Shown in pieces: positions 1 through 64,000 of a DNA stretch of 64,000 nt. Under the pieces are notes generated by a model. That model was not told the origin of the DNA. It searched no databases and saw only the letters and a program-made list of their open reading frames with translations. The number at the start of each line of letters is the position of its first letter. The stretch's first letter is position 1. The stretch lies in the IMG/VR virus record IMGVR_UViG_3300015371_000002, positions 60,251 through 124,250 of that record, one strand, 5' to 3'. The stretch is from a virus. The position numbers and the translations under genes were made by a program.

Positions 1-308
1 GAGAACGTCGGGTTGGCGTCCGGGTTGGCAGGCCAGCGCTTGTGCGCCAGATGCTGCCAGTAGCAGAACGCCCGGCCGTCGTTATCAATGCCGAACAGCA
101 GGGTCACCTCCGGGGCGTAGTTGCCCGTCTCGACCACCGGCATATCCGGCCCCTCGACGAGGTATCCGCGATAGAGCGCGTCGCCCTCGATATCGCGGCT
201 GGCAATGATTTTATGCTCGGGCGGCAGATACTGCTCGATCATGCCCTGGACGAACCCGGCGTGACCGGCGACCCGGAGAATTCCCCTACGGTATTCTGTG
301 CTGTCCAT
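1..308 (-). CDS. Small hypothetical protein, C-terminus cut by window edge
   Basis: An open minus-strand frame runs off the left edge; at least 102 residues are visible, starting MDSTEYRRGILRV. The ATG at 308 is preceded by a strong GGGAGG ribosome site five bases away. The protein looks soluble and mildly acidic, with no signal peptide or membrane segment. I do not recognise the family. It is the last visible gene of the minus-strand operon that begins at the portal gene, 13 bases after the small membrane protein at 322-567, so it is probably transcribed with the virion and glycosyltransferase genes. Confidence 0.7.
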   Translation of the reverse strand, partial: MDSTEYRRGILRVAGHAGFVQGMIEQYLPPEHKIIASRDIEGDALYRGYLVEGPDMPVVETGNYAPEVTLLFGIDNDGRAFCYWQHLAHKRWPANPDANPTF

Positions 309-321
309 CGTGACCTCCCTA

Positions 322-567
322 TCACGGGAGGCGACGGTAAGGGGTCATCCCGAGTCCCGCGCAAGTGACCAGATCATAGAGCAGCCAGAGGATGAAAATG
401 ACGACGACGGCGGCTACGATGATCTTGATGACCTGCATCACTAGATCGCTGGCCATGCCAAGCATGTTCAGGAAATACGGCACCAACTTATATAGGACTG
501 CAATGACCGTGACGACGATGACGATGCGTATCAGCAGGTCGATCAACCATGGCAATGACAGGCACAT
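322..567 (-). CDS. Small two-helix membrane protein
   Basis: An 81-residue protein with two hydrophobic helices, roughly residues 5-33 and 41-67, the second ending in FILWLLYDLV. The short loop holds few charges. The start is supported by an AGGAGG site six bases upstream. Family unknown. It lies three bases downstream of the GT9-like gene and is presumably co-transcribed with it. It could be a small envelope protein or a holin-like protein, but nothing in the sequence decides between these. Confidence 0.7.
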   Translation of the reverse strand: MCLSLPWLIDLLIRIVIVVTVIAVLYKLVPYFLNMLGMASDLVMQVIKIIVAAVVVIFILWLLYDLVTCAGLGMTPYRRLP

Positions 568-570
568 CGT

Positions 571-1371
571 CTACCTCCTAAGTTTCGTCTCGGCCGCCGC
601 TAAGACTTCATCGACGGTGATGCGATCCATCGCTGCGGCGCAATGTTCACATGGCCGCAGCCGGCCACAGGCTTCCGTGGCACCGCCGGTAAGATTTGCA
701 TGCGCGTCGTAACCGAGAACCGATGGCGGCAACCAGCCGCCAAACAACACAACGGCTGGCGTCCCAACCGCTGCCGCCGCATGGTGCATGCCGCCTTCGG
801 CTCCAACATACAATGCGGCCTTACCGAGGATTACCGCAGCAGAGCGGAATGATGGTGTTTGGATAAGCCAGACATTGTGCAGGCGTGGGACGTCGCCATA
901 AACGAATTGCAACACGCGAATGCCACGTGCGGATAGCTCATTGACGACTTGCTGATAGCGGTCAACGGACCATTGCTTGTTAACCAGATATGGGGCGCGG
1001 ATCGTAACATGACGTTTGACGTGTGGCTCGATGACCACGAACTTCTTTGGAAGCGATAGCCGCTCGGCGGCTGCTTCATCCCCAGCCGTAAAGAAGAACT
1101 CGCCGGGTTGCACGTGGAAATCGTAGTTGAAACGCCAACGGTCGCCTTCTTGCGTGCTATATTGACGACAGCCTTTGTAGAACCGCACCCATTCGACGTC
1201 CGAGCCGTTAAGCGGCGATCCTGGAAATACGACGTTGGGATTGTTGCGGAACACCGGCTCGGAATTCTGGTCCCAGATGAGTCTTAATCCATCACCGAAT
1301 GCGATGCGCTTGCCTCGCATACGCGCGCCCTTAGCGAAGGAACTCGCTATAAGATTGTCCCCGACACCCAA
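571..1371 (-). CDS. Glycosyltransferase family 9-like protein
   Basis: 266 residues. The N-terminus GVGDNLIASSFAK resembles the G-x-G-D nucleotide-sugar loop of heptosyltransferase-like (GT9) enzymes, and the C-terminal half has the family hallmark VGAEGGMHHAAAA (about residues 189-201) followed by GTPAVVLFGG. GT9 enzymes transfer a sugar, classically heptose, from a nucleotide donor. The start is TTG at 1371, directly after an in-frame stop and three bases from the end of the upstream gene, so translation is probably coupled. Acceptor unknown; its neighbours (a GT8-like enzyme and a collagen-like fibre) suggest sugar addition to a virion or surface component. Confidence 0.8.
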   Translation of the reverse strand: MGVGDNLIASSFAKGARMRGKRIAFGDGLRLIWDQNSEPVFRNNPNVVFPGSPLNGSDVEWVRFYKGCRQYSTQEGDRWRFNYDFHVQPGEFFFTAGDEAAAERLSLPKKFVVIEPHVKRHVTIRAPYLVNKQWSVDRYQQVVNELSARGIRVLQFVYGDVPRLHNVWLIQTPSFRSAAVILGKAALYVGAEGGMHHAAAAVGTPAVVLFGGWLPPSVLGYDAHANLTGGATEACGRLRPCEHCAAAMDRITVDEVLAAAETKLRR

Positions 1372-1374
1372 AAG

Positions 1375-2100
1375 TCAGTGGCCCGCCGCCCAGGACGTTA
1401 GCTCAGCCCGCCATTCCTCGGCGAATTCGCAGTCGCGATACCCGTCCATATCCGGGCAGCCCAAGGTGAAATGCGCAATCTTTGGCGACACAAGCGGTTG
1501 CGGAGAGACACCCACAAGATAGTTGTATTCCAACCCCAGCTCGCCGATTTGGTTATCGGCCAGCCAGCAGAAGCGATGCAGGTTTCGTCCTGGCAGTTCG
1601 TTGATCATATCCACCGTGAGCGCTCTATTCGCCGGATGGTCGACGTTCAGGATGAAGCAGGAACTCCACCATTTGCGCTCGTAGGTCCACTGCAGTTGAT
1701 TATCCATCTTGGTCCCCTCGTCCATGGAGGGGGCGTGCTTGACGCAATACAGCGCATACCGCGGGTCAAGCTCATCGAAGATGCGCGTCAGGTTCCCACG
1801 CACCAAAATGTCTCCATCAACGAACATCGCCCAACCTTCTTGGGCGAGCTCCTTGATGAGGAACCGTGCGATGGCGTGCTCAGTGCTGCACGGCGCATTA
1901 GAGATAACATCCCAGAGCCGACCATCCCGCATCTGCATTTCGCGGCGATAGAGGCCTCTGCCACGCAAATCATCCAATACCACGCCGTAGATCGGCAGCT
2001 TCGTCGACATGCGACGCTGTGCCGAGTATCGCGCGACAGCGTAAGCCGCCGCCTCCCTCGGGTCGAAGCCGAGAAAAACCGTGCACCGCCGGTCGAGCAC
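1375..2100 (-). CDS. Glycosyltransferase, GT8-like (DxD type)
   Basis: 241 residues. The core AMFVDGDILV (DGD at about 95-97) is the metal and nucleotide-sugar binding motif of GT-A fold transferases, closest in layout to GT8 or related phage and plasmid enzymes. The preceding STEHAIARFLIKEL region fits the same fold, and a WLADNQIGE stretch near residue 180 resembles the acceptor-side acidic motif. GTG start at 2100 with GGAGG eleven bases upstream. It overlaps no gene but sits two bases after the 55-residue gene. Substrate not predictable from sequence. Confidence 0.8.
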   Translation of the reverse strand: MLDRRCTVFLGFDPREAAAYAVARYSAQRRMSTKLPIYGVVLDDLRGRGLYRREMQMRDGRLWDVISNAPCSTEHAIARFLIKELAQEGWAMFVDGDILVRGNLTRIFDELDPRYALYCVKHAPSMDEGTKMDNQLQWTYERKWWSSCFILNVDHPANRALTVDMINELPGRNLHRFCWLADNQIGELGLEYNYLVGVSPQPLVSPKIAHFTLGCPDMDGYRDCEFAEEWRAELTSWAAGH

Positions 2101-2102
2101 GA

Positions 2103-2270
2103 CTATTCGGCCTCCAGCCGATCAGCGGTGCGCTCCATTCCGCAGGCGCCTTCGAACAACCGCAGCATGTTGGCCGCCGCGGTGATCGCTTCCCCACGGC
2201 CAAGCCCCTTCTCGATCTTGACGTAGGCCTGCAATTGCTTGTGCAGATGCTCGAGGCTCTTATCGGTCAT
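2103..2270 (-). CDS. Small helical protein (55 aa)
   Basis: A 55-residue reading frame starting MTDKSLEHLHKQLQAY and ending RLEAE. The ATG directly follows the TGA of the upstream gene (TGA-ATG), and the stop is two bases before the GTG of the GT8-like gene, so it fills the gap exactly. Mostly helical and charged, no known motif. Coupling within the glycosylation operon is the main support. Confidence 0.6.
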   Translation of the reverse strand: MTDKSLEHLHKQLQAYVKIEKGLGRGEAITAAANMLRLFEGACGMERTADRLEAE

Positions 2271-2921
2271 TCACATCTTCCATTCTTGTAGCGCAACCTC
2301 CACCGAGGGCACGAACCGAAACTCTTTCACGTCGGAAAACCGCGTAGCGTTGGCGACATCGATGCCCATGTTGGACAGCGTCCGGGCGGCGATGGCGAAC
2401 GAGCGGCGCCAACGGCGAAAGTTGGCTTCTCCGGGATTGTTCGCCCCAGACCATTCGTTGCGGCCATACCAGTGCGGGCCTGAGCGGGTATGCACGTCGA
2501 GACCGACGAACGCGATCTGTCGCGCACCGAACTGCACCGCCAAATTTAATGCCTGGAACCCGCTATTACCGCCTGATCCGACAAACCCCGGACGCTCCAA
2601 CAGGATGTCGTCCTTGTGCATGTCGATCTTGATCAGATGAATGTCGGGATACTGCTCGTGCAGCAGTGGGTCATACGCGACCTTGAGGCCAGAGAACTTC
2701 GGCATGCCAATATTGGCGTGCCACCATGGTCGATCGCAGCCATAAATTACGTCCGGCTTGCAGAGCCGCCACGACTCCTTGATCGCTATAACCCTTACGC
2801 GCTGTTTCTGTGCCAGGATGCTGAGATCAACATTCTTGGCGGACGGGCCTGACGCTACGATGACAGCGACGCAGCCGCGCCAATCGGGAAACCACGCAGG
2901 CTTATCGATGCCGTCGAACAT
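2271..2921 (-). CDS. DUF115/MptE-like sugar or pterin transfer-fold protein
   Basis: 216 residues. N-terminal IVASGPSAKNVDL is a glycine-rich nucleotide-binding loop, and the central GSGGNSGFQALNLAVQFGA followed by IAFVGLD (residues 116-142) matches the conserved core of MptE-like DUF115 proteins, which in phages and bacteria commonly accompany glycosyltransferases and flagellin or surface glycosylation genes. The ATG overlaps the stop of the collagen-like gene as TAATG, a translational coupling signal. Exact reaction unknown. Confidence 0.65.
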   Translation of the reverse strand: MFDGIDKPAWFPDWRGCVAVIVASGPSAKNVDLSILAQKQRVRVIAIKESWRLCKPDVIYGCDRPWWHANIGMPKFSGLKVAYDPLLHEQYPDIHLIKIDMHKDDILLERPGFVGSGGNSGFQALNLAVQFGARQIAFVGLDVHTRSGPHWYGRNEWSGANNPGEANFRRWRRSFAIAARTLSNMGIDVANATRFSDVKEFRFVPSVEVALQEWKM

Positions 2922-5578
2922 TAGGTCCGATCGCGACCTGGCACACCTGGCGGCCCTTGTTTACCCTCTGGACCCTTGAGCGATGCCAGCCACTCTTTCT
3001 CGGTGCCACTAAACCCCGCGGCACGCGCAATCTCGTAGGCCGACCGTCCATTCCTCGCGGACTTCACCGCCAAGCGCCATCCGCTGTCAGGACCTACGCC
3101 GGGCGTTGCCGTTGTGGTTTTCTGGGCCAACCAGACAGCGCCATCGCGTGTCACCGCATCCCCGAGAACGTATTCCCCATCGCGCCAAATGCCACGATCG
3201 AGCGGCAACGGGAAATAGAACGACTGCGTGTGCTTCTGGCCGTCGCGCTCCATGATCAGCGTCATCGTGCGCTCGCCGTCATATTCCCAGCGCATATCGT
3301 CGAACCCGAGGCCCGGTGCCCCGTCTTTACCGTCCTTACCGTCCCTGCCGTCGGCGGCGCGCACCAGCCCGATGGACAGCGAGCGATTATCCGTCATGTG
3401 TGCGATAAGATTGCCCTCGGCATCTAGCGAGAATGAATCAACACCGGGCGGCGTTGTTCCGTCATCTCCGCGGACGCGTCCGGCGGTTTCAGTGGTGCCG
3501 TCTCGGCGCACGAATACCAGATCGCCATCGGCATTAACCAGGAAGCCGCGAGGGACAGTTGCCAAAGCTGCATCGACTGAACGCTTAATCTCATCAGCAG
3601 TCGCCATTGCTCGTCCGATGGCATCGCCGATCTCTCCCTTCATTTGTTCGCGGAGCGCGTTGATGCGATCGTCGATTTCTGCGGCAATCTTAGTTACATC
3701 TGCATCGGAACCGTCACGGCCAGCAGGGCCCGGCTCGCCCTTCTCGCCAGGCGGGGCGGGCGGAATAGCGGAGACGGCTTCGGTAACCAGCGAGCGGACG
3801 AATTCCAGATCGACATCCGATCCGTCACGCCCGTCCCTACCGTCAGCTGGCTTAGGAATGGCGTTGACCGCTTCCTCGACCAAGGCGCGAATGACAATTG
3901 GATCGGCGTCCTTTCCGTCGATACCGTCACGCGCTGGCGGCAATGCCGCGACAGCGTCAGTGACGAGCAGGCGGACAAATTCCGGATCCGCGTTCTGTCC
4001 GGGATCGCCCTTTTCACCGACCGGCCCAGGAAGGCCATCGACGCCATCGCGTGGCGGTGGAACGGCGGCGAATGCTTCGGTAACCAACGACCGGACGAAC
4101 TCCGGATCGGTATCGCGGCCGGGTGGCCCAGGCTCTCCCTGCGGCCCCGGTGCGCCATCCATCCCGTCCTTGCCGTCGATCGCTAGTATGCGACCGAGGT
4201 TGATACTGCGCCCGTCGGTCAGGAATACGCGGGCGTGCCCGTCGGTATCTGTCTGCAGGTTGAGAATGCCGATACCGTCCATGCCATCGGCGCCCGGCAG
4301 GCCGTCGGCCCCCTTCTCACCTTGAATTCCTTGGAGGCCTACGCCCGGCTGCCCCGGAACGCCCTGTGGCCCTTCCGGTCCCGCTGGCCCCATCTCTCCC
4401 TGTGGGCCGGGCGGACCAACCACAGCCTCGCCCTGCGGTCCGGCCGGACCCATTTCGCCAGGATCGCCCTTCTCGCCGCGCTCTCCGGTTAGTCCCTTTT
4501 CGCCCTGTGGCCCCGGCAACCCGTCCACGCCATCGCGGCCCGTAAGACCCACGTCGCCCGGGTCACCTTTCTCGCCCTGAATACCTTTCTCGCCTGGAAT
4601 TCCAGGAGCACCGTCAATGCCATCGCGTGGCGGCGACAATGCCGCAATCGCCTCGGTCAGCATTGAACGGATCAGTTCTGGCTCAACGTCCTTGCCATCA
4701 ATGCCATCGCGACCCGCAGGCCCTGGCTCACCGTCCTTCGGTAACGGAATAGCCGAGACAGCCTCGACCACGAGAGAGCGAACAAATTCCGGATCGGCGT
4801 CCTTGCCATCGACCCCAGGCGGGCCCTCAAGACCATCGCGTGGTTTTGGCAATGCCGCGACAACATCGGTGATCAGTGACCGCACCAGCTCCGGCTCGAA
4901 ATCCCTGCCGTCTTTGCCATCGCGACCCGGCGGTCCCGGCTCTCCAACCATCGGCGGCGGAAGGGCTGCCACTGCCTCTTCCACCAACGAGCGAACCAGG
5001 AGTGGATCAGCGTCCTTCCCCGGATCTCCTGGCGGGCCATGGGCGCCGTCCACGCCATCACGCGGGACTGGGATGGCCGAAATCGCTTCGACCACGAGAG
5101 AGCGAACGAATGCGGGATCGGCATCGATGCCATCGGCGCCCGGATCGCCCTTTGGTCCCGGCTCGCCTCGCGGCCCCTTAATGTTCGATAGCGTCTCCTC
5201 GGTCTTGTCCGAATAGGCGAAATACAGTCGCCCCTCTTCGGTCACATAGGTATCGACAATCCCTCGTCCCGGCGGACCCGGTTCGCCGTCGACGCCATCC
5301 CTGGCAGGGGGCGCATCTCTACCATCCGCACCACGAACCTTGCCGACGCGAAGCAGCTCGCCGTCGGAGCGAGTAAAGCAAAGTTCGCCTTCGACATCTT
5401 GCATGGCACCGACGAAACCGACACCATCACGCCCTGGCGGCCCTGTCTCTGGCACAAGCATAGACCGCGCCTCGAGCGCGGCGATGCGCTGCTGCATAGG
5501 GGCCAGTTGCTCGCCGAGATATTGCCGCACGACAGGCGCAATAGCCTGCATGAGCCCAGCTATGGTCGCATGATCCAC
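2921..5578 (-). CDS. Collagen-like tail fibre protein
   Basis: About 885 residues, dominated by Gly-X-Y triplets (GPPGRDG, GEKGDPG) that predict collagen triple helices. Unusually, short collagen stretches alternate with about nine copies of a 17-residue helical module like [17 protein letters not shown], followed by a longer continuous collagen block in the middle. The C-terminus holds a [11 protein letters not shown]...WLAQ carbohydrate-binding-like segment and the phage fibre motif [20 protein letters not shown]. The start chosen is GTG at 5578 (VDHATIAGL) with AAGGGG upstream; GTG at 5650, overlapping the portal gene by 26 bases, is an alternative. Role: trimeric host-contact fibre. It lies directly downstream of the portal. 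Confidence 0.85.
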
Positions 5579-5624
5579 TGGTGACGACCCCTTCGTGTTC
5601 TGCGGCCGGCTGATCCGCTTTCGG

Positions 5625-7067
5625 TCAATCTGCTGCCGACAGAACGGCACCGCCTCCCAGCGCTTTGGTCAGATGCCACGCAGCCATGGCGATGTCGGCC
5701 TCATCGAGGTCGCGCTGCTGTGCGGCTGGGCTTCCCGGCGCGCCCGGTCCGGATGGCGGCGTAAGTGCGGGCTGAAGGGGGGCAGGCGTTGCCGGGGCTG
5801 ATTCTCGCTGCGTCAGAACGTCAATGGGCCAATACTGCTGCTGAAGGAATGGAACATCGCCACCTTTGACCGGACGCATGTCGAACCGTGCGCGCGCTTC
5901 GTTCGGCGAGAAGATCGCCCGCTGCACGCCTTCGCCGATGGTCTTGACCTTGGTGGCGGTGTCCATGCGCAGTAGGCCATCGTCGATGTCGAACTCGGTG
6001 CCGTAAATATGTCCGGTGACCTCGGTTAGACCGAGGCCCTCGTCCAACAGCAATTCGATGTTCTCAAAGCGTGCCTGCAAGCACTGGCTATAATACGACA
6101 GGTTCAGCGCTTCCACGTTGTTATACGTCGGTGCTGCTTGCGTCACGAGAAACGCGGGCACGTGGAATGCGGAGCAGATGGTCTCGGCGGTCCACCTCAG
6201 TTGCTCGATGAGTTGGGCATCGACCGGATTGATACTCATCCGCTCGAACTTCATCCCATCGCCGAGGATCGCCACCCGCCCGACGTTCTCGCCCGCGTAG
6301 TTCGCCTGCCATTTGGCTTTGACGCGATCGGCGGTTTCCTGCGAGATCGGCCCCGGCGCGATCAGCATGCCAGATGGCACCGCCTGATTGCGCGACGTCT
6401 CGATCTGCTGCTTCTGCGCCTCAAGCCCCTGGAGCGCCGACAGGCCACACGCAGTGAGCGGCGAAATACCGATCAGCGGATGGAACACCGCCGACATGCG
6501 GTCGTGGATGATTTCCGACGCGGGAACAACCTGGCTGTCTTCTTCGACGCCGGTCAAGCTGTCCGCGTAGAGTTGGTAATAGACCGCACCATCGGGTGCG
6601 ACCAGCACCTTGGTGCGTGCTGGGTCAAGCACATACATGGCAATGACCACGCCACGACCGTCGCGCTGCTTCAGTATATACGTATTCCCCCACGTAAGGA
6701 GGCTATAGATCCAGCACTCCAGGAATTGAATTCGCGTTTGGTAGCGATTTGGCTTGCGCAGCACCGGGCTGAACGCGGGCGCGGAAGTCTCTTCCCAGAT
6801 GCCGGTGGTCGGATCCTGCTCGACCAGTTTGATACGAATTTTGGATATGTCCTGGGCAATCAGCGAAAGGCACGAATAGACGGCGTGATGGCGCAGGGAG
6901 GTTTCCTGCGTCATGCCCATGTTGCGCTGCCAGGCGCCCATGAACGGTTCCTGGATAGTCGGCCAGAACCACTGGGAGAACGTCGACATCGGCGGCACCA
7001 TCAGGCCGGTGGGCGGTGATGCCTTGGCGATGCCGTTGCGCGTGATGTCGAACCCGAGGATACGCAT
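5625..7067 (-). CDS. Phage portal protein, HK97 family
   Basis: 480 residues. Typical portal features: YSCLSLIAQDISKI near the N-terminus, the conserved LTWGNTYILKQRD and LNLSYYSQCLQARFENIE segments, and an alanine/proline-rich C-terminus. It forms the dodecameric DNA entry channel at one capsid vertex and docks terminase. The ATG at 7067 (MRILGFDITRN) is chosen because it follows the upstream stop by seven bases; in-frame sequence back to 7169 lies inside that gene. It comes after the capsid gene, the reverse of the usual portal-protease-capsid order. Confidence 0.92.
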   Translation of the reverse strand: MRILGFDITRNGIAKASPPTGLMVPPMSTFSQWFWPTIQEPFMGAWQRNMGMTQETSLRHHAVYSCLSLIAQDISKIRIKLVEQDPTTGIWEETSAPAFSPVLRKPNRYQTRIQFLECWIYSLLTWGNTYILKQRDGRGVVIAMYVLDPARTKVLVAPDGAVYYQLYADSLTGVEEDSQVVPASEIIHDRMSAVFHPLIGISPLTACGLSALQGLEAQKQQIETSRNQAVPSGMLIAPGPISQETADRVKAKWQANYAGENVGRVAILGDGMKFERMSINPVDAQLIEQLRWTAETICSAFHVPAFLVTQAAPTYNNVEALNLSYYSQCLQARFENIELLLDEGLGLTEVTGHIYGTEFDIDDGLLRMDTATKVKTIGEGVQRAIFSPNEARARFDMRPVKGGDVPFLQQQYWPIDVLTQRESAPATPAPLQPALTPPSGPGAPGSPAAQQRDLDEADIAMAAWHLTKALGGGAVLSAAD

Positions 7068-7074
7068 CGTCGCG

Positions 7075-7266
7075 TTAGTCCTCACGCGCAGCGAACAGGT
7101 CTGCCATTCGTGCGTCCTCCGGATCTCCGGCTGGGGAAATGAACCAGTTGTCGGGATCGGACATCCCATCAGGAACGTGGAAGGTCGGGCAGGCCAGGAT
7201 GGGTGTGTCCCGCAAGTCCAGCAGCAATTGGGCGTCTACAGGATCAAGCTCCGGTTTATCCGACAC
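7075..7266 (-). CDS. Small hypothetical protein between capsid and portal genes
   Basis: 63 residues starting VSDKPELDPVDAQLLLDL and ending FAARED. GTG start at 7266 lies four bases after the preceding stop, with GAGGAA overlapping that stop as ribosome site. The frame stays open upstream only as a shadow of the neighbouring gene. Acidic, one DNWFISPAGDP segment; no family recognised. Its position suggests a head-assembly accessory role. Confidence 0.6.
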   Translation of the reverse strand: MSDKPELDPVDAQLLLDLRDTPILACPTFHVPDGMSDPDNWFISPAGDPEDARMADLFAARED

Positions 7267-7270
7267 TGGC

Positions 7271-7693
7271 TTATTCCTCGGGCCGCAGATCGCGGCGGGA
7301 ATAGCGGCCGTGGATCGGCGGACGCCCACGTCCCCGACGCGGCGCATCGCCCTCCGGCTCATCACCACTGTCCACAGTCGCCTCGTCAGTCTCAGCCGGC
7401 GCCGCTTCGTCCGGCTCCATGACTTTCTCCAGCAATGACGGCGCGGGTTCCGGCGTTGGTTCGGGTGTGGACTCTGGTGGCGGTTCCGGTGGTGCCGCGA
7501 CCTTCTGCGGCGGCAATGGCGGAGGTGAGCCGATAGCCACAGGTTCGAACTTGCGCGCACGCTTGGCCGCGATCAGCACCTTGGCCAGATTGCGCCCCTT
7601 GTAGTCGTCGGGCACCTCGAATTCCTGGCCCGCCTTATAGACGACGCCCTTGCCGCCCGGCATGCGCAACAATGTAATGGCCTGCAGCCGCAT
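7271..7693 (-). CDS. Proline-rich protein with AT-hook-like tail
   Basis: 140 residues. The N-terminal 50 residues (MRLQAITLLRMPGGKG) look like a small beta domain; residues 55-95 are a proline/glutamate linker; the tail contains RRGRGRPPIHGRYSRRD, which resembles an AT-hook that binds the minor groove of DNA. ATG supported by AGGAG eight bases upstream. Located between capsid and portal genes, it may be a DNA-contacting head accessory. This role is inferred only from the tail motif. Confidence 0.65.
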   Translation of the reverse strand: MRLQAITLLRMPGGKGVVYKAGQEFEVPDDYKGRNLAKVLIAAKRARKFEPVAIGSPPPLPPQKVAAPPEPPPESTPEPTPEPAPSLLEKVMEPDEAAPAETDEATVDSGDEPEGDAPRRGRGRPPIHGRYSRRDLRPEE

Positions 7694-7768
7694 CGGGCAT
7701 GCTCCTGAAAAGAAGGCGGCCGAATTGCTCCGACCGCCAAGTTAGAAGGAGGAAACGTCGCCGCGTAA

Positions 7769-7804
7769 CCGCGTTCCGAAGTGGGGGAGCACCTCAGAAC
7801 GCGG
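7769..7804 (-). terminator. Hairpin downstream of the capsid gene
   Basis: Perfect inverted repeat CCGCGTTC (7769-7776) and GAACGCGG (7797-7804) with a 20-base loop, in the 167-base gap between the capsid stop and the next gene. No clear U-tract follows on the minus strand, so it may be a processing or attenuation hairpin that lets capsid mRNA exceed downstream mRNA rather than a full terminator. Confidence 0.35.
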
Positions 7805-7860
7805 CTGGCCTCGGTAGGACAAAAAGTCCCGATTAGAGTAACAAGATATTCGTTGCGGTA

Positions 7861-10221
7861 TCATACGTATTTGGCGTAGTCAATCCACTGCACGACGCCA
7901 GTGCGACGCTTGCGCCAATTGATCTCACGCTCTGCAAGAACCGCGGTCATATTTTCCTGCCACAGTGAGCGGTAAACAGTAGAGGCAGAGATCGGGCTAT
8001 CGGGCGCGCTATCGAACTGCAGCGAAGCCTGGTTGCTGCTGTCGATCGTCACGTTGCCGTCGTCGGCGAGCAGAATTTCGCCCGGCAAGATGAACGCGAT
8101 CATATAGCCATCCGTCGGCGAACCACCGGACGACGGCACGTTCGTGCTGGTGATGACGCGGAACCCGGCCAACGTGCCGCCACCGGCGGTGATGTCGGGG
8201 AACTCGCGTTGTCCAAGCGTATTCAGCATGAGGCTGAACGCGATCGCCTGGTTGACGTGCATGACCCACGTGCCGCCAGTCATGTCGAGATCCAGCGCTG
8301 CCATCGTGGTCAGCACCGTGCGGATGTTGGCGCGCGCGGCGTCGGCATCCGTGCCTGTTGCGGCAACAGCAGTAACGCCGTTGGTCAGTGACGCAGGCGA
8401 AGGACCGCCTGAACCCGTGCCGACGACCTTCGTGCTGTCGAGCAGGTCGGTGTCGAGCTTCTTGGCAATCGCTGCGACCATGTCCTGACGGATCATCGCT
8501 TCCAAACTTGGATTTGAGAACCGCAGGCTTTCGTTGGTGAATGCTACGAGCGCGGCAACCTTCGCGAAGGTCATCGTGATCGTATCAAACGCCGCGCTGC
8601 TCATGGGTTTAGACGATCCCTCGCCGACCCAATACGCTGTCGAACCGGATGACATCAATGGGACACGAATGTTAAATGGCACACGACGCATACCGCCAGC
8701 GAGCTTGTCGAGAATAGTCGCAGCACGAACCAGATCGATAAATTCACTGGCCATATACTGCAGCTGCACGAGGGGTGACGCCCACGTGGTATCGTAAGTG
8801 TTCGCCGGAGCGACTGCCGCCTTCAGCACCGTTGTGCCCTCGGCCGCAGCAAAGTTCAACACTTGTGCTACTTCCGGCGTGTCCTTCCATGCCTCACGCT
8901 GTGCGATCTGCACCGCCTGCTGCAAGTTGCCCTTCGACATCGCCTGTGCGGCAATGTAGCGAACGAACGCGGTGCCCTTCTCAAGCGGCGGACGCTTGAC
9001 CTGGACAACGGACGAAGTCTGGCGTGGCGCTAGCGACTGACCGGCATTGTAACCGATACGGTCGCCATCGACTGCTACCGCGGCCGAGATGTTCAGCTTC
9101 TCCTGCTCGCGTAGACGGGTCAGGTGCTTGTCAATCGACTTAATCTTGTCGTTCAGTTCGTCGTATTCGGTCTCCTGCTCCTCATCGAGCGTTGAGCCGT
9201 CTTCCGACGCCTTGCTCATCAGCTCGGACATCCGTGCTGCGTGTGCGGTTCGCGTCGATGCGTATGCGGCAATATCTTCCGCAATAGTTTTGGTTGCCAT
9301 TGGTGCCTCCCGGCTTGTCTGGCGGTTAACGGTCGCCGTGACGCCGGCGGGGTTCTGCTCAACACGCGGACTCTGCTTCTGGCCGGTCGCGGCCTGCAGC
9401 GCTTGCGTATCGAGGGATCTGATAAGCTGGATGGTGGCTTCCGATTGGGCTGGCACGGTCACGAGAGACAATTCATGCCAGTTCCATTCTTTAAACCGGA
9501 TGCCACCACCCTTAATCATCTCATATTGGTCTTTGATCGGCGTGAAACCGATGCTGACGCCTTTGACGAGTCCAGCGCGCACTGTCTGCCACGCCTCATC
9601 AACGCGATCCTTAAGTTTCCCGGGTTCCTCAACCTTGGCGATGCGTGCCTGGAACGAGATACCGCGGTCGGTCTTAGTTACGTGGGTAACCGTTCCGACC
9701 GGCTGGCTGTGCTGGTGCATCCATAGCAGCGGGATACTGACCGGCGTCGCGTATTTCGCACCCATGCTTTCCACGACGTCACCGACATGATCGACGGATG
9801 GCGTGGTAGCGATGCCGGAGATCATGCGTTCGCCTTCGTTGAGGCCCTTGACCTCCAGCGTTGTCGGCATCCATTTCATTTCGACCGGCGCGGAATGCAT
9901 CATCGGCGCGTCGGGCATCGATGGCTTGCTATCCATCCACGCCATCATGCAGGTTTCCTCGCTATCGCCGCCTTCGACGCATCTTTCCAAGAACGAAACC
10001 ATATCCTCCCCGCCACCGGGTGTGCAGCACGTCCCTGCCACATCGCGCTTTGGCGCCGGACCGTTCGCTGCGGACCCGTGATGTTCCCGCCAAAGATTCA
10101 GACATACGGCAATCCGTTGCCTGTTCGTAGCGAAATCATTATTGACCGTTGCATCGCCCATGCAGCGTGCCATCCACTGCTCGTTTGTCTCGCCTGATGG
10201 CTTAGGTTTTGGAAGCGGCAT
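7861..10221 (-). CDS. Prohead protease fused to HK97-type major capsid protein
   Basis: 786 residues. Residues 1-45 carry the ETNEQWMARCMGD...QRIAVC motif often found ahead of phage S78 proteases. Residues 120-290 are the prohead protease (MHQH at 168-171, KGVSIGF at 220-225 with the likely catalytic Ser). From about residue 308 (MATKTIAEDIAAYAS) an HK97-fold capsid begins, with a coiled-coil scaffold-like delta region and then the shell domain. The ATG at 10221 (GGAG upstream) is preferred over upstream in-frame codons. Fusion of protease and capsid in one frame is known but uncommon; an internal start is annotated separately. Confidence 0.92.
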   Translation of the reverse strand: MPLPKPKPSGETNEQWMARCMGDATVNNDFATNRQRIAVCLNLWREHHGSAANGPAPKRDVAGTCCTPGGGEDMVSFLERCVEGGDSEETCMMAWMDSKPSMPDAPMMHSAPVEMKWMPTTLEVKGLNEGERMISGIATTPSVDHVGDVVESMGAKYATPVSIPLLWMHQHSQPVGTVTHVTKTDRGISFQARIAKVEEPGKLKDRVDEAWQTVRAGLVKGVSIGFTPIKDQYEMIKGGGIRFKEWNWHELSLVTVPAQSEATIQLIRSLDTQALQAATGQKQSPRVEQNPAGVTATVNRQTSREAPMATKTIAEDIAAYASTRTAHAARMSELMSKASEDGSTLDEEQETEYDELNDKIKSIDKHLTRLREQEKLNISAAVAVDGDRIGYNAGQSLAPRQTSSVVQVKRPPLEKGTAFVRYIAAQAMSKGNLQQAVQIAQREAWKDTPEVAQVLNFAAAEGTTVLKAAVAPANTYDTTWASPLVQLQYMASEFIDLVRAATILDKLAGGMRRVPFNIRVPLMSSGSTAYWVGEGSSKPMSSAAFDTITMTFAKVAALVAFTNESLRFSNPSLEAMIRQDMVAAIAKKLDTDLLDSTKVVGTGSGGPSPASLTNGVTAVAATGTDADAARANIRTVLTTMAALDLDMTGGTWVMHVNQAIAFSLMLNTLGQREFPDITAGGGTLAGFRVITSTNVPSSGGSPTDGYMIAFILPGEILLADDGNVTIDSSNQASLQFDSAPDSPISASTVYRSLWQENMTAVLAEREINWRKRRTGVVQWIDYAKYV
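9298..9311 (-). promoter_or_regulatory. Strong internal ribosome site and ATG for the capsid part
   Basis: On the minus strand GGGAGG sits five bases before an in-frame ATG at 9300, exactly where the capsid domain begins. This is stronger than the site at the start of the whole frame. It predicts a second product, free capsid protein of about 479 residues (7861-9300), made in excess of the protease-capsid fusion. Confidence 0.65.
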
Positions 10222-10286
10222 AGCAGTGGTTCTCCAGGGCTTAGAGGCTTGACGGCTGAGCTTAGGGACTGGCATGCTTAGCGTTA

Positions 10287-11360
10287 ATGAACTCAACGCC
10301 TGACAACCAACGTGTCTGCATAAATTGCGGACGGCCCCACTTCCCCACCAGAAAGGGTAGGTGCAAGGCATGCGATTATTACTGGCACACCTACGGCATA
10401 GAACGACCGGAGGTTATATTTAAGTCTCCAGTAAAAGGGCATTTTGCTGACCGAGATGGTCGCTCATGCCCTAACTGTGGGGTCCTATTTAACCCGATTA
10501 AGTTCTATCGGCGCGAGGGAAAGTTCCTATTTGCGGGGCAGTTGCGCTACTGCACAAGAGAATGTGGAAACGCCTATCGACTACGTCAAGCGAAGGGAAA
10601 ACCAAGCAAACTGCGCGGAAAGCGACTGGTCAAGGAACCCACAAGCGGGTTTGCATGTCGTGGGTGCGGCATTCTATGGACGCCGATCTATTATCGGCGG
10701 GGGAGGCCGATCCGCTTACAGCGAAGGTTAGCAGCAAGAGCGTTATGCTCCGATGCCTGTCGGAAGATCATCCGCATACAATCAGAGCCTCAACGATTAG
10801 CTAGCGTTCCTAGGGGCCCTAAGCACCGTTTCTGGAAGGGCGGAGTTGGTGCCTTATACCGACGCGGACTGGGATGGGCCAAGAAGACCGAGACCGTTCG
10901 TAGAAAACAGAAATACAAGTGCGCAGAGTGCGGCAAGTCTGAGAGCGAACTTGGCAAGGTTCTTGATGTGCATCACAAGGTTCCCTTCCACAACTTCGCC
11001 ACTGCGCGTGATGCCAACGTCTTTTCTAATCTGGTAGGCTTGTGTCGATCGTGTCATGCAAAGGCTGACGCAGCCATTGTGTCACGGCAACTAAGCCTAG
11101 GTCTGGTTCTTGCTGGTCGCGAGTTTCGCCCGGGGAAGGCCCGAGGAGGGCGTTGCGCTTCGGCCAAACTGACCGAAGCCATGGTCATAGAGATGCGCCG
11201 CAGACGGGCTGATGGCGCTACTACAAGCTATCTAGCTAAGCTATTCGGTGTTTCCCCCTCTGTTTCCCAATATGCCTGCTCAGGCAAAACGTGGAAGCAT
11301 GTCGGCGGACCGCTAACTAGCGGTAGGACCTATGCTAAAGCCGTAAATCCCTCTGGATGA
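10287..11360 (+). CDS. HNH homing endonuclease with zinc ribbons
   Basis: 357 residues. Several CxxC pairs (residues 11/14, 61/64, 124/127) form N-terminal zinc ribbons. Residues 210-260 hold the HNH core: CAECG, then DVHHKVPFHN, then GLCRSCHAK, with paired cysteines and the HH metal-binding pair. The C-terminus (AKLTEAMVIEMRRRRADG...SYLAKLFGVSPSVSQYA) is a helix-turn-helix specificity domain typical of homing endonucleases. It is on the strand opposite the head genes and interrupts the terminase-capsid junction, consistent with insertion as a selfish element. Confidence 0.88.
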   Translation: MNSTPDNQRVCINCGRPHFPTRKGRCKACDYYWHTYGIERPEVIFKSPVKGHFADRDGRSCPNCGVLFNPIKFYRREGKFLFAGQLRYCTRECGNAYRLRQAKGKPSKLRGKRLVKEPTSGFACRGCGILWTPIYYRRGRPIRLQRRLAARALCSDACRKIIRIQSEPQRLASVPRGPKHRFWKGGVGALYRRGLGWAKKTETVRRKQKYKCAECGKSESELGKVLDVHHKVPFHNFATARDANVFSNLVGLCRSCHAKADAAIVSRQLSLGLVLAGREFRPGKARGGRCASAKLTEAMVIEMRRRRADGATTSYLAKLFGVSPSVSQYACSGKTWKHVGGPLTSGRTYAKAVNPSG

Positions 11361-11491
11361 CTTGATATTGCCCGTCGGCTGTTGGGTGGACGCGGCGCTG
11401 GGGAATATTCGGGGGCAGCCTCTAGTGGTCTTGCAGTAGTGCTACAGCAGTGCTATATGCAGTCCGACGAACGAAAGAGGCCCTGGTGCCG

Positions 11492-11632
11492 ATGCGGAAG
11501 CAACAAGTGAGCCTGACGGATCCGCAGGTCGAATGGCTTGAGGCTGAGGCCAAGCGTCTTGGCGTCTCCATCGCCGAGGTGATCCGTCGGATCATCGATA
11601 AGCATCGTGAGCAACGGGAGAACCGTGAGTAA
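11492..11632 (+). CDS. Ribbon-helix-helix (CopG/Arc-like) regulator
   Basis: 46 residues: strand QQVSLTDPQVEWLEA, then helix, turn GVSIAE and helix VIRRIIDKH, the standard RHH DNA-binding fold. ATG at 11492 has AAAGAGG eleven bases upstream; GTG at 11450 would add 14 residues. Upstream there is a direct repeat AGTGCTA (around 11435 and 11448) that could be an operator. It lies between the HNH gene and a structured non-coding stretch. Confidence 0.65.
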   Translation: MRKQQVSLTDPQVEWLEAEAKRLGVSIAEVIRRIIDKHREQRENRE

Positions 11633-12035
11633 TGAGCGAGCCGTGATCCTCGAGAGAACCGCCAGACGGGAGCGATTGACGACGGGCACCGTGCTGATAA
11701 CCTCTCGCCCGTCGCTCGGTCTCCTACCCGAGTGGGAATACTCTTCATCATCCATGCAAACTTCAGCTTGCGGGGACCGCAAGTGGTGCCTCACGCGCGC
11801 CCGCAAGCTGACTTTTCCACAGCCGAATTAGTAAAAGAATCAGCCAGTTCACAAGTGTTCGTATTGCCAGAAGCGCGCGAGACCGGTAAGCAAGACGGGC
11901 ACGGGATGCCCCGTGCGAGTGATAGCGAAACTTCACCCGGTCTCGCGCCTCTGCCCCTGCGAGGTTCCCGAAACCCCCGTGCGCAAATGCGCGGGCCGGG
12001 TATTTTTGCCCTAGCGCGACGCAATACGCAACGGC
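11633..12035. other. Non-coding convergent region with nested inverted repeats
   Basis: No convincing gene in these 403 bases, which separate the plus-strand RHH gene from the end of the minus-strand terminase gene. Two perfect 12-base inverted repeats stand out: 11763-11774 with 11800-11811, and 11875-11886 with 11937-11948. Each encloses a shorter hairpin (CTTGCGG/CCGCAAG at 11768-11784; GCACGGG/CCCGTGC at 11899-11916), and the left arm of the first can pair in two ways. The first is followed by CTTTTCC on the plus strand. Likely a bidirectional terminator region or a structured RNA. Confidence 0.5.
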
Positions 12036-13715
12036 CTAGGCGAACGCAATCTCATAGGTTGCAACACGCGCCGCATCCACACCGAGGCTAAGCACATCCG
12101 CCGCATCGAACAGCGCCATCGCCGCATCGATCTTCTGATCGCCGGCGTTAATCTTGGTCGCGCGGATGGCCGTGGCCGTCGGCTCGATCTTAATGTTCCC
12201 GATGCACCACGACATCATCGAGCTCTGGCTGTGCCACAACGTCCCTTTGGCCAGCCGCCGTTCGCATGTCTTCAGCGCGTTCATGAGCCGATAGCCCTGC
12301 CCAACCGGCCACAGCATCTTGTTCGCCTCGGTAATGCCGATCTCCGCCATCGCATCGACGATGTCGCCAACACCCGCCGGATCCACCGCCACGTGCGCCA
12401 AGATGCCCCTGGCCTTGATGTCGGCAATGATCTGCTTCATCGCCTCCAGGTCGTCCAGCATATCATCGCAAATCGTCAGTTCGCCGGCCCTTTCGAAGTC
12501 GAGCAGGCGCGGCGCGATCTGTTGCCGCCGCTCCAGCACGCTCCGGTGGCACCAAGCGTGGGACCATAGTAGCCACGACTTCGATGCCTTATCCCGGCCA
12601 TCAGCGTCGCGCCCCAGCACAGCAAAGCCGAACAGATCGTCCAGCCCACCGCCGTCCATCCCACACACCACCACCTCGGAGCGGTCCAACACAGCCTCAA
12701 GCGTGAGCGAAGGGTCGGTTTGCCGCTCCCAGAATTCCGCACCCGGCCAGCGGTCGGTCTGCAGCCCAAGGCCGATTTCGATGTTCAGATGCTGCGACGC
12801 CCAGCGCCGCAGTTCATGATCGCCCGCGGCAATCGCCGCCTCGTAGTCCGGGATCAGCCGCTCAATGGCCACCGTCAGCGTGGGGTTAACCATCCGCCAG
12901 TTGGCCGTGTCCCGCCAATCCACATCACGGGGAAACTCGTAGATCAACGGCAGCAGCGGCAATACCTGCTCGCCGTCACGCACCCGACGCGCATTATGCA
13001 GCGCCTCTTTGAACACACCCGACGGCGCACGCTCCGATTGCGTGGTAATCGAGATCAGGAACGCCTCGGGGTTGGCAATTAACCCACCGCGCAACTGCCC
13101 CATCACCCGATCCGCATCATGGGCGCCCGAAATGGCGTGTAGTTCGTCCACCAGCACACCGCACGGTTTGGAGCCGGTGACCACTCTGGGGTCGAATGAC
13201 TTAACCTTCAGGAAGGCCTTGGTCTGCCGATAGATGATGGTCTTGATGTGGTCCCGGATATGAAACTTGCCGGTCAGGATGGGGTCACTCTCGATCATCC
13301 CAACCGCCTGACGGAACGCCAGGTCGGCCACCTCCAGTGTCGGGGCGATCAGTAGGAATTCCGCCCGCGGTCGGCGGTTCATCAGCACCGCACAAATCAT
13401 AATCGCGGCTGCCGAAGTCGTCTTCCCGGACTTCTTGGCAATCATGCAGAAGAATTCGCGGATATGCCGCTCGTTGGTATCCGGGTCGTAGGAGCCGAAC
13501 ACCGCGCGAACCAGGTCCTTCTGCCACTGCCCAGCGACATCGCGGAATGGCGGTTGGTCGATGACATCGGGAAGCCGCAGCTTGGAGAAGATGCCGAGGG
13601 CTGCGTCTGCCTCGTCCTCGTTCAACGGCAGATCGGGAAGCAGCGACTGCCCCGCCTTAATGCGCGATTGCCAATCCGGCCGTGCGGTTGACCATGTGGG
13701 GAGGGACTGGTCCAT
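12036..13715 (-). CDS. terL: Terminase large subunit
   Basis: 559 residues. ATPase domain with Walker A AKKSGKTT (93-100), Walker B GVLVDELH (DE at 190-191) and a TTQ coupling segment; the C-terminal nuclease half has acidic motifs around VVVCGMDGGGLDD and the later AVDPAGVGDIVDAM. Terminase_1 family, the motor that cuts and packages phage DNA. ATG at 13715 directly follows the stop of the HNH gene (TAA-ATG) with no clear ribosome site, suggesting coupling with, or disruption by, the inserted nuclease gene. Confidence 0.93.
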   Translation of the reverse strand: MDQSLPTWSTARPDWQSRIKAGQSLLPDLPLNEDEADAALGIFSKLRLPDVIDQPPFRDVAGQWQKDLVRAVFGSYDPDTNERHIREFFCMIAKKSGKTTSAAAIMICAVLMNRRPRAEFLLIAPTLEVADLAFRQAVGMIESDPILTGKFHIRDHIKTIIYRQTKAFLKVKSFDPRVVTGSKPCGVLVDELHAISGAHDADRVMGQLRGGLIANPEAFLISITTQSERAPSGVFKEALHNARRVRDGEQVLPLLPLIYEFPRDVDWRDTANWRMVNPTLTVAIERLIPDYEAAIAAGDHELRRWASQHLNIEIGLGLQTDRWPGAEFWERQTDPSLTLEAVLDRSEVVVCGMDGGGLDDLFGFAVLGRDADGRDKASKSWLLWSHAWCHRSVLERRQQIAPRLLDFERAGELTICDDMLDDLEAMKQIIADIKARGILAHVAVDPAGVGDIVDAMAEIGITEANKMLWPVGQGYRLMNALKTCERRLAKGTLWHSQSSMMSWCIGNIKIEPTATAIRATKINAGDQKIDAAMALFDAADVLSLGVDAARVATYEIAFA

Positions 13716-14282
13716 TTAGTCAGTCAGGTGACGCCAAGTCTCGCGCAATCGTATCAAACGGACGTTCGCCTCGCTGACCGCAAACCTTGCCGCAATTACC
13801 TTGTGAGGCCCCTCTGAGGCTAGGATTTCCCTCACTTGCTTCTCCGTCAGCTTCGCCCAAGGCATCTGTTCGCCACAGTAATAGGTTCCGTGCATCTTTT
13901 TGTCTTCTTGGTTTTCCTTAGGAAGCGCCCAACGGAGATGAGCGGCAGAAACGCAACCCGTATGGCCGCGACCACAGGAATGTGCCACCTCGTGTAATTC
14001 AGTAGGACGGGGTCCGCTCGCAAGCCCGCATATCAGCTGGCAGGCTGATTTCCCGCCGATGTTGGCATAACCATTGCCAAACCTAGCAAACGGCCATTCT
14101 AAGCAGCCGTCGCCGTCATGAAGCAATGCGACGTGGTTGATAAAGTCTTCGGGCTCTCCCGGCGCGGCCCGCTTCTGATACAGCGGATCGCCGTGCCTTT
14201 GCCACCTCCTGTAGTGCTTCCCGCACCACGTCCTCTTGAACGGCCCACGGTTGGAACAGCCATCAATAGAGCACTCAGCCAT
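13716..14282 (-). CDS. HNH homing-type endonuclease between terminase genes
   Basis: 188 residues. N-terminal zinc knuckle (CSIDGCSNRG...CGKHYRRWQRHGDP), then an HNH_3-type core HEVAHSCGRGHTGCVSAAHLRW followed by ENQEDKKMHGT, and a C-terminal helix-turn-helix KLTEKQVREILAS...IAARFAVSEANV. This layout is standard for phage homing nucleases that spread between related genomes. It is in the same direction as the terminase genes and is wedged between small and large subunits. Confidence 0.88.
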   Translation of the reverse strand: MAECSIDGCSNRGPFKRTWCGKHYRRWQRHGDPLYQKRAAPGEPEDFINHVALLHDGDGCLEWPFARFGNGYANIGGKSACQLICGLASGPRPTELHEVAHSCGRGHTGCVSAAHLRWALPKENQEDKKMHGTYYCGEQMPWAKLTEKQVREILASEGPHKVIAARFAVSEANVRLIRLRETWRHLTD

Positions 14283-14309
14283 CTAACTCGTCTACCAGAC
14301 AGACCCGAG

Positions 14310-14657
14310 TCAGTTATAGGGGTCGGCATCCTTTTTGGTCTTTCCCGAATTCCGATTAAGGAGAGAAAACCACTCTGTCCCTTGGTCGTTGGTCCGCGCC
14401 TCTTCTTCGGCCGCCTGCTTCTTGCCAGCCATGACGGTATCGGCCTTCGGATGCACGAACGGTGCCGCCGCCGCTGCCATGCGATCCCGACGGACCGGAT
14501 CCACGACCGGGTCGTTCATCACATGCAGCATGTATTCGAGCGGCGTCATGTTCTGGCGCACCTGCTCGCTTTGCATCCCCTCAGCGGTCAGTTCTCGCAC
14601 CTTGCTGAGTGATCCAGGCGGACGTCCGCCGCCGTGTTTGAAGCCGCCTCGTGGCAT
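14310..14657 (-). CDS. terS: Terminase small subunit-like protein
   Basis: 115 residues starting MPRGGFKHGGGRPPGSLSK. The central TPLEYMLHVMNDPVVDPVRR followed by MAAAAAPFVHPK is a segment recurrent in small terminase subunits of alphaproteobacterial phages; the basic N-terminus could bind DNA. Position immediately before the large subunit (interrupted by the HNH gene) supports the call. ATG at 14657 with AAGG upstream; an in-frame extension to 14798 is non-typical sequence and is rejected. Confidence 0.75.
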   Translation of the reverse strand: MPRGGFKHGGGRPPGSLSKVRELTAEGMQSEQVRQNMTPLEYMLHVMNDPVVDPVRRDRMAAAAAPFVHPKADTVMAGKKQAAEEEARTNDQGTEWFSLLNRNSGKTKKDADPYN

Positions 14658-14917
14658 GAGATTAACCTTAAAACGTTGACAGTTAGTGGTGGGCCGCCGT
14701 GATAAATCGACCCAGGGGATAAAAAGGTCCGGGCGACCACCCTGGCGGTTACCCCCCTCGGCGACCGATTCTTTCAACACTCCCCCCCGGGGGGGCATCG
14801 ATGCTGGGACCGGGTGACGTATCCCCCCTACCGCTGCAGATAGCAGACTGATGGCGCGCGCGATGGTGACGCACGATGCAACGTTGCGTTGCTGCGACCA
14901 TCAGGTAGGCTTGCGGG
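14658..14917. other. Divergent intergenic region
   Basis: 260 bases between the terminase operon (minus) and a small plus-strand gene. Contains a perfect palindromic CCCCCC/GGGGGG run near 14784-14796 and no convincing gene. It probably carries the late promoter for the packaging genes, but no sigma70-like boxes are clear. Confidence 0.3.
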
Positions 14918-15076
14918 ATGCGGTGGATATGCGTCGTTAGTATGGTCTGGGCTGGGGCCAGCCTTGTTGTGATGCTTGGGATGCTGGTGGCCGTGCCGTT
15001 CATCCACGCACGCCAGAAAACGCGCCGGGCACCAGACCAAGCCAGTATCAGCGAGGCGCCGCGTAAGCCCGCCTAG
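14918..15076 (+). CDS. Small single-helix membrane protein (52 aa)
   Basis: Starts MRWICVVSMVWAG; residues 4-30 are a hydrophobic helix (SLVVMLGMLVAVPF), followed by a basic tail HARQKTRRAPDQ. AGG lies nine bases before the ATG. No family recognised, and short length limits confidence. It lies just upstream of the first of the repeated plus-strand promoters. Confidence 0.4.
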   Translation: MRWICVVSMVWAGASLVVMLGMLVAVPFIHARQKTRRAPDQASISEAPRKPA

Positions 15077-15079
15077 GCG

Positions 15080-16173
15080 TCAGCAATCAGCATCTACGCC
15101 ACTTGTGCCCTGGCGTGGTGCGCTTAGATATGCGGTGAGCTGGTAACCCTGCCGGTATTCTTTCCAATAATCCTTCAGATACCTGTTGACAGATACCCTG
15201 GGTATACCCATATTAGGAGTGAACCAAAGGACAAGCCCTCGAACAAGAGCCCACCAGACCAGAGGTTCCAGGAACAACAAGACTAGCGGCCGCCACCGAC
15301 ACCAAGGCAACCAACTAAGGAGCGACACGGATCGCTCGCCTACCAGAGAATAGAGACAGGTTCGGCTTGAACTTGACTTCGTTCTAAGTGGCGCCATCGC
15401 GTGCCACGTTCCCGTTGCTAGCCTATCGGGCAATGAAGCCTGCCCAGTCTCCTGCCTCTGGACGACGTGGCCAGTCACGAAGCACAGGAGTCACCGAATA
15501 GTGCCATGGGCAAAGGCATCGAACGATGCATGGGTGTCATGGGCGAAGTCGGAAACTGGGAATACTCCACATACAGGGGACAGCCTCGCATAGGGCTTAG
15601 GGTTGCAATTCGGTTGCGAAGCGTATGCTTGAGGCTTGTTCCCTTGCTGGTCCTGCCCATGCGTGGGGCGCCCGAGTGTGGTCAACGGCCACGCTGGTTT
15701 CGCCAGTTACACGGTAGGCAAGATGCTTTTGACGGTAGCAGTCCATTTGCACGGCGGACTACACCAGCATTCCAACCGCTGGCCCATCGTGCGCTAACGT
15801 TCGGCGGGTATGGGGTTATGGACAACCCTCCGTAGCGCGACACTTGGCTTCCCGTCACTTGCGACGGTTGCTCAGTATACGCGACGGCACTCCGCGAAGG
15901 ACGCGAGTAAAGCTACCCGTTACAGTGTGACCCGCGTTTGTGGCAATGGGCTGGCCTAGGCGCTTATAGGCGCTGCAAACGTAGCAAGATTGACGCTAGC
16001 GGTCACGCTGCAACGAATAGCAAGGAAAGCAGGCTTGGCGCACCCCGAAGCGTGAGAACTATCGGAGTCTCCTAAGTGACAGGATGCAAGGCGCTTATCT
16101 CTCACAGTCTGCTGCCATGCCGTCAGGCGGTTTCGGCCGCCTTGCGCAATGGCAATAGAGGGTTAACTCGGAA
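15080..16173. other. 1.1-kb stretch without a confident gene
   Basis: Two unconvincing frames exist (minus 15080-15478; plus 15467-15835), both with odd composition and no recognisable domain. The plus-strand promoter-operator at 15186 would transcribe this stretch as a long leader for 16174 onward. Just before 16174 is a GGCGG/CCGCC hairpin (around 16124-16140). I see no tRNA. It may hold structured or antisense RNA. Confidence 0.3.
15186..15214 (+). promoter_or_regulatory. Promoter-operator copy 1 (TTGACA-17-CATATT)
   Basis: -35 TTGACA (15186-15191), 17-base spacer, -10 CATATT (15209-15214). The spacer contains the palindrome ATACCC-T-GGGTAT, so a dimeric regulator bound there would block RNA polymerase. 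Three further copies lie downstream at 16915, 17975 and 20698. Confidence 0.6.
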
Positions 16174-16434
16174 ATGACGTATCAGGAAGCCAAGGCACGG
16201 CAAGCAGCGCTTGAGGCTAACGTAAAGCTGGCCGGCGCTGCATTGCGGCAATTCCCCGCAAACGGGCCGATGGGTCTAACGCCAGACTCGGTAAAAGCGT
16301 CGCCAGAGTTTCGGACGGCGAAGGCTTGCTTCGATCGGGCTTTCTCGCAATTAGCCGCGTTTAATGCGGCTTTCGTGAAAACGTATCGCAAGGAAGCGGC
16401 CGCAGAACGGAAAGCTCGGAGAAATGGGAGATAG
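16174..16434 (+). CDS. Hypothetical helical protein (86 aa)
   Basis: Starts MTYQEAKARQAALEAN and ends in a very basic tail (KEAAAERKARRNGR). Predominantly helical. GAGGG precedes the ATG by about eleven bases. No family recognised. First gene of the plus-strand run of small genes. Confidence 0.65.
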   Translation: MTYQEAKARQAALEANVKLAGAALRQFPANGPMGLTPDSVKASPEFRTAKACFDRAFSQLAAFNAAFVKTYRKEAAAERKARRNGR

Positions 16435-16438
16435 GCGA

Positions 16439-16708
16439 ATGTTATGCGACCTTGGCAACCCCATGCCTAAGGGGACGCTGGTTACCGTCAAGACAAACAA
16501 CGGTGGCAAGATTACTGCCCCATTGGCGATGGCTTATCGTCCCTCTTATCGCGCCGTGATTGACGTTAATGGTGACGACGTTGTCATTCCAGCCACGCGC
16601 ATAACGTCAATTCAGAAGGAATTGCCACATCCATGCAAGCGATGCGGTATGATCGTTCCCGATGCTCGCGGCATCGTCCATTGCTGGCACCGCGAGTGCC
16701 CAGAGTAA
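16439..16708 (+). CDS. Small protein with C-terminal zinc-finger-like motif
   Basis: 89 residues. Residues 9-55 form a beta-rich segment (GTLVTVKTNNGGKI); the tail HPCKRCGMIVPDARGIVHCWHRECP carries cysteines and histidines spaced CxxC...CxHxxC that could bind zinc. ATG at 16439 is favoured by GGAG eight bases upstream; the ATG at 16424 has none at a usable distance. Function unknown. Confidence 0.6.
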   Translation: MLCDLGNPMPKGTLVTVKTNNGGKITAPLAMAYRPSYRAVIDVNGDDVVIPATRITSIQKELPHPCKRCGMIVPDARGIVHCWHRECPE

Positions 16709-16718
16709 GGAGTCAGTC

Positions 16719-16904
16719 ATGACACGCCATGAATCCGCATATGTTTGGGAGATCGAACGTCTGCCGCACGAATTGCCGCAGGAAATGCCGCGCGACGAAC
16801 CAATGCTGCAGATTGTCCCCCATGAACGCGAGATCGATCACACACCAGCCGCAGTGATTATCCGGCCACCGATCGATCAACACGGAAATTTTCGTCCGTG
16901 GTAG
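16719..16904 (+). CDS. Hypothetical acidic protein (61 aa)
   Basis: Starts MTRHESAYVWEIERL, with a repeated ELPQEMPRDEP segment and a C-terminal PPIDQHGNFRPW. AAGGAG six bases before the ATG fixes the start. No known family. The next repeated promoter begins ten bases after its stop. Confidence 0.6.
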   Translation: MTRHESAYVWEIERLPHELPQEMPRDEPMLQIVPHEREIDHTPAAVIIRPPIDQHGNFRPW

Positions 16905-16914
16905 GGATTACCGC

Positions 16915-16943
16915 TTGACGATACCCCACGGTATCCTTATGTA
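16915..16943 (+). promoter_or_regulatory. Promoter-operator copy 2 (TTGACG-17-TATGTA)
   Basis: Identical to copy 3 over about 38 bases (from GGATTACCGC through TTATGT). The spacer contains ATACC-CCAC-GGTAT. It drives the 56-residue gene at 16960 and probably 17164. Confidence 0.65.
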
Positions 16944-16959
16944 GGGGGCAACGAAGCGG

Positions 16960-17130
16960 ATGGATACACAGATGACTACCTACCGCGTCACAGCCCAGAG
17001 CTACACCAGCAGCCAGCGGATTGCGAAGCTAATCACCAGTGACACTGAGCAGTCCGCACTACGGCAAGCTAACAAGGAGCTCGATGGCGATTGGTATGTT
17101 CTGGATATCAAGCCGGTATCTAAGGCATAG
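16960..17130 (+). CDS. Small hypothetical protein (56 aa)
   Basis: Reads MDTQMTTYRVTAQSY to the end DIKPVSKA. Two in-frame ATGs (16960, 16972) are possible; the first has AGGGGG twelve bases upstream. Pattern of alternating polar and hydrophobic residues suggests a small alpha-beta fold. It lies just downstream of promoter copy 2. No family recognised. Confidence 0.55.
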   Translation: MDTQMTTYRVTAQSYTSSQRIAKLITSDTEQSALRQANKELDGDWYVLDIKPVSKA

Positions 17131-17163
17131 GCGCCCAAACAAGCAAACCCAAAGGCAACGACA

Positions 17164-17460
17164 ATGACAAAGCATCGCACCCGAAAGTCACGAATTGAGA
17201 TTATGGTTGTTACACTGCCGGCATACTGGGCATGCGCAATAGTCAATGGCGATTGCAGCAGTATGGATGATACGGAAGTTTCCGACATGGAGCGTGAGCT
17301 TGAAGCGCTATCTGCTGAGGGCTGGTCAATTATTGACGTTGCTCGCGATAAGAGCGGGGAGCCCGACGAGTCGCGCTTTACATCGTCCTTCCGTCTGTAT
17401 GGCGGCAATTGCGCTGGTGGCGACGTATTGGATTACGTGGCTATTCGCGACAAGCGCTAA
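17164..17460 (+). CDS. Conserved phage protein, DUF6926-like
   Basis: 98 residues. The segment IEIMVVTLPAYWACAIVNGD followed by RELEALSAEGWSIIDVARD and the C-terminal LYGGNCAGGDVLDYVAI matches a small family seen in phages and plasmids (ITLPAYWA...INGD). Function unknown. A truncated relative appears at 30297-30422 on the other strand. The leader GCAAACCCAAAGG precedes the ATG. Confidence 0.6.
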   Translation: MTKHRTRKSRIEIMVVTLPAYWACAIVNGDCSSMDDTEVSDMERELEALSAEGWSIIDVARDKSGEPDESRFTSSFRLYGGNCAGGDVLDYVAIRDKR

Positions 17461-17470
17461 GGCGGACACA

Positions 17471-17509
17471 TAGCAGCGTTACGGCGCTGCTATAGCCTGC
17501 CTTCGCAGG
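17471..17509 (+). other. Tandem hairpins after the DUF6926-like gene
   Basis: TAGCAGCG (17471-17478) pairs perfectly with CGCTGCTA (17485-17492), and CCTGC (17496-17500) with GCAGG (17505-17509) around a CTTC tetraloop. No U-run follows, so this is more likely an mRNA stability or processing element than a terminator. Confidence 0.4.
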
Positions 17510-17540
17510 AAACATAACAAGAGCAACCCAAGAGGTTACA

Positions 17541-17924
17541 ATGAGAACTAAGCACACAGAGCCGCTGTCCAACTGGTGGACCGGAACGGAATCGGCGTGG
17601 GAGCGGTTGCCCTATGACGAACGCAAGGAATTAGCATTTGCGGCAACGGGTTGTGAAGTTGCATGGCCACGTTGGCCCGCGCCAGTTCACTGCTTGCATA
17701 CAGACTGCCGCATCCGGCGCGGCGAAATTCTGCCGATCGTGAAGCTTAACGGCACCATGCGGTATGAAGCCCAAACCGGCTGGTGGCGCTTTATCGAGGA
17801 CCGCAATCAACTGGCGCGGATATACCGCCACTACCGCCGGGAAGCACGCAAGGTCGGCGAGTATGATCTATGGAAGCTTGGCGCTGTTGGTGTGGCTTTG
17901 TTAGGCGTTTCGCTTTCCAAGTAA
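17541..17924 (+). CDS. Hypothetical protein with C-terminal membrane helix
   Basis: 127 residues. Trp-rich N-terminus (LSNWWTGTESAWERLPYDE), a CLHTDCRIRRGEI segment, and a C-terminal hydrophobic helix LGAVGVALLGVSL. AAGAGG five bases before the ATG. Could be tail-anchored. Family unknown. Confidence 0.6.
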   Translation: MRTKHTEPLSNWWTGTESAWERLPYDERKELAFAATGCEVAWPRWPAPVHCLHTDCRIRRGEILPIVKLNGTMRYEAQTGWWRFIEDRNQLARIYRHYRREARKVGEYDLWKLGAVGVALLGVSLSK

Positions 17925-17974
17925 CGGGAGTAGCAACCGCCGGCCGAAACGCGATTAAATAGTCGGATTACCGC

Positions 17975-18003
17975 TTGACGATACCCCACGGTATCCTTAT
18001 GTT
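17975..18003 (+). promoter_or_regulatory. Promoter-operator copy 3 (TTGACG-17-TATGTT)
   Basis: Same boxes and ATACC-CCAC-GGTAT palindrome as copy 2, with a 35-base leader to the ATG at 18038. The leader contains GCAAACCCAAAAGGAG, a second recurrent leader sequence. Confidence 0.7.
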
Positions 18004-18037
18004 GTGGGTAACGCAGCAAACCCAAAAGGAGACAACA

Positions 18038-18397
18038 ATGGAACACTGGGAAACGGTCTGGCAATTCAATACCGCACGCTACACGGTGGCGCTGTCTGTC
18101 AGCGACGAAGAGTCAGATCCTGCGGACAGTTTCAGTTTTGAGGATGATGTCGAATATGCTCGTGAAGGCGGTTGGCATTGGTTCTGCGCACGGGTGCAAG
18201 TCATCTTCCGCGACGAGAACAACCCGAAGAACTGGGCGGTGCGGCGTGACTTGGTGTTAGGCGAGGACTTCATCGGCGGATGTAGCTATGAAGACTTAAA
18301 GTCCTTCAGGTCTGACGGCTATTTCCGCGACATGGTGGCGGAAGCCATTAGCGAGGCGCGCGGCAAGCTGTCTCGGTTGTGCAGTAAGGCAGCATAG
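18038..18397 (+). CDS. Conserved phage protein of unknown function
   Basis: 119 residues, beginning MEHWETVWQFNTARYTVAL, with an FEDDVEYAREGGWHWFCARV segment, a GEDFIGGCSYEDLKSF segment and the ending YFRDMVAEAISEARGKL. This arrangement is familiar from many tailed phages of Proteobacteria, where it is always uncharacterised. AAAAGGAG precedes the ATG; promoter copy 3 drives it. Confidence 0.7.
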   Translation: MEHWETVWQFNTARYTVALSVSDEESDPADSFSFEDDVEYAREGGWHWFCARVQVIFRDENNPKNWAVRRDLVLGEDFIGGCSYEDLKSFRSDGYFRDMVAEAISEARGKLSRLCSKAA

Positions 18398-18406
18398 GAG
18401 AGGACA

Positions 18407-18649
18407 ATGCACGCGCTTTCAGTAATCCGCTATCCTTCGGGGCGCTACGGCTTCGTCGGCAGGGTGCCCGCTGTTCTGGCTTATGAGGGCAGCGAAGAAG
18501 ACATGGAAACCGCTGCCCACTACGGGCCGGGAATTGCACGAAGGATTGCGAGCAGGAACGGCCGCGAATTCCGCGCGCTCTCATGGGCCACTCGCGAGGA
18601 TGCGCTTGCTGCCGCTGCTGCCCACGGCTTCGACGTCCATAACGGCTGA
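18407..18649 (+). CDS. Conserved small phage protein (80 aa)
   Basis: Begins MHALSVIRYPSGRYGFVGRVP and ends ALAAAAAHGFDVHNG. The GRYGFVG...P pattern recurs in small phage proteins that lie next to the 18038-type gene. Ribosome site AGGAGAGG. Ten bases after the upstream stop, so same operon. Unknown function. Confidence 0.65.
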   Translation: MHALSVIRYPSGRYGFVGRVPAVLAYEGSEEDMETAAHYGPGIARRIASRNGREFRALSWATREDALAAAAAHGFDVHNG

Positions 18650-18757
18650 CCATGCTGTAAGGTGCACCTGTGCGGTGTCACCTTGCACAATGGCCAGAGT
18701 GACCATTGACGCGCCATACAGAGGGCGCGACGGCACATAAACGGAAGGCAAACCCAG

Positions 18758-19339
18758 ATGTCAGCGACCAACAAGTGCCCATGTTGTGGGCGCGCCATGC
18801 CGCGCCAGCGGACAGCGACAAAACCTAAGCTAATGACGGGCGAACAGTTCTTTGAAGCTCGCATGGTAGCCTGTCGCGCGATTGCGGCAGACCTAGGCGA
18901 AAATTGGCATCTAGTCGAGGGTGCAAGCTACTGGGCCACGATTCCCGCCAGGCTGCGATCGTTCAAAACCGCACGCGGCACAAAGATTAGGTGCAACCGT
19001 GAGGTAAGGTTGCCAGCGGGCCGGTATTGGCCGGCGGGCTGTCTGCCTGACGGTTTAGTCGTGGCTCCGCCGTATGCCAGAGACAAGACTCCGCCAGAGG
19101 TGGTGCGGCGCATGGCGGCGACACGCGAGCTTGGCAGGCTGGAACGTGAATATTCCCACGATCGCAGCCGTGCATTGCACGTCAACGTTCGTTGGCATGA
19201 CTCAAACTTGAGTCGCTACTACACGCCAGAGGATAGGGCAGCAGATATACAACGGGCTTGGGACGTTCGCCGCGAGCTTTCACAGGCTAGACGCGACAGG
19301 GCTCTGGTCGCTGATGATACCCTGCCTATGGCAGCATGA
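18758..19339 (+). CDS. Zinc-ribbon protein of unknown function
   Basis: 193 residues. N-terminal CPCCGRAMP zinc knuckle, a helical centre and a basic C-terminal half (YTPEDRAADIQRAWDVRREL). The ATG is preceded by GCAAACCCAG and, further up, GGAAGG. The 108-base gap before it holds short inverted repeats (CGCGCC/GGCGCG near 18709-18728). Family unknown. Confidence 0.6.
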   Translation: MSATNKCPCCGRAMPRQRTATKPKLMTGEQFFEARMVACRAIAADLGENWHLVEGASYWATIPARLRSFKTARGTKIRCNREVRLPAGRYWPAGCLPDGLVVAPPYARDKTPPEVVRRMAATRELGRLEREYSHDRSRALHVNVRWHDSNLSRYYTPEDRAADIQRAWDVRRELSQARRDRALVADDTLPMAA

Positions 19340-19401
19340 CATGACGGCGTGCTGCGCTCACGTGGCAGGCTACCCCTCTCCAATCGAAGGAGATTAGTAA
19401 G

Positions 19402-19647
19402 ATGGACAAGAAAAGAACAAAGACGGCATATGGCGAATATCGTCCAGATTTGGGTCGCTTCATACTGCGCCCAGTGAAGCGCATTCCATTTATGGCGCCA
19501 ATTCCTTGCGCGGTGTTCCCTTCGATACAAGAAGCCGAGCAGGCTGCCGACGCCCATGGTTATCGAGTTATCTGGGACAAGTCACCCACTCCAATCGAAG
19601 GGGGCCAATTCCGGGCTCCCTGTCCAATCGAAGGGGATCGAAAATGA
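19402..19647 (+). CDS. Hypothetical protein ending in translated repeat (81 aa)
   Basis: Begins MDKKRTKTAYGEYRPDLGRF; residues 40-58 (VFPSIQEAEQAADAHGYRVI) look like a small alpha-beta domain. Its last 20 residues are encoded by two consecutive start-associated repeats (SPTPIEGG...CPIEGDRK). Start defined by the repeat at 19380. Stop overlaps the next ATG (ATGA). Function unknown. Confidence 0.6.
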   Translation: MDKKRTKTAYGEYRPDLGRFILRPVKRIPFMAPIPCAVFPSIQEAEQAADAHGYRVIWDKSPTPIEGGQFRAPCPIEGDRK

Positions 19648-19853
19648 ATCTCAGTGAGAGAACCGCGTTGATCAATCGCATTGCTAGCCTGCCCGGACCC
19701 GTCACGCTTGACGGAAAGCCGGCGCTGATTTGCGGACTGACCAGCGACTTCCTAACCGTGGTCACTATGACCTTACCGCGAGTGTCTTGTCAGTTCTCGT
19801 GGGAAGCGGTGGCGCGATTGCTCGACAAGGGCGGAGCTTTCCGTTCCTTCTGA
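19644..19853 (+). CDS. Hypothetical protein (69 aa)
   Basis: Begins MNLSERTALINRIASLPG, with a predicted beta-rich middle (VTLDGKPALICGL). Overlaps the previous gene by four bases and starts 20 bases after the repeat at 19624. No family recognised. Confidence 0.6.
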   Translation: MNLSERTALINRIASLPGPVTLDGKPALICGLTSDFLTVVTMTLPRVSCQFSWEAVARLLDKGGAFRSF

Positions 19854-19910
19854 CCAGTCTCGATCCTGTCCTCGCTTCGGTAGCATAACTCCAATCGAAG
19901 GAGCTTTGAA

Positions 19911-20069
19911 ATGAAGACCTATACACTTAGCGTCCTTGTCTCAGTCGACCTAGCGTTTTCCAACGACGAAGCGGCGAAAGAATGGGCGGAAGAGCACACT
20001 GTTTTCGATATGCTCGACAAAGGCGCTGGCGTTGGTGAAGTCGTCATTACTCCAATCGAAGGGGATTAA
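19911..20069 (+). CDS. Small protein (52 aa) with TPIEGD tail
   Basis: Reads MKTYTLSVLVSVDLAF, then an acidic helix DEAAKEWAEEH, ending VVITPIEGD. The last residues are encoded by the next start-associated repeat. Starts after the repeat at 19891. The form resembles other small phage proteins of beta-alpha type, function unknown. Confidence 0.6.
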   Translation: MKTYTLSVLVSVDLAFSNDEAAKEWAEEHTVFDMLDKGAGVGEVVITPIEGD

Positions 20070-20070
20070 A

Positions 20071-20271
20071 ATGCTCACTCTCAGAGAGGCCGACATACTC
20101 CGCGCCTACTGGCGCCAAACCTACGCCGTAGTGCGCGTCCGTCGGGATGGCACAGTTGAGGCGAAGCAGTGCCCATCATCGCCGTGGGCCATCCTGGAAA
20201 CGCCGGAACAAGCGCGCCTTAGCGCCGCCGAGCTCTTGGCCATTCCGGGCAATCGAAGGGGATCGAAATGA
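20071..20271 (+). CDS. Hypothetical protein (66 aa)
   Basis: Begins MLTLREADILRAYWRQTYAV. Starts one base after the previous stop, 19 bases after the repeat at 20052. The tail NRRGSK is the next repeat read in another frame. Stop overlaps the next start (ATGA). Confidence 0.6.
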   Translation: MLTLREADILRAYWRQTYAVVRVRRDGTVEAKQCPSSPWAILETPEQARLSAAELLAIPGNRRGSK

Positions 20272-20432
20272 CAATGCATGATCTAGGGGACGTGTTTCAA
20301 CACGCGTTTCACCACGAACGATCCCCGCGAGCGAGCGCGGCGGAGGTCGCGACATTCTGCGGCATGGTGGCCGCTGCGCTGCTGGTGACGTGGTTCACCA
20401 CGGGCCACGCGTTGCTTATGGCGATGCGGTAG
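20268..20432 (+). CDS. Small membrane protein (54 aa)
   Basis: Begins MTMHDLGDVFQHAFHHE, followed by a hydrophobic helix (VATFCGMVAAALLVTWF) and a short tail. Overlaps the upstream gene by four bases and uses a diverged repeat (GCAATCGAAGGGG) as ribosome site. Unknown function. Confidence 0.55.
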   Translation: MTMHDLGDVFQHAFHHERSPRASAAEVATFCGMVAAALLVTWFTTGHALLMAMR

Positions 20433-20458
20433 ACCCATTCCAATCGAAGGGGGCCAAA

Positions 20459-20701
20459 ATGGCCATGAAACGTCAGCGCCTATGGACCGTATGGGGACAA
20501 GATCCCCTGCGCCCAGGCAATCGCATGTTCAAGACCGAAGCTGAAGCATTGGCCTATGCGGCCGTGCTGGCGCCGATATCTAGCGGATGGGCGATGGTTC
20601 AGGATCATTGGACGCGCGAGATCAGGACCGTGCGGGCGATATACCCCACTCCAATCGAAGGGGAGCGAAAATACCCTGTCCAATCGAAGAATACCGATTG
20701 A
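20459..20701 (+). CDS. Hypothetical protein (80 aa) with translated-repeat tail
   Basis: Begins MAMKRQRLWTVWGQDPLRPG. Middle portion FKTEAEALAYAAVLAP resembles a short helical domain. Residues from TPIEGERK onward are encoded by two orphan repeats (20651, 20680) that lead into promoter copy 4, so its 3' end may have been extended by repeat insertion. Confidence 0.55.
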   Translation: MAMKRQRLWTVWGQDPLRPGNRMFKTEAEALAYAAVLAPISSGWAMVQDHWTREIRTVRAIYPTPIEGERKYPVQSKNTD

Positions 20702-20726
20702 CAGATACCCTGCGGTATACTATATT
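20698..20726 (+). promoter_or_regulatory. Promoter-operator copy 4 (TTGACA-17-TATATT)
   Basis: Best match to the sigma70 consensus of the four. Spacer holds ATACC-CTGC-GGTAT. The leader to the ATG at 20764 contains GCAAATCCAGAGG. Confidence 0.7.
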
Positions 20727-20763
20727 GCAGGCAACAACAATTCAGCAAATCCAGAGGCAACCA

Positions 20764-21330
20764 ATGACCGAATATAGCAATCCACGCTTACGCGCCGTGA
20801 TCGACAATTGGCCCATCGGCAGCAAGCGTTGCACCGCAACGTTTATGATCGAGCGCAACGGCAAGGGAGAGCGCGGAGTTCGCACAACGGTTGGTGCACC
20901 CAAGAAGCTGACCTATGCCCGCAAGGCGCGCATTGTCGACGGTGACGATGGGCGAACGTATATCGCCGAGCTGTCGGCATACGGTTTCGTCTCAATTATG
21001 CGCGGCGACATGAAGTTTCAGCATGAAGCGGTGTTCGATACCGACCCGCGGTTTCGGGCGATCATGTCGCTATTCTCGGAGGGCCGACAGATGACCTGCT
21101 TTCCCGTTCGTGAGCCATCACTCGCAGCGTTAACCGACGCGCCAGTGTCTTTCCGCTACGGATCGAACAAGCGGCGCATCCTAGTCGATGCGTTGACGGC
21201 TCGGGCCATCCTGGCCGTTGTCGCTGCTATCAGCGATGAGAACCGCGAGAAGCTAGAGCGTATGATTAAGTCACCATCCGGACTTGCGAAAGTTGCCGAC
21301 TTTGCCATGAGCAAGTGTTCGATAGCTTGA
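20764..21330 (+). CDS. Hypothetical protein (188 aa) under promoter copy 4
   Basis: Begins MTEYSNPRLRAVIDNWPIGS. Beta-rich first half with a basic patch (KKLTYARKARIVDGDDGRTY), helical C-terminus (ENREKLERMIKSPSG). AGAGG before the ATG. Largest gene in this part of the array and the only one with its own promoter copy in the repeat zone. Family unknown. Confidence 0.65.
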   Translation: MTEYSNPRLRAVIDNWPIGSKRCTATFMIERNGKGERGVRTTVGAPKKLTYARKARIVDGDDGRTYIAELSAYGFVSIMRGDMKFQHEAVFDTDPRFRAIMSLFSEGRQMTCFPVREPSLAALTDAPVSFRYGSNKRRILVDALTARAILAVVAAISDENREKLERMIKSPSGLAKVADFAMSKCSIA

Positions 21331-21362
21331 CTCTCGCATGTCCAATCGAAGGGGATCATTCA

Positions 21363-21608
21363 ATGGAACACGTCACGCGATATGTCGGCACCTATGTGAA
21401 CAGCAACGGCGAGCGAACCTTAATGTCGGCAGCACAAGGACGCCATACCTACGCTTCGGCTGAAGAAGCGCAGGCCTGGATCGACGCTGTTACCACGAAC
21501 AACAGCGCCGATACGCTGAGGCAGGTCTGGGGCGATAACCCGCAATTCGAGGTTCGCCCCTGCCCCTGCTACCCGGGGCACTTTGACCCGCAAACTGTAT
21601 GGTTCTGA
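21363..21608 (+). CDS. Hypothetical protein (81 aa)
   Basis: Begins MEHVTRYVGTYVNSNGERT; the centre ASAEEAQAWIDAVT resembles the small alpha-beta proteins in this run. Starts 21 bases after the repeat at 21342. Ends CYPGHFDPQTVWF. No known family. Confidence 0.6.
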   Translation: MEHVTRYVGTYVNSNGERTLMSAAQGRHTYASAEEAQAWIDAVTTNNSADTLRQVWGDNPQFEVRPCPCYPGHFDPQTVWF

Positions 21609-21673
21609 CGGCGCGGGCGCCCCATTCATAGCGGGGCGCCTCTCCAATCGAAGGAGCGAAATAGGAGGAAATC

Positions 21674-22136
21674 ATAGGCTTAGATATGTATTTGGAAAAG
21701 CGCCCATTACGTGAAGAACTGGGACAACATGGGACCGGAAGAGCGGCATCAGGTAACGGTGCTAAAAGGTGGCAAGCCGACGACCATTAAGCCGGAACGC
21801 GTCAGTTACGTGATCGAGCAGGTTGCATACTGGCGTAAGGCAAACGCTATTCATCAGTGGTTCGTCGAACACGTGCAGAATGGCGAAGATGACTGCAAGC
21901 CATATGTATGCGACTCTGACAAGCTGAAGGAACTATTGAGCGCAGTGGATGCGGTGCTGAAATGCCGCAAGAAGGCCAAGGAACTATTACCCACACAGGA
22001 AGGGTTTTTCTTCGGCAGCATCGAGTATGACGAATACTATCGGCAATACCTGAAGGACACCAAGCGGATGCTTGAGGAGATCCTTGCCGAACCCGATGCA
22101 GACATCAGTGAGTATGTTTATCAGTCTAGTTGGTAA
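21674..22136 (+). pseudogene. GLDMYL-type phage protein with lost start and frameshift
   Basis: Reading from ATA at 21674 gives GLDMYLEKR, then a one-base shift near CCC at 21703-21705 restores YVKNWDNMGPEERH and the rest of the family (YWRKANAIHQWFVEHVQ, DDCKPYV, LLPTQEGFFFG, DEYYRQYLKDTKRM, ending YQSSW). The family normally begins MGLDMYL..YVKNWD, so here the start codon is ATA and one base is extra. AGGAGG stands five bases before the ATA. A shortened product could start at GTG 21711 (141 aa). Either a decaying gene or a sequencing error. Confidence 0.7.
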
Positions 22137-22162
22137 CGCCGCTCCAATCGAAGGAGGCCAAA

Positions 22163-22351
22163 ATGATCGTCCGTAGTCCAGACCCGCGTTTGGTTCGTAA
22201 GGCGCACAAGGCGCTGATGTGGTCGCGCGATTATCAGAGCGGCGAGGCCACGCGACCAGATCCGCTGGCATTCACGCCGGAGATGGAGCGCGCCACGCAG
22301 CAGTGGATTGCGCACATGCTGCGTCTTGGCATTGGGAAGGAAACGCGATGA
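22163..22351 (+). CDS. Hypothetical protein (62 aa)
   Basis: Begins MIVRSPDPRLVRKAHKALMW and contains a WIAHMLRLGIGKE helix. Starts 19 bases after the repeat at 22144 (AAGGAGGCCAAAATG). Overlaps the next gene by four bases. Unknown family. Confidence 0.6.
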   Translation: MIVRSPDPRLVRKAHKALMWSRDYQSGEATRPDPLAFTPEMERATQQWIAHMLRLGIGKETR

Positions 22352-22788
22352 AAACCGATGACGATGATGCGGCCATGCCAAAGAGCATGTTCGCCTTGCC
22401 CACGCACTTGCGGGACCTGCTGGACCGTTACGCGAAGGAGCGCGGGATCAAGAAGCCCGAAGCTGTGCGCCATATCCTGGCACTGTTCTTCGCCAGCCAA
22501 GAGGACGGACACCTGTCCAGCCAGGACGCGTTGGCGCGCATGGCGGAGGTGGCCGGGCAACAGGCTGGCAACCGCAACGCCCGCGAGCATGGCCGTGAGG
22601 CATGGTCAGGCGAGGATTTCCGCATAGCCGGCGAGGCAGCGGGGCGGATGGCGGCACGGTTGGCAGAAATCTGGGCCCCACTCCAATCGAAGGGGGCCGA
22701 ACCAGATGCTCTTACCTCGACCGATGTTGCCGTGGAGATTAGTGACGGTTTGGCTACCCCGAGGGTGGCCCGGCGGAAACGCGCGTGA
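22348..22788 (+). CDS. Ribbon-helix-helix-like regulator with extended tail
   Basis: 146 residues. Residues 10-50 (MPKSMFALPTHLRDLLDRYA...KKPEAVRHILALFFAS) fit an RHH or similar short DNA-binding domain. From about residue 115 a start-associated repeat (22683) is read in frame as PLQSKGAE, so the last 30 residues may be a later extension. GGAAGG before the ATG; coupled by ATGA to the previous gene. Confidence 0.6.
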   Translation: MKTDDDDAAMPKSMFALPTHLRDLLDRYAKERGIKKPEAVRHILALFFASQEDGHLSSQDALARMAEVAGQQAGNRNAREHGREAWSGEDFRIAGEAAGRMAARLAEIWAPLQSKGAEPDALTSTDVAVEISDGLATPRVARRKRA

Positions 22789-22828
22789 TCGCAACCCCAC
22801 TCCAATCGAAGGGGGCATGGAGGAAAGC

Positions 22829-23404
22829 ATGACTACCGAGCGGCGGGCGCAGCAGCACGAGCAAGTCCTAAGGCATTGCCTGCGAGCGCTAGCTGGCGAT
22901 TTGCTGCGTGCCATTGCGGGCGGTAGCGCCAGTAAGATTGTCGAACGCATTGGCGAGGCCAATGAGGCGATAGAGAATTGGTTTGATGGACGGCAGTGCA
23001 TGCCATTCGGCCAACGCACGGTCGAAGCTATGCTTTGGTTAGAGGAAGATCGCGACGGCTATGATGATCACAGAAAAGTCGAGCACGACATGATCATTGC
23101 CGCACTGCGAACGGTATCGGCTCGCATGCTACCTATGCCGCATATTCGTAATGATTGGTTTAAGTATGAAGACATCAACGCTCTAGCTGAGCTGCGCAAG
23201 AAGCGGCGAGAGCAGATGGAAAGAAAGTGGGCAAAATGGCGGGCGCGCTCGCCAGAGCACAAACAACCGGCAAATGATGTCTTACCGAAAGCCAACAAGG
23301 CGAAAGTCAACAAGACTGAACGACGGATCGCAATCCGAAAGCAAGCGCGGCAGGCTCAGAGAAGTCGTATGGGCATCGCCGCCACTCCAATCGAAGGAGA
23401 CTAA
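22829..23404 (+). CDS. Hypothetical basic helical protein (191 aa)
   Basis: Begins MTTERRAQQHEQVLRH. Helical N-terminal half, then a strongly basic tail (KKRREQMERKWAKWRAR, RRIAIRKQARQAQRSR) and a repeat-derived TPIEGD end. The ATG at 22829 has GGAGG five bases upstream; ATG 22817 is too close to the repeat's own GGGGG. Nucleic-acid binding is plausible from charge only. Confidence 0.6.
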   Translation: MTTERRAQQHEQVLRHCLRALAGDLLRAIAGGSASKIVERIGEANEAIENWFDGRQCMPFGQRTVEAMLWLEEDRDGYDDHRKVEHDMIIAALRTVSARMLPMPHIRNDWFKYEDINALAELRKKRREQMERKWAKWRARSPEHKQPANDVLPKANKAKVNKTERRIAIRKQARQAQRSRMGIAATPIEGD

Positions 23405-23406
23405 AT

Positions 23407-23511
23407 TTGGCATGTCCTGACATGGGCTGGCCGGCTGTCATTGGCGGGCTGGGGGCTCTCTGGGCAGTCGTGGCCCTGATGCTGGGGCTGGCCTGGTTGT
23501 TGCACGAATGA
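23407..23511 (+). CDS. Tiny single-helix membrane protein (34 aa)
   Basis: TTG start two bases after the previous stop, 20 bases from the repeat at 23387. Sequence LACPDMGWPAVIGGLGALW continues as one hydrophobic helix ending WLLHE. The repeat positions the start, which is the main evidence that it is translated. Confidence 0.5.
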   Translation: MACPDMGWPAVIGGLGALWAVVALMLGLAWLLHE

Positions 23512-23536
23512 CCCACTCCAATCGAAGGTGACTGAA

Positions 23537-24085
23537 ATGCGCCTCGTGCACTACGCGTCGGAGCCGTTTGGCGAGTTGGAGGAATTCGGTGAACCACCCG
23601 AGAAAGACTGGCGCACCTATTTCTACAAACCGCATGGTTTGTGGGTATCCGACGAAGATGCCGAGGGTGGCTGGCGTGAGTGGTGCATCGACAACCGGTT
23701 CAATCTGGAGTGCCTCACCCACGTGCATGATGTGGTATTGGCGCCCGATGCCAAGGTGTTGGTCATCAGCAACCCTCGTCGGCTCGACCAGTTCACCGCC
23801 GATTTTCGCCTACCGTCCTATTACGACAAGAAGCTTGCGGACGATATGCGGAGCTTCGTTGCAAGTTACGGCCTCGGATGGCGCGAGGTGGCGAAGATCT
23901 ACGACGGCCTGATTATTACGCCATACCTCTGGGAGCGGCGGCTCGATCCGACGTGCATGTGGTATTACGGATGGGATTGCGCCGGCGGTTGCTTATGGCA
24001 CACGCGCGCTATCCAGTCGGTCACGCTGCGTGAGGTCGTGCCAATCCCTGAGACCACTCCAATCGAAGGGGAGTCAAATGGTTGA
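23537..24085 (+). CDS. Conserved phage protein (KPHGLWVSD/WYYGWDCA type)
   Basis: 182 residues. Motifs FYKPHGLWVSDED, GWREWCIDNRF, THVHDVVLAPDAKVL, YDGLIITPYLWERRLD and WYYGWDCAGGCLWHTRAI recur, in this order, in an uncharacterised family common to many tailed phages. Starts after the repeat at 23518; the repeat at 24059 encodes its TTPIEGE tail. Function unknown. Confidence 0.75.
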   Translation: MRLVHYASEPFGELEEFGEPPEKDWRTYFYKPHGLWVSDEDAEGGWREWCIDNRFNLECLTHVHDVVLAPDAKVLVISNPRRLDQFTADFRLPSYYDKKLADDMRSFVASYGLGWREVAKIYDGLIITPYLWERRLDPTCMWYYGWDCAGGCLWHTRAIQSVTLREVVPIPETTPIEGESNG

Positions 24086-24281
24086 GCCTGACAGCATCGA
24101 GGTGGACGGCGTCTACCGCACCATGGAGGCGTTCTGGACGGTGACCGAGATCGTCGATGGTAAGGTGGACCTGCGCCGTGATGACGGAAAGCTGGCGCGG
24201 TTTGGCTTGGCGCACTTCGCACAGATCGTGGAACGTAGGGTTACTCCAATCGAAGGGGGCCAAAACAATGGACCACGGTGA
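24078..24281 (+). CDS. Hypothetical protein (67 aa)
   Basis: Begins MVEPDSIEVDGVYRTMEAFW, a beta-rich SH3-like pattern (VTEIVDGKVDLRRDDGKLARF). Overlaps the previous gene by eight bases. Its end (VTPIEGGQNNGPR) is repeat-encoded. Confidence 0.6.
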   Translation: MVEPDSIEVDGVYRTMEAFWTVTEIVDGKVDLRRDDGKLARFGLAHFAQIVERRVTPIEGGQNNGPR

Positions 24282-24534
24282 TGGCAATATGCAGCGCTGG
24301 AAGCGTGGCGCGACGAGAGAAGAATTACGCATGTCTCTCGTGGGTTTAATGGAGAGCATTAACCATGATGCCAAGGAGGGCATCGAAATCTGCGTTCGGC
24401 TAAGCACCAAGGAAGGCTGCGAAGGTCCGGGCACCCTAGGCACCGACTATTTCATCAAGATTATGCAGGCGGTTACGTGGATTGATGATCTCGTGGGGGA
24501 TTTGGAGCTTGCCGAAGAAAGGCTGATCCCATGA
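24268..24534 (+). CDS. Hypothetical helical protein (88 aa)
   Basis: Begins MDHGDGNMQRWKRGATREEL; acidic helical C-terminus (WIDDLVGDLELAEERL). Starts 22 bases after the repeat at 24246 and overlaps its neighbours on both sides. Unknown family. Confidence 0.6.
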   Translation: MDHGDGNMQRWKRGATREELRMSLVGLMESINHDAKEGIEICVRLSTKEGCEGPGTLGTDYFIKIMQAVTWIDDLVGDLELAEERLIP

Positions 24535-24698
24535 GCCCGGCGGTTCTGGTGCTGCTCTTCACGTTCGCCAGCGGCGCGGGTGCCGTAGCGACGGTCGACA
24601 TGCCGTCTATGCAGATATGCAAGGCTGCTGCGAACGAAGCCATTGTCGCGCATGAACGCGATACGTCAGCGCGGTGCATATCACGCGTCGCAAAATAA
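24531..24698 (+). CDS. Small protein with N-terminal signal-like helix (55 aa)
   Basis: Begins MSPAVLVLLFTFASGAGAVAT, a typical signal peptide with AGA-VA cleavage-like end, then a mature part with two cysteines (MQICKAAANEA...RCISRVAK) that could form a disulfide in the periplasm. Coupled by ATGA to the previous gene. Confidence 0.55.
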   Translation: MSPAVLVLLFTFASGAGAVATVDMPSMQICKAAANEAIVAHERDTSARCISRVAK

Positions 24699-24743
24699 TC
24701 TACTTGCGTTCCTCGAGGGGTGTCCAATCGAAGGGGGCCAAAA

Positions 24744-25055
24744 ATGGCGGGACTAACCAGCTATGCACGGGACAAGCTGCTGGCAGAATTGCAATCGGGC
24801 ACGATGACATCCGGCGCTGTCTCGATCGACGTCGGTCATTTGCCCGCAGGTTACGTCAGGTTCGATAGCTGGCCCAAGGCGCCCGCGCCCGTCCATGGCT
24901 TGCTGACCGATCCGGAGACCGGCCAGTCGTGGCGGATCAGCTTGAATCAGGTTACCAAGCAGTGGGAAATTGTGGACGATCCCAGTCCAAGGATCAGCAA
25001 GGCAGCCCTGGAGGCGAAGATCGCCGATGCAGCATTGCGAGCGGCCAAGGAATGA
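24744..25055 (+). CDS. Hypothetical protein (103 aa)
   Basis: Begins MAGLTSYARDKLLAELQSG; includes DVGHLPAGYVRFDSWPKAP and a C-terminal helix KAALEAKIADAALRAAKE. Starts 20 bases after the last repeat copy (24724). Stop overlaps the next start (ATGA). Confidence 0.6.
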   Translation: MAGLTSYARDKLLAELQSGTMTSGAVSIDVGHLPAGYVRFDSWPKAPAPVHGLLTDPETGQSWRISLNQVTKQWEIVDDPSPRISKAALEAKIADAALRAAKE

Positions 25056-25327
25056 CGTGGGGGCCGTATCATAGGGTCTGGCATAGACCGATAAAACGCA
25101 AGCGGCGGTGGAGGTGCCTGCACTGCCAGCTTCTGCACCGACGCAACAACCTCGACCGGGTGCCGATTTACGCCATTGACCGGTTTCTTGGCCGAGTAGT
25201 GCGAGAACACGACAAGCTATGGAGCGCGCTGAAGGTCGGATGGTGCCCATGCAAGGCTACGGTCGAAATGCTGCCGTCGAATACCCCGCATCTGCGACGT
25301 ATCAAGCGAGAGCGGTTACGACCGTAG
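25052..25327 (+). CDS. Small basic zinc-ribbon-like protein (91 aa)
   Basis: Begins MTWGPYHRVWHRPIKRKRRW; CLHCQLLH and a later WCPCKA provide four cysteines in CxxC and CxC spacing. Very basic. Last gene of the plus-strand run, coupled to the previous gene. Function unknown. Confidence 0.55.
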   Translation: MTWGPYHRVWHRPIKRKRRWRCLHCQLLHRRNNLDRVPIYAIDRFLGRVVREHDKLWSALKVGWCPCKATVEMLPSNTPHLRRIKRERLRP

Positions 25328-25442
25328 GGCAAAAGAAATGGCGGGGACCTAAAGCCACCCGCCCAGTTTTGCAAACCCAAAAGCAACAGACACAATGGAA
25401 GGTTTGTTGCTCAGATGCCGATATAGCCGAAAGTGGCGGGCA

Positions 25443-25616
25443 TTACAATAGCTTCGGTGGTCGCGCGGGATCGTGGCCATTCCATTCTGGCACATCAACA
25501 GCTTCTCCAGGCGGCTGGATCGCCATAATGACGATAATCAGGACCACGGCGAGCGCCAGAACTGCGATCAGTGTCCAAATGATAAAGCGGAAGAACCTTA
25601 CGGGCTGGCGGGGCAA
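25443..25616 (-). CDS. Small membrane protein (57 aa)
   Basis: TTG start at 25616 just after the upstream stop. Begins LPRQPVRFFRFIIWTLIAVL, one long hydrophobic helix (to about residue 34), then a proline-rich exposed tail ending RPPKLL. Start uncertain because no ATG is available in frame. Confidence 0.5.
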   Translation of the reverse strand: MPRQPVRFFRFIIWTLIAVLALAVVLIIVIMAIQPPGEAVDVPEWNGHDPARPPKLL

Positions 25617-25622
25617 CGCATG

Positions 25623-25892
25623 TCAGCGCAGGGACGTGATCCTGCCAACGGCTGCATCACTCCCAGGTTTTACCCGCTCGGCCCGTTCGACCGTGCCACC
25701 CAGAACACGCCGCTGGTTCTTCGTCGTGCGGCCCTGGACGAGATCTTCACAGACCTGATCCACCCGCCGCTGCACCGCCTTTTCCGACACATCGACAGAG
25801 TCCGGCTTCGGCTCATCGGCCTTGGTGAGGTAGGTGTCGGTGTAATATTCGATGATGTATTCGGTAGGCCCAACGTATTGCGGATTTGGCAT
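25623..25892 (-). CDS. Hypothetical protein (89 aa)
   Basis: Begins MPNPQYVGPTEYIIEYYTDT with the ATG at 25892 supported by AGGAG six bases upstream; an in-frame extension to 25967 is rejected. Charged helical C-terminal half. No family recognised. Coupled to the downstream membrane protein gene. Confidence 0.6.
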   Translation of the reverse strand: MPNPQYVGPTEYIIEYYTDTYLTKADEPKPDSVDVSEKAVQRRVDQVCEDLVQGRTTKNQRRVLGGTVERAERVKPGSDAAVGRITSLR

Positions 25893-26014
25893 GGGCGGCT
25901 CCTGGTGGCGGCTGAACCGACAATTTGGCGCGCCGGAATTACGCCCCCGACGCAAGGCGATCAGCACGAGGGCCCAGCTTCCCGGAAGGACCGCGCGCCG
26001 ACATTCTATTGGAA

Positions 26015-26269
26015 TTACGCCGGATCGGGGTCGGGCTCCGGCTCATCGTTGGTGTCCTCGGTAATTCGCCCGTCTTTGCCGTCCAGCATGACACGGGCGG
26101 TAGCGCCCGCCGCGTTGGTCGCTGAGCAGGCCCAATTACGCCCGCGGTGCTTCAGATCGGTGACGTTGGTATAACCTGCATCGGCCAGTGCCTGCTCGGC
26201 TCCGGCATCGTCCTGCACGGCGTCGTGAGAGTGGCCGTGCGGGTGCGCTGGATGTGGAGGTGCAGCCAT
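26015..26269 (-). CDS. PepSY-like small protein, paralogue A
   Basis: 84 residues. After a His/Pro-rich start (MAAPPHPAHPHGHSHD), the segment ALADAGYTNVTDLKHRG...W and VMLDGKDGRITED resembles a single PepSY-like domain. The protein at 30655-30903 shares the same pattern (AGYTNVSDLTHRG...GKSGRVSED), so the two arose by duplication. Function unknown; PepSY domains often act outside the cytoplasm. Confidence 0.6.
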   Translation of the reverse strand: MAAPPHPAHPHGHSHDAVQDDAGAEQALADAGYTNVTDLKHRGRNWACSATNAAGATARVMLDGKDGRITEDTNDEPEPDPDPA

Positions 26270-26303
26270 TTGGGTTATCTCCTGTTTTAGAAATTACAGC
26301 GGG

Positions 26304-26405
26304 TCACGGCCAGGCACCGACCAGCAGCCACCACAGGACCAAGGCCGGTGTGGCATACCAGAGGGCCGCCGCGAACACTGCGAGCAACAGAATAAATAGG
26401 GTCAG
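26304..26405 (-). CDS. Small membrane protein, start uncertain
   Basis: An open frame ending LVLWWLLVGAWP that forms nearly one continuous hydrophobic segment (LTLFILLLAVFAAALWY). No ATG or GTG is in frame; TTG at 26387 or CTG at 26405 would be needed, or translation coupled to the overlapping end of the upstream gene. Confidence 0.35.
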   Translation of the reverse strand: MTLFILLLAVFAAALWYATPALVLWWLLVGAWP

Positions 26406-26406
26406 C

Positions 26407-26658
26407 TCACCGCAAGCCTTCGTCCTGATAGCCGCTATCCCATGCGCGCGCCTGTTCGGTGTCCCTGAAATAGGGGTTGTTCGAATCTTTTGCCTGTCGG
26501 CGCACCAGCATGCCTTGGACATAGGCGCGACCGATGCTCTGATTATGTGTCTCTTGGGCAGCGCTGTTCTCTGGCACCAACACCGGGACAGGCTTTGCCG
26601 ACGGCTTGTGGCCCCTAAGCCAGCGTCGCAACTGCTGATGCCATTTGGTCTCGGTCAT
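26407..26658 (-). CDS. Hypothetical protein (83 aa)
   Basis: Begins MTETKWHQQLRRWLRGHKPS, Pro/Val-rich middle, and ends ARAWDSGYQDEGLR. The ATG overlaps the stop of the 31-residue membrane protein (TGATG). No recognised domain. Confidence 0.6.
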   Translation of the reverse strand: MTETKWHQQLRRWLRGHKPSAKPVPVLVPENSAAQETHNQSIGRAYVQGMLVRRQAKDSNNPYFRDTEQARAWDSGYQDEGLR

Positions 26659-26753
26659 CAGCCGAGCACCACGACTTGGTCGTGATAAACCCAGAAAGCG
26701 AGACCGAGCAGCACGACCACGGCGATGACGTAGTAGATCCTACGGGTTTTCAT
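26658..26753 (-). CDS. Tiny membrane protein (31 aa)
   Basis: Begins MKTRRIYYVIAVVVLLGLAF and ends VVVLG: basic N-terminus then one membrane helix. Fills the gap between two genes exactly, with a TGATG overlap. One of many such micro-proteins on this strand. Confidence 0.5.
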   Translation of the reverse strand: MKTRRIYYVIAVVVLLGLAFWVYHDQVVVLG

Positions 26754-26771
26754 GGCTTGCCATGGTTTATC

Positions 26772-27542
<771 letters not shown>

Positions 27543-27545
27543 TCG

Positions 27546-27749
27546 CTATTTCATCCCTGTCAGGGCTGTTGTGCAAACGCTGAACAGCTTCATCACCGCT
27601 TCGATGCGCGTGATGGCCAAATCGTGCATGAACCATAGCATGCCGAGAATGAAGATGAGGTTTATACAGAGGAGCGCAACAAATGACGGCGGTAGTGTGC
27701 CGGTGACCTTGATGGCGACATCACGCACGTCTTCTGAGATTGTCATCAT
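27546..27749 (-). CDS. Small membrane protein, possible holin-type partner
   Basis: 67 residues. Begins MMTISEDVRDVAIKVTGTLP, then a single hydrophobic helix (FVALLCINLIFILGMLWF) and an amphipathic tail HDLAITRIEAVMKLFSVC. GGAG seven bases before the ATG. Immediately upstream of the coiled-coil gene and in the lysis neighbourhood; holin or antiholin is possible but unproven. Confidence 0.6.
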   Translation of the reverse strand: MMTISEDVRDVAIKVTGTLPPSFVALLCINLIFILGMLWFMHDLAITRIEAVMKLFSVCTTALTGMK

Positions 27750-27768
27750 ATCCACGCTCCATTTATAG

Positions 27769-27984
27769 TTAATTGCCGACGTTAGATTCGTCGTCAGGGG
27801 CGCGGATGCAGGTCACGAAACCGACGATATGGTGCTCTACGAACTCCCTATTCTTGCGCAATGCCATGATCTGACACGACACATGATCGAACAGAGTGCT
27901 AGGACTGTAGACAATGACGTGGGGCGGGACATCGGCCGACAGGATTGCTGCGGTGATAACCCACGCGCCCCAAATCGAGGTCAA
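27769..27984 (-). CDS. Hypothetical protein with N-terminal hydrophobic segment (71 aa)
   Basis: TTG start at 27984 overlapping the previous stop (TTGA). First 20 residues (TSIWGAWVITAAILSAD) look like a signal or anchor; the rest is soluble with two cysteines (SCQIM, VTCIRAP). No family recognised. Confidence 0.5.
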   Translation of the reverse strand: MTSIWGAWVITAAILSADVPPHVIVYSPSTLFDHVSCQIMALRKNREFVEHHIVGFVTCIRAPDDESNVGN

Positions 27985-28184
27985 TCCTCGACCGCTTCCC
28001 AGAGATCGCACACATCATCTGCCCTGGGCATTTCGTAGGGTGAGCCCATGCATAGACAGGCGCCGGGTGTGTCGGTCGCGAGGGTCTTTGCTTTCGTATA
28101 CCAATAATTGCAGAGATAGCAGGCGCGGCGTGGTTCTACGCTATCGACAACCTGCGGCGTGCTCTCTTGGGGAGCTGGTATCAT
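27981..28184 (-). CDS. Cysteine-rich small protein (67 aa)
   Basis: Begins MIPAPQESTPQVVDSVEP and contains CYLCNYWYTKAK...GACLCMGSP...VCDLWEAVED. Five cysteines in a pattern seen in small zinc-binding phage proteins. GGAGG nine bases before the ATG. Confidence 0.6.
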   Translation of the reverse strand: MIPAPQESTPQVVDSVEPRRACYLCNYWYTKAKTLATDTPGACLCMGSPYEMPRADDVCDLWEAVED

Positions 28185-28960
28185 GTGGTCGTGGCCTCCA
28201 TTAAACGAATGGTCCAGAAGGACGACGAAAGGTTACCAGTTATATAACTATATGGCATTGTGCAATAGCCATTTGCGCCCCAGTTAGCGCCCCAGCTATT
28301 TCTCACGATAAATCGCTGGGTGTGGTCATCATGACCAACGACGGCCATGCAATGCCCGCCCAGGTTTTCTTCACCGCGAGCTGGCAGCGGAACAACGCCG
28401 GTGTTGGCGACAGCGTCACTCTCGAAGCTCTCGAACACAGAACATCCGAAGACGACCGGGAAACCCTCGGTCAGGCAGGCCTTTATCTGCGTCGTTGATT
28501 TGGTGACGCTCCAATATTGCACCGACTGGCGTAACAGCGCATCGGTGTAGGCATTGGTCGGTGGCTTTACCGCGAACCGCGTAATGACGTAGGGCCATTC
28601 ATGCTCATGTGGCGCGCCGAATTTGGCAATCACCTTAATTCCATCGCGTATGGTGCACCCAGCGTCGATGCTGGTCGTGTGCTCCATGACGCGAGCGTTG
28701 TAATAGATAAACAAACGTGACGGGATGACGTCCGGCAGGTTCTGCCGCTTCCAGTCGAAATGCACGGCATAGGCGACGCCCTGGCCAACACATGACCCCA
28801 ACTGGCCCTGGTCCCAGATCGGCGGGCTTTGTGGCCGTAGGTCGGTCGCGGCCGGTAGGCCCACGCGCATAACCGCATACGGCGCGGCGTAGAGAAAGTC
28901 ATGGTCTGGCCGATCAGGATTCCACCCCATCCCGCCGTGTTTCAGATATTTCCGCCGCAT
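28181..28960 (-). CDS. Papain-like (C1) cysteine peptidase
   Basis: 259 residues. Catalytic layout is intact: QGQLGSCVGQG (oxyanion Gln near 51-53, nucleophile Cys 57), GGHCMAVVGHDD (His 203) and VRNSWGANWG (Asn 221). No signal peptide. ATG at 28960 (MRRKYLKHGG) with GGAGG close upstream. C1 peptidases in phages are unusual; position beside the holin-transglycosylase suggests a role in lysis, entry or processing of virion proteins. Confidence 0.85.
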   Translation of the reverse strand: MRRKYLKHGGMGWNPDRPDHDFLYAAPYAVMRVGLPAATDLRPQSPPIWDQGQLGSCVGQGVAYAVHFDWKRQNLPDVIPSRLFIYYNARVMEHTTSIDAGCTIRDGIKVIAKFGAPHEHEWPYVITRFAVKPPTNAYTDALLRQSVQYWSVTKSTTQIKACLTEGFPVVFGCSVFESFESDAVANTGVVPLPARGEENLGGHCMAVVGHDDHTQRFIVRNSWGANWGANGYCTMPYSYITGNLSSSFWTIRLMEATTT

Positions 28961-28971
28961 GCTGCCTCCGG

Positions 28972-30276
28972 TCAGTTGAACCAACCGTCAGCCGCCGCGA
29001 CAGCAACGGTGTCGTTGTAATAAAGCTTGGTCCGCGTCAGATGATCGCCGGTGCAGCGCAGCCTGTAGGGGTTGGTGTCCTCAGTGCGCGGCGGATACAG
29101 CCCGCCGGCATTGTAGGCGGCCGCGGCCAGGATCGGGTCGTAGAGCGTCTTGGGCCGCTGGCTAGCGAGATACGCGGTGCCCGCGGCGATGGAGACTTCC
29201 GGTTGATTGAGTTCTTGTGCGGTGACCGGACGCCCAAGCATTTCTGTTGCAGTGCCGAGAAGAACTTGCATCAGCCCGACCGACTGGCGCCCGTCCGGCT
29301 CAGAAAGCAGCGCCTTGGCAATGCCGCGCGACTCAACCGCGATGGTGGTGACGATCAGCTCGAGTGGCACGCCACTGGATAATGAGGCGGCTTTGATCTG
29401 CGTGCCAAAGTCCTTCCAGATCCTCCGAACCGTGACCGGCTCGCCAACGGTGCGGGCGGCTGATATTTCACCCTCATCCAATATACCGGTCGGCGTCACT
29501 TGCCAGCGCAATCCGCCGAACGGCCCCTGTTTCCAGGCAACCGTATCCGTGACCACCGTTGGCAGGACGGCAATGGGGGGCGGTGGTGTGGGTGTGGCGA
29601 TCTGCTTGACGATGGACGCCTGAACCGCGGCCGCATCACCAAGCTGCTGGCCCTGATGCGACAGCACCTGCGAGATGCTGTCGTCCTTGCCCTGCGAACG
29701 CGCATTGTCGCCGTAGTAGAACGAGATGATTTGCGAGGCATATCCGGCGATATTGCCCAGAATGGTGCCAATTATCGTATACCAGGCGGCCGCGAGGGCC
29801 GAATTCGTCGGGTTTGGCGATATGACGCCCGCAATCATCAAGATCGCGCCGATTACCACCAATAGCATCGAGCCGATGGCGAGGAAGACGATCGCCATAC
29901 CCCAGCGCATCATCGGCTGGGCGAGGACCGAGGCGATTTGGAAGCTGCGTGCGGAGGCCCGGTCTTTGTTGGCCAGTTCGGCGAATTTGAGGTCGTTGGC
30001 CAACTCGAACTGCTGAAGCTTGATCTCAGCGTCGCGCAGATTGGTCAGGAAGTCCGGATTGCCCGCATTTGCCTGGACGGTGGCCACCACGGCCGGGGGC
30101 GAAAGCGGAGCGTCAGGGGCAATATTCGCCGCTTGGTCTGGAGGCAGGAAAGCCCGAATGGCCGAACTAACGACGGCGGATGCGAGCAGATTGAATGGTG
30201 GTGGGACCAGTAGGCCCGCGAGCAGCGTCGGGGCGGATGATTTGAGGATGGATTCGACAATCGGTGGAAGTGCCAT
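28972..30276 (-). CDS. Holin-like membrane domain fused to lytic transglycosylase
   Basis: 434 residues. Residues 80-205 match the GTA-type 3TM holin layout: helices at about 126-150 and 161-188, then the conserved-looking FYYGDNARSQGKDD. After a Pro-rich linker (226-240), residues 290-430 form a soluble lytic transglycosylase (GH23): VESRGIA with catalytic Glu 315, GLMQV, and AYNAGG. Such enzymes cleave peptidoglycan. Fusing pore former and wall enzyme puts both lysis steps on one chain. ATG at 30276 is preferred, GGGGGAG upstream. Confidence 0.85.
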   Translation of the reverse strand: MALPPIVESILKSSAPTLLAGLLVPPPFNLLASAVVSSAIRAFLPPDQAANIAPDAPLSPPAVVATVQANAGNPDFLTNLRDAEIKLQQFELANDLKFAELANKDRASARSFQIASVLAQPMMRWGMAIVFLAIGSMLLVVIGAILMIAGVISPNPTNSALAAAWYTIIGTILGNIAGYASQIISFYYGDNARSQGKDDSISQVLSHQGQQLGDAAAVQASIVKQIATPTPPPPIAVLPTVVTDTVAWKQGPFGGLRWQVTPTGILDEGEISAARTVGEPVTVRRIWKDFGTQIKAASLSSGVPLELIVTTIAVESRGIAKALLSEPDGRQSVGLMQVLLGTATEMLGRPVTAQELNQPEVSIAAGTAYLASQRPKTLYDPILAAAAYNAGGLYPPRTEDTNPYRLRCTGDHLTRTKLYYNDTVAVAAADGWFN

Positions 30277-30296
30277 AGTGCCGCACTCCCCCATGA

Positions 30297-30422
30297 GGAA
30301 CAGCCAAAGTCTTGACGAATCAGGAATTCTATCGTGGCATTATCGAGCCGGCAGGCTGGACCGGTAACCCAGTAAGCAGGGAGGGTAATTAACTTTATCT
30401 CGCCAAACTTTGGGCCGCGCAC
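30297..30422 (-). pseudogene. Remnant of a DUF6926-like gene
   Basis: Reading from GTG at 30422 gives MRGPKFGEIKLITLPAYWVT followed by LDNATIEFLIRQDFGCSSW, the N-terminal half of the family found intact at 17164-17460. It then runs into the next gene in the wrong frame and loses the C-terminal Cys-Gly segment. Probably truncated by a rearrangement. A short functional peptide cannot be excluded. Confidence 0.45.
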
Positions 30423-30443
30423 TACCCCCGTAGCGGCCCCATT

Positions 30444-30650
30444 TTACCCAAAGCGCTTCTGATCGTTGAGCCACGCATCACGCAGGCTGCGGATTTCGGT
30501 TTCGTTGGTGTGTCCTGTGCAGGACAACCCGCTGTTGCCGGCCTCGATCTTCACCTTCGGATCACCATAGGCGACCAGCTCGGTGCGCCCGCGGCCGCAT
30601 TTGGTGCAAAAGCCATTGTCGAATGTATGGTCCATGATTGTTTCGGGCAT
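30444..30650 (-). CDS. Small zinc-binding-like protein (68 aa)
   Basis: Begins MPETIMDHTFDNGFCTKCGR, with CxxC and a later LSCTGH. Similar short CTKCGR proteins occur in phages of Alphaproteobacteria. GAGGAG upstream of the ATG. Function unknown. Confidence 0.55.
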   Translation of the reverse strand: MPETIMDHTFDNGFCTKCGRGRTELVAYGDPKVKIEAGNSGLSCTGHTNETEIRSLRDAWLNDQKRFG

Positions 30651-30654
30651 CGTC

Positions 30655-30903
30655 CTATGACTCCTCGGAATCCAAGGAGTTCAACTCGTCCTCGGAAACA
30701 CGGCCGCTTTTGCCCAGCACAATGACCTCGCATGAGACACCGGCAGGGTTGATCGCGGTGGCCATCCAGCCGTTACCCCGGTGAGTGAGATCAGAGACAT
30801 TGGTATAACCGGCGTTGTTTAGCGCCAGCAGCGCTTCGTCGTCGGTCTTCACGGCATCAATCGGATGGGATGGCGACGTCGGGAGGCGCATTAGCGTTTC
30901 CAT
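30655..30903 (-). CDS. PepSY-like small protein, paralogue B
   Basis: 82 residues, with ALLALNNAGYTNVSDLTHRG...VIVLGKSGRVSEDE, paralogous to 26015-26269. The N-terminal region differs (METLMRLPTSPSHP). Downstream of it lies the small zinc-binding-like gene. Confidence 0.6.
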   Translation of the reverse strand: METLMRLPTSPSHPIDAVKTDDEALLALNNAGYTNVSDLTHRGNGWMATAINPAGVSCEVIVLGKSGRVSEDELNSLDSEES

Positions 30904-31091
30904 GCAAAAAGCCCGCGACCGCGACGCGGATAAAGGGCCACGCGCGGGGCGGGGGGTAAGTTTGGGGAGGAAACGTCGGTAGTCTCAGGCAGCGGCAACG
31001 CATGATGATGACCGCCCCCTACGAACCTAACCGATACGGCCTGTCCCGCTCTCGACTAGATGCGCATCGTGAGGGGCCGTGCCCCTATAGT

Positions 31092-31229
31092 TCAGCGTCC
31101 CTTGCCGCGCCCTTTGCTGCGTTTAGGCGCGGATTTCTTCGGTGTTTTCGCCGCTGGCTTATCGTCTGTAGCCGGCCGATCCTTCAGCTTAGGCCACGGC
31201 CTGCCGGGCGAGAGCGTGCGCTTAGCCAT
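31092..31229 (-). CDS. Small, strongly basic protein (45 aa)
   Basis: Begins MAKRTLSPGRPWPKLKD and ends SKGRGKGR; nearly half the residues are Lys, Arg or Pro. Could bind nucleic acid. No family recognised. It follows a 15-codon frame (from 31271) that could itself be translated. Confidence 0.45.
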   Translation of the reverse strand: MAKRTLSPGRPWPKLKDRPATDDKPAAKTPKKSAPKRSKGRGKGR

Positions 31230-31268
31230 GGGATTTTCTGCCGCCCTTACGTGGTTTGCACTTCGCCA

Positions 31269-31604
31269 TCAGGGAGCCGGCGGAGGCGCTGGCGTGTTCG
31301 CAGCAACGGCAGCGGCCAGGGCAGCGTCCTTCTGCTGTAGCTCGTCAGCAAGGGCCCGCAGCGCCACTGGATCATCGGCCAGTGCCCGGATCTGGTCGGC
31401 GAGGCCGCCGATTAGCGCAACTGCGCTGTCGACCACGCTGCTGTTGGCATGCACCTGCGCGGTAAGGGCGTCGAGTTCGGCTGACATGATTTGCTCCTGT
31501 TCGTAGATGGGGGCGAAGTTCTGCTGCAACTTCGCTGCAACAGCCGTGGCGATGGCATCGAGGTCGTCCGCCGTCAGGCGCACGGGGATGACTATCTCGG
31601 CCAT
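31269..31604 (-). CDS. Coiled-coil protein (111 aa)
   Basis: Begins MAEIVIPVRLTADDLDAIAT; heptad-like helices run from about residue 10 to 95, including TAQVHANSSVVDSAVALIGG, then APPPAP. Related small proteins occur in phage genomes near lysis or tail genes. An internal ATG (MSAELDALTAQ) is also possible. Function unknown. Confidence 0.65.
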   Translation of the reverse strand: MAEIVIPVRLTADDLDAIATAVAAKLQQNFAPIYEQEQIMSAELDALTAQVHANSSVVDSAVALIGGLADQIRALADDPVALRALADELQQKDAALAAAVAANTPAPPPAP

Positions 31605-31620
31605 GAATATTCCTACTGGT

Positions 31621-31947
31621 TTATTGCGCCATTCGTTTGGCTCGTTCGCGCAGCGTCTTCACTGTGTGGCAACGCGCGCATCTCGCCAAGCCATTGTTTG
31701 CGCTTGTTAACGATCCACCATCACGGCGCTCAACCACATGATCCGCATGCAGGCGAATGCCGGAGCGGGGATATCGTGGATCGTGCTGCGGATCTTCGCA
31801 TTGGTAGTTTGCCCGCTTGAGCACGGCAGCGGACCATTTGCGATGCTCTTTGGTCAGCAGATACGGATCAGTGCCACCCTGCGGTGGTGGCCCGAGCCCA
31901 ATTCTCTGCGTCGGACGCATGGTCAAGCGAGACGGTGTTGGCCGCAT
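31621..31947 (-). CDS. HNH endonuclease
   Basis: 108 residues. YLLTKEHRKWSAAVLKRANY, CEDPQHDPRYPRSG, then ADHVVERRDGG (the HNH His and Asp), and LARCARCHTVKT with CxxC: a compact HNH nuclease as often encoded in phage packaging regions. ATG 31947 or 31920 are both possible starts. Here it is far from terminase. Confidence 0.8.
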   Translation of the reverse strand: MRPTPSRLTMRPTQRIGLGPPPQGGTDPYLLTKEHRKWSAAVLKRANYQCEDPQHDPRYPRSGIRLHADHVVERRDGGSLTSANNGLARCARCHTVKTLRERAKRMAQ

Positions 31948-32026
31948 CGGGATTTTGCGTTTCAGTGTGTTTTGTGTTTATTTTTCTATGGGGTGAGTTT
32001 CACGAAATGTCGCTGGAGAACAATAG

Positions 32027-32407
32027 ATGGCACGACCCTTCGCAATAGACCCAGCCAAATGGCCGAAGATCCTCCAACAACTCGATGCCGGAGAAAGCCC
32101 AGGAGCCCTCGCTGAAGCCCATGGAGTGTCGGTTGCCGCGATTCACGGCATCCGCAAACGCTCCGCCGATGGGGCACCAAAAGCCAACGGGAAGCGGAAG
32201 ACGCGGAAGGCACGTGGGGCGTCGACCAATGGTGCGAAGCGCAAATTGCTGACCCAGGCGGGCAGCAACGAAGTCGTAATGCCGACAATTATGGAGTGGA
32301 TCAGCGCCCTCTATAAGGCACAGCACGATCCTGCCGACCGGCCACGACTGCAGCAGGCTAACGCGGCGATCGTTAAGCTGGCGGCGGACATCCAAGCCGA
32401 ACTTTAG
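32027..32407 (+). CDS. Helix-turn-helix protein with basic linker
   Basis: 126 residues on the plus strand among minus genes. Residues 14-45 (ILQQLDAGESPGALAEAHGVSVAAIHGIRKR) fit a simple HTH; then a Lys/Arg-rich linker and an acidic helical tail. GGAG eight bases before the ATG. Likely a local regulator or DNA-binding adaptor. Confidence 0.65.
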   Translation: MARPFAIDPAKWPKILQQLDAGESPGALAEAHGVSVAAIHGIRKRSADGAPKANGKRKTRKARGASTNGAKRKLLTQAGSNEVVMPTIMEWISALYKAQHDPADRPRLQQANAAIVKLAADIQAEL

Positions 32408-32655
32408 TCGCTCGCTGGCCTCCGCGGGGGCAAGCCGAGGCGCTTACGGACTTTCCACAGCGTGGAAATGCTAACTTCGAGCACCTCGGCCATCCGTCGG
32501 GTGGGCAGACCGGAGTTCCACAGGACCGTGAAGCGTTGGACATTGTCCTTCGCCACGGTCTCCCACGGTCGTCGGTTTCCACCTCGCATGTCGCGAGGAT
32601 AGCCAGCTACACACCGATTCGGATGGGGGTAATTGGGGATTTGCACCTGCGCCAT
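32404..32655 (-). CDS. HTH protein (83 aa)
   Basis: Begins MAQVQIPNYPHPNR; residues 38-75 (RFTVLWNSGLPTRRMAEVLEV followed by STLWKVRKRLG) form a GcrA/homeodomain-like HTH. Convergent with 32027 and overlapping its stop by four bases. Possible regulator. Confidence 0.65.
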   Translation of the reverse strand: MAQVQIPNYPHPNRCVAGYPRDMRGGNRRPWETVAKDNVQRFTVLWNSGLPTRRMAEVLEVSISTLWKVRKRLGLPPRRPASD

Positions 32656-32802
32656 GATCCGGGCGCATTACGGCGCAGACCATATTCCACCATGCGTTGC
32701 AGACGGCAACGTTGTCAATACCAATCGCAGAAATAGTGGTCACTAAGGGGATAATTCCCCAATCCGTTGGGCATGCGGTAGCTGGTGATGTAGCGCTGTC
32801 GT

Positions 32803-32949
32803 TTAATGCCGCTGCACGTAGGCCATTGCGATGGGGGCCTGGGCAGTAACCACGGCGGGCGCCTGCCACTCCTTCAGGGCGGTTGCACCAACGGACAGTC
32901 CTATGGCGAGCAGGATGGCGACGGCATAGTAGATCGGGTCTGCTGACAT
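32803..32949 (-). CDS. Small membrane protein (48 aa)
   Basis: Begins MSADPIYYAVAILLAIGLSV: one membrane helix, then a short tail ending AYVQRH. The leader GCAAACCCAGGAG before the ATG matches the second leader family seen at 17-20 kb. Confidence 0.55.
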   Translation of the reverse strand: MSADPIYYAVAILLAIGLSVGATALKEWQAPAVVTAQAPIAMAYVQRH

Positions 32950-33029
32950 GAATATTGCTCCTGGGTTTGCATTTATTATTCAGTCCGCTTTGTGCGGTTT
33001 CTGGTGGCGGGCGGTGGACTTCTTCATGC

Positions 33030-33134
33030 TCAGTGCCACAGCCAAAATGAACCGAGGATCGCCGCCATGATGACTACGAACGTCAGGATGCCGGCGATAT
33101 CACGGGCGTCCTGGCGGGCGTCCCAGCGGGTCAT
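33030..33134 (-). CDS. Tiny membrane protein (34 aa)
   Basis: Begins MTRWDARQDARDIAGILTFV and ends GSFWLWH; single helix with charged N-terminus. ATGA overlap with the upstream gene supports translation. Confidence 0.5.
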   Translation of the reverse strand: MTRWDARQDARDIAGILTFVVIMAAILGSFWLWH

Positions 33135-33379
33135 TCTGGCGGCTCCGGCTGCTCCATCCATCGCGTCACGGAGCGGACGCGCGCTAACTCCCCATTGCCG
33201 AACGCCACAATGTCGCCGTCGATGAGCACAAGCCAGTCCTCAATCACCCCGCCCCACTCGCCGACATTGACCGCGCCGTTCCAGAGCAGAACTGCCCGAT
33301 CCTTTGGCGCTGTCTCCATCGGCTGCCAATCGCCAGCGAGGGCCACTACGCAATCAGCGACGTGGGAATTATCGGTCAT
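33131..33379 (-). CDS. DUF551-like phage protein
   Basis: 82 residues. DWQPMETAPKDRAVLLWNG...and the ending RSVTRWMEQPEPPE match the DUF551 pattern (WQPIETAPKDG...W.PLPEPP) found in many phages. Overlaps both neighbours. Function unknown in all members. Confidence 0.75.
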   Translation of the reverse strand: MTDNSHVADCVVALAGDWQPMETAPKDRAVLLWNGAVNVGEWGGVIEDWLVLIDGDIVAFGNGELARVRSVTRWMEQPEPPE

Positions 33380-33843
33380 GGCTCAGGCTCCATCCCATCA
33401 ATCATCTCCTGGGCGGTGGCGTAACGCGGCAGGACCGTGGTGCGTGCCTCGTTCATCGCGGCCTCAGTCACCGCGCGCTGTTCTCGGCACCACAGGAAGA
33501 AGCGCTGCGCCATGTGGCAGTAAGGCGCCCCAGGCTTGTCCCGGAAGTGACGAATGTCGCAAATGGGGCATACCGGTTCGTGCGGCTCCTCCACTTGCGC
33601 GGCGAATTCCCGCCACCGCTCGGCGGCGGCCGGCGTGTTGCGGGCGGCCGACATGGCGCAGATCATTGGGGCACCTTCCATTCCCTGAATATTGCGATGG
33701 TTATTCTTATGGACATCGGACCAATGCCCGCGTTTTTCAGCAACAGCATTTGCGTAGGTTCGCGCATCGGCCGCCGAGAAGGTCTGTTCATTGCCATAAA
33801 TCAGACGATCGACCAACGCTGCGAGCACGATCCTGTCGGTCAT
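33376..33843 (-). CDS. Hypothetical protein (155 aa) with CxxC
   Basis: Begins MTDRIVLAALVDRLIYGNEQ; a zinc-like CPICDIRHF...YCHMAQRFFLWC stretch lies at about 90-120. Overlaps neighbours by four bases on both sides. No family recognised. Confidence 0.6.
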   Translation of the reverse strand: MTDRIVLAALVDRLIYGNEQTFSAADARTYANAVAEKRGHWSDVHKNNHRNIQGMEGAPMICAMSAARNTPAAAERWREFAAQVEEPHEPVCPICDIRHFRDKPGAPYCHMAQRFFLWCREQRAVTEAAMNEARTTVLPRYATAQEMIDGMEPEP

Positions 33844-34337
33844 TGGCCCAACTCATGAACCAGAGCGTGCATAGCCCACCATCCAGCGACGTAGGCTTGG
33901 CTTAGATGGACCGGCCAGGCAGCAGGTGCGGCACCAGAGCCGCCACCGAGAAAGGCCATTTCTCCGCTCTGCCACGCCTTGGCGATCTCTGCCTTCAGCC
34001 GATCGGCGACGACGGCGAGCGAGGCAAACGGGTCGGGGCGGACGCTGAACGAGAGGTCGGCCAGACCGACCTTGGCTTCTGTCCGGTTGCGCTGGCGCTT
34101 CGGACCCTGGCGCTTTGGTGCGATCACCCGCTTGACGCCCATCAGGCGGCGCAGATCGGTGAGGCTGTTGTCTGGCCCGTGATAAGCGTCGGATGGCGAG
34201 GCCGGGACGACGAACATCAGCGACTGGCCGTTGAAGACGAAGCGGATTTTTGGGTGCTTGCCCTGCTCCACCGTCCATTCGGTGACGCCGTGGACTTCCA
34301 GCTCCCGCGTTACCGTCTCGACAGCATCATACGGCAT
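33840..34337 (-). CDS. HicA-like N-terminal domain protein
   Basis: 165 residues. Residues 1-70 (RELEVHGVTEWTVEQGKHPK...FVVPASPSDAYHGPDNSLTDLRRLM) have the compact alpha-beta pattern of HicA-type dsRNA-binding folds without an adjacent HicB. A basic linker and helical tail follow. ATG at 34337 is preferred over the overlapping upstream frame. Confidence 0.55.
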   Translation of the reverse strand: MPYDAVETVTRELEVHGVTEWTVEQGKHPKIRFVFNGQSLMFVVPASPSDAYHGPDNSLTDLRRLMGVKRVIAPKRQGPKRQRNRTEAKVGLADLSFSVRPDPFASLAVVADRLKAEIAKAWQSGEMAFLGGGSGAAPAAWPVHLSQAYVAGWWAMHALVHELGQ

Positions 34338-34917
34338 TGCCGTCTCTAGCCTTATCCCGCACCGCCTTGGCCTCGGCGAACTCACGCTGACGGACATATT
34401 CGCGCGCCCACATGATCGCCCCGCGGGCCTCCGTCAGGTGGGTCGTCGTCTTGGCGTTCAGCCCGTCGGTCTTGGCGATCAGCTCCCGCGCGGCAGTGGC
34501 TGCGGCAATCATGTCCTTGTCGATCCGGTCGAGCAGCGCGGCCAAATTTGCCACCATCGTGCTGGGATCAGGCCGGTCCTGCACCCAGCGACCGCCCGGC
34601 ATTTCCGGCAGGAGAGCCACTGGATGGCGAGGAATACGGAACGGCTCGGTCAAGCCATCGAATCGTAGGACGGAGCCGATCCAATCCGATGTCCAGGCGA
34701 TCACGGCGTTGCAGCCGGGCGCGCCGATGCCCTCCTCGAACGAGTAACTGATCCATGGCAGCGCCTCCTGCCATGACAGCACCACGCCACGCGGCTGGTT
34801 GACGTAATTCGGCACCGTCTCGCTTTTGTAGTCGCCCCAGCCCATTTCGCCGATCACCACGGCCTCGACTGGCTGGCCGTCTGCTAGGTCCTCGATCCAT
34901 TTTTTCAGCGTAGGCAT
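34327..34917 (-). CDS. Hypothetical protein (196 aa)
   Basis: Begins MPTLKKWIEDLADGQPVEAV; the first half has WGDYKSETVPNYVNQPRG and an ISYSFEEGIGAPGCNAVIAW stretch, the second is helical with basic ends. AGG five bases before the ATG. Unknown family, possibly an Mg-dependent or regulatory phage protein. Confidence 0.55.
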   Translation of the reverse strand: MPTLKKWIEDLADGQPVEAVVIGEMGWGDYKSETVPNYVNQPRGVVLSWQEALPWISYSFEEGIGAPGCNAVIAWTSDWIGSVLRFDGLTEPFRIPRHPVALLPEMPGGRWVQDRPDPSTMVANLAALLDRIDKDMIAAATAARELIAKTDGLNAKTTTHLTEARGAIMWAREYVRQREFAEAKAVRDKARDGNAV

Positions 34918-34935
34918 AGTCACCTGGTCCCTGGT

Positions 34936-35064
34936 TTATGGCTGTCTCGCTTCGGCACGACGAGCGGCGTTGTCGATGCCTCTCGCCACCTGCCACAGAA
35001 TGAACACAGACAAGCAGCCGGTGAGCGTGCCGACCAGTCCAAGAAGGAAAGCCGCTCTCAGCAC
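34936..35064 (-). CDS. Small membrane protein (42 aa)
   Basis: GTG start one base after the upstream stop. Begins MLRAAFLLGLVGTLTGCLSV; one helix with an LTGC lipobox-like end (possible lipoprotein), then a basic tail. Confidence 0.5.
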   Translation of the reverse strand: MLRAAFLLGLVGTLTGCLSVFILWQVARGIDNAARRAEARQP

Positions 35065-35065
35065 A

Positions 35066-35287
35066 TCATTCGTCCGTATGGGGCTTTGCGATGGCGCGGA
35101 TCGCGCTCTCAACGCCGCCCGGAGTATCTAACGCCAGGACGATCAATCGGGCCACCGCCTCCAATTCCTCGCGGTTGAGGTAACCCTCCCCGGAACTGAC
35201 TGTCGGAAACAGAGCAAGAACGCGCTTGCGTCCTCCATCGACAGCGATGGCCCAGCCGGAGCCATCAGGAACTTTAACGTGCGCCAT
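35066..35287 (-). CDS. Hypothetical protein (73 aa)
   Basis: Begins MAHVKVPDGSGWAIAVDGGR; a beta hairpin followed by a helix (NREELEAVARLIVLALDT). No family recognised. First minus gene downstream of the divergent plus pair at 35409. Confidence 0.55.
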   Translation of the reverse strand: MAHVKVPDGSGWAIAVDGGRKRVLALFPTVSSGEGYLNREELEAVARLIVLALDTPGGVESAIRAIAKPHTDE

Positions 35288-35408
35288 TAATGAATCACCG
35301 CTAGCGACATATTCTGTGTCCTCTGGGTTGCCGAATTGTTGTTGTGGTCATAACCATACCGTGCTATGCCACGGATCGCAATGGCTATTTCGACACATAG
35401 GAAAACAA

Positions 35409-35501
35409 ATGGCTGGCGCGAATAATCCCTGGGTAAATTCCCTAACTACCGCGTCATCCGATGTGCCTACGAACGACATGGCCCCCTTTGGAGGAACGTA
35501 A
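35409..35501 (+). CDS. Small leader-like ORF (30 aa)
   Basis: Begins MAGANNPWVNSLTTASSDV and ends APFGGT. AGGA precedes the ATG and its TAA is immediately followed by the next ATG, whose ribosome site lies inside this frame, so the pair is translationally coupled. Confidence 0.5.
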   Translation: MAGANNPWVNSLTTASSDVPTNDMAPFGGT

Positions 35502-36437
35502 ATGAGACACGCACACTCGCCGCCGACCGCGCGATCATGGGTCGGCAACCATGGCAACAACAACATCACCAACAGCAATAATTGGTCGCCCGCGGGGCTA
35601 ATCGGCCCGGCGGATACCCTAACGATGGCGACGGGAACCATGAACATTAGCGGCACCCAGCTACCGTCAACCGACGAACTGAACGTCTCCGGAGCCTCAA
35701 TCGTCAATGTTGCGAACGGCCACGGCGAGCATTTCCTTGCCTCGGGCAATGCTACCATTAACCTCACGAATTCGAGCGGTATCCTCGTCCGCAATGCCGG
35801 TGGCGATGTCACCATCAACACTCTGGGGCAGAACGAACTGCACGTCCAAACGGTCGGTCGTGCCACCCCTGGCTCGGTGACGATCAATAACAACGGCAGC
35901 CTGCTGGAGGGCGGCCTAGCTGGATTCGGGTCAAAATACACGCTCAACGGCGGTCTGTTCGCCAATGAGTTCTCATGGGCTGGGCTCGATGGCCAGACGG
36001 TCGTCATCAACGCTGATGTGGTCGGCCAGGGCTCGTGGCAAGTCTCATCGTATCATTCCCCGGGCGCTGGGCATCTGGAATTCGTCAAGTCGGTGTCTGA
36101 ACTACAAAACGTGGTGCTTACCAGCAGCGTCGGCTGGGATCACCTGCAGATCGACCAACCGAGCCAGTTCCATGCGGCCATCCAGCTGATTGACAAGGCT
36201 GAGATAGACTTGGTTGGGCTAGCGGCCGACAGCTATCGCTATAATAGCAGCGCAGGCATTCTTGACTTCTACGCGGGCAACACCGTGGTCGACAGCCTAC
36301 GCCTTACTTCGACGCTTGCCGACGGGTTTGGCGTGGCCGCTGGCACATCAACCGGTGGTGCCGGGGTAGAGATCTACTCGCATATCGGGCCGCCGGGTAT
36401 GCATCCGCACGGCGCCGAACTGCCTGTGCACGTCTGA
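35502..36437 (+). CDS. Beta-solenoid-like repetitive protein
   Basis: 311 residues, rich in Asn, Gly, Ser and Thr with short repeating strands (ADTLTMATGTMNISGTQLP, NATINLTNSSGILV, GGDVTINTLG). This is typical of right-handed beta-helix or autotransporter-type surface proteins, e.g. the NWSPAGLIGPADT motif. No signal peptide is evident. GGAGG seven bases upstream. It is an island on the plus strand; could be a virion-surface, adhesin or moron protein. Confidence 0.7.
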   Translation: MRHAHSPPTARSWVGNHGNNNITNSNNWSPAGLIGPADTLTMATGTMNISGTQLPSTDELNVSGASIVNVANGHGEHFLASGNATINLTNSSGILVRNAGGDVTINTLGQNELHVQTVGRATPGSVTINNNGSLLEGGLAGFGSKYTLNGGLFANEFSWAGLDGQTVVINADVVGQGSWQVSSYHSPGAGHLEFVKSVSELQNVVLTSSVGWDHLQIDQPSQFHAAIQLIDKAEIDLVGLAADSYRYNSSAGILDFYAGNTVVDSLRLTSTLADGFGVAAGTSTGGAGVEIYSHIGPPGMHPHGAELPVHV

Positions 36438-36653
36438 GAGATGGCCGGTGGGAGACATCCTACACTGCGGCGCGACGCGGGGGTTTGTCACCCTCCGTGG
36501 CAGGCGACATGGCTAACCTCGCTACCACTGGCTCCCGGCAGCTATCATTCGGGCTGGTGAATGCGCAAACCCGGTCTCCCGACAAACACTAAGCGGGAAA
36601 GGTTGGCCAGCGCGCATAATGGCTAGCTTTTGGCATAGACAACTGGGGGCGCC
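36438..36653. other. Convergent gap
   Basis: 216 bases between converging genes; no gene or clear terminator hairpin seen. Confidence 0.3.
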
Positions 36654-37130
36654 TTAGCGCCTCCTGCATTCCCGCCGCTCTTCGTAATCCTTGGCCCGCG
36701 CGTCTTTGGTTGTCTGCCACTGCATATTCCACGTCGCATCGGCACCACCCGCACAGAGCGGCTTGATATGATCGCGCACATAGCCTGGACAGGCGCCCGA
36801 TTTACGCCCGGTGGACGGACACGGGTGTTCCTTCTGGAACTGGCGTGGCACGTCGCGAGAGCGGGCGTGGCTTGGATGCGGAAGTGCGGAGAAAAGCAGA
36901 TAGCCGACGCCAGCGAGGGCCAGAAGCGATGGCCAGATCCACAGCGCGTGATTTCCCCGCGAACGCCAAACCACAACGACAAGGTATGTGATAACGCCGA
37001 CGATGGCGCCGATCGCGCTGCTGCTTGTGATGAGCATTGCCGCAATTGCGAGAGCGGTGGCGCAGAGGATGGCCGCCAACAGGTCCCGCTCCGGACATTC
37101 ATACCCGAGCAACAATCGGCGGAGCTTCAT
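36654..37130 (-). CDS. Membrane protein with C-terminal HNH domain
   Basis: 158 residues. Three hydrophobic segments at about 18-38, 40-58 and 65-85, then residues 100-155: HPCPSTGRKSGACPGYVRDH followed by IKPLCAGGADATWNMQWQT...KDYEER, the HNH pattern of a family usually preceded by a signal peptide. Here it follows membrane helices, so the nuclease would face one side of the membrane, probably the periplasm. Role in DNA uptake or exclusion is speculation. Confidence 0.7.
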   Translation of the reverse strand: MKLRRLLLGYECPERDLLAAILCATALAIAAMLITSSSAIGAIVGVITYLVVVVWRSRGNHALWIWPSLLALAGVGYLLFSALPHPSHARSRDVPRQFQKEHPCPSTGRKSGACPGYVRDHIKPLCAGGADATWNMQWQTTKDARAKDYEERRECRRR

Positions 37131-37133
37131 CGG

Positions 37134-37898
37134 TCATGCGGCCTGCGGCAAAATCGGCGGCGGATCCTGCATCAATTCATCCACAAGCGGGCCGATGCCC
37201 TCACGACGGTCAGCGTCGCCGTTGAGCCATGATGTCAGCACCGCCCGGTTGGTGAACCACAGGCCCGAGTCTTCATCCCTGGCCACTTCCCGCATTGTCC
37301 GCCCCTTCTCCCGGGCCAGCAGCACGTCGATCACCTCCGGAGGAAGCTGCCGAACCACGAATATCGGACAGGAATTACCCACAGTCTTACGCACAAGGGC
37401 GAACGCATCGTCCGGATCGACACCGTCGGGTGCCATGCCATAGTTCAGCACCACGATCTGGCGGGCGTAGGTGTTGGTGCCCTGCACCGCGCGATAATAC
37501 GCGAGGTCCTTCAGCTGCGGCCCAACCACGTGCACCGCGATCGTCTCCAGCCCGGCGTCGGCAAACAGCTCCGTCATGTCGGGGAGCTTGTCCTGCAGCT
37601 GCAGCACCATTGGATCGTCGCCGCCGCCCGGATCCACAACGGCGTGCTTGGTGCCGCGGATGGTCTCGTCGATAGCCGCTTCCAACGCCCTACGGCGGGC
37701 CGGATCAGAGCCGTCCGGCTTGCCATCGAGACCGGTGGGCCGACGCGCATCGACGAAGCGGGCCAACATCGGCGCACGGTCCAAATCCCACGCCGTTACC
37801 TCGTGCGCACGCCGCTGCATTTCTTCGAACACCGCGTTGGCGATTGTGGAATTGCCGATACGCCCACGCCCGCCGAAGATGATCATGCGTCGCAACAT
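37134..37898 (-). CDS. ParA/TraL-like P-loop protein with altered Walker A
   Basis: 254 residues. N-terminal FGGRGRIGNSTIANAVFEEM aligns with the KGGVGKS/T loop of ParA, MinD and conjugative TraL ATPases, but the key lysine is replaced by Asn. Later motifs AWDLDRAP and VVDPGGGDD (Walker B-like) and IVVLNYG fit the fold. Without the lysine, ATP hydrolysis may be lost. ATG follows the upstream TGA directly. Its presence near a relaxase suggests a transfer or partition origin. Confidence 0.65.
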   Translation of the reverse strand: MLRRMIIFGGRGRIGNSTIANAVFEEMQRRAHEVTAWDLDRAPMLARFVDARRPTGLDGKPDGSDPARRRALEAAIDETIRGTKHAVVDPGGGDDPMVLQLQDKLPDMTELFADAGLETIAVHVVGPQLKDLAYYRAVQGTNTYARQIVVLNYGMAPDGVDPDDAFALVRKTVGNSCPIFVVRQLPPEVIDVLLAREKGRTMREVARDEDSGLWFTNRAVLTSWLNGDADRREGIGPLVDELMQDPPPILPQAA

Positions 37899-38087
37899 TC
37901 AGCCGATCTCCTCGTCGAGAAATTCCGCAGTGAAGTCCCGTTTGAGAGCATCGAACTCGATGCCCTGCTGCACCGTCAGGCTGCCGCAGATCGCGCTCTG
38001 ATAGACTGGATCGTCATCGTCCGTGACAACGAAGACTTTGCAATGCATGTGTCCTGGCGTCTCGCTGCAATAAATGCGGAATTTCAT
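37899..38087 (-). CDS. Small protein (62 aa)
   Basis: Begins MKFRIYCSETPGHMHCKVFV and ends TAEFLDEEIG; likely a small alpha-beta protein with two cysteines. Overlaps its upstream neighbour by four bases. Unknown function. Confidence 0.55.
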   Translation of the reverse strand: MKFRIYCSETPGHMHCKVFVVTDDDDPVYQSAICGSLTVQQGIEFDALKRDFTAEFLDEEIG

Positions 38088-38341
38088 GCCCCATCCCCAC
38101 GGGGGAATGCCAGGCGGTTCAGCATGAAGAGGAACGCTGCGGCGACCATCAGCGCCCAGGTAACAAAGAACAAGACGCTGGGCACCGGCAACTCGAGCTG
38201 GGGAAACACCATCACCAACACTGGTGCGATTATTCCACTGGCGACCAAGGCAAACCATCCTGCAAGCGCCAGTTTTGCTGGCGTATATCGTTCGCGCGCT
38301 ACTCGCCGTAGTTCTGAGAGCGTAAGCCTTGCTTCGGTCAT
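38084..38341 (-). CDS. Two-helix membrane protein (85 aa)
   Basis: Basic N-terminus (MTEARLTLSELRRVARER) then helices LALAGWFALVASGIIAPVLV and VLFFVTWALMVAAAFLFML. No family recognised; one of the small membrane proteins upstream of the ParA-like gene. Confidence 0.6.
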   Translation of the reverse strand: MTEARLTLSELRRVARERYTPAKLALAGWFALVASGIIAPVLVMVFPQLELPVPSVLFFVTWALMVAAAFLFMLNRLAFPRGDGA

Positions 38342-38353
38342 CAGTTTCCTCGC

Positions 38354-38431
38354 CTACTTACACAGCATCTGGGCTACGGGGCACACGATTGGTGCGGCCC
38401 ACCATATCGGAACCACGATCGACCCGCGCAT
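38354..38431 (-). CDS. Very small ORF (25 aa)
   Basis: MRGSIVVPIWWAAPIVCPV then AQMLCK: hydrophobic, two cysteines. GAGGAATAAGG ribosome site overlaps the upstream stop. Too short to be sure. Confidence 0.35.
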   Translation of the reverse strand: MRGSIVVPIWWAAPIVCPVAQMLCK

Positions 38432-38433
38432 CC

Positions 38434-38763
38434 TTATTCCTCGAACCGTTTCGACGAATGCCGCGGCACCGCTGGAGCCTCTGGCCTCAGCGGACGTCCA
38501 ATGCGCCCCTGTCGCTCCTTCGCGATCTGGCGCGCCACTCGGCGATACGCTTCTCTCACCGTCGCAGCATCCGGAGGTTTCCTGTTCGCATCACGCACGC
38601 CACGGGCGGCTATTGCAGCCGCGATCTGCGCCCACTCGGCGTGCTTCCTATGTTCAGTAATCAGCGCAAAGTTCTCGCGTATGTAGCCCGCCAGCTTCAC
38701 CGTTCCAGCGCCCAGATCGCCAACCGCACGGGCGATTTCCTCGGCCAACTTCGGGTCGCTCAT
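38434..38763 (-). CDS. Basic helical protein (109 aa)
   Basis: Begins MSDPKLAEEIARAVGDLGAG; region YIRENFALITEHRKHAEWAQIA followed by PPDAATVREAYRRVARQIA resembles HTH-type accessory proteins of plasmid mobilisation regions, but no family is certain. Strongly basic C-terminus. Overlaps 38760 gene by four bases. Confidence 0.55.
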   Translation of the reverse strand: MSDPKLAEEIARAVGDLGAGTVKLAGYIRENFALITEHRKHAEWAQIAAAIAARGVRDANRKPPDAATVREAYRRVARQIAKERQGRIGRPLRPEAPAVPRHSSKRFEE

Positions 38764-39254
38764 CGCGAACTCCCCCAGGCCCACTGGCGCTGCGTCTGGC
38801 GGCTCGGACGCTTGGGTGTGCAGGCCAAAAAGTAGGCGCCGGCCACCAGCATGAACCACGACAGGTCGCCAATCATCCCGCCCAGCGCGGTGCTGATCCA
38901 GTTCAAATAAGCGGAGAATGCATCGAACGGTAGCATGAGGAGAAAGAATAAGCGGAACCACGCATCCGATATTCTTTCTGGCGGCAACGCATCTCGCCCC
39001 TCTGCCCATTGCTTATCGATACGAATCGCGCGAACGACCCTGATCGGAACCCAAAATAAAGACAACATCAGACCGAACGTGAGTAGAATAAGGTATTGGC
39101 CTTTAGAATAAGCCAGCGCATACCAGAGAAAGTGCATGGCCGCGAAGCCGACCAACAAGAAGCTGCCGATGGCGTAGCACGATGCCACGCGATGCAGTGC
39201 GTCGGCGATCTTCTGGAATACGCGGTCGATTAGGAAGTCGTCGAGGCGGCGCAT
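38760..39254 (-). CDS. Multi-pass membrane protein (164 aa)
   Basis: Four hydrophobic segments: about 26-46, 52-75, 97-118 and 128-148 (DLSWFMLVAGAYFLA). Similar uncharacterised proteins occur in plasmid and phage accessory regions. Coupled to both neighbours by TAATG and ATGA overlaps. Confidence 0.6.
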   Translation of the reverse strand: MRRLDDFLIDRVFQKIADALHRVASCYAIGSFLLVGFAAMHFLWYALAYSKGQYLILLTFGLMLSLFWVPIRVVRAIRIDKQWAEGRDALPPERISDAWFRLFFLLMLPFDAFSAYLNWISTALGGMIGDLSWFMLVAGAYFLACTPKRPSRQTQRQWAWGSSR

Positions 39255-39433
39255 TACAGAAACACCCCTCGCACAAATGCGACGATCACGACTACAAAGG
39301 GAAATGCGATCGCTACGAAAACCGCGGCCGCGGCATACATCTCCAGCCTGGTGACGAACCGGCGGCGGGATGGCGGCAGCGGGCGGCGCGGTAATGGCGC
39401 CCCCTCCTTTCGCTCCTCAAGAAAGCACATCAT
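39254..39433 (-). CDS. Small membrane protein (59 aa)
   Basis: Begins MMCFLEERKEGAPLPRR; one helix near the C-terminus (AAAAVFVAIAFPFVVVIVA). GAGG six bases before the ATG; TAATG overlap with the next gene. Confidence 0.55.
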   Translation of the reverse strand: MMCFLEERKEGAPLPRRPLPPSRRRFVTRLEMYAAAAVFVAIAFPFVVVIVAFVRGVFL

Positions 39434-39446
39434 GTTCGACCTCTGA

Positions 39447-39632
39447 TTACAGAGCCCTGTGAATCGTCGCCGTCGCGTTGGTCGGAAAATTAACCGTCTC
39501 GATGACGAAGATCGCCAGGAGCGCGATGGCCAGCACGGCCAGCACGACGAGGAGCACGCCTTCTGTGAACTCGTATCGACGGTGTTCGCGTGGCTTCTGG
39601 GTAGTTTCTGGAGTCGAGGGTCTGTTGTTCAC
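39447..39632 (-). CDS. Small membrane protein (61 aa)
   Basis: GTG at 39632 overlaps the previous stop (GTGA). Polar N-terminus, then helix GVLLVVLAVLAIALLAIFVI. Unknown function. Confidence 0.55.
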   Translation of the reverse strand: MNNRPSTPETTQKPREHRRYEFTEGVLLVVLAVLAIALLAIFVIETVNFPTNATATIHRAL

Positions 39633-39910
39633 AGGCAAGAGTCCCCATGCAATGTGTGCACCAGCGCCTTACTGGCCTTTATATATTCTTCTTGGGATTT
39701 GAGAGATGCCCTCTGCCACTCTTCGTAGCATCCCATGCCCTTGCAGGCTTTGATTGTGTAGCCGTTCGCAGCAAGGCAGACTGCTGCTGCAACAAACATG
39801 ACAGACAGCATCATACACGGCAGGCCAACCAGAAGTATGAGGTAGCGGACTATCGTAGTGGTAGTCCCTTGGGGACGGACCGCAGTCTTAAGCCTCTCGT
39901 CTCCGGTCAT
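39629..39910 (-). CDS. Membrane protein with periplasmic-type loop (93 aa)
   Basis: Begins MTGDERLKTAVRPQG; one helix at about 22-48 (YLILLVGLPCMMLSVMFVAA), then a KACKGMGCYEEWQRA segment with paired cysteines. Start at 39910 by ATGA overlap. Confidence 0.55.
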   Translation of the reverse strand: MTGDERLKTAVRPQGTTTTIVRYLILLVGLPCMMLSVMFVAAAVCLAANGYTIKACKGMGCYEEWQRASLKSQEEYIKASKALVHTLHGDSCL

Positions 39911-40248
39911 TGGGGGTTTGTCCCCGTTTGTCCACCAGCCACTAGTGGCAAGAAGCTTATTACAACAGAAAATACCGCCGCTGGCACACCGCAAGCGAGC
40001 ACATATCCCCAGAAGCTTAGGCCAAACAAACCGCCCCACAGAAAGCTAAACGTGGCAGGCCAAAGGTAGCCAGCCGCATACATCAATCCGCCAACCGCCG
40101 CCAATGTCAGCGCTGCACATATGCAGGCTGCTGCAAGAGACGCTTCAAAGACTGCATTCGCTCTACGCTGTTCCGACGCCCGCTGTTCTCGATCTTCCTG
40201 CAATGCTTTGCGAAGGGCGGCCTGGACATCATGCTCGGTTAGGGTCAT
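39907..40248 (-). CDS. Two-helix membrane protein (113 aa)
   Basis: N-terminal charged helix (ALRKALQEDREQRASEQRR), then hydrophobic segments at about 37-60 and 68-102. Overlaps both neighbours by four bases. Unknown. Confidence 0.55.
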   Translation of the reverse strand: MTLTEHDVQAALRKALQEDREQRASEQRRANAVFEASLAAACICAALTLAAVGGLMYAAGYLWPATFSFLWGGLFGLSFWGYVLACGVPAAVFSVVISFLPLVAGGQTGTNPQ

Positions 40249-40532
40249 TTGATTGTTCCTGTTTTAATTAACGTCAGTCCTGCGGGCGGCATGCCACGCA
40301 CAAGGTTGGTGCGCACCACCCAGATTTGTCCGGCGCCGTTGCCCCGCCCGTTGGACTTAATCTGCACCGGCTCTACCCACACACGCACGCCGTGGTGGCC
40401 GCGCGAATGCCAGAAGTTGCGGATATCTTCGGCGTTCTGTTCGGCGCCTATCTTCGACGTGCTGTCGCGACACCGGCCATTGCCCGGAGACGCCTTGGGC
40501 ACGACGATATCGATGTCGGGTCGATAGTTCAC
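40245..40532 (-). CDS. Hypothetical protein (95 aa)
   Basis: GTG start at 40532 overlaps the previous stop (GTGA). Begins VNYRPDIDIVVPKASPG; central GRCRDSTSK...NAEDIRNFWHSRGHHGVRV, a mix seen in regulators of small phage genes. No family certain. Confidence 0.55.
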   Translation of the reverse strand: MNYRPDIDIVVPKASPGNGRCRDSTSKIGAEQNAEDIRNFWHSRGHHGVRVWVEPVQIKSNGRGNGAGQIWVVRTNLVRGMPPAGLTLIKTGTIK

Positions 40533-40723
40533 TGGCACGACTCGCAGTCCGGCGCGTCCACGCTGCATACCGCTGCCACCGGCGCCATCGTCACTGCCTC
40601 ATCCTGGCTGTCGAGCAACAGCTTTGTGTTCTCGTCCCCGAGCGGGCAGTATTCCTCGCCGGGCCTAGCGCCACATAACTCGCAGCCAACCGTCTTATTC
40701 TCGCGTGGACATGCGTCGGTCAT
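40529..40723 (-). CDS. Zinc-ribbon-like protein (64 aa)
   Basis: CPRENKTVGCELCGARPGEEY followed by a C-terminal VCSVDAPDCESC: eight cysteines in CxxC-type pairs. Overlaps neighbours on both sides. Confidence 0.55.
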   Translation of the reverse strand: MTDACPRENKTVGCELCGARPGEEYCPLGDENTKLLLDSQDEAVTMAPVAAVCSVDAPDCESCQ

Positions 40724-40923
40724 GGTTCCGACTCCTCATCGGCAAACCGATAAACCGTCCGCAGCCTGGGTCGCATCGACCAATGCCCTCGCCTGTCGCA
40801 GTGGCTGACGTTGCGCGTCTCCTCCTCAGCCACACCTTCGCCGTCGTAACTGCACTGGCGGCAGACGCCTGAGGCAGGAAGTTCATCGCAGCCGTTCGGA
40901 CACCAAGTAGCTGGCTCGGCCAT
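40720..40923 (-). CDS. Zinc-ribbon-like protein (67 aa)
   Basis: Begins MAEPATWCPNGCDELPASGV then CRQCSYDGEG: CxxxC and CxxC pairs. ATG at 40923 overlaps the upstream stop as TGATG. Confidence 0.55.
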   Translation of the reverse strand: MAEPATWCPNGCDELPASGVCRQCSYDGEGVAEEETRNVSHCDRRGHWSMRPRLRTVYRFADEESEP

Positions 40924-41018
40924 CACGGTATCACCGACAGAAAAATCGCCAGCAGGACTATGAAAGCGATGATCCCGCACACGGTCCACCACGCGATCCG
41001 ATCGGTCCGACGTTTCAT
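40923..41018 (-). CDS. Tiny membrane protein (31 aa)
   Basis: Begins MKRRTDRIAWWTVCGIIAFI and ends SVIP; basic N-terminus then one helix. TGATG and ATGA overlaps with both neighbours. Confidence 0.5.
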   Translation of the reverse strand: MKRRTDRIAWWTVCGIIAFIVLLAIFLSVIP

Positions 41019-41275
41019 TTTCTCTGGGTCTGGCCATGTGCTGCCTGCTCCTCGTTGAGGATGTCCGTCAGCAGCTGGATCATCGTCTGCTGCTGTTCGA
41101 TGATTTTATCCAATTGGCCCGCGTAGCCGATCGGCGGGCTGATCACCGAGACCAAAATGGCAACGGCCAGCACGCCAAGGAAGCAGAACACGATTGTCGG
41201 GGTGGGATCGCGCCACCATGGCTTGCTGGTTTCCGCATCATTGTTGTTATCCTCCGCAGAGTCTGGTTTGGACAC
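41015..41275 (-). CDS. Membrane-anchored coiled coil (86 aa)
   Basis: Acidic N-terminus, helix TIVFCFLGVLAVAILVSVI, then coiled coil LDKIIEQQQTMIQLLTDILN. Same topology as the next gene, 41283-41519, suggesting a pair. Confidence 0.6.
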   Translation of the reverse strand: MSKPDSAEDNNNDAETSKPWWRDPTPTIVFCFLGVLAVAILVSVISPPIGYAGQLDKIIEQQQTMIQLLTDILNEEQAAHGQTQRK

Positions 41276-41282
41276 TTCCGGA

Positions 41283-41519
41283 TCACTTCTGCTCCTGAGC
41301 CTTAATCAGGTCCCTCAGCAGAGAGTTGGTCTTCTGCTGCTCCACCAGCATTGAGTTTTGCGTCGCAGCGATTTGCTGGATGGCGACATCGCGGGGGGTT
41401 GGGCCGCTGAAACTGAATGCCGCCACTGACATAATGACAATGAGCGCGATACAAACCATGATCATGTTGTCGCGTGCATTCCAGATTTTCCTGGCCCACG
41501 TCGTTAGTGATCCGCTCAT
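41283..41519 (-). CDS. Membrane-anchored coiled coil (78 aa)
   Basis: Helix MIMVCIALIVIMSVAAFSF near residues 19-37, then coiled coil QIAATQNSMLVEQQKTNSLL. Paired in topology with 41015-41275. Confidence 0.6.
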   Translation of the reverse strand: MSGSLTTWARKIWNARDNMIMVCIALIVIMSVAAFSFSGPTPRDVAIQQIAATQNSMLVEQQKTNSLLRDLIKAQEQK

Positions 41520-41589
41520 CGTCGTTTCCTCCGTTATTCAGCAGTATCCTAGCTCACACAGAATCTTTTTATCTTTGCGGGCTCGGTAT

Positions 41590-41838
41590 TCACCGACGAT
41601 CGCTCCGATGATCGCCAAGGCCCGGCCTCCATTGCGTGTCGCGGTGAGCCTTCCAGCTGCGCTCCGCATGCCGGAGAATATCGTCCCATGCGTTAGGCGG
41701 GATCTTCTCGCCACGCAGCCCAAACCCAGCCAGCACCCGCTCCACCGCGATGTGACGCGGCGACCGAAACAACCCATGCTGCCGCGTGCGCCGACCGGTG
41801 CCCGGAACCGCAAAGATGTGCGCCAAGTCGAGCCTCAT
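41590..41838 (-). CDS. Hypothetical protein (82 aa)
   Basis: Begins MRLDLAHIFAVPGTGRRTRQ; central HIAVERVLAGFGLRGEKIPP. ATGA overlap with the upstream gene sets the start. Another frame is open here at the 3' end, so the C-terminus is less certain. Confidence 0.45.
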   Translation of the reverse strand: MRLDLAHIFAVPGTGRRTRQHGLFRSPRHIAVERVLAGFGLRGEKIPPNAWDDILRHAERSWKAHRDTQWRPGLGDHRSDRR

Positions 41839-42017
41839 TGCTGTTCCCCTCCGCGCTTGCGGAAGTAAATGCCGAACGCCAGCGGGCCGAGCACGCCGCT
41901 GTAGCCCTCCATCCGGGTCGCGCGCTTTAGCTCCAGGCCCCAGTAGTCCGACCACGACGCCACGATCATTACGCGCTTTACCGTCAGGACCACGTCACCA
42001 ATCCCCGCTCGTCTCAT
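41835..42017 (-). CDS. Hypothetical protein (60 aa)
   Basis: Begins MRRAGIGDVVLTVKRVMIVA with start set by ATGA overlap; contains SWSDYWGLELKRATRMEGYS. No family recognised. Confidence 0.55.
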   Translation of the reverse strand: MRRAGIGDVVLTVKRVMIVASWSDYWGLELKRATRMEGYSGVLGPLAFGIYFRKRGGEQQ

Positions 42018-42361
42018 CCGCCGAACAATCGTTGCCACCAACCGCGCTTTGGATTTCGTGCCGCCACATCCCGCACGACGACTGCCGCAAACTCCGGGGT
42101 TATGCGAAACAGCTCTCGGCGCCGCCGCACCCGATATTGCCGCAGCCGGGTATGGACCTCCCGCTCAGCCACCCGACGATCCGCCACATACGCCCAGCAA
42201 TGCACCGAGCAGGGAGCGATCAGTCCCGAGACTGAAGTGATCTGCGCCGCACGACGCTTCGGGTCCTGACGTGTCATGCCGATCTTCACGATCCCGATTT
42301 TCCCCCACGCTGGATGTGTCATCACGTAGAGATAGCCGTCACGGCGCTCACCAATCTTCAT
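42014..42361 (-). CDS. GIY-YIG-like (T5orf172/MUG113) nuclease domain protein
   Basis: 115 residues. GYLYVMTHPAWGKIGIVKIG followed by DPKRRAAQI...HCWAYVADRRVAEREVH gives the Y-V...K-I-G core and the later acidic helix of the GIY-YIG-related T5orf172 domain, common in phages and plasmids. ATG at 42361 or 42367 starts it, overlapping the upstream gene. Confidence 0.75.
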   Translation of the reverse strand: MKIGERRDGYLYVMTHPAWGKIGIVKIGMTRQDPKRRAAQITSVSGLIAPCSVHCWAYVADRRVAEREVHTRLRQYRVRRRRELFRITPEFAAVVVRDVAARNPKRGWWQRLFGG

Positions 42362-42638
42362 CCGCATTCGTCTCGTAGTAGCCGCACGCGCCACATTCCT
42401 CGCTGTAGTAGGCGTTCAGCGAACCACCCTCAGCGGCTTCCCAGTCGCGGCGGAATAGCTGCCACCGACGGCATTCCGGGCATTCTGTGGTGTGACGTTC
42501 GGTCGTCAGCCGATATCCCGGCTCCAGGCATCCACCGTAGGCTTGCGCACCATACGAATAGCGGGAGCCGTCCTCGTGGGACTTCTGGTCCTGCCAGTTT
42601 GCGCATTCCCGCTCCAAACCATCCAGTTCCTTCGCCAT
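42348..42638 (-). CDS. Zinc-ribbon protein (96 aa)
   Basis: Begins MAKELDGLERECANWQDQKS; ECPECRRWQLF and ECGACGYYETN provide two CxxC pairs. First gene of the long minus operon reaching to about 36.6 kb; a promoter lies upstream. Confidence 0.6.
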   Translation of the reverse strand: MAKELDGLERECANWQDQKSHEDGSRYSYGAQAYGGCLEPGYRLTTERHTTECPECRRWQLFRRDWEAAEGGSLNAYYSEECGACGYYETNADEDW

Positions 42639-42664
42639 TACGAGCCCCTCCGATTCGCACCAGC

Positions 42665-42717
42665 ACTACAGCACACACCATAACATGTGTCAACATATAA
42701 TTAGCATTATTTTGTCA
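42665..42717. promoter_or_regulatory. AT-rich divergent promoter region
   Basis: Minus strand: -35 TTGACA (42693-42688), 17 bases, -10 TGTAGT (42670-42665), driving the membrane-protein operon. Plus strand: TATAAT at about 42696-42701, 15 bases before the relaxase GTG/ATG region. Also contains ATAAT-TAGC-ATTAT inverted repeat. Could also hold oriT, since origins of transfer commonly lie beside the relaxase gene; no nick motif is identified. Confidence 0.5.
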
Positions 42718-45512
42718 TGCTAGGACACGGGATGGCACGCGATTTTGCTGGGTCTGGTGGGGGAAGGACAAACGCAAGACGCATCGATCGCTTGCATGGC
42801 AAGAATGTTTCGTGGCATTGCGCGGATGTGGCTATCCCTTATGCAGGCGTGCGCTTTGTTGGCAGGTCGGGGGGCGGGAACGCGGTGCGCTCGGCCGCCT
42901 ACAACATGCGGGAGCGGATTATCGGCGAAAAAGTCGGAGAGAATTTCAACTTCAGCGACCGAAGGCAGGAAGCGCTGCACCACGACATTTTATTGCCCGT
43001 CGGGGCGAACCCCTCGTTCAACAACCCAGAGCGTTTGTGGCGGGCGGTCGAAGCGGCCGAGAAACGCAAGGACGCGCGGGTTGCCAAGGAGGTGCTGATC
43101 GCCCTGCCGACCAACCCGGGGGTGACGAAGAAAGACTGGATCGCGCTAACCGAGAGCTTTGCCCGCGAACAATTCGTGTCCCGTGGCGTCGCGGCGCAGA
43201 TCAACATCCACCACGACAAGGCGCACAACCCGCACGCCCACATCCTGATCACCACCCGCCGGATCGAAGACGACCGGCTGGCGAGCCACAAAGCGCGTGA
43301 CCTGGACCCGATCGTGCGGCGTGGGGTTAAGGGGCGGGCGTTCGTCACCGAGGCGCAGGCGTTCGGCAAGGCTTGGGCGGACCATCAGGATAAATACTTC
43401 CGCCAGCGGGGGCTGCCGATCCGCGTCGACCCGATCGCCATCGTGCCGGGCAGGCACATCGGCCCGGTCCGCCACCGTAAGCCGGGCGACAAGAACGCCA
43501 AGCATAATGCTGCACTGCAGAAAGCCAACGCAGCATTAATCCAAGATCCTGGAAAAATCATAGAGGCACTGACCCGGCAAAAAGCCACCTTCGACCCCCG
43601 CGAGGTGTCCCGGTTACTGCACAAGGCGGGCATGGGCCGCCCCGAGGCGGAGGCAATGAAGGCGCGGGTGCTCGGTCACGCCTCGGTGCTGCCACTCTAC
43701 GATCCACGAACCGGCGAACCGAACGAGCGTTACACGACGCATGCCATCCGTGCTCAAGAGCGCCACGCGATGGCCGTCGCTCGGATGGTGGCCGATAGTC
43801 ATCATCCGGCGATTGCGCTCGAGGCTCCAGCCCGCCTGCGCGAGGACCAACGCAAGGCATTTGACAGCACATTATCTGCAGGCGGGCTGAAGCTCATCGA
43901 GGGCAGAAGTGGGACGGGCAAGTCGGTTGTCTTGGCCTCGGTGAAGGATGCCCATGAGGCCGCCGGCTACCGAGTAGTAGGTATGGCACCGACCAACACC
44001 GTGGCGTCCGACATGCGGGTGCGCGAGGGGTTTGGTGAAGCCCGCACGGCGCATTCGTGGCTGTTCAGGCTGAAGAACGACCGCGACCAGTGGGACCGGA
44101 ACACGACCGTCATCCTGGACGAGGGTGCGATGATCTCGGCGCCGATCATGGGCGAGGTGCTAGAGCAGGTGCATCAGTCCGGGGCCAAGCTGATCATCGC
44201 GGGCGACGACCGCCAACTCCCCTCGATTGAGCGCGGCGGGCTGTTCAGCGAGATGGTCCGCGTCCACGGATCGGCCGAAATCACCGGCGTGGTTCGCCAG
44301 AACGAGGAGTGGCAGCGGCAGGCCTCGATGGACCTCGCCGCCGGACGGTTCCACAGCGCGGTAGAGCGGCTTAATGCCGCCGGGGCGATATCCTGGTCGG
44401 AGGATCGTCCGCACGCCCTGGCGGCGCTTGTGGGCGCCTGGGCGAGGGACACTTTGGCTGAGCCGGGGAAGACGCGGTTCGCCTTCGCCTGGACCAATGA
44501 GGACGTGGACCGGGTAAACGCCGAACTGCGCGCGGTGCGGGTCGGGCGGGGCGAGTTGGGCGACATCGACCATGTGTTCCAGACCCGGCACGGCAAGGCG
44601 ACGTTCGCGGTCGGCGACCGGGTGCAGTTTACCGCGACGGAAAAGCCGCTGGGCATCCAGAACGGTGAGACCGCCACGATCCTCTCTATCCGTTCTGGCA
44701 TGGTCCGATCGGGCCTGATCGAGGCCAAAACCGACCGCGGCGATCTCGTGCGCTGGAACCCCCGAGAGTTCGACGGGTTCCGCCACGGCTATGCCGGGAC
44801 GATTTATCGCGGCCAAGGGCAAACCCTGGACGCCGCCTACGTCCTGCACTCGGTGCATTGGCGTGCGCCAGCGGCTTATGTCGCCCTTACTCGACAACGC
44901 GAGACGATCAAGCTGTTCGTGGCCGAGAGCATCGCGCCCAACGAGCGCGAACTGGCCGAGCAAATGGGAAGGAAGGAAGAGCGCGGGGCGTCACTGCGCT
45001 GGGAAGACAATCGGGAGGACGCACTGAAACGCATGGCCGAGATCAGACTACAGGAAAGGGATGCGGAACGCGCCGCACGGCGCGAACGGACCGCGCAGCC
45101 GGCGGGCAGCAATTTGGAATTCCACGCGCGGCAAGTGGTGCAGAGCTGGGCGGATTACCTAGACGTGCTCGACCTGCAGATCGCCAAGGAGATGGCGACC
45201 ATTCCCAAGGGGGCGCCGCCAGAAGCGTGGGATCATGCGCATGACCGCGCGGCCAACAAGCTGCAATGGGCGCTGGATCGGGCGGAGGAGTGGTATGCTG
45301 AGGTCCGCGCCGACTGGACCCCACAGCAATGGGCCAGGGCGATCGAACGCGGCGTGGCGACCGACCTCGAGGCGATCCAGGCAGTGGTCAGGAACATGGA
45401 TGGCGATGACGTGGCCTACCGCGCGACCCGTGCCGTCATGGACGCGAAGAAGCAGCAGGCGGATCAGGTGGAACAAGTGGTGCAACAACCGGCGCAGCAC
45501 ATGCGGCGCTGA
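42717..45512 (+). CDS. traA: TraA-type relaxase-helicase (MobA/MobL family)
   Basis: 931 residues. Residues 40-260 form the relaxase: candidate nucleophile Tyr 62 (SAAYNM) and the metal-binding HHDKAHNPHAHI (165-176). Residues 375-740 form a UvrD/TraI-like helicase with Walker A EGRSGTGKS (395-403), Walker B VILDEGAM, GDDRQLPS, and a late YVALTRQRE motif; a basic, helical tail follows. Such proteins nick oriT, stay covalently bound and unwind DNA for conjugation. It stands alone: no mating-pair genes are visible, so transfer would need a helper. Confidence 0.9.
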   Translation: MLGHGMARDFAGSGGGRTNARRIDRLHGKNVSWHCADVAIPYAGVRFVGRSGGGNAVRSAAYNMRERIIGEKVGENFNFSDRRQEALHHDILLPVGANPSFNNPERLWRAVEAAEKRKDARVAKEVLIALPTNPGVTKKDWIALTESFAREQFVSRGVAAQINIHHDKAHNPHAHILITTRRIEDDRLASHKARDLDPIVRRGVKGRAFVTEAQAFGKAWADHQDKYFRQRGLPIRVDPIAIVPGRHIGPVRHRKPGDKNAKHNAALQKANAALIQDPGKIIEALTRQKATFDPREVSRLLHKAGMGRPEAEAMKARVLGHASVLPLYDPRTGEPNERYTTHAIRAQERHAMAVARMVADSHHPAIALEAPARLREDQRKAFDSTLSAGGLKLIEGRSGTGKSVVLASVKDAHEAAGYRVVGMAPTNTVASDMRVREGFGEARTAHSWLFRLKNDRDQWDRNTTVILDEGAMISAPIMGEVLEQVHQSGAKLIIAGDDRQLPSIERGGLFSEMVRVHGSAEITGVVRQNEEWQRQASMDLAAGRFHSAVERLNAAGAISWSEDRPHALAALVGAWARDTLAEPGKTRFAFAWTNEDVDRVNAELRAVRVGRGELGDIDHVFQTRHGKATFAVGDRVQFTATEKPLGIQNGETATILSIRSGMVRSGLIEAKTDRGDLVRWNPREFDGFRHGYAGTIYRGQGQTLDAAYVLHSVHWRAPAAYVALTRQRETIKLFVAESIAPNERELAEQMGRKEERGASLRWEDNREDALKRMAEIRLQERDAERAARRERTAQPAGSNLEFHARQVVQSWADYLDVLDLQIAKEMATIPKGAPPEAWDHAHDRAANKLQWALDRAEEWYAEVRADWTPQQWARAIERGVATDLEAIQAVVRNMDGDDVAYRATRAVMDAKKQQADQVEQVVQQPAQHMRR

Positions 45513-45542
45513 GTTGGTGCGACTCGGCGGCAGGAATATTCT

Positions 45543-45791
45543 ATGGCCGCCATGAAAAGACCGACCCAAACCGTTGGCTTGCTTGGACTGAACCATCGCA
45601 ATTGTGGGTGCGGGATCGGTATCAATGGGCGACCGACCGCAGGCCAGGGAGCTATGGACTGGGCTGGCGCCTGGGAAATTCCGTGTCCGGATTGTGCCGA
45701 ACAGGTCGCGACGGCGATGGCTATGAATGTGACGCAACGGCGGCTGGCCGGCGGCGGAAGTTCTCCAAATAAGCGGCGCCGTCTGGCGTAA
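45543..45791 (+). CDS. Possible small cysteine-containing protein (82 aa)
   Basis: Begins MAAMKRPTQTVGLLGLNHRN; CGCGIGI and PCPDCAEQ could bind zinc. AGGA seven bases upstream, similar to the leader before 31604. It overlaps the tail of the convergent 45721 gene by about 70 bases, so confidence is limited. Confidence 0.4.
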   Translation: MAAMKRPTQTVGLLGLNHRNCGCGIGINGRPTAGQGAMDWAGAWEIPCPDCAEQVATAMAMNVTQRRLAGGGSSPNKRRRLA

Positions 45792-46311
45792 GGCGATAGC
45801 CGCGGCGGCCATTCTCTCTCGTCCGAACAACCCAGCCAGTGTCCACCGGCGCTCTCATGGCAAAATGCACGTTTGAGACCGTGCTCCCGCACTTGGTGAC
45901 AAGATTCTGTTGCGAGATGAAATCTCCCTTGAGGTCGAAGACGGTCTGCCGAATGTGGTCGCCAATCGCTACTTGTCGACGTGGCTGACCGAGGGCGCGA
46001 TACCATTCGATATCGGTATTCTCCCGCTTGCTTCCCTGCTGCTTTCTCTTCGCTAGCGCCGGCTGGGCCAACCGATGGCGCCGGTTCCTGGGCCGAGACG
46101 ACAGGGACGGCACCTCTACACCTTCGACGGGGCCGCGCGTCATGGCCATCAATGGTTGCCCGTTGGCGCGCGGCTGAAGGGTTTTCACCGCAATGGCGCG
46201 ACGACGCTCCGGATCGGTGAAATAGACAATGAGAAAGTCGCCCCTCTGCGCTGTAAGGCGGTCAGTCGCGACCTCTACGAGGATGTCACACTCGACAAGT
46301 GGCTGCTTCAC
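45721..46311 (-). CDS. Winged-helix-like protein (196 aa)
   Basis: Residues 120-180 (FDLKGDFISQQNLVTKCGST then VRTRENGRRGYRLTPDGAA) form a plausible winged helix for DNA binding. N-terminal half is basic and variable. Overlaps 46308 gene by four bases; the pair looks like a two-gene regulatory unit. Confidence 0.55.
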   Translation of the reverse strand: MKQPLVECDILVEVATDRLTAQRGDFLIVYFTDPERRRAIAVKTLQPRANGQPLMAMTRGPVEGVEVPSLSSRPRNRRHRLAQPALAKRKQQGSKRENTDIEWYRALGQPRRQVAIGDHIRQTVFDLKGDFISQQNLVTKCGSTVSNVHFAMRAPVDTGWVVRTRENGRRGYRLTPDGAAYLENFRRRPAAVASHS

Positions 46312-46793
46312 CGCACCCTCATGAAGGTTCGGCCATTGTCCTCGGTTACGATCGTCCGGGTTCGGAGATGCCGAGCGAGAATCTTGCGGAAGGCGACGGC
46401 CTTGGCACGATTGGTCAAATCCGGCTCATCCCAGCGCTCCATCAGATCGGCGATGGAGAATTCCGCGCGAGGACGGCGGTCCTGAACAATCCGCTCAAGT
46501 TGCTCGCCGTATTGCGCCAGGACTGTCGGCTGATTGATCCAATATTCCTCGTTCCCCGCCAAGCACAGCTCGACCTTGTTGAGTTCTACGATTTCTCCCC
46601 GGTCAACCAACGCCCGAACCAGTTGGTAACCCTTGCCGATGAACGTGGAATACATGTAGCCGGTTACGCCGTCCTTATAGAGCGACTCCAGCAGTTCCAC
46701 GCAGTCCGAACGCGTGAACCAGCGGCGGCCGAAGGCGGCGGTTATTTCCTTACGCAACAGATCTGCCGTGAAGCCATTCGGCCTGATCGGCAT
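46308..46793 (-). CDS. Hypothetical regulator-like protein (161 aa)
   Basis: Begins MPIRPNGFTADLLRKEITAA; contains two helical units (FTRSDCVELLESLYKDG; FSIADLMERWDE) and an ending TRTIVTEDNGRTFMRVR. Winged-helix-like but not certain. Divergent from the RHH gene at 46868. Confidence 0.55.
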   Translation of the reverse strand: MPIRPNGFTADLLRKEITAAFGRRWFTRSDCVELLESLYKDGVTGYMYSTFIGKGYQLVRALVDRGEIVELNKVELCLAGNEEYWINQPTVLAQYGEQLERIVQDRRPRAEFSIADLMERWDEPDLTNRAKAVAFRKILARHLRTRTIVTEDNGRTFMRVR

Positions 46794-46808
46794 CAGCTCC
46801 CTCCTTTA

Positions 46809-46849
46809 TTTACCGAGCCGAGAGAGGTTAGTATATTGCAGATATGCTA
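46809..46849 (+). promoter_or_regulatory. Promoter with imperfect palindrome for the RHH gene
   Basis: -35 TTTACC (46809-46814), 17 bases, -10 TATATT (46832-46837). Over the -10 lies the imperfect inverted repeat TAGTATAT-TGCAG-ATATGCTA (46829-46849), a likely autoregulatory operator. Confidence 0.55.
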
Positions 46850-46867
46850 GAGCACAAGTCGGACCAG

Positions 46868-47038
46868 ATGCCCAGAAAGTCTCATGCGCTCACCCTCAAG
46901 CTGACCGAGGGGATGGTGACGGAGATTGACGAGTGGCGGCGGCAGCAGCCGGATCTGCCCAACCGTGCGGAGGCCATCCGGCGCCTAATCCTGACCAACC
47001 CAGCCCTGGCTAATGTCCCTGCAAGAAAAGGGCGGTGA
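46868..47038 (+). CDS. Ribbon-helix-helix regulator
   Basis: 56 residues: SHALTLKLTEGMVTEIDEWR then NRAEAIRRLILTNP, a standard RHH. It is a paralogue of the protein at 54986-55162 (THALTLKLSPDMVRQIDDW...SRAESIRRMI). ATG 46844 is an alternative start. Convergent with the operon to its right. Confidence 0.75.
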   Translation: MPRKSHALTLKLTEGMVTEIDEWRRQQPDLPNRAEAIRRLILTNPALANVPARKGR

Positions 47039-47049
47039 CCGCCACCTGC

Positions 47050-47307
47050 TTACTGCTGCCTCGTATCCTGTTCCTCGGTCGGCTCGATCTCCATCCTGAA
47101 CCGCAGACCGCTGAACCTGGACCACGCGATCCAGAACGGCATGTGCCTGGCGAGGAAGGCACGGCACGCGATCTCCATCAGCACCATGCATAGCAGTTTA
47201 TAGCGCCGAGCCAGGCGCAGGTTGTAGATCGCAAGTCCGACATTAGCGGCCATGACGACCATAGCGGCCAGCATTGTCAGCAAAGAAACATCCAGAAGGT
47301 CCATCAC
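47050..47307 (-). CDS. Membrane protein (85 aa)
   Basis: Hydrophobic N-terminal helix (LLTMLAAMVVMAANVGLAI), then a second weaker segment and an acidic tail IEPTEEQDTRQQ. Overlaps the Ref-like gene by four bases. Confidence 0.6.
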   Translation of the reverse strand: MMDLLDVSLLTMLAAMVVMAANVGLAIYNLRLARRYKLLCMVLMEIACRAFLARHMPFWIAWSRFSGLRFRMEIEPTEEQDTRQQ

Positions 47308-47600
47308 GGCATCGGCCCATCGATCTGCGCCAGCTCCTTGGCCAGCGCCACGAGGTCAATGGCGTAGCGTTTCTGGAACGTCTTCCACCCGACGTTATGT
47401 CCCTGGCGATGATGATGCACACAGATGCCGATAACGGCCGTGTGGTCTGGCTTCATCCCGGTGCCGGAATTGGCGGCGGTGCGGACGTGGTGCAATTCGA
47501 TCGGCGTATGCCAGCAGCCCGGCACGCAGCAGCCCATGGAGCGGATGATCTCCAGCCGCATGGCGGGGCTGAGCTTCGCCTTAATGGTCGTGTGTTGCAA
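47304..47600 (-). CDS. Ref/DUF968-like HNH nuclease
   Basis: 98 residues: CCVPGCWHTPIELHHVRTAA followed by KPDHTAVIGICVHHHRQGH, the CxxxC...HH...C-HHH pattern of Ref (RecA-dependent nuclease) and DUF968 phage proteins. Known Ref cuts DNA at RecA-made D-loops. Fits with the recombination genes of this element. Confidence 0.75.
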   Translation of the reverse strand: MQHTTIKAKLSPAMRLEIIRSMGCCVPGCWHTPIELHHVRTAANSGTGMKPDHTAVIGICVHHHRQGHNVGWKTFQKRYAIDLVALAKELAQIDGPMP

Positions 47601-47606
47601 AGGTCG

Positions 47607-47708
47607 TTATCCCCCGTTATTCGGTTGGTCCCGTTCCGTCTGTGAAGACACCCGTGGAGCCATCACACCGCCGCCTGGGGGTCTCGGCGGGACGGGGCAT
47701 ATGTTCAT
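47607..47708 (-). CDS. Small ORF (33 aa)
   Basis: Begins MNICPVPPRPPGGGVMAPR, proline-rich. ATGA overlap with the upstream gene and fills the gap before the Ref-like gene. Weak candidate. Confidence 0.35.
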   Translation of the reverse strand: MNICPVPPRPPGGGVMAPRVSSQTERDQPNNGG

Positions 47709-47893
47709 GCCGCTTCCCGCGACACATGGAAGCCTTCGCGGGCCAGCACGTTCAGCAGCACCATCGCCCAATGCTCAGGTGCGTGCTCGGCCAACATCGT
47801 CCACTCCTCGACCACATTAACGATGATGTCGATCACCAGCGCCTGCTCGACCTCGGTCATCGCTGGATCGATACCGTCGATCATGCTCTTCAT
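47705..47893 (-). CDS. Small helical protein (62 aa)
   Basis: Begins MKSMIDGIDPAMTEVEQALV; amphipathic helices throughout. Coupled to neighbours on both sides by four-base overlaps. Unknown. Confidence 0.55.
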   Translation of the reverse strand: MKSMIDGIDPAMTEVEQALVIDIIVNVVEEWTMLAEHAPEHWAMVLLNVLAREGFHVSREAA

Positions 47894-48327
47894 GCTGGTA
47901 GCACCTCTCTCGCCCCCTGGTCAGGCCGTTGCGCAGCAGACTGGAGCAGCGAGCGTCGCCCGCAGCCACGCGAACAGAATGTGCTCCCGCTTAAGCTCAC
48001 GAACAGATTGCCGCATTGCGGACAGGTCGTGGGGTTCACCACCACCACCGTCTCCCTGGGCAACTTTCCGCTCTTGCCTTTGCGCCGTGGTTTGTCGAGA
48101 GTCACATCGTAGCAATACAATGTCGCGATCATTAGGTGCCAACGCATTTCCGCCGGACTGGCGAGCGTATCGTCTTTATTTGGTAGCGCGCACCACATGC
48201 GCGTAACGGTGTGCATCGGCATCAGCCCTGCGACCCTGTCGTAAATCTCCCCCAAGGTGGTTGGCTTATCTATGTGCTCGGTGAGATACCGGCGAAGTTC
48301 GATGCGCCATGCCGGCGGTTGCGCCAT
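47890..48327 (-). CDS. Protein with C-terminal zinc ribbon (145 aa)
   Basis: Residues 95-125 (TCPQCGNLFVSLSGSTFCSR followed by GCGRR) form a zinc ribbon. N-terminal half helical (RRYLTEHIDKPTTLGEIYDR). Overlaps the ParB-like gene end by about 57 bases. Confidence 0.6.
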   Translation of the reverse strand: MAQPPAWRIELRRYLTEHIDKPTTLGEIYDRVAGLMPMHTVTRMWCALPNKDDTLASPAEMRWHLMIATLYCYDVTLDKPRRKGKSGKLPRETVVVVNPTTCPQCGNLFVSLSGSTFCSRGCGRRSLLQSAAQRPDQGAREVLPA

Positions 48328-49316
48328 TCGTTGGCCCTCTCTTTTTCCTCGATCAGCTTGTCCACCTCAGCCATGACCTCGGCGATGACCGTGGCGGCGT
48401 CCTCCAGCATTTTGCGCTCGCCCTTCAATTCTTGCGCCGTGAACCCGCCGAGATAGAGTTTATCTGGCGATCCTGGATACGCCTTCACCATGCCACGAGG
48501 CCTGGACAGAAACGCCGTTCCCTTGGCCTTCGGTGTGCGGCTGCGCTTGCCGCGGTTCTCCGCCTCGATCTGCGCCATCTCCCGGTCACGCTCTTCAATG
48601 AGCTTCAGTGCTTGCCGCTCACTGGTCTTCTCCTTGAGCTCCTTGATCAGCGACGTTGCGGCGCTGGTGCGCAGATCAGGATAGCGAGCGATCAGTCTCA
48701 CCGCCTCGGTGAAGATGACGTCGTTGTTCAGGCCGAACAGCGGTTGTTTCAGAGCCTTGAACTTGTCGTGGGAGATCTCGGCACCCACGCCAAGACGCTG
48801 CGCGCGCTCGGCGACCTCATTCTCCCTGAGATGGTTGGCGACCGTCTGCGGCCTCAAGCCAAAGCGCACGGCCAGCTCGTTGACCGGGACATCCGGATAC
48901 AGCCGATGGATTTCGGCGATGTGGTTGAGCTTCTCCATCTGATCGGGCGCACGACCTTCGATGTTATTGATCGTGCGCAGCAATAGTTCCACGCGATACG
49001 GATCGGCGTCACGAACAACATAAGCATCTAGCGCGTCGATCTCCGCTTCCTTCGCGCCCTCGATGCGGTGACGACCGGTTATTAGCCGGCTAGGCTTATT
49101 GTCGCCGGCATCCAACACCACGATGGCGGGGAAGTCCGCTCCATCGATCATCGCCAACCCGTAACTCAATGCCCGATCCTTATCGAGCTTCTTATACAGC
49201 CGAGCAGGATTGGCGTCGGCCTCCTTCAGATCAATCGCCGCAAACTTGAGCTGCTTGACGAAGACATGGCCATAGCCGTTAGCCTTCAGGAAATTCTCGG
49301 TCTTCGGGTCCCTCAT
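48270..49316 (-). CDS. ParB-like nuclease-fold protein A
   Basis: 348 residues. ParB/Srx core with ITGRHRIEGAKEAEIDAL at about 79-96, then an HTH (VPVNELAVRFGLRPQTVANH) near 143-162 and a long basic helical tail. ATG at 49316 with AAGGA upstream. Could regulate partition, replication or gene expression. No ParA gene adjoins it. Confidence 0.75.
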   Translation of the reverse strand: MRDPKTENFLKANGYGHVFVKQLKFAAIDLKEADANPARLYKKLDKDRALSYGLAMIDGADFPAIVVLDAGDNKPSRLITGRHRIEGAKEAEIDALDAYVVRDADPYRVELLLRTINNIEGRAPDQMEKLNHIAEIHRLYPDVPVNELAVRFGLRPQTVANHLRENEVAERAQRLGVGAEISHDKFKALKQPLFGLNNDVIFTEAVRLIARYPDLRTSAATSLIKELKEKTSERQALKLIEERDREMAQIEAENRGKRSRTPKAKGTAFLSRPRGMVKAYPGSPDKLYLGGFTAQELKGERKMLEDAATVIAEVMAEVDKLIEEKERANEWRNRRHGASNFAGISPST

Positions 49317-49335
49317 ACACGTTCCTTCCCGCGGG

Positions 49336-49932
49336 TCACGCCCGCATGTGCCCCTTCTGCAGTGCCGTATCGATGTCGGCGTCAAGGAACTTGGCGAGAT
49401 GGTCCATCATGCCCACCAGCTTGCCAAGCTCGATCTTAGAGTTCGGCTTCTGCCCAGTGCGAGTCTCTTCGGTGCGACACCAGAAGTCGACGCTATGGTT
49501 CTGGAACAGGATAACCGCCGCCATGCGCTGTTGTTGCTCGCGCAGCGACGCCCAGATGCGTTTGAATTCGTCGATGGCGCGACACTGCGAATGCGACGCC
49601 TTGCTAAAATCGAGTCGGGGCCCATAGACCAGCGCGTTCACCGGCATGCCGTCACGCGGTGCGCTGAAGCCGATGCGGGCGACGTCGGCGCGGGTGCGCA
49701 GATAGTCGGCGGCGTGAACGTGCTCTTCCTTGATCTCACGGCTAACGCGCTGCAATCGGCGCAGCATGCACATCGTCCAATAGCCACGGATGACACGGGC
49801 GGTGCGCTGGTTGGGACGGATGTCGTCTGGGTCTATCCATTCACCGCTATCAATTTGGTTTTCGCCCCCGTCTTTGCTGCGGCGGCGGACGGCTTGCGGT
49901 GGGTCCTGGTATTCAGTCGCTCGCTGCGCCAT
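49336..49932 (-). CDS. Hypothetical protein (198 aa)
   Basis: Begins MAQRATEYQDPPQAVRRRSK; central region YWTMCMLRRLQRVSREIKEE, then EFKRIWASLREQQQRMAAV, largely helical. ATG at 49932 preferred over upstream codons, which lie inside the previous gene. Unknown family. Confidence 0.55.
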   Translation of the reverse strand: MAQRATEYQDPPQAVRRRSKDGGENQIDSGEWIDPDDIRPNQRTARVIRGYWTMCMLRRLQRVSREIKEEHVHAADYLRTRADVARIGFSAPRDGMPVNALVYGPRLDFSKASHSQCRAIDEFKRIWASLREQQQRMAAVILFQNHSVDFWCRTEETRTGQKPNSKIELGKLVGMMDHLAKFLDADIDTALQKGHMRA

Positions 49933-50129
49933 GGCCACCCGACGCTTGCGGCGTGTTCCAGACACAGGTTGAGGTCGGGGTGCGGTGACGGCTCGAGCGC
50001 CGCTGCTCGGAGCGATGGCGGCAGCGTTGTCGCATCCTGTCCGGGTGACACGACCACGACGTCCCTCTGGCACCCGTCGAACGAGCACTTCCGTTGCTTC
50101 CATTTCGCTTCCTCGTGGGTATTCGTCAT
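49833..50129 (-). CDS. Cysteine/histidine-containing small protein (98 aa)
   Basis: Begins MTNTHEEAKWKQRKCSFDGC; NLCLEHAASVGWPW completes a C-x4-C...C-x2-H set. Strong AGGAGG upstream. It overlaps 49932 gene's start by 100 bases in another frame, so the C-terminus could be shorter in reality. Confidence 0.5.
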   Translation of the reverse strand: MTNTHEEAKWKQRKCSFDGCQRDVVVVSPGQDATTLPPSLRAAALEPSPHPDLNLCLEHAASVGWPWRSERLNTRTHRKPSAAAAKTGAKTKLIAVNG

Positions 50130-50284
50130 TGGGGGGCCTCCTTGGGGTTAGTTGGGTAATTCGGCAGTTTGCCGGTCGGCTCGTAGCTCCAGTAATCGTA
50201 ACGCAACGCTTTGACCGGTGACGTGCGATCGCCTTCGGTCCAGACGTGGTCGCCGCGGCGTTCGTTGTATTGGGGCGGCTTCAT
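50126..50284 (-). CDS. Small protein (52 aa)
   Basis: Begins MKPPQYNERRGDHVWTEGDR and ends KLPNYPTNPKEAPQ. Overlaps neighbours by four bases both sides. Confidence 0.55.
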   Translation of the reverse strand: MKPPQYNERRGDHVWTEGDRTSPVKALRYDYWSYEPTGKLPNYPTNPKEAPQ

Positions 50285-50505
50285 GCCGCCTTCCCTTCCT
50301 GCACCGACGCCTCGAACCACGCGCGGTGCTCTCGGCAGGTCCATGCCTGCTCCTTACAGAACGGCGGGCCATAGCCGAACGATGGATGGACAGTGCAGCC
50401 GGGATGGGCGCACCTGCGTGCATCGTATTCGCGCACCCATGCTTGCTTGGTGGGTTTTTTCTTCTGGTCGTCGGGCTGACCGAACAGATCAGGTATCTCA
50501 ACCAT
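50281..50505 (-). CDS. Zinc-binding-like protein (74 aa)
   Basis: RCAHPGCTVHPSFGYG...FCKEQAWTCREHRAWFE: C-x4-C...C...C-x2-H set. Coupled to the primase-helicase gene (stop/start within the same base run). Confidence 0.6.
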   Translation of the reverse strand: MVEIPDLFGQPDDQKKKPTKQAWVREYDARRCAHPGCTVHPSFGYGPPFCKEQAWTCREHRAWFEASVQEGKAA

Positions 50506-52304
50506 CAGTCAGTCACCCAGCTTGGTGGCGGTGGAATCGGTTCCGCGTCAGATGGGTCGCGATAGCGGTTGGACGCTGACTCGAAATCCATGATCGCCCG
50601 CCGCCCGCGCGCCGACCAGCGCTTGGACTTAGATTTCCAAACGTATAGTCCAACGGCGCCATCTTTTTCGTGGTGCACGGTGATCCCAAGGTCGCTCTTG
50701 TTTGCCCAGTGCTGGCTTCCCGAGATTGAATATCCGACCGGCACCATGTAATCGCCCCGATCCTTTGACGGCGCCGGCTTTGCCGGATGCGCTATGACCC
50801 ACACATTGCAGCCATACCGCTGCGCGAACGAGCGAAACCGTTGCAATGCTTTGCCGATGAAGTCCGTCTCCGGCGTATCGCCACGCTGTTGGTCTATCTC
50901 GTTCCACGGATCTACCATCAGATCGGTAACGCCATAACGAACGACCGTAGCAGCAGCCCGTTCGAGCACCCAGTCCATGGTGGGCGCTTCGTCCTCAGCA
51001 TCGCATACCATCATTGTCACACGCCCGTTAAGCCAATCACCCGCATGAGCGATTTCCGCATCGCTCATTGTGTCCATGCCTGGGACGCTCCAGAACGGCT
51101 TGCCCGAGTAGACCTCCGCACATTCAGCAGCAAAATATTCCCACGGTTGATGTTCTGGGGAGAACACGGCCCAAACACGATCATGGCGTCTAATCGTGTG
51201 GATCATGACGAACCGCGCCCAGCTGGTTTTGCCGTGACCCGCATATCCGGTGACGATGATTAGCCTACCGTCTCCGGGGAATTTGAGAATTTCATCGGTC
51301 GCACGGATGCCTGTCGTTAGCACAGGAGGGGGTGGTCTGTTACGCAAAGCGAGCAGCGGTTGCGGCCCGATTTCGTAAATGCCTTTGATCGGGTAGGGCA
51401 GCGCGCCGGCAATTGTCGCAACAAGCGCGTCAACCCCATCGCGGATTAATGTGTCACAGGCATCCTTGCAACCATCCGGCCACGTCGCAAGAAAGCACCG
51501 GTGCCGTCCGAGCCGCCGCGCCAATTCCTCGCGAAGCGCTAAACCGGGCGCGTCAGTGTCGCCGGCCAACACGATCCGTTTTGCCTTGACCAGCAGGTCC
51601 GCATGCGTGCGTAGGGCGGCGAAGCGTTTATCGTTTGGGTTGGCTGTATCGGAAACTGTGATGCCTGCGCCGTCCTTGAGCGTTACCGCGTTCGTCAGCC
51701 CGCACTCGTGCAGCGCCATGACATCCGGCTCACCCTCGACCCAGATGATTTCCTTCGGTTCATCACCGACAGCATCAACGTTGAACAACGTCGGCAGCGC
51801 GTTTGCTTCCTGCATCTGCGGCTGCTTGTCTGGGTCCGGACGATACTTCCGATTTACGACATCGCCCTTGAGCCGATATGGAAAGACGATGGCTGGCCGC
51901 TTACCAAGACCCTGGAAATTCCTGGTGACGGAATAACAGCCGAAATAGTCCACCGTCCGCGCGCCGATATGCCGATCGGCGAAGAAGCGATACATCCACT
52001 CAGGCTTTTCGCTGTCGTCCTGTGGCGCTGGCTTGCGTGGCGGCGCCTGCGGTTCATCCCATTTGGTATGCCGCTCGCGCTCCTCTCCGCGGACACGCTC
52101 CCCGGCCGTCCACTGACATTTCCCGCGCCAGCACTTCACGACGACGCCTAGCCCGTCGTCATCGATTTTCACCTGCAGGCTCTTTTCCCGCGTGCGCCCG
52201 CCATCGCAGCGTGGGCAGACAACCTCCTCCTGCGCTCCCGGGCGCATCGACCGCAGGTTGCGGATGCCGAAGTTGTCCAGAATTCCCGCGACGCTGTCGG
52301 CCAT
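50505..52304 (-). CDS. Primase-helicase (T7 gp4/Twinkle type)
   Basis: 599 residues. N-terminal zinc ribbon (Cys 30, 33, 58, 63), TOPRIM primase with EGEPDVMAL (190-198) and AGDTDAPG (247-254), and a RecA-like DnaB-class helicase with Walker A GYAGHGKTSW (353-362) and a Walker B-like DLMVDPWNE. Makes primers and unwinds DNA at the fork. ATG at 52304 overlaps the initiator stop (TGATG), so the two are coupled, as in lambda O-P. Confidence 0.9.
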   Translation of the reverse strand: MADSVAGILDNFGIRNLRSMRPGAQEEVVCPRCDGGRTREKSLQVKIDDDGLGVVVKCWRGKCQWTAGERVRGEERERHTKWDEPQAPPRKPAPQDDSEKPEWMYRFFADRHIGARTVDYFGCYSVTRNFQGLGKRPAIVFPYRLKGDVVNRKYRPDPDKQPQMQEANALPTLFNVDAVGDEPKEIIWVEGEPDVMALHECGLTNAVTLKDGAGITVSDTANPNDKRFAALRTHADLLVKAKRIVLAGDTDAPGLALREELARRLGRHRCFLATWPDGCKDACDTLIRDGVDALVATIAGALPYPIKGIYEIGPQPLLALRNRPPPPVLTTGIRATDEILKFPGDGRLIIVTGYAGHGKTSWARFVMIHTIRRHDRVWAVFSPEHQPWEYFAAECAEVYSGKPFWSVPGMDTMSDAEIAHAGDWLNGRVTMMVCDAEDEAPTMDWVLERAAATVVRYGVTDLMVDPWNEIDQQRGDTPETDFIGKALQRFRSFAQRYGCNVWVIAHPAKPAPSKDRGDYMVPVGYSISGSQHWANKSDLGITVHHEKDGAVGLYVWKSKSKRWSARGRRAIMDFESASNRYRDPSDAEPIPPPPSWVTD

Positions 52305-53095
52305 CACGGGCACCACGACGGCACGGGCTGGCGATACGGCGACGCCGGCCGCGCGGGAGGTTTATCTTGCTCGCTGCGTTGGTCACGATAACGGACGTAA
52401 TTCAGACACCAAGTGCGCCAGGAAGCTCCCCAGTCTGCGCTGTCGGTTCCGTTGGCCTGATGGTAGGCCACGAAGCGCGCTATTTCTGCGAGCGGGACGC
52501 CCCGTTCGGTGGCGAAGGCGCTTGCCTTTCCGTCCGCGGACCAGTCCTCCGGGATCGTCGTTCTGCTGCGTGGCTTCGGAGTAGCCTTTTGGCGCTTCGG
52601 TTTCCCGCGCGCGCGATAAGACTCCAAACTATGAATATTAGATTCTGGTTCTTTCCTTGGTTCATTGGATAGATTCCCTCCCTGATTTGGGAGGGGGGGG
52701 GATCCATTTTTGGTAGCCCCCCCTTCCGTATTTGGTATCCCCACCTCTTCCGTTTTTGGTATCCCCTCCCCTTCCATATTCGGTAGGGGGACCCCTTCCG
52801 CATTTGGTAGGGGGGTATCTCCGATTTTGAGACGATACTCAGCGCTGAGGTGGGGCTTGCTGGCATCATCGCCAGGCCGCAGACACCGCTCGGTGAGACC
52901 TGAAGCGCAGAGAGCCGAGAGGGCCTTGCGGACCGTCTTTGGATTGAGATGCGTTCGGCGGCAGATTGTCTGGATAGAGGGGAAGGCGCGTTCGCCCTCT
53001 TTATTGGCATACCAAGCAAGACAGACTAACACCAGCTTGGCGGCACTCGTGGGGCATTCCTGCTCCCACGCCCAAGACTGTGCGCTGAAGCTCAT
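52304..53095 (-). CDS. Replication initiator with internal iterons
   Basis: 263 residues. N-terminal winged helix of the HTH_36 type (CPTSAAKLVLVCLAWYANKE, FPSIQTICRRTHLNPKTVRK). The middle is a series of 8-residue repeats (PLPNAEGV, PLPNMEGE, GIPKTEEV, GIPNTEGG) encoded by 24-bp DNA repeats. The C-terminal third (ERGVPLAEIARFVAYHQANG...WRTWCLNYV) resembles helicase-loading domains. Layout strongly matches phage initiators such as lambda O, with the origin inside the gene and the helicase next. Confidence 0.8.
   Translation of the reverse strand: MSFSAQSWAWEQECPTSAAKLVLVCLAWYANKEGERAFPSIQTICRRTHLNPKTVRKALSALCASGLTERCLRPGDDASKPHLSAEYRLKIGDTPLPNAEGVPLPNMEGEGIPKTEEVGIPNTEGGATKNGSPPLPNQGGNLSNEPRKEPESNIHSLESYRARGKPKRQKATPKPRSRTTIPEDWSADGKASAFATERGVPLAEIARFVAYHQANGTDSADWGASWRTWCLNYVRYRDQRSEQDKPPARPASPYRQPVPSWCP
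52702..52831. repeat. 24-bp iterons, predicted replication origin
   Basis: TTCC units begin at 52724, 52748, 52772 and 52796, exactly 24 bases apart, with consensus TTCCGTATTTGGTA followed by a C- or G-run; partial units begin at 52702 and 52819. An A+T-rich stretch (52621-52680) flanks them. Iterons in an initiator gene followed by an AT-rich region is the classic lambdoid origin arrangement. Confidence 0.85.
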
Positions 53096-53235
53096 GGCGT
53101 GGCATCCACGCCGCGCCATTGCACGACGTTGGCAGCCTGCACCCATAGGAATGCTGCCCAGCGGGCTTCAAGCCGAGAATGATAGCGGCGACCGCGATAG
53201 ACGGTCGGGATAGCCGCTATCCAGTAGCCGCTCAT
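53092..53235 (-). CDS. Small conserved phage protein (YRSRLEARWA type, 47 aa)
   Basis: MSGYWIAAIPTVYRGRRYHS followed by RLEARWAAFLWV; this RxYxSRLEARWA signature recurs in phage and plasmid accessory proteins of unknown role. Overlaps both neighbours by four bases; lies in the replication operon. Confidence 0.65.
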   Translation of the reverse strand: MSGYWIAAIPTVYRGRRYHSRLEARWAAFLWVQAANVVQWRGVDATP

Positions 53236-53591
53236 GCGTCGACTCCGGGTTCGGTTGTGGGAAGGCCGCTGCGCACGGGCGGATCCAGCAGATGAAAGCG
53301 GCTGACCCCGTGGGCGACCGGCTCGGCGCGGACCAGATGCTTCTGCTCCAGCGACTCGATCGCGCGGTAGACATTGGCGCGTTGGCCGCTGCGGCTGATG
53401 TGGTCGGCGATGGCCTGGATGGTCAGCCGGCAGCTATTGCCGTCGGCCCGTCCGACGAGGACCGCATAGACCAGTTGCTGGAAAGTGCTGAGATCTGGCG
53501 TGGCGAGCGCCGCCATGACCCGGCTGGTGCCCGTGGGCGCCTCGCCGATACCACCCCTAGTGCCTGTCGCGAAAGAATCATCAAATATCAC
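53232..53591 (-). CDS. Winged-helix protein, first gene of the replication operon
   Basis: 119 residues. PDLSTFQQLVYAVLVGRADG, then LTIQAIADHISRSGQRANVYR and AIESLEQKHLVRAEP form a MarR-like winged helix. GTG start at 53591 with AAGG upstream. Directly downstream of the dyad operators at 53611-53670, so it is a good candidate for autoregulation. Confidence 0.65.
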   Translation of the reverse strand: MIFDDSFATGTRGGIGEAPTGTSRVMAALATPDLSTFQQLVYAVLVGRADGNSCRLTIQAIADHISRSGQRANVYRAIESLEQKHLVRAEPVAHGVSRFHLLDPPVRSGLPTTEPGVDA

Positions 53592-53610
53592 ACCGACCGC
53601 CTTGATTTTG

Positions 53611-53670
53611 GCGTTCGCGTGTGCGAAAAGGCGCTTGCGAGGGCGACCTGTTTTCGCACCATGCGAACGC
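53611..53670. promoter_or_regulatory. Two dyad operators arranged as a larger inverted repeat
   Basis: TTCGC-GTGT-GCGAA (53614-53627) and TTCGC-ACCAT-GCGAA (53653-53667) are each palindromic. Extended arms (GCGTTCGC...GCGAAAA at 53611-53629 and TTTTCGC...GCGAACGC at 53651-53670) are also near-reverse complements of each other. Likely binding sites controlling the replication operon. Confidence 0.7.
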
Positions 53671-53686
53671 TAGGTTAATCTAACAG

Positions 53687-53718
53687 ACGCCGCCGGGACC
53701 CAACCCCGGCGGCGTTTT
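53687..53718 (+). terminator. Rho-independent terminator, plus orientation
   Basis: ACGCCGCCGGG (53687-53697), seven-base loop, CCCGGCGGCGT (53705-53715), followed by TTTTG. A perfect 11-bp stem. No plus-strand gene precedes it, so it may end a small antisense RNA across the operator region. Confidence 0.75.
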
Positions 53719-53871
53719 GCGTTATACGCCTATCAGCCCCCGTTGCAAGCGAACATCGCCAATTTCCCCATATGGCAACCCATCATTGCGGGGGATAAGT
53801 GGCGTTCGCCTATCAGGCGTTGCATCGTGCGTCAGTATGCAGCAAGTTGCACGCGAAATACCGTCGCAGGA

Positions 53872-54324
53872 CTACCCCGTCTGGTTGCTTAATGGCGCGT
53901 CGTTATCACTGACTAGGTGCGGCCTTTCGCCACGCACAACCGTCTGCTGGATTGACAGCTCCGTAATACGATGGTTAGCCACCTCCAGTTGTTCGCCTAG
54001 GACCTGCAGCGCTTCGTTCAACTGGCTGATCCGCATATGGTCCTGCCGCGTCTGCGCCTGTCGCTCAACGGCGGCATCGGGCCGTGGCGGGAAGAAGGCG
54101 CGGCCATGACCGCCCCGTAGTTGCAGGACGCGCTCCCGCTCGCTGGCCAATTGCTCGCGCAACTGGCGGGCCTGGTCGTGCACTGCGGCGAGTTCGCGGT
54201 CTTTTCCGTCGATCAATAGCCAGGCCTGCTCGAGCTCGGCCCGCAGTCGTTTGGTCAACTCACTGGCGTTGGCGCGCATGTGCGAATCGCATTGCTTCCG
54301 GTTGTGGTTCTGCGACTGTGGCAA
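53872..54324 (-). CDS. Coiled-coil protein, paralogue 1
   Basis: 150 residues. Coiled coil ASELTKRLRAELEQAWLLID...REQLASERERVLQL, a linker, then a second coil ISQLNEALQVLGEQLEVANH. Shares its segment order with 54369-54710, so the two are tandem duplicates. TTG at 54324 or ATG at 54279 are alternative starts. Function unknown. Confidence 0.6.
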   Translation of the reverse strand: MPQSQNHNRKQCDSHMRANASELTKRLRAELEQAWLLIDGKDRELAAVHDQARQLREQLASERERVLQLRGGHGRAFFPPRPDAAVERQAQTRQDHMRISQLNEALQVLGEQLEVANHRITELSIQQTVVRGERPHLVSDNDAPLSNQTG

Positions 54325-54368
54325 ATAGGTAACGGGTGGCCAAGCGGCAAATACCGCTCGGAGGTATG

Positions 54369-54710
54369 TTACCTGGGCGCGTTGGGCGGCGGGCGCCGGA
54401 GGCTGAACAGGCGCTCCTGGATGCGGTGGTGAGCCGCCTCCAATTCTTCATTCATGATTTGTAATTCTTCATTGATGTGGCTGTGTTTTTCGTCTTCCAG
54501 AAGCCGGTGAACCTCAGTGGCGGCTTTGCTTAAGTCGTGCTCGAGGCTATGCCGCTGCTGCATTTCGCTGACCAGCATGCCGCGCAGCCGTCGGTTTTCG
54601 GCATGCTGCGCTGCAATGTCCGACTCCAAAGTTTCGATATATTTCCTCGCAACATTCAGCTCTTCGGTCAGGCTGCGCGTAAGTTCGCTCTGCCGTGTCC
54701 GGACTATCAT
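54369..54710 (-). CDS. Coiled-coil protein, paralogue 2
   Basis: 113 residues. QSELTRSLTEELNVARKYIE...RRLRGMLVSEMQQRHSL and HINEELQIMNEELEAAHHRI correspond to the two coils of paralogue 1. Role unknown. Confidence 0.6.
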   Translation of the reverse strand: MIVRTRQSELTRSLTEELNVARKYIETLESDIAAQHAENRRLRGMLVSEMQQRHSLEHDLSKAATEVHRLLEDEKHSHINEELQIMNEELEAAHHRIQERLFSLRRPPPNAPR

Positions 54711-54833
54711 ATGCCACCCACGCTACTCTGGCGGGAGGTAGGGTATAGTTATTCGCCGTGAATACAAGCGTTGCCGGTTGCAACGCCCAGCGAAGCGGCA
54801 ATCAACGCTTAGCGAGGCGGGTGGGCTAAGCGT

Positions 54834-54974
54834 TTATGGCAAAAGGATTACAAGCCACAGCACCCCTAGACCGGCGACCAGATTAACGCTGGCCAGCCAC
54901 GTCAGGGTGCCTAGCCTACGCTCAATCATGGTTAGCTTGCGCTCGATACTCATGGTTCTCTCAAATAAAAGCAT
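54834..54974 (-). CDS. Small membrane protein (46 aa)
   Basis: Begins MLLFERTMSIERKLTMIERR, then a hydrophobic helix LVAGLGVLWLVILLP. AAGGAG seven bases before the ATG. Forms a two-gene unit with the RHH regulator just upstream. Confidence 0.55.
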   Translation of the reverse strand: MLLFERTMSIERKLTMIERRLGTLTWLASVNLVAGLGVLWLVILLP

Positions 54975-54985
54975 AACGCTGCTCC

Positions 54986-55162
54986 TTATTTTTTCTTCGT
55001 TGCTCCGTGGTGCTCGCAGTCCTGCTCGCTAAGCACCTGATCAATCATGCGGCGTATTGATTCAGCGCGACTCGGTAGATCGGATTGCTGTCGCCGCCAA
55101 TCGTCAATCTGCCGAACCATGTCGGGCGACAGTTTAAGCGTCAGCGCGTGAGTGAGAGGCAT
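54986..55162 (-). CDS. Ribbon-helix-helix regulator
   Basis: 58 residues, paralogue of 46868-47038. Strand THALTLKLSPDMV, helices DDWRRQQ and SRAESIRRMIDQ. Divergent from the ParB-like gene at 55282; the palindrome between them is the likely operator. ATG at 55162. Confidence 0.75.
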   Translation of the reverse strand: MPLTHALTLKLSPDMVRQIDDWRRQQSDLPSRAESIRRMIDQVLSEQDCEHHGATKKK

Positions 55163-55174
55163 TTTCACAATCCC

Positions 55175-55203
55175 TTGACACTTGGGGTGCCCCAATATAT
55201 GTG
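55175..55203 (+). promoter_or_regulatory. Divergent promoter with GGGG-TG-CCCC operator
   Basis: -35 TTGACA (55175-55180), 17 bases, -10 TATGTG (55198-55203). Spacer is TTGGGG-TG-CCCCAA (55182-55195), a near-perfect palindrome. TATATT reads on the minus strand for the RHH gene. Regulator binding would shut both promoters. Confidence 0.7.
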
Positions 55204-55281
55204 ATGCTCGGTCACTCAGAGAAGCCCGATCAACGGAAATGGTTCCAGCGACGGATCCGCGAATGACCAGGAGCGAAAACA

Positions 55282-56247
55282 ATGGTTCAGTTCACTATTG
55301 ATCTGGCCTCAACGTCATCGGCTGCCTTCGGCAACCTCATCGAGCAGTTCGAGAAATGGAAGCAGGACTCTCCGCCTGCACCGTTTGGCCTGACGACGGG
55401 TATCCATACGATTACCCCTGAGCAGGCCGAGGAGCTGCTGAAGCGCAATCGGAAGAACCGTTCAGTTGATATGAGGACGGTTCAAAACTATGCCGTCCAA
55501 CTGATGCGGCAAGAGTGGAAGATTACTGGACAGCCCGTGATCTTTACTGAGCAGGGCAACCTCTTGGACGGGCAGCACCGTTTGTGGGCTTGCTATCTGA
55601 GCGGAGTGCCGATCACCACATATGTGGTAACCGGCATCCCCGATCAGGATAACCTGTTCGCCTACGTCGACAATTGTCGGCCACGCTCGGCCGGCGATGC
55701 TTTGCAGACTGCTGGGTTGAATGGCCTCGCCAAGCACGTGGCGGCAGTCATTCAGGAGTTCGCTCATCGCTATGATGAAGGAGCGCTCGGCGTATCTGGC
55801 CGTGTCTTCGGTATGACGTTGTCCAACCGCGAAGTGCTTGGTTACATGCAGGACCATCCTGACCTGATGGATGTCGCCCGCTATGTAGACAAGATGCACA
55901 AGCAGGCGAAGGCCAAGTTGGGCGCCTCGATCACTACGTTCCTGGCATGGAAGATCGAACAGCTCTATGGCCGGGAGACTGTCGATGAGTTCTTTCACTC
56001 ACTCATCGCAGTTGATTTGCCTAACGACCATCCGGTCACGATGCTGCGCAAGTATATCGAACCGCCGACCCTGACGCCGAAACAGCGGCAGGCAGGCATT
56101 ACCGCGAAGCAACCTCCGGCAAAGACCCGGCTGGCCATGGCCATCGCTGCCTTTAATGCGGTGCAGTCTGGTCAGCGCCTTAAGAAGCTGCAGATCGACC
56201 CGATGAATTCTTACGTCATCAATGAGCCGGTTGCGCAGGCAGCCTAA
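55282..56247 (+). CDS. ParB-like protein B
   Basis: 321 residues. ITPEQAEELLKRNRKNRSVD, NLLDGQHRLWACYLSGVPI (93-111), RPRSAGDAL: a ParB/Srx-fold phage protein family. AGGAG upstream. Likely DNA-binding regulator; no enzyme role assigned. Confidence 0.75.
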   Translation: MVQFTIDLASTSSAAFGNLIEQFEKWKQDSPPAPFGLTTGIHTITPEQAEELLKRNRKNRSVDMRTVQNYAVQLMRQEWKITGQPVIFTEQGNLLDGQHRLWACYLSGVPITTYVVTGIPDQDNLFAYVDNCRPRSAGDALQTAGLNGLAKHVAAVIQEFAHRYDEGALGVSGRVFGMTLSNREVLGYMQDHPDLMDVARYVDKMHKQAKAKLGASITTFLAWKIEQLYGRETVDEFFHSLIAVDLPNDHPVTMLRKYIEPPTLTPKQRQAGITAKQPPAKTRLAMAIAAFNAVQSGQRLKKLQIDPMNSYVINEPVAQAA

Positions 56248-56296
56248 CGGATGGGGGCGGCGGAGACGCCGCCCTTCATTCTCTGGAGCACGTGTC

Positions 56297-57322
56297 ATGA
56301 GATACGAACTACACCCGGCCTGCGCTGCGTTCCCGCCGATGTCTGATAAGGAACTGAGGAAGCTTGCCGAGGACATTAGATTCAATGGTCTGATGGAGCC
56401 CATCACACTGCTTGATGGCAAGGTGCTCGATGGACGCAATCGCATGCTGGCGTGCGAAATGGTGGCCATGGAGCCGGATACCCAGGACTTCAATGAGAAG
56501 TTCCGTGGCTTCGATCCGATCCGGTTCGTGCTGGCGAAGAATGAACGCCGACGGCATCTGCCGGCTAACGAACGCGCGATGATTGCTGAGACGCTGGCCG
56601 CAATAGCTAAGGGCCAGAAAAAGTCAGATAGAGTAATTACTCTATCTGAGGCTCTGACGCAGGAAGAGGCCGCAGAAGAGATGGGCGTAAGCGTGCAGGC
56701 AATCAAAGATGCACGCACAGTTAAGAAGAACGCCGCTCCGAATGTCATCGACATGGTGCGTAAGGGCGATGTCGGTATGCAGGTTGCTGCCCGTGCCGCG
56801 TCAGCCACACCATTGCAAGAACAGGCGAAGTGGAAGTCGCCGAAGGATGTGCGCGCCGCATTCGAAGCACAGCGGCCAACTAACCGGAGACCATCCACGG
56901 ATCAGAAGGCACCAAGGAGAAACACCCGACAAGAGGCATGGGAGCGGAGGATTAATCGCCCTGCATTCCGATCGCTTCCACCGGAAGAAACAGGCAAGCC
57001 GGTGGGCCTAGAGGCGTTAGAACCAGACCCGGATAACCCTACCGTCACCATTGGGTTCTCGCATATTGCCAAACACGGAATGGTGCAAATCCTACCGATC
57101 ACAGAACAGCAGCGCATGGACTTTCGCGCGAAACTCTATGATCTGACGGGCGCAATGAAGGACCTCGCCAACAAGGAGTGTGCGACCGCAGAGGAGTTTG
57201 TGACGCTTCTGACAGAAAAGGAGCGGGCGCCATTCTTACGCCAATGGTCGGACTACATCAGCAAGATCGAGCAAACGATTCAGACATTGAGCGGGCTGAT
57301 TGAACGTGAGAAAGCAGCATAA
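56297..57322 (+). CDS. ParB-like protein C with HTH
   Basis: 341 residues. ParB core KLAEDIRFNGLMEPITLLDG and DGRNRMLACEM (45-55), an HTH (QEEAAEEMGVSVQAIKDAR) near 126-145, and a basic linker before the helical C-terminus. Second of two tandem ParB-like genes. ATG at 56297 with GGAG upstream. Confidence 0.75.
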   Translation: MRYELHPACAAFPPMSDKELRKLAEDIRFNGLMEPITLLDGKVLDGRNRMLACEMVAMEPDTQDFNEKFRGFDPIRFVLAKNERRRHLPANERAMIAETLAAIAKGQKKSDRVITLSEALTQEEAAEEMGVSVQAIKDARTVKKNAAPNVIDMVRKGDVGMQVAARAASATPLQEQAKWKSPKDVRAAFEAQRPTNRRPSTDQKAPRRNTRQEAWERRINRPAFRSLPPEETGKPVGLEALEPDPDNPTVTIGFSHIAKHGMVQILPITEQQRMDFRAKLYDLTGAMKDLANKECATAEEFVTLLTEKERAPFLRQWSDYISKIEQTIQTLSGLIEREKAA

Positions 57323-57335
57323 AGGAGCCAGTGTG

Positions 57336-57500
57336 ATGAACGAAGAGGCATCTGGATTAGCGCACGAGATCGAACATCTGATGCGATCAATTAGACTGAC
57401 AGATCCAAAGAAATTTGTCGAGCTTTGCGATTTGCTCGGGGTTGATCCGGAGGATTTTGACAAGTTCCTTAAGGAGGACGTTGCGCGCCAGGATAATTGA
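57336..57500 (+). CDS. Small acidic protein (54 aa)
   Basis: Begins MNEEASGLAHEIEHLMRSIR; ends DFDKFLKEDVARQDN. AAAGGAG ten bases upstream. Unknown. Confidence 0.6.
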   Translation: MNEEASGLAHEIEHLMRSIRLTDPKKFVELCDLLGVDPEDFDKFLKEDVARQDN

Positions 57501-57503
57501 GCA

Positions 57504-57770
57504 ATGATTGACAAAGAGGCTGCTGAATTGGCGGTTGCTGCTCTGCTTGAAGCACGCCAAGTCGCGCTGGAAAGGGCGGCTCGGTTGCGCGCTGATGCAC
57601 CGGACCCACGCGGTCGAGTTCGCCTTACGCTGATTAGACAGGCTGTTTCGCTGGAGCGAAATGCCAGACTGCTCTCTGGCGTTATTGACACTCTTAAGGC
57701 GTGGGAAGCGCGCGACCAGACGCTCCGGCGGTTCGCTCATTACACTTTAAAGGGAGAAGGAAATGACTGA
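57504..57770 (+). CDS. Helical protein (88 aa)
   Basis: Begins MIDKEAAELAVAALLEARQV; helical throughout with many Arg. Overlaps the next gene by eight bases. No family. Confidence 0.6.
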   Translation: MIDKEAAELAVAALLEARQVALERAARLRADAPDPRGRVRLTLIRQAVSLERNARLLSGVIDTLKAWEARDQTLRRFAHYTLKGEGND

Positions 57771-58227
57771 GGACACCCTGTTCCCGATGTCGCCGCGGCG
57801 TGCGGTGAACAAGACACGCAGCGTGCGGGCCGATGACATACTCCTGACTTTGTTATTAACCGACCTGGAACGTGCCGAGCTTAAATGGAATACGCCTGGG
57901 CCTAGCAATGAAATGGGCGGCTATCAGAGATGCGAAAACGAGGCGATCACTCGGGCGGATGGGCATGCAGAAACCGTCCCTGGCAAATTCTATAAGATCG
58001 ATGTCGATAAAGACTTTTGGTGGATGTTGACTCGCTACATCCAACGTCATGAGGGGGGTGGACCCAACGAGCGACTCCGTAGGGCGTTCCGTAGGTATAT
58101 CGGCGAAGGCGTCGGCTTCTGCAAAGCATGCGACGCCGCCGCAGTGAGGCCAGACGGATTTGGCGCGCCCGTTCCCAAGAAACACTGTCTGGGATGCGGC
58201 AGACCGCTCTGGACGCTGAAGGCTTAG
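57763..58227 (+). CDS. Zinc-ribbon-ended hypothetical protein (154 aa)
   Basis: Begins MTEDTLFPMSPRRAVNKTRS; C-terminus FCKACDAAAV...HCLGCGRPLWTLKA carries two CxxC pairs. Centre FWWMLTRYIQRHEGGG. No family recognised. Confidence 0.6.
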   Translation: MTEDTLFPMSPRRAVNKTRSVRADDILLTLLLTDLERAELKWNTPGPSNEMGGYQRCENEAITRADGHAETVPGKFYKIDVDKDFWWMLTRYIQRHEGGGPNERLRRAFRRYIGEGVGFCKACDAAAVRPDGFGAPVPKKHCLGCGRPLWTLKA

Positions 58228-58233
58228 CTCATC

Positions 58234-58404
58234 ATGACCGTCGTGAGCGCACCCACGACATGCCGCGAATGTCGCGGATGGTTCTGGTGGCGCCCACGTG
58301 ACACGAATGCCACATGGACGTGCTGGGGCTGTTCCCCGCCGGACTACGGCTGGACCTGCGCCACGGTGGAGATAAGGAACGCGCGGCGCGACGTCTCGGC
58401 ATGA
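58234..58404 (+). CDS. Small zinc-ribbon protein (56 aa)
   Basis: TCRECRGWFWWRPR...TWTCWGCSPPDYGWTC: two CxxC pairs, Trp-rich. ATGA overlap with the next gene. Probably a small nucleic-acid or protein-binding zinc ribbon. Confidence 0.6.
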   Translation: MTVVSAPTTCRECRGWFWWRPRDTNATWTCWGCSPPDYGWTCATVEIRNARRDVSA

Positions 58405-58604
58405 GTGACAGCCCTGTCCCACCGAAGCCCCTCATGGGGCCCGCGAAGGCCCGCGATATAGCGCGTGACTTCAAGGCATGGTCCGAACATCTGCACGAAC
58501 TTGGCCTGACCGCCGAGGCCAGCCGGGCAGAACGCGACAGTCAATGGTGGCTCATTTACAGCATAGCTCTGTCGCAGATCCCGCCCGGGCGCGTCGAAAC
58601 ATAA
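58401..58604 (+). CDS. Helical protein (67 aa)
   Basis: Begins MSDSPVPPKPLMGPAKARD; helical WSEHLHELGLTAEASRAERD. Coupled to the previous gene. Confidence 0.55.
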   Translation: MSDSPVPPKPLMGPAKARDIARDFKAWSEHLHELGLTAEASRAERDSQWWLIYSIALSQIPPGRVET

Positions 58605-58860
58605 TCCCACCACCTCCGCCGTTCATTACGTGTCAGTGCGCAACGGAATTGCTCCCTCCTGGAAACAGCGTTGCACGCCGCGTCGAAAGTGTTGACGCAA
58701 TTCGTCGATATATGGATGACTATATACTGTGCTGCCACACAGCATGACGCGTCGATGCGTTACCGTCCCATATGGTCTCTCTCAGGGTCGGTGATCTGCC
58801 TCGCGCGTCCCCTGTTTAATGCTCCGGGCTCGTGGGCCGGAACTTGAGGGAGAACGTCGC
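58605..58860 (+). other. Intergenic region with likely promoter
   Basis: 256 bases. TTGACG near 58693 and AT-rich TATATGG/TATATAC near 58711 and 58724 suggest promoter boxes, but spacings are not ideal. No gene seen. Confidence 0.3.
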
Positions 58861-59721
58861 ATGGCAACGCGTCCTATTCGCCGTAATCAGCGCAAGCCGA
58901 ACCGTCCATCGCCCGACCGCCAAGAGCCAGAAGATGAAGTGCCAGTCACGCCAGAAATCGAAGAAGAGGCTCCGCTCGCACCAGCTTCGCTGACAGCGCT
59001 GCTGTCCACCGCTCCGGTCTATACTCAATTCGACATTTGGTTGGTGGGTGACACGCCGCTGATCTGCCACGCGTGGTCGCTCAAGGCGCGGCTAGAGATG
59101 CTTGCGACCCAGACCAAGGCCGTGCGAGACACCAAAGTTGCGCGTGATCCGCAGGCCGATTTCATCAGCTCGCTATACGAGATGTCGGAAGGCAGTGGAG
59201 AATACGGCTTTCCGCTGACCGGGATTAAGAACTGCATTCTGTCGATGGCGCATAAGGATCGCGGTGTTCCGCGAACCACAGTGCGTGCGTCACTGCAATT
59301 GCGCGGGAACATCGTTCGGGTGCGGCCAGCGTTAGCAGGTGCGATATGCGATATGCCGCTTTGCCGGATCTACGGCGGGAAGCCAGAGATGCGCGAGGAT
59401 ATGGTGCGGGTAGGAGCGGGGCTTCGTAAGAAAGCGACCCTTGCCTATCGTGCCCAATTTTGGCCCTGGGCTATCCGCATCGCGGGGCGGGTCAATACGC
59501 GGATGCTGCCCAGCGAGGCGTTGGTCTTTCTCGCTAGGGAAGGCGGCAGCGCTACTGGCATCGGCGAATGGCGCAACGAGAGGGATGGCATCTTTGGTGC
59601 CTTCCACCCGGCTCGCGTAAACGAGGCAGACGCATGGGGGAAATTTGCCAGTGGCAAGGGGCCGTTGCCACACGTCGAACCCTGGGTTGGGCTGGATTCT
59701 GACGAGAGCGAGGCGGCGTAA
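58861..59721 (+). CDS. Conserved phage protein (CHAWS family)
   Basis: 286 residues. IWLVGDTPLICHAWSLKARL, DFISSLYEMSEGSGEYGFPL, MREDMVRVGAGLRKKATLAY and the C-terminal ATGIGEWRNERDGIFGAFHP form a set recurring in many phages, usually close to recT or other recombination genes. Function unknown; a role with single-strand annealing proteins is suggested by neighbourhood only. GAGGGAG before the ATG. Confidence 0.7.
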   Translation: MATRPIRRNQRKPNRPSPDRQEPEDEVPVTPEIEEEAPLAPASLTALLSTAPVYTQFDIWLVGDTPLICHAWSLKARLEMLATQTKAVRDTKVARDPQADFISSLYEMSEGSGEYGFPLTGIKNCILSMAHKDRGVPRTTVRASLQLRGNIVRVRPALAGAICDMPLCRIYGGKPEMREDMVRVGAGLRKKATLAYRAQFWPWAIRIAGRVNTRMLPSEALVFLAREGGSATGIGEWRNERDGIFGAFHPARVNEADAWGKFASGKGPLPHVEPWVGLDSDESEAA

Positions 59722-60225
59722 ATGGCAGAACAGTGGACGGTTCATCAAAATAGCGCACTGCGCAATGTCAAAAATCGCACTCAGCTTGACCCATCGCGCG
59801 TCGGTCCGGAACTGCAGCGGCACCCGACCAACGAAACGGCGCTGGAGGCAGCAAAATCCAACCGCAATCCGCTCCATCGGCATTTGGAGTGGGATGACGC
59901 TGTCTGTGGCGTCGCGCATCGTCTCGGACAGATCGCCGCGCTGCGATCATGCATCCGTCTATACGATGAGGAAACCGATGAGGTTCATCGCGCCTTCATC
60001 TCGTTGACTGACGATGAAGATCGCCACCGGGCGCGATATTACAGCCGCCAGCAGGTTCTCGACTCGATCGAGATTCAACGGCAGGTGCTACGAAAATGGA
60101 TCACCCGCTTCGAAGCGATTCAATCGGATCTGTCCGAAATGGAAGACCTGTGCCAAGCGGCGAAGGACTTTGGCCAACGACTAAGGGATCGGCTGCAATC
60201 GTTTGAAGCACGCCCATCGGAATGA
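59722..60225 (+). CDS. Conserved phage protein (HLEWDDA type)
   Basis: 167 residues. NPLHRHLEWDDAVCGVAHRL is a signature of an uncharacterised family that follows CHAWS-type genes. Remainder is helical. Starts directly after the previous stop. Confidence 0.65.
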   Translation: MAEQWTVHQNSALRNVKNRTQLDPSRVGPELQRHPTNETALEAAKSNRNPLHRHLEWDDAVCGVAHRLGQIAALRSCIRLYDEETDEVHRAFISLTDDEDRHRARYYSRQQVLDSIEIQRQVLRKWITRFEAIQSDLSEMEDLCQAAKDFGQRLRDRLQSFEARPSE

Positions 60226-60249
60226 TGGCAAGAAAAACCAACAAGATTT

Positions 60250-61135
60250 TTGGCGGGGGGCGGCTCTGCTCTCCCTGGCTTGGCGGGGCGCGACCCGTCT
60301 CGGCCGGCTTGTCCGGGAATGGCGCGTCAGAGGCTGGGCACGGCTCAGCACTGCTGTGCCAGGCAGGCACGGCGCGGCTCGGCGGGTCCCTGCAAAACAT
60401 GGCCTCTCTCAGCGTGGCGGGGCAGGTCTCGGCAGGCATGGCGCGGCATGGATTGCGTGGCTTGGCCCTGCAGTGCCCGGAATTGCTCGTCTTTGCACGG
60501 CCGACATGGCTAGGCTGGGCCGAGCATGGCTGGGCTGGCCCCGGCGTGGCTCGTCTCGGTGTGCAAGGCAGGCACGGCTCGGCGGTGCGGGACCCGTCTC
60601 GGCAATGCCAGGCAGGGCCGGGCTCGTCATACCAAGGCAGGCGCGGCGCGGCCAGGCTAGGATGGCGGTGCTCAGCATTGCTCGGCATGGCCCGGCATGG
60701 CTTGGCAGGCAGGCTCGGCAAGTCTCAGCGTGCCTCGGCCTGGCATGGCGCACGGCATTGCTCAGCTGGTCTTGGCAGGCATGTCAGGTATCGGCAAGTC
60801 CGGGCAAGGCACGTCACAGCGTGGCTTGGCAGGCAGAGCGCGGCTCGGCGCAACGTAGCTTGGCCCGCCATGGCAGGTCTCTGGCATGGCGTGGCGGGTC
60901 GAGGCAGGCACGGCGGGTCCAGGCAAATTCTGGCCAGGCTGAGCTCGGCCCGGCGGTGCACGACGTGGCAAGGCCGGAAAGGTTCGGCACGGCATGGAGT
61001 GGCTTGTCTGGGCACGTCATTACTGGGCGTCGCTGGGCATGACTTGGCAGGCACGGCTAGGCCTGTCACGGCAAGACTCAGCAAGGCCAGGCATGGCGAA
61101 GCGTGTCCCGGCTCGGGGCGGTTGGCAGCAATAGT
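60250..61135 (+). repeat. Degenerate GGCNN pentanucleotide tract (~0.9 kb)
   Basis: About 880 bases in which GGC recurs mostly every 5 bases (units GGCAT, GGCTT, GGCAG, GGCAC, GGCTC), the plus strand being G-rich. Frames on both strands stay open for 100-330 codons because stops are rare in such sequence; their products are only HG-AR-W repeats. It lies in a convergent gap between the 59722 and 61161 genes. Confidence 0.85.
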
Positions 61136-61160
61136 TGCCAGCCGCCTCTGCTGTCATAAT

Positions 61161-61442
61161 TCAGTCCAGGTGATACACCCGACTGGCATCGTCCGCCGCG
61201 CGGTCCTTCATTAGCTCGATGCGCAGTTTGTCGCGATCGAACGGTGGCGCGTATTGGGCGATGGCGTCGATCAGTGGGTCTGGATTGTAGCGGAACTCGT
61301 TGGGCGAACTGCCGAGTGACAGCACCGGCCCTGCATCACCGTGCCTTTCCAATTCGACGACGCAGAAGAAAGTGCGCAGTGGCGGATCCCAGCCGATGAC
61401 CATGTAGTCGCCGCCATCAGGCTCGAGGTGGCATTTGCTCAT
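61161..61442 (-). CDS. Hypothetical protein (93 aa)
   Basis: Begins MSKCHLEPDGGDYMVIGWDP; ends ADDASRVYHLD. ATGA overlap with the RuvC-like gene. Unknown family. Confidence 0.6.
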   Translation of the reverse strand: MSKCHLEPDGGDYMVIGWDPPLRTFFCVVELERHGDAGPVLSLGSSPNEFRYNPDPLIDAIAQYAPPFDRDKLRIELMKDRAADDASRVYHLD

Positions 61443-61978
61443 GCTAAATCCCATCGGAACAACGGCTGCTTCGCCGACGGAATGCCGAGGATCTTCTGCC
61501 GGTAATCGTGCCAACAGATGATGGCATCCGCAGCGTTATGGTCGGTTACGTCAAGTTTCAGTTCCTGGCGGCAGAACTGCACCACGGCGGTCTTCGTCTC
61601 ACCCTTAACCCAACGGCAGCGGCCCATGACGTTGGTGCGGATGGTATCAACGTGAGCGCCATGGAACGCCACGTCATGACGGAAGCATGCTTCCCTGACG
61701 AAGCCGACGATGGCGTAGATCTGCATCATGGTGTCGACATTGGTGTTCGGCACGTTGGGCGGCAACGGGTTCTCGATCACCACGTCCGCAGGGTTCCACG
61801 CATCCATCGTGTCGTTGACCTTATCGACGAAAGCAGCGTAACGCGCGCCGACGCCGCCGATCTTCGGTAAGGTCCAGTGGCCGAATTCCGGCTGTTTCCG
61901 CCTGAGCGGTGCATAGGCCCAGCCGATGACGGTAGCGGACAGATCCAGCGCCAGCACACCGCCATCGGGCATGGTCAT
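61439..61978 (-). CDS. RuvC-like Holliday junction resolvase
   Basis: 179 residues. RNase H fold with acidic motifs LALDLSATVIGWA (first Asp), VVIENPLPP (Glu), and DHNAADAIICWHD (last Asp pair). Resolves branched DNA in phage recombination or packaging. ATG at 61978. Confidence 0.85.
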   Translation of the reverse strand: MTMPDGGVLALDLSATVIGWAYAPLRRKQPEFGHWTLPKIGGVGARYAAFVDKVNDTMDAWNPADVVIENPLPPNVPNTNVDTMMQIYAIVGFVREACFRHDVAFHGAHVDTIRTNVMGRCRWVKGETKTAVVQFCRQELKLDVTDHNAADAIICWHDYRQKILGIPSAKQPLFRWDLA

Positions 61979-61979
61979 C

Positions 61980-62600
61980 TCATGCCGCCGTCTGCGGCTG
62001 CTTACGCGGCCGTCCCCGTGGCCGCTTCAGCGGCACCACATTTTCCTTTGGCGCCGCCAGAGCCTTCATCGCCTTGGGCATCCTCCCTCTGGCCTTGGGC
62101 TGTGCCTTGTTGGCCTGCGCCACGGTGCCGCGTGCGCCGGCGATATGCTCCTGCGCTCGCACGCCGATCTGCCACCACTTCACCCAGCCCTGGCTTTCCT
62201 CGGATCCCTCCTCGTATTGGTTGGCATCCTCGCCTAGCCCGCCACGGCCAGCGAGAAAGCCTTCATCGTTGGCCTTGGCGACCCGGCCCATTTTGCGGAT
62301 CGACTCGGGGAATTCCTCAGTAGCATTGAAGACGTTCAGCTGCGGTCCCAGAACCAGCCCGTTGGCGGCCGACGCCCGAGCGAAATTGGCAATGAAGGCT
62401 TCTGCTTTGGCCGCCCCGCGTCGCCGGAGCCGGATCGATAGCTTGATCTCTTCGACCGGCACGCCGATGTCGCGCCAGCGCTTGTCGATCGCCGCTCGCA
62501 GCGCGTTCTCGACCTTACACTTGCGGTCCTGTTCCTCGTATTCGAGCTGGTAGTCTGCTGCATCCTGCATAGTCCAAATCGGACCGTTGGTTCCTGACAT
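61980..62600 (-). CDS. Rmf/CrpP-like protein with AT-hook tail
   Basis: 206 residues. Centre GFLAGRGGLGEDANQYEEGS...WVKWWQIG resembles the Rmf/CrpP fold (G-x-x-A-G-x... W..GW). C-terminal RPRGRPRKQ is an AT-hook-like motif. Helical N-terminus. May bind DNA or ribosomes. No clear function. Confidence 0.6.
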   Translation of the reverse strand: MSGTNGPIWTMQDAADYQLEYEEQDRKCKVENALRAAIDKRWRDIGVPVEEIKLSIRLRRRGAAKAEAFIANFARASAANGLVLGPQLNVFNATEEFPESIRKMGRVAKANDEGFLAGRGGLGEDANQYEEGSEESQGWVKWWQIGVRAQEHIAGARGTVAQANKAQPKARGRMPKAMKALAAPKENVVPLKRPRGRPRKQPQTAA

Positions 62601-62912
62601 CTATTCGTCATCCTGTCTCAGCTTGTCTCGTAGGCGTGTTTCAAACAGCGCCCGGAGCTGTTTCTCCGTTAGCGCCACGTTGAGGATTTTCGCAGCTCGT
62701 CCGATTCGCTCGAACCATTCCGGTGGAATGCCGTCCCGCCGATGCCACGCCCGGGCGGTGCTGGCGGGCACACCGATTTCCCTGGCCAGCGCTGCCCGCC
62801 GGGGGAACAGATCAATCGCCTCTCTGTATGAATTCAATGACTTCGCCACCTTCTCTGCCCAGGTTCCCGTTCCGTTGCAATGTGCAACCCCCCTCGTTAG
62901 CGGGTCAACCAA
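62601..62912 (-). CDS. Cro/carph-type HTH repressor
   Basis: SYREAIDLFPRRAALAREIG, VPASTARAWHRRDGIPPEWF and IGRAAKILNVALT match the Carph/isopro HTH repressor pattern. The chosen TTG at 62912 is uncertain; a GTG at 62849 would leave only the HTH. Divergent from the Gp157 promoter, so it probably represses it. Confidence 0.7.
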   Translation of the reverse strand: MVDPLTRGVAHCNGTGTWAEKVAKSLNSYREAIDLFPRRAALAREIGVPASTARAWHRRDGIPPEWFERIGRAAKILNVALTEKQLRALFETRLRDKLRQDDE

Positions 62913-62920
62913 TTACCGTA

Positions 62921-62949
62921 TTGACACGACCGGGGGCGCCACATAAATG
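62921..62949 (+). promoter_or_regulatory. Promoter for the Gp157-recT operon
   Basis: TTGACA (62921-62926), 17-base spacer, TAAATG (62944-62949). A second TTGACA is present in reverse just downstream (TGTCAA near 62952), flanking a GGCGCC centre, a likely operator for the divergent HTH repressor. Confidence 0.6.
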
Positions 62950-62983
62950 TTGTCAAACATATAACCATTCGGTGGGCGAGTTC

Positions 62984-63481
62984 ATGAGCGCTGCGACTGG
63001 CACCCGGAGATTTTCGCTACCCCAGATTGAGAACTTCATTATGGAGGCCCGTAGGCTGCGGTCGGAGTTCGCCGCGGAGGAAGACGAGACGCTCATCCAC
63101 GACACGCTGGAGGGGCAGACCAACCTCTATGAGGCGATCGACCAGATCGGCGAGGACCATCTCCGCGACAAGCTGCTAATCGAAGCAGCAGAGGCGCGGA
63201 TTAAGCGGCTGAAGCGGCGGGCCGATCGCCGCCAGGAATGGCTGGGCCGGAAGCTGGCCGACCTGGGCCTGAGCACATCACAGGAACGCCCGCTTTTCAC
63301 CCTCGGCCTGGAATGGAAGTCGCACGTGGTGGTGACCGACGAAAACGCCCTCGCCCCCCGATACGTCAGACACGCACCGGATAAGATCGTCATTGGCAAG
63401 GACCTGCGCGCTGGCACGTTCGTCGGCGAAGGCGCCGAACTGTCCAACCCGCAACCATCTGCCCGAATCTACAGGAAGTAG
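62984..63481 (+). CDS. Siphovirus Gp157-like protein
   Basis: 165 residues. FSLPQIENFIMEARRLRSEF, EDETLIHDTLEGQTNLYEAI and the C-terminal RLKRRADRRQEWLGRKL, VVVTDE...HAPDKIVIGKDLRAG match the Gp157 family, which accompanies phage recombination genes. Function not settled. Seven bases before recT. Confidence 0.8.
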   Translation: MSAATGTRRFSLPQIENFIMEARRLRSEFAAEEDETLIHDTLEGQTNLYEAIDQIGEDHLRDKLLIEAAEARIKRLKRRADRRQEWLGRKLADLGLSTSQERPLFTLGLEWKSHVVVTDENALAPRYVRHAPDKIVIGKDLRAGTFVGEGAELSNPQPSARIYRK

Positions 63482-63487
63482 AACGAA

Positions 63488-64000
63488 ATGAGCGCAGCAG
63501 CAGCAGCAGAGACTCAGCTCGCGACGATCTCCCAGAAGGACGAAGACCTGCTGATCGAGGCCATGCAGAACAGCCTCTACCCTGGGGCCAAGCGAGAAAG
63601 CGTCGCGCTGGTCCTGAGTTACTGTCGGGTCAACAAGCTCGATCCGATGACCAAGCCGGTGCACATCGTGCGGATGAAGGTAAAGACCGGCTATGACCCA
63701 GTAAAGCGCCAGAACATAGAAGAATGGCGCGATGTGCTGATGCCGGGCATCGGCGATTATCGCATCAAGGCGGCCCGTAGCGGTGAATATGGCGGTAAGA
63801 CGGAACCAGAATTTGGCCCCGTTATCAGAGAGAAGCTGGGCGGCACGGAGGTGTCATATCCACAGTGGTGTAGGATCACGGTGCATCGCATCGTGCAGGG
63901 GCAACCGAGGGCCTTCGCCGCCAAGGAATATTGGCTCGAGAACTACGCCAATGACGGCCACTCGGATAAGCCGAACTATATGTGGAAAAAGCGGGCATTC
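63488..64000 (+). CDS. recT: RecT-type single-strand annealing protein, C-terminus cut by edge
   Basis: 171 residues visible. LYPGAKRESVALVLSYCRVN, LDPMTKPVHIVRMK and ADGHSDKPNYMWKKR fit the RecT/Bet annealing fold (core helix plus beta sheet). Promotes annealing of single strands in phage recombination. AACGAA precedes the ATG. The frame runs off the right edge. Confidence 0.88.
   Translation, partial: MSAAAAAETQLATISQKDEDLLIEAMQNSLYPGAKRESVALVLSYCRVNKLDPMTKPVHIVRMKVKTGYDPVKRQNIEEWRDVLMPGIGDYRIKAARSGEYGGKTEPEFGPVIREKLGGTEVSYPQWCRITVHRIVQGQPRAFAAKEYWLENYANDGHSDKPNYMWKKRAF

What the first reader, a model, noticed from the sequence alone, without database searches (positions are those of the whole stretch)
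15186..20726. Four promoters share one palindromic operator (ATACC...GGTAT)
Copies at 15186, 16915, 17975 and 20698 have sigma70-like boxes with ATACC/GGTAT palindromes in the spacer; two are identical over about 38 bases. They imply one regulator controlling the whole small-gene region, as a phage repressor would.
Basis: partly seen in the sequence, partly recalled or inferred. Interest (0 to 1): 0.8.

Follow-up and report, generated by a model that had tools for sequence, protein, structure and literature searches.

The report
Phage promoter set with shared operator
A 124-kb environmental phage carries four near-copies of a bacterial-type promoter, each with the same small palindrome between its two boxes, probably the docking site of one repressor that switches a block of small genes; the same layout turns up in unrelated phages, so the kind is known, but here the repressor is still unidentified.

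Summary
Four sigma70-type promoters at 15186, 16915, 17975 and 20698 carry ATACC-N3/4-GGTAT in a 17-bp spacer; ATACCC-N1-4-GGTAT occurs nowhere else in the 124,250-base record. The 16905 and 17965 copies are a recent duplication (38 identical bases), so there are three independent sites, and 15186 has a 3-bp instead of a 4-bp centre. I add a further half-site, WTACC, exactly 2 bp upstream of each TTGAC. Conservation falls off outside this ~37-bp core. A read-through RNA hairpin is not supported. The best reading is a repressor operator inside early promoters. Support from outside: the layout TTGAC-N-ATACC-N4-GGTAT-N-TATNNT recurs in unrelated phage contigs, two to four copies in some, and in three of them it lies divergent from a Cro/CI-type (HTH_3) gene near an integrase or recombinase. 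Close relatives lack this small-gene block and its promoters. Known kind, new lineage-specific member, regulator unknown.

The parts
15179..15214 (+). Promoter-operator 1: ATACC half-site 15179-15183, -35 TTGACA 15186-15191, dyad ATACCCTGGGTAT 15193-15205 (3-bp centre), -10 CATATT 15209-15214
15215..16173 (+). About 950 bases downstream of promoter 1 with no convincing gene, no tRNA and no Rfam match; untranslated leader or unrecognised element
16908..16943 (+). Promoter-operator 2: TTACC half-site 16908-16912, -35 TTGACG 16915-16920, dyad ATACCCCACGGTAT 16921-16934, -10 TATGTA 16938-16943
16960..17130 (+). First ORF after promoter 2 (56 aa, unknown function)
17968..18003 (+). Promoter-operator 3: TTACC half-site 17968-17972, -35 TTGACG 17975-17980, dyad ATACCCCACGGTAT 17981-17994, -10 TATGTT 17998-18003; 17965-18002 is identical to 16905-16942
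18038..18397 (+). First ORF after promoter 3 (119 aa, weak match to phrog_5644, unknown function)
20691..20726 (+). Promoter-operator 4: ATACC half-site 20691-20695, -35 TTGACA 20698-20703, dyad ATACCCTGCGGTAT 20705-20718, -10 TATATT 20721-20726; it directly follows a copy of the CCAATCGAAG leader motif at 20680
20764..21330 (+). First ORF after promoter 4 (188 aa); relatives in 11 other phage contigs, none with this promoter upstream
11492..11632 (+).
22348..22788 (+). RHH-like 146-aa protein downstream of promoter 4; a candidate regulator, unproven
   Evidence: weak PHROG match; low-confidence model
62601..62912 (-).

Best explanation
The four sites are host-type (sigma70) promoters of a rightward, probably early, block of small phage genes. 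ATACC-N4-GGTAT in the spacer is the operator of one dimeric repressor, probably phage-encoded and probably of the Cro/CI (XRE) type. Binding between -35 and -10 would exclude RNA polymerase; WTACC just upstream of -35 may help as an extra half-site. Shown: anatomy, copy number, confinement to this block, conservation pattern, recurrence of the layout in other phages. Inferred: that transcription starts there, that a protein binds, that it represses, that it is XRE-type. P15186, with its 3-bp centre, may be a weak or differently read site.
For: The dyad lies at the same place in four sigma70-type promoters; ATACCC-N1-4-GGTAT is found nowhere else in 124 kb. Excluding the recent duplicates, cores are 25-32 identical of 35 (71-91%), against 28-50% upstream and 25-75% downstream, highest for P17975/P20698. 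Both half-sites are invariant across all four while most of the 4-bp centre differs. The layout TTGAC-N1,2-ATACC-N4-GGTAT-N1-4-TATNNT was found in 18 viral contigs, many intergenic with TATAAT or TATACT at 17 bp, several with an SD and ATG behind. Related records G002/G003 hold four such promoters each (relaxed dyad) and G005/G006/G009 two each, with no match to the pattern read backwards. In L120 the site lies between two divergent HTH_3 genes next to a serine recombinase; in L132 and L134 it lies divergent from an HTH_3 gene with a tyrosine integrase nearby.
Against: No regulator was identified in G000: no HTH_3 protein over the curated cut-off, no S24/CI-type peptidase, no integrase, though the record may be incomplete. 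The four copies could share their dyad by descent. The 3-bp centre of P15186 is unusual for one dimer. Relatives with ~90% identical terminase DNA lack the block, so conservation across related phages could not be tested. XRE adjacency in the other phages was read in few contexts, selected by the pattern itself.
Confidence: 0.66

Rival explanations
1. A promoter cassette was copied by local recombination in a plastic small-gene region; the palindrome came along by descent and binds nothing specific.
For: 16905/17965 are near-perfect duplicates over 53 bases (92%). Downstream leaders of P17975 and P20698 are also alike (15 of 20). P20698 abuts a copy of the CCAATCGAAG leader motif. The block is absent from relatives.
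Against: Between the diverged copies the half-sites are invariant while most of the centre and flanks changed. The same dyad-in-spacer layout occurs in unrelated phages.
Confidence: 0.2
2. A host regulator, not a phage repressor, recognises the palindrome, so the phage genes respond to host physiology.
For: No convincing phage regulator for the site was found. The promoters are host-type.
Against: A stricter form of the module gave only six matches in 84,980 bacterial and archaeal genomes, scattered over unrelated organisms. In other phages the layout sits beside phage HTH genes.
Confidence: 0.1
3. The palindrome acts as an RNA hairpin (weak terminator or attenuator) in transcripts reading through from upstream.
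For: 20698 and 17975 fold better than most shuffles (z -2.3 and -1.6).
Against: 15186 and 16915 do not (z -0.46 and -0.30), predicted stems differ between copies, and no U-run follows (sequence).
Confidence: 0.04

Closest known systems
Extended start-associated sequences (ESAS) of cluster K mycobacteriophages, e.g. Adephagia (PMC3203893, PMC11373665)
   Same: Several near-identical intergenic SigA/sigma70-type promoters (7 in Adephagia, boxes 17-18 bp apart) each carrying an inverted repeat; a repressor is suspected but unidentified and judged unlikely to be the immunity repressor; the genome also has a repeated leader motif at translation starts (SAS).
   Different: ESAS repeats are 15-17-bp imperfect arms separated by 12-14 bp; here 5-6-bp arms with a short centre inside the spacer. 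No sequence relation is claimed; only P20698 lies next to a leader-motif copy.
Cro/CI (XRE)-type operators in early promoters of temperate phages (lambda type; here L120, L132, L134)
   Same: Dyad inside a sigma70 promoter, near 14 bp, at the start of a rightward early block; L120, L132 and L134 have the same ATACC-N4-GGTAT in the spacer beside HTH_3 genes.
   Different: No adjacent CI/Cro pair is found here, and there are four dispersed copies rather than a tripartite operator.
Cluster A mycobacteriophage stoperators (PMC6550527)
   Same: Several repressor sites in one genome, oriented with transcription.
   Different: Stoperators are 13-14 bp, asymmetric, 20-30 per genome and mostly outside promoters; these are symmetric, four in number and all inside promoters.
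T4-type mobile promoter cassettes (Arbiol et al. 2010; known only by citation and memory, the paper is not held)
   Same: Promoter cassettes duplicated in a plastic small-gene region.
   Different: As remembered, those pair an early promoter with a stem-loop; a conserved hairpin was not found here.

Membership tests
Phage repressor operator set (XRE/Cro-CI type) | Dyad-symmetric site overlapping sigma70 promoters | tested here: met
   Four of four sites, 17-bp spacing
Phage repressor operator set (XRE/Cro-CI type) | Constant half-site geometry for one dimer | tested here: inconclusive
   4-bp centre in three sites, 3-bp in P15186
Phage repressor operator set (XRE/Cro-CI type) | Cognate repressor gene in the genome, normally autoregulated at the same operator | tested here: inconclusive
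   No HTH_3 protein over cut-off and no S24; candidates 11492 and 62601 have other repeats upstream; record may be incomplete
Phage repressor operator set (XRE/Cro-CI type) | Protein binding and repression in lysogens | not testable with these tools
   Needs gel shift, reporters, RNA-seq
ESAS (cluster K mycobacteriophages) | Repeated promoter with inverted repeat, multiple copies | tested here: met
   Four copies; definition from PMC11373665
ESAS (cluster K mycobacteriophages) | 15-17-bp arms separated by 12-14 bp, upstream of an SAS copy | tested here: not met
   Arms 5-6 bp with a short centre; only P20698 is next to a leader-motif copy
Stoperators | Asymmetric sites, mostly outside promoters, 20-30 per genome | tested here: not met
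   Symmetric, four, all in promoters; definition from PMC6550527
Intrinsic terminator / RNA hairpin | Stable conserved hairpin followed by a U-run | tested here: not met
   z-scores -0.46, -0.30, -1.62, -2.29; stems differ

The most novel reading that the evidence does not exclude
TTGACA-N1,2-ATACC-N4-GGTAT-N2,3-TATAAT is a widely reused operator-promoter layout in phages that share no genes, built for one structural class of HTH repressor. Here it has been multiplied as a cassette to put a variable small-gene block, absent from relatives, under one switch.
Probability: 0.25. Interest if true: 0.5.

Novelty: new member of a known kind. Interest (0 to 1): 0.36.

Why it matters
It predicts a single regulon for a set of phage genes of unknown function, and gives an exact DNA bait (ATACCCCACGGTAT) to find its regulator. 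It adds an independent case, outside mycobacteriophages, of repeated palindrome-bearing promoters combined with a repeated translation-start motif; the regulator is also unknown in the mycobacteriophage case. The shared layout in unrelated phages can be tested as a marker of HTH-repressor operators.

Tried and rejected
Megablast of 15-24 kb against phages and blastn of 14.8-18.4 kb against plasmids: no match. Relatives by terminase: ~90% identical loci lack the block; where the contig reaches that far they have about 1 kb with an RHH gene and an AGTGCTA promoter. Relatives of the 119-aa protein: none. Relatives of the 188-aa protein: 11 loci, none with the operator. Strict module with the upstream half-site in viral contigs and genomes: mostly hits inside genes, apparently chance, L088 possibly excepted. 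RNA hairpin: rejected. A shared TTACC-TTGACA at 62914 looked like a fifth half-site, but TACC-N1-4-TTGAC is at chance level in the genome (6 found; about 4 expected from my own estimate assuming equal base frequencies). AlphaFold models of the 22348 and 62601 proteins had mean pLDDT 57 and 52; a fold search with the first gave nothing. tRNA and Rfam in the leader: none.

Full report
What is there. The window is bases 60251-124250 of a 124,250-base IMG/VR virus record. Leftward genes (terminase 12036-13715, capsid region 7861-10371) end near 15 kb, and a rightward array of small ORFs runs from about 16.2 to 25 kb. Four promoters face into this array at 15186, 16915, 17975 and 20698. Each has TTGAC, a 17-bp spacer and a -10-like hexamer, with ATACC and GGTAT inside the spacer. 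ATACCC-N1-4-GGTAT has exactly these four places in the record; the looser pattern gives 6 hits in the window against 0.24 expected.

Each promoter also has WTACC ending 2 bp before TTGAC; this 12-mer has exactly four exact matches in the window. The centre is 3 bp at 15186 and 4 bp elsewhere. 16905-16942 and 17965-18002 are identical, and 53 bases are 92% identical, so these two are a recent duplication. Leaving out that pair, the ~37-bp core keeps 25-32 of 35 bases between copies while upstream flanks keep 28-50% and downstream flanks 25-75%. Half-sites are invariant; most of the centre is not.

Chance. Among 188 TTGAC words in the record, only eight are followed by a dyad with 6-bp arms; three of the four promoters are among them, 20698 having 5-bp arms. 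In the other loci fetched up to then, no dyad arm was found in three or more TTGA[CT] spacers.

Relatives. Terminase relatives at about 90% DNA identity (L017-L022, L024) resume homology with the window at 23.4-25 kb where the contig reaches that far (L019, L024); they have about 1 kb in place of the 15-23.4 kb block. That 1 kb carries an RHH gene whose promoter has AGTGCTA, not ATACC...GGTAT. The RHH gene at 11492 in the window has two AGTGCTA copies in its own promoter. The simplest reading is that this RHH family serves AGTGCTA and not the ATACC operator. The HTH gene at 62601 shares its upstream region with 62972; it has ATGTTGTCAAACAT there and no ATACC-N4-GGTAT. A further RHH gene at 54986(-) lies beside a TTGACA promoter with TTGGGGTGCCCCAA in the spacer. 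So this phage seems to use several different operators placed in promoter spacers.

The same layout elsewhere. A scan of viral contigs for TTGAC-N1,2-ATACC-N4-GGTAT-N1-4-TATNNT gave 18 contigs, about 11 independent sequences. Two (L119 and its copies, L121) look like coding sequence. Many of the rest are intergenic with near-consensus -10 boxes at 17 bp, e.g. TTGACACATACCGTACGGTATGTTATAAT (L130, L134), TTGACAAATACCTATAGGTATGCTATACT (L120), TTGACAATACCCTAGGGTATGAGTATAAT (L125). With a relaxed dyad, G002 and G003 hold four such promoters each, three of them within 260 bases and one 7 kb on; G005, G006 and G009 hold two each; the pattern read backwards has none. In L120 the site lies between a Cro-like HTH_3 gene and a divergent CI-like gene next to a serine recombinase; in L132 and L134 it lies divergent from an HTH_3 gene near a tyrosine integrase; L125 has an XRE-like ORF about 5 kb downstream (by eye). 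These contexts make an XRE-type repressor the most likely partner of such sites. They do not prove it for this phage, and they were selected by the pattern.

Mechanism. A dimer on the dyad would occupy the spacer between -35 and -10 and keep RNA polymerase off; release would start the small-gene block at several points at once. P16915, P17975 and P20698 are placed right before ORFs. P15186 faces about 950 bases without a recognised gene, tRNA or Rfam family. An RNA hairpin at the palindromes is not supported.

Regulator. Searches of the record found no integrase, no S24 peptidase and no HTH_3 protein over cut-off; one RHH over cut-off (11492) and two weaker ones (54986(-), 46844). RHH-like 22348 lies downstream of P20698 and is a candidate; its model is of low confidence. 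DUF6471 at G000:1722-1964 is another possible DNA-binding protein (the HTH reading is from memory). The record ends inside an open frame, so the repressor may lie outside it.

Compared with what is known. The nearest described case is the ESAS set of cluster K mycobacteriophages: seven near-identical SigA promoters with inverted repeats, suspected to be bound by an unidentified regulator, in a genome that also has repeated start-associated sequences (PMC11373665, PMC3203893). It works alike, but the repeats differ in size and spacing, so this is not a member. Cluster A stoperators differ in symmetry, number and place (PMC6550527). I rate it as a new member of a known kind, repeated phage operator-promoters, with a lineage-specific distribution and an unknown repressor.

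Noticed in passing
window 19380-24733: The 10-mer CCAATCGAAG occurs 18 times in 5.4 kb on the + strand, mostly as the ribosome-binding leader right before small ORFs, so many of these proteins end in PIEG; resembles the start-associated sequences of cluster K mycobacteriophages.
   Followed up: partly
window 17137-17166, 18010-18040, 18727-18758, 20735-20766: A second leader type, roughly AGCAAACCCAAAGGCAAC, precedes several ORFs in the promoter-bearing part of the array.
   Followed up: no
window 11437-11456; L018 331, L019 1239, L024 2031: AGTGCTA repeats inside promoters of RHH genes in this phage and its relatives, a likely autoregulatory RHH operator.
   Followed up: partly
window 55175-55205: TTGACA promoter with the palindrome TTGGGGTGCCCCAA in its spacer, between an RHH gene (54986, minus strand) and the gene at 55282.
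   Followed up: no
window 14737: Contigs L016, L017 and L020 all end at the position matching 14737 inside the small terminase gene; an assembly branch point or a genome end.
   Followed up: no
window 42717-45512: A 931-aa protein like relaxase-helicases annotated as AAA family ATPase or TraA on Mesorhizobium and other alphaproteobacterial plasmids (up to 49% identity) in a genome with terminase and capsid genes; possible phage-plasmid traits.
   Followed up: no
window 15215-16173: About 950 bases after promoter 1 without a convincing gene, near the minimum of the cumulative GC skew.
   Followed up: partly
window 60260-61100: About 850 bases of irregular repeats rich in GGC-N2-GGCA-like units.
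   Followed up: no
L125 4420-4735 and L126 1746-2062: Related phages with three promoters in about 260 bases, each with an ATAC...GTAT palindrome in the spacer, plus a fourth 7 kb away.
   Followed up: partly

What the first reader, a model, noticed from the sequence alone, without database searches (positions are those of the whole stretch)
19380..24734. A start-associated sequence family (19 copies) supplies ribosome sites to small genes
CCAATCGAAGG(G/A)G occurs 19 times in 5.4 kb, always on the plus strand, and 14 copies sit 19-22 bases upstream of a start codon (one 27). This is analogous to the start-associated sequences described in cluster K mycobacteriophages, but the sequence differs. 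It may mark a regulon, or act as a recombination hotspot that shuffles small gene cassettes.
Basis: partly seen in the sequence, partly recalled or inferred. Interest (0 to 1): 0.9.

Follow-up and report, generated by a model that had tools for sequence, protein, structure and literature searches.

The report
Phage repeat marking small-gene starts
A soil-phage genome carries 19 near-identical copies of a short ribosome-site sequence, most of them just in front of a small gene in one island of ever-changing genes, and comparison with relatives suggests genes are gained and lost together with this tag, much like the unexplained "start-associated sequences" of some actinobacterial phages.

Summary
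CAATCGAAG occurs 19 times in window 19380-24736, always on +, with one stray copy in the rest of the 124-kb virus record; shuffles expect 0.04. Thirteen copies sit 19-22 nt before a start codon (12 ATG, one conserved TTG), one 23, one 27; four have none. GAAGGRG is a Shine-Dalgarno site, but conservation extends about 8-10 nt further upstream.

The element works like the start-associated sequences (SAS) of cluster K and EF phages, but differs in sequence and lacks ESAS/promoter companions. It lies in a small-gene island of a rhizobial-type phage with a relaxase and a RecT-like annealing protein.

Fragmentary relatives show one to three SAS, and gene-content differences fall at SAS junctions: a gene between two SAS where a relative has one SAS; a shared SAS+gene block of 496 bp whose homology starts at the SAS edge. 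A sister phage has a different start-associated repeat, CCGTGTTTACGGGG (six copies), in the corresponding place.

Best reading: a lineage-specific translation-initiation module that travels with accessory genes. Regulation by a trans-acting factor is untested. Hairpin covariation, promoter, complementary phage RNA, encoded C-terminal tag and host use were tested and not supported.

The parts
19380..19392 (+). SAS copy 1, before gene 19402
19591..19603 (+). SAS copy 2, no start; 33 nt before copy 3 (tandem pair)
19624..19636 (+). SAS copy 3, before gene 19644
19891..19903 (+). SAS copy 4, before gene 19911
20052..20064 (+). SAS copy 5, before gene 20071
20249..20261 (+). SAS copy 6 (GCAATCG variant), before gene 20268
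20440..20452 (+). SAS copy 7, before gene 20459
20651..20663 (+). SAS copy 8, ATA where ATG is expected
20680..20692 (+). SAS copy 9, degenerate 3' end, 29 nt after copy 8, just 5' of a sigma-70-like promoter (20698)
21342..21354 (+). SAS copy 10, before gene 21363
21644..21656 (+). SAS copy 11, before the phrog_7971 gene (ATA in place of the start codon and a frameshift here; intact in L182). Homology with L182 begins at this SAS
22144..22156 (+). SAS copy 12, before gene 22163
22683..22695 (+). SAS copy 13, inside 3' end of gene 22348; ATG at 23 nt opens an ORF in frame with gene 22829
22802..22814 (+). SAS copy 14, 27 nt before gene 22829
23387..23399 (+). SAS copy 15, before TTG-start 34-aa gene 23407 (same length and TTG start in L065)
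23518..23530 (+). SAS copy 16, before gene 23537 (phrog_8582)
24059..24071 (+). SAS copy 17, before gene 24078
24246..24258 (+). SAS copy 18, before gene 24268
24724..24736 (+). SAS copy 19, before gene 24744
19402..25055 (+). Accessory small-gene island: 18 genes (34-191 aa), most without family match
21642..22137 (+). SAS+gene block shared with sister phage L182 (9933-10427, 86% identity), bounded by the SAS 5' edge and the stop codon
63551..63997 (+). RecT-like single-strand annealing protein, cut by contig end; possible recombination agent
   Evidence: RecT, E 1e-9; phrog_2449, E 8e-62

Best explanation
The motif is a phage-lineage-specific start-associated sequence of about 20 bp, roughly CCCAYTCC-AATCGAA-GGRG followed by 4-6 nt and AAATG. 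Its 3' half is the Shine-Dalgarno site of accessory small genes, and its 5' half is extra conserved sequence. It forms the front end of gene modules (SAS+gene) that are gained and lost one at a time in a variable operon island a few kb from the terminase gene. Shown: position, spacing, coding nature of several downstream genes, restriction to the island, and gene-content differences falling at SAS in relatives. Inferred: that it drives translation initiation; that spread occurs by recombination between the short repeated ribosome sites (probably helped by the RecT-like annealing protein), so that each acquired gene brings or receives a standard SAS and the copies stay uniform. Whether the 5' half is also read by a host or phage factor is open.
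For: Spacing and strand bias. GAAGGRG pairs with an alphaproteobacterial anti-SD sequence at -8 to -12 kcal/mol in a duplex calculation (anti-SD sequence from general knowledge). Several downstream genes are real: substitutions concentrate at codon position 3 (21711: 13/3/47; 24744: 10/7/21; 24531: 4/3/12), and the TTG start at 23407 is kept in L065 with the same 34-aa length. Module behaviour: L116 has Y-GGGAGCGGGA-[24078]-SAS-[24744]. L065 has Y-GGGAGCGGGA-[TTG gene]-SAS-[24078]-SAS-...-[24268]-[24531]-[extra]-SAS-[24744]. The window has SAS-[TTG gene]-SAS-[23537]-SAS-[24078]-SAS-[24268]-[24531]-SAS-[24744]. The SAS-free coupled junction 24268/24531 is unbroken in L065 and L182. Block 21642-22137 is homologous to L182 from the SAS edge to the stop codon. 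The 24268 and 24744 orthologues in L182/L179 lie elsewhere, on the other strand, without SAS, so SAS belongs to the island and not to those genes. Annealing protein encoded.
Against: Exact repeat lengths (median 14, max 22 bp) are short for efficient Rad52-type recombination (23-27 bp for Red-beta, PMC3945230). Mosaic junctions in phages fall at gene ends anyway, where SAS sits, so coincidence of breakpoints with SAS is weaker evidence than it looks. Fragments of only three related populations cover parts of the island, and direction (gain or loss) cannot be set. In L116 the right-hand homology resumes 26 bp inside gene 24744, not at the SAS. The 24268-24534 gene shows only a weak codon-position signal (11/8/14). 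Four SAS copies serve no start. No expression data.
Confidence: 0.68

Rival explanations
1. Regulon reading: the CCAATCG half is bound, in mRNA or DNA, by a phage or host factor (protein or RNA) that switches all SAS genes together; uniformity of the 19 copies reflects selection for binding.
For: All 19 copies are identical at 9 bp, and invariance reaches upstream of any SD pairing. Sister phage L182 keeps a similar layout but with another core, CCCCATTCCGTGTTTACGGGG, as expected if specificity changed. Tandem copies without starts occur in both families.
Against: No antisense match with fewer than 2 mismatches in the window and no exact one in the record, so no obvious phage sRNA. Orthologous SAS in relatives differ inside the core (GCAATCG, CCAATCGTAGG, CCGATCG). 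SAS genes lack a shared family or function.
Confidence: 0.3
2. SAS is an RNA hairpin (CUCC-AAUCGAA-GGRG) that masks the Shine-Dalgarno site.
For: Arms are complementary; isolated fold -2.9 to -3.8 kcal/mol. The sister repeat CCGT-GTTT-ACGG and the cluster K GGG-N7-CCC also have complementary arms.
Against: No covariation: 75.0% of cells paired against 74.7% in shuffles. In 100-nt context the hairpin dominates (pair probability over 0.5) in only 5 of 19 copies. Identity extends 5' beyond the stem.
Confidence: 0.1
3. Simple strong Shine-Dalgarno consensus; repetition reflects ordinary RBS optimisation.
For: GAAGGRG is a good SD at correct spacing.
Against: The 9-bp core CAATCGAAG is invariant although its 5' part lies outside the SD pairing, and upstream CCCAC is partly conserved; no other gene of the record uses the sequence. 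Four copies have no start codon.
Confidence: 0.08
4. The sequence encodes a C-terminal tag (TPIEG) of the upstream proteins.
For: Seven of ten copies inside an upstream CDS read TPIEG or CPIEG in frame near the C-terminus.
Against: Nine copies are intergenic and three are in other frames; spacing to the downstream start, not to the upstream frame, is constant.
Confidence: 0.02

Closest known systems
Start-Associated Sequences (SAS) of cluster K mycobacteriophages, 5'-GGGATAGGAGCCC (PMC3203893)
   Same: 11-19 copies per genome; asymmetric, almost one orientation; at the ribosome site with an SD core plus conserved bases that cannot pair with 16S rRNA; non-structural genes; mostly ATG; absent from hosts; some orthologues carry it, others do not. 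My detector finds it in TM4.
   Different: No sequence relation; SD at the 3' end instead of the centre; confined to one 5.4-kb island instead of spread over the right arm; genes here overlap or lie within 102 bp of the neighbour (most within 62), whereas cluster K SAS genes mostly follow gaps over 50 bp; no ESAS found; not conserved across the lineage; sister phage has another repeat.
SAS of Microbacterium cluster EF phages (GGGAAAGGACCCC) and the 18-bp EC motif 22-30 bp upstream of starts (PMC7302621)
   Same: 10-12 copies at gene starts, EC copies partly among small genes next to terminase.
   Different: Sequence unrelated; actinobacterial hosts. Gene 23537 has distant homologues in such phages, but by itself this says nothing about the repeat.
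17-bp dyad repeats of cluster O mycobacteriophages (PMC4351075)
   Same: Genes flanked by two repeats where relatives have one; authors infer recombination between repeats.
   Different: Palindromic, no meaningful orientation, not tied to start codons.
Stoperators of cluster A mycobacteriophages (described in PMC4351075)
   Same: Short, asymmetric, oriented with transcription, many copies.
   Different: Transcription-silencing sites not tied to start codons; here spacing to the start is fixed.
Repeated upstream regions of plasmid establishment genes (EGeRS1, PMC8708921)
   Same: The record has a relaxase, and a repeated sequence stands before several small genes.
   Different: EGeRS1 is 400-600 bp with stable inverted repeats before operons; here about 20 bp before single genes, no promoter at the copies.

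Membership tests
Start-associated sequences (cluster K type) | Matches 5'-GGGATAGGAGCCC with at most 2 deviations | tested here: not met
   Consensus is TCCAATCGAAGGRG
Start-associated sequences (cluster K type) | Located at the ribosome binding site within a few nt of start codons, one orientation | tested here: met
   14-15 of 19, all +
Start-associated sequences (cluster K type) | Conservation beyond the SD pairing region | tested here: met
   CCAATCG invariant or nearly so
Start-associated sequences (cluster K type) | Absent from host and unrelated phages | tested here: met
   (host itself unknown)
Start-associated sequences (cluster K type) | Conserved across related phages of the cluster | tested here: not met
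   L065 has three SAS plus a degenerate copy, L116 and L182 one each; L182 uses CCGTGTTTACGGGG. Relatives are fragments.
Start-associated sequences (cluster K type) | About half accompanied by ESAS (17-bp inverted repeats, putative promoter) | tested here: not met
   No shared conservation further upstream than about -8; no promoter at SAS
Start-associated sequences (cluster K type) | Effect on translation | not testable with these tools
   Also unproven in cluster K (PMC11373665, PMC12699233)
Stoperator (cluster A) | No fixed link to start codons (transcription-silencing sites) | tested here: not met
   Fixed spacing to starts
Stoperator (cluster A) | Bound by a phage repressor | not testable with these tools
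   Needs a binding assay
Known RNA family | Match to an Rfam model | tested here: not met
   only a sub-threshold chance hit at 23144

The most novel reading that the evidence does not exclude
A ribosome-site sequence that spreads as the adhesive end of gene cassettes: each new small gene is spliced in at an existing ribosome site and leaves another SAS, so the island grows by accretion, and the SAS type differs as a whole between sister phages (CCAATCGAAGGRG against CCGTGTTTACGGGG).
Probability: 0.35. Interest if true: 0.75.

Novelty: new variant of a known kind. Interest (0 to 1): 0.55.

Why it matters
Start-associated sequences have been known since 2011 without a demonstrated function, and the cases I found in papers are from actinobacterial phages. 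This looks like an independent case in a rhizobial-type phage, with relatives that show how copies and genes change together. It offers a concrete, testable answer (ribosome-site modules travelling with genes) to why such repeats arise and how phage small-gene islands grow.

Tried and rejected
Motif scan of 2.9 million viral contigs: 99 single hits, chance except L021, L099 and L065. SAS plus start pattern: one coding coincidence in viral contigs (L112) and 15 single hits in 84,980 genomes, all GGAG, some at ordinary cellular genes. Phage database, distant DNA: no match. Hairpin by covariation. Promoter or terminator role: the only strong promoter (20698) precedes gene 20764, which has no SAS at its start. 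Rfam. Encoded TPIEG tag. De novo search for other start-associated repeats in more distant relatives (a sample of L124-L178) and in Labrenzia, Agrobacterium and Bradyrhizobium phages: none convincing, while TM4 as positive control gave GGATAGGAG. Searches with single island proteins as queries (23537, 24268, 21711, 24744 alignment) brought no new contigs covering the island beyond L065, L116 and L182/L181; L183 has only a distant 21711 homologue. Integrase and Erf not found in the record.
Full report
What is there. The window is the last 64,000 bases of a 124,250-base virus record. It holds terminase, a fused protease/major head protein, portal, a primase/helicase and ParB-like genes, a MobA/TraA-type relaxase nearest to Mesorhizobium plasmids and, cut by the contig end, a single-strand annealing protein. 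The terminase is nearest to Labrenzia, Agrobacterium and Bradyrhizobium phages among isolated phages, with some cyanobacterial phages as close (43-46%). The host is therefore probably rhizobial, which is inference. Between the terminase side and 25 kb lies an island of small genes on the + strand. There CAATCGAAG occurs 19 times, all on +, and almost nowhere else in the record.

Is it more than chance? Yes. Shuffles give 0.04 copies. Of 19 copies, 12 stand 19-22 nt before an ATG and one before a TTG; one lies at 23 and one at 27 nt. The TTG case is supported by relative L065, where the same 34-codon gene also starts with TTG. Four copies have no start: two belong to close pairs (33 and 29 nt apart) and two have ATA at the expected place or in place of the start known from a relative. 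Near-copies with one or two mismatches to CCAATCGAAGGRG are rare (three), so the copies are remarkably uniform.

Anatomy. The information profile shows an invariant core CAATCGAAG, nearly invariant TC before it and G(G/A)G after it, weaker CCCA(C/T) upstream, and an AAA before the start. The GAAGGRG part is a good Shine-Dalgarno match. The upstream half has no pairing role with the 16S tail. This is the same argument that led Pope et al. (PMC3203893) to name the cluster K repeats start-associated sequences rather than plain ribosome sites.

Relatives. A terminase search and the motif scan gave fragments: L065 and L116, about 88-92% identical where best alignable, and one more distant population represented by L021/L179/L182 and L099/L181. 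L065 carries three SAS at homologous places (two with one core change) plus a degenerate one; L116 one with CCGATCG; L182 one exact copy.

Gene content changes at the SAS. In L116, gene Y is followed by GGGAGCGGGA and directly by the 24078 orthologue. In L065 the same GGGAGCGGGA is followed by the TTG gene, then a SAS, then the 24078 orthologue. In the window, the TTG gene is followed by SAS, gene 23537, SAS and gene 24078: one gene plus one SAS more than L065. Likewise, window 24078-SAS-24268-24531-SAS-24744 corresponds to 24078-SAS-24744 in L116. L065 has extra DNA directly after the SAS before 24268, and an extra gene directly before the SAS of 24744. The SAS-free, overlapping junction 24268/24531 is intact in L065 and L182. 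The block window 21642-22137 is 86% identical to L182 9933-10427; homology begins at the SAS edge and ends at the stop codon. The direction of these changes cannot be decided from this set.

SAS belongs to the place, not the gene. In the L182 population the 24268 and 24744 orthologues lie elsewhere on the opposite strand and have ordinary, different upstream sequences without SAS.

A second family. De novo counting found in L182, around the shared cassette and at a similar distance from terminase, six identical copies of CCGTGTTTACGGGG within 2.25 kb, all on one strand. Five precede starts at 20-35 nt, and two are in tandem 21 nt apart. It is absent from the window record, and the viral scan found it only in that population. 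Its flanks (CCCATTCC...GGGG) resemble those of window copy 20440 (CCCATTCC...GGGGG) with another core. Because its copies mostly stand in front of a further SD, the common property is attachment to gene starts rather than being the SD itself. This is a small family and I give it less weight.

Mechanism. Shown: location, spacing, orientation, coding nature of several downstream genes, restriction to the island, and breaks at SAS. Inferred: translation initiation through GGRG; spread by recombination at ribosome sites. A recombinase of the right class is present, and Rad52-like phage recombinases make mosaics at short, diverged homologies (PMC3945230). However, the identities here (median 14, up to 22 bp) are shorter than the 23-27 bp given there for Red-beta, so events would be rare. 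Open: whether CCAATCG is also read by a factor. In cluster K this is equally open (PMC11373665 only speculates that gp51 could act on SAS genes; PMC12699233 asks for experiments).

What was excluded or not supported. Hairpin covariation, promoter, Rfam family, phage-encoded complementary RNA, encoded C-terminal tag, and host-wide use (the hits there are single and at about the number I estimate for chance).

Filing. It works like a start-associated sequence but fails three features of the cluster K family (sequence, conservation across relatives, ESAS), so I file it as a new variant of that kind, not a member of the cluster K SAS. Limits: the island is covered by one metagenome assembly; relatives are fragments; literature was searched only in open-access papers.

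Noticed in passing
L182 9469-11722: Sister phage has a different start-associated repeat, CCGTGTTTACGGGG, six identical copies on one strand including a tandem pair.
   Followed up: partly
window 21674-21720: The phrog_7971 gene has ATA in place of its ATG and a one-base insertion compared with intact L182; the 5' part looks broken or is a sequencing error.
   Followed up: partly
window 42717-45512: Relaxase/helicase (MobA/TraA type, 49% to Mesorhizobium plasmid proteins) in a record with phage structural genes: phage-plasmid or mobilisable phage; also kept in L179.
   Followed up: partly
window 2921-5650: Long collagen-like protein (many GPP/GXD repeats) between glycosyltransferase-like genes and portal.
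   Followed up: no
window 23537-24085: phrog_8582 protein whose isolated-phage homologues are all in actinobacterial phages (about 37-43% identity in the best hits); possible long-distance transfer.
   Followed up: partly
window 52703-52814: Tandem array of about 24/48-bp units (CCCCCCTTCC...GGTA) near the primase/helicase gene; possible origin or regulatory region.
   Followed up: no
window 19592-24258: Seven of ten SAS copies that lie inside an upstream reading frame read T/C-PIEG in the same frame, more than the one third expected if frame were random.
   Followed up: partly

What the first reader, a model, noticed from the sequence alone, without database searches (positions are those of the whole stretch)
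28181..30276. Papain-like protease next to a holin-transglycosylase fusion
The C1 peptidase has its full catalytic set and lies immediately downstream of a protein joining a GTA-like 3TM holin domain and a transglycosylase. Peptidase, pore and wall enzyme together suggest a new combination for lysis or release.
Basis: partly seen in the sequence, partly recalled or inferred. Interest (0 to 1): 0.7.

Follow-up and report, generated by a model that had tools for sequence, protein, structure and literature searches.

The report
Papain-like protease in phage lysis cassette
A tailed phage carries an intact papain-like protease gene coupled to a membrane-anchored cell-wall-cutting enzyme, and related proteases turn up in the lysis gene sets of several other phages, so the protease is probably a helper in bursting the host, although its exact job is untested.

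Summary
On the minus strand a 259-aa xylellain-type C1A (papain-like) peptidase (Q51/C57/H203/N221) starts 11 nt after a 434-aa protein with an N-terminal membrane domain and a C-terminal SLT transglycosylase (E315). Four small genes follow, tightly packed, two of them clear membrane proteins. The record is a tailed phage. The "GTA 3TM holin" label is weak: no PF11351 match; the domain belongs to phrog_1544 and is modelled as a two-helix hairpin, although its only significant fold match bears that name. Xylellain-type peptidases are already known in phages and are common in viruses and bacteria. In phages the peptidase lies nearer to wall hydrolases than chance predicts (pooled p 0.005), and its close neighbours are small membrane or lipoproteins more often than for other genes (24% vs 11%, p 1e-4); bacterial copies show no such excess. 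It sits inside lysis cassettes with SLT, GH24, SleB-type, M23 or amidase endolysins, and is fused into one annotated endolysin. Many phage copies lie elsewhere. Most likely this is a lysis operon with an auxiliary protease: a little-described variant rather than a one-off. Lysis and peptidase activity are untested.

The parts
28972..30276 (-). g46, 434 aa: phrog_1544-type membrane domain (residues 1 to about 205; hairpin about 125-187), linker with a proline run, SLT transglycosylase domain (294-392, catalytic E315)
   Evidence: start at 30276 chosen by gene scoring, GGAG upstream
28181..28960 (-). g45, 259 aa: xylellain-type C1A papain-like peptidase, Q51/C57/H203/N221, no signal sequence
27981..28184 (-). 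g44, 67 aa, cysteine-rich, unknown; overlaps g45 by ATGA
   Evidence: no family match
27769..27984 (-). g43, 71 aa, unknown, weak hydrophobic stretch; TTG start overlaps g44 by 4 nt
   Evidence: start uncertain
27546..27749 (-). g42, 67 aa, one TM helix; holin-like candidate by size and place only
   Evidence: no phage homologue
26772..27542 (-). g41, 256 aa, one TM helix followed by a long stretch that looks like coiled coil; inner-spanin-like candidate by shape only
   Evidence: no phage homologue; no lipoprotein partner found

Best explanation
Window 26772-30276 (minus strand) is most likely the lysis operon of a tailed phage of a Gram-negative, probably alphaproteobacterial, host. g46 is a membrane-anchored endolysin: its phrog_1544-type hairpin holds an SLT transglycosylase at the inner membrane. 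The coupled, signal-less papain-like peptidase g45 is made late, stays in the cytoplasm until the membrane is opened (by the small membrane proteins or by g46 itself), and then helps envelope breakdown by cutting host proteins. Shown: intact enzymes, tight gene packing, and recurrence of this peptidase type in phage lysis cassettes. Inferred: late expression, passage through the opened membrane, and the substrates (envelope or periplasmic proteins rather than peptidoglycan).
For: Intact catalytic sets and an 11-nt gap; operon with two small membrane proteins. The peptidase type is found in lysis cassettes: L044 lysozyme, phrog_1544 membrane gene, peptidase; L067 SLT, Rz-like, peptidase; L032 endolysin, peptidase, holin/Rz-like; L030 SleB-type hydrolase, peptidase; Gordonia and Arthrobacter phages, protease packed with lysin A and holin or membrane genes; THSA-485A after a GH25 enzyme; fused into an annotated endolysin in MMB025. 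Nearer to wall hydrolases than random, pooled p 0.005; small membrane or lipoprotein neighbours 28/115 vs 134/1222, p 1.3e-4, with no excess in bacterial loci. No other lysozyme or over-threshold SLT was seen in the parts of the record scanned.
Against: Many phage copies lie outside lysis regions. In the window the operon is separated from the structural genes by a block of plus-strand genes. No holin or spanin family is matched by g41-g44. If the hairpin is N-in/C-in, the SLT domain would start in the cytoplasm. The direct viral-versus-cellular comparison of neighbours is not significant (p 0.21). Nothing was measured in cells.
Confidence: 0.55

Rival explanations
1. The peptidase is a movable accessory gene of phages (host take-over, or protein degradation during infection) that works in the cytoplasm and happens to be inserted beside the endolysin gene.
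For: Phage copies occur near CTP synthase and ribonucleotide reductase genes, tRNA genes and an HNH gene. The gene is common in bacteria without any lysis context, has no signal sequence, and viral copies are scattered on the tree.
Against: Excess of wall hydrolase and small membrane gene neighbours in viral loci, overlapping gene ends in several lysis cassettes, and a fusion into an annotated endolysin.
Confidence: 0.25
2. g45 processes g46: the peptidase cuts the linker between the membrane hairpin and the SLT domain and so frees a tethered endolysin, setting the time of lysis.
For: Coupled genes; a linker of about 90 residues with a proline run between hairpin and SLT domain; the modelled even number of TM helices would leave the SLT domain on the side of the N-terminus, tethered (inference).
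Against: In L044 the membrane gene and the lysozyme are separate, yet the peptidase is there too, and most other cassettes have unanchored endolysins, so this cannot be the general role. The R. jaguaris fusion protein has no C1 peptidase among the genes annotated around it.
Confidence: 0.08
3. Both proteins are virion parts used at entry: the SLT domain opens the wall, the membrane domain the inner membrane, and the peptidase trims capsid or ejected proteins.
For: g46 also matches PHROGs for internal virion proteins with an endolysin domain and for lytic tail proteins. In L019 and L012 the peptidase lies among apparent structural genes.
Against: The phage has its own head maturation protease fused to the major capsid protein. 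The genes lie apart from the structural block, with small membrane genes.
Confidence: 0.1

Closest known systems
Xylellain (Xylella fastidiosa C1A peptidase, PDB 3ois) and short bacterial xylellain-type C1A peptidases
   Same: Aligned over residues 6-253, E 3e-50; same catalytic residues. Presence in Myoviridae and Siphoviridae already reported (PMC10380794).
   Different: Phage gene in a lysis-type operon; shorter N-terminal region (the alignment starts at residue 28 of 3ois).
Lysis cassettes of Gordonia phages (Aleemily, Sixama, GMA2, Lilbeanie) and Arthrobacter phage Mufasa8
   Same: C1-type cysteine protease packed with endolysin and holin or membrane genes
   Different: Actinobacterial hosts, separate lysin A genes (C39, amidase, glycosyl hydrolase or M23), some with lysin B; protease only distantly similar
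Lysis region of viral record L044 (IMGVR_UViG_3300034069_000472)
   Same: Wall enzyme, phrog_1544-type membrane protein and C1 peptidase in tandem
   Different: GH24-type lysozyme and membrane protein are separate genes there; in the window the membrane domain is fused to an SLT domain
Membrane-SLT fusion on Rhizobium jaguaris plasmid pRCCGE525a
   Same: Same two parts in the same order, 40.6% identity
   Different: 779 aa with PG_binding_1 and a further C-terminal part; no C1 peptidase annotated nearby
GTA_holin_3TM (PF11351)
   Same: The best fold match of the modelled domain carries this name
   Different: No profile match in the window protein or its aligned relatives; two TM helices modelled, not three

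Membership tests
C1A papain-like peptidase, xylellain type | Gln/Cys/His/Asn catalytic set | tested here: met
   Q51, C57, H203, N221; invariant in 150 sequences
C1A papain-like peptidase, xylellain type | Profile and sequence match to PF00112 and xylellain | tested here: met
   PF00112 E 4.5e-11; 3ois E 3e-50
C1A papain-like peptidase, xylellain type | Peptidase activity | not testable with these tools
   needs purified enzyme
SLT lytic transglycosylase | PF01464 match with catalytic Glu, GLMQ and AAYNAG motifs | tested here: met
   E 3e-13; E315, GLMQ 334, AAYNAG 386
GTA_holin_3TM (PF11351) | Profile match | tested here: not met
   none at E 10 for the window domain, none in 34 aligned members at E 0.01; whole-record search uninformative, no control rang
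GTA_holin_3TM (PF11351) | Three TM helices | tested here: inconclusive
   two in the model; a third hydrophobic stretch at 18-36 is broken by prolines; one fold hit bears the name
phrog_1544 | Profile match | tested here: met
   E 1.4e-6; all 34 aligned members match
Gram-negative phage lysis cassette | Endolysin gene | tested here: met
   g46 SLT domain; activity not tested
Gram-negative phage lysis cassette | Holin | tested here: inconclusive
   g42 and the g46 hairpin are candidates by shape only; no holin family matched
Gram-negative phage lysis cassette | Spanin pair | tested here: inconclusive
   g41 is inner-spanin-like in shape; no lipoprotein found at 24.5-33 kb by a simple lipobox scan
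Gram-negative phage lysis cassette | Late, co-transcribed expression | not testable with these tools
   gene overlaps suggest co-transcription; promoter scan no better than shuffles

The most novel reading that the evidence does not exclude
Papain-like proteases are a recurrent extra component of phage lysis cassettes in Gram-negative and Gram-positive hosts: they act after membrane opening on envelope or tether proteins (and, in this window, perhaps also release a membrane-anchored transglycosylase), a protein-cutting step added to the holin, endolysin and spanin steps.
Probability: 0.3. Interest if true: 0.7.

Novelty: new variant of a known kind. Interest (0 to 1): 0.5.

Why it matters
Phage lysis is usually explained by holin, endolysin and spanin (plus lysin B in mycolate hosts). 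A protease linked to lysis cassettes across several phage groups would add a proteolytic step and point to envelope proteins as a barrier worth attacking. The question is directly testable in cultured phages that carry the gene between lysin A and holin. It would also give a function to some of the many xylellain-type peptidases in viral genomes.

Tried and rejected
Direct viral-contig scans with the single proteins found no relatives; alignments were needed. g46 had no phage hit. The single-sequence fold of g46 was poor (pLDDT 43) and was not used. GTA_holin_3TM membership was rejected on the profile test; the last whole-record search was uninformative because no control rang. A unique combination was rejected in view of the other cassettes. 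A tight partnership of this peptidase with SLT enzymes was rejected: only 1 of 50 viral records has an SLT within 3 kb. The idea that phrog_1544 genes always follow endolysins was rejected: only a minority of 62 upstream genes match endolysin families. GH108 search: no match, and no control rang. g41 and g42 have no phage homologues. The promoter and terminator scan was no better than shuffles.

Full report
What is there. The window is G000:C1:60251-124250 of a 124,250-base virus record. It is a tailed phage: terminase large subunit, portal, a major capsid protein fused to a head maturation protease, and tail fibre genes lie on the minus strand below 14.8 kb, and a tape measure protein lies in the rest of the record. 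The portal's best relatives are EBPR siphovirus 3 (49%) and a Rhizobium phage (48%), and the only plasmid relative of g46 is from Rhizobium jaguaris, so an alphaproteobacterial host is likely (inference).

The two genes. g46 (28972-30276, minus) has an SLT domain (PF01464, E 3e-13, residues 294-392) with E315, GLMQ and AAYNAG. Its N-terminal part matches phrog_1544 (E 1.4e-6, unknown function). With a 34-row alignment it is modelled as two long helices, 98-148 and 160-227, mean pLDDT 85. PF11351 (GTA_holin_3TM) is not matched by it at E <= 10, nor by any of the 34 aligned members at E <= 0.01, but the one significant Foldseek hit is named 'Holin of 3TMs' (E 6e-5, TM-score about 0.4). g45 (28181-28960, minus) is a C1A peptidase, closest in the PDB to 3ois, the xylellain structure (E 3e-50), with Q51, C57, H203 and N221, all invariant in 150 collected sequences.

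The operon. g46 and g45 are 11 nt apart. g45 overlaps g44 by ATGA, g44 overlaps g43 by 4 nt, then come g42 (67 aa, one TM) and g41 (256 aa, one TM followed by what looks like a long coiled coil) after gaps of 19 and 3 nt. No lipoprotein was found at 24.5-33 kb by a simple lipobox scan. g41 and g42 have no phage homologues. No phage lysozyme exists elsewhere in the record, and the proteins scanned in the rest of it show only a sub-threshold SLT in the tape measure.

How common the peptidase is. Alignment-based scans found at least 468 viral and 547 bacterial or archaeal stretches with a relative. In a tree of 150, viral and cellular copies are strongly clustered (8 changes of label, about 51 in shuffles), and the window copy is not placed with support. 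A published survey had already reported that xylellain-type C1A peptidases were acquired by Myoviridae, Siphoviridae and Mimiviridae (PMC10380794).

Lysis linkage, by example. L044: phage lysozyme, a phrog_1544-type membrane gene, then the peptidase. L067: a small membrane protein, an SLT endolysin, an Rz-like gene with an embedded lipoprotein, a small TM protein, then the peptidase. L032: a GH24-type endolysin, the peptidase, then a holin/Rz-like gene with an embedded lipoprotein. L030: a SleB-type hydrolase (PF07486) directly before the peptidase, then a small TM protein and a lipoprotein. L013, L025 and L042: an amidase upstream with small TM genes between. Annotated phages: Gordonia Aleemily, Sixama, GMA2, Lilbeanie and Arthrobacter Mufasa8 carry a cysteine protease packed with lysin A and holin or membrane genes; Mufasa8 lysin A is an M23 peptidase. 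THSA-485A has it after a GH25 enzyme. In Alicyclobacillus phage MMB025 the peptidase domain is part of an annotated endolysin with glycoside-hydrolase-like and peptidoglycan-binding domains. GMA2's protease was listed as a putative lysin from a domain motif (PMC4524720), and BetterKatz gp29, a cysteine protease-like protein, as a predicted endolysin (PMC4982276). None of the papers found here describes the general pattern; absence from this library does not prove that it is undescribed.

Lysis linkage, by number. In records with an SLT, Amidase_2 or phage lysozyme domain over its cut-off in a protein under 600 aa, the peptidase lies closer to it than random placement predicts: p 0.021 in the first set, 0.034 in a fresh set, 0.005 pooled with one of a related pair dropped. 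An earlier version included families picked after seeing neighbours and is not relied on. Independently, tight same-strand neighbours of viral copies are small membrane or lipoproteins in 28 of 115 cases, against 134 of 1222 for other genes in the same loci (odds ratio 2.6, p 1.3e-4); for bacterial copies it is 7 of 47 against 97 of 637, no difference. The direct comparison of viral with cellular peptidase neighbours is not significant (p 0.21). ORFs were called mechanically and some viral records are near relatives, so these p values are approximate. Only 1 of 149 relatives has an N-terminal hydrophobic stretch, so the enzyme is probably cytoplasmic until a membrane is opened.

Limits. Many phage copies are elsewhere: beside CTP synthase and ribonucleotide reductase genes, among tRNA genes, among hypothetical genes in FLC9, beside an HNH gene in Mycobacterium phage Indlovu, or among apparent structural genes. 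The peptidase is therefore a mobile accessory gene that is repeatedly, but not always, part of a lysis cassette.

The fusion. Of 86 further members of the g46 N-terminal family, 85 are stand-alone proteins; only one, on Rhizobium jaguaris plasmid pRCCGE525a, is joined to an SLT domain as in the window (779 aa, with PG_binding_1). In some phages the stand-alone gene follows the endolysin directly, but most upstream genes in 62 loci match no endolysin family.

Mechanism. C1A enzymes cut ordinary peptide bonds, so protein substrates are more likely than peptidoglycan stem peptides (established knowledge; not tested). The most likely course is late synthesis, opening of the inner membrane, transglycosylase attack on the wall, and protease attack on envelope proteins. 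What is shown here is only the presence and integrity of the genes and their recurrent linkage; the rest is inference.

Verdict. Observation confirmed; interpretation partly supported; a new variant of a known kind (a phage lysis cassette with an auxiliary protease), of moderate interest.

Noticed in passing
window 26407-26658 (-): 83-aa protein matching ribosome modulation factor (PF04957, E 3.6e-7, over its cut-off), just downstream of the lysis-type operon; an RMF-like gene in a phage could bear on translation shut-off.
   Followed up: no
window 26015-26269 (-) and 30655-30891 (-): Two small proteins (g39, g48) that look like paralogues by eye (AGYTNV.DL.HRG...) bracket the operon on either side.
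   Followed up: no
window 31269-31604 (-) and L045:1108-1317: g50 has a relative (E 2.6e-14) a few hundred bases upstream of the peptidase in viral record L045, a hint of a wider shared neighbourhood.
   Followed up: partly
window 7861-10221 (-): Major capsid protein fused to a head maturation protease in one 786-aa protein.
   Followed up: no
G000:C1 about 50058-61600 (L247, L248; window 571-1320): A run of genes that includes a two-domain methyltransferase protein and a glycosyltransferase family 9 member, suggesting glycan synthesis or modification by the phage.
   Followed up: no
window 48270-49316 (-) and 56297-57322 (+): Two different ParB-like proteins in one phage.
   Followed up: no
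G000:C1 2070-3056 (L245): IS1595-type transposase gene near one end of the virus record.
   Followed up: no
L242, L335, L336, L339: In four Gordonia phage groups a hypothetical gene of about 125 aa always precedes the cysteine protease with overlapping ends; GMA2 annotates it as a putative lysin.
   Followed up: no
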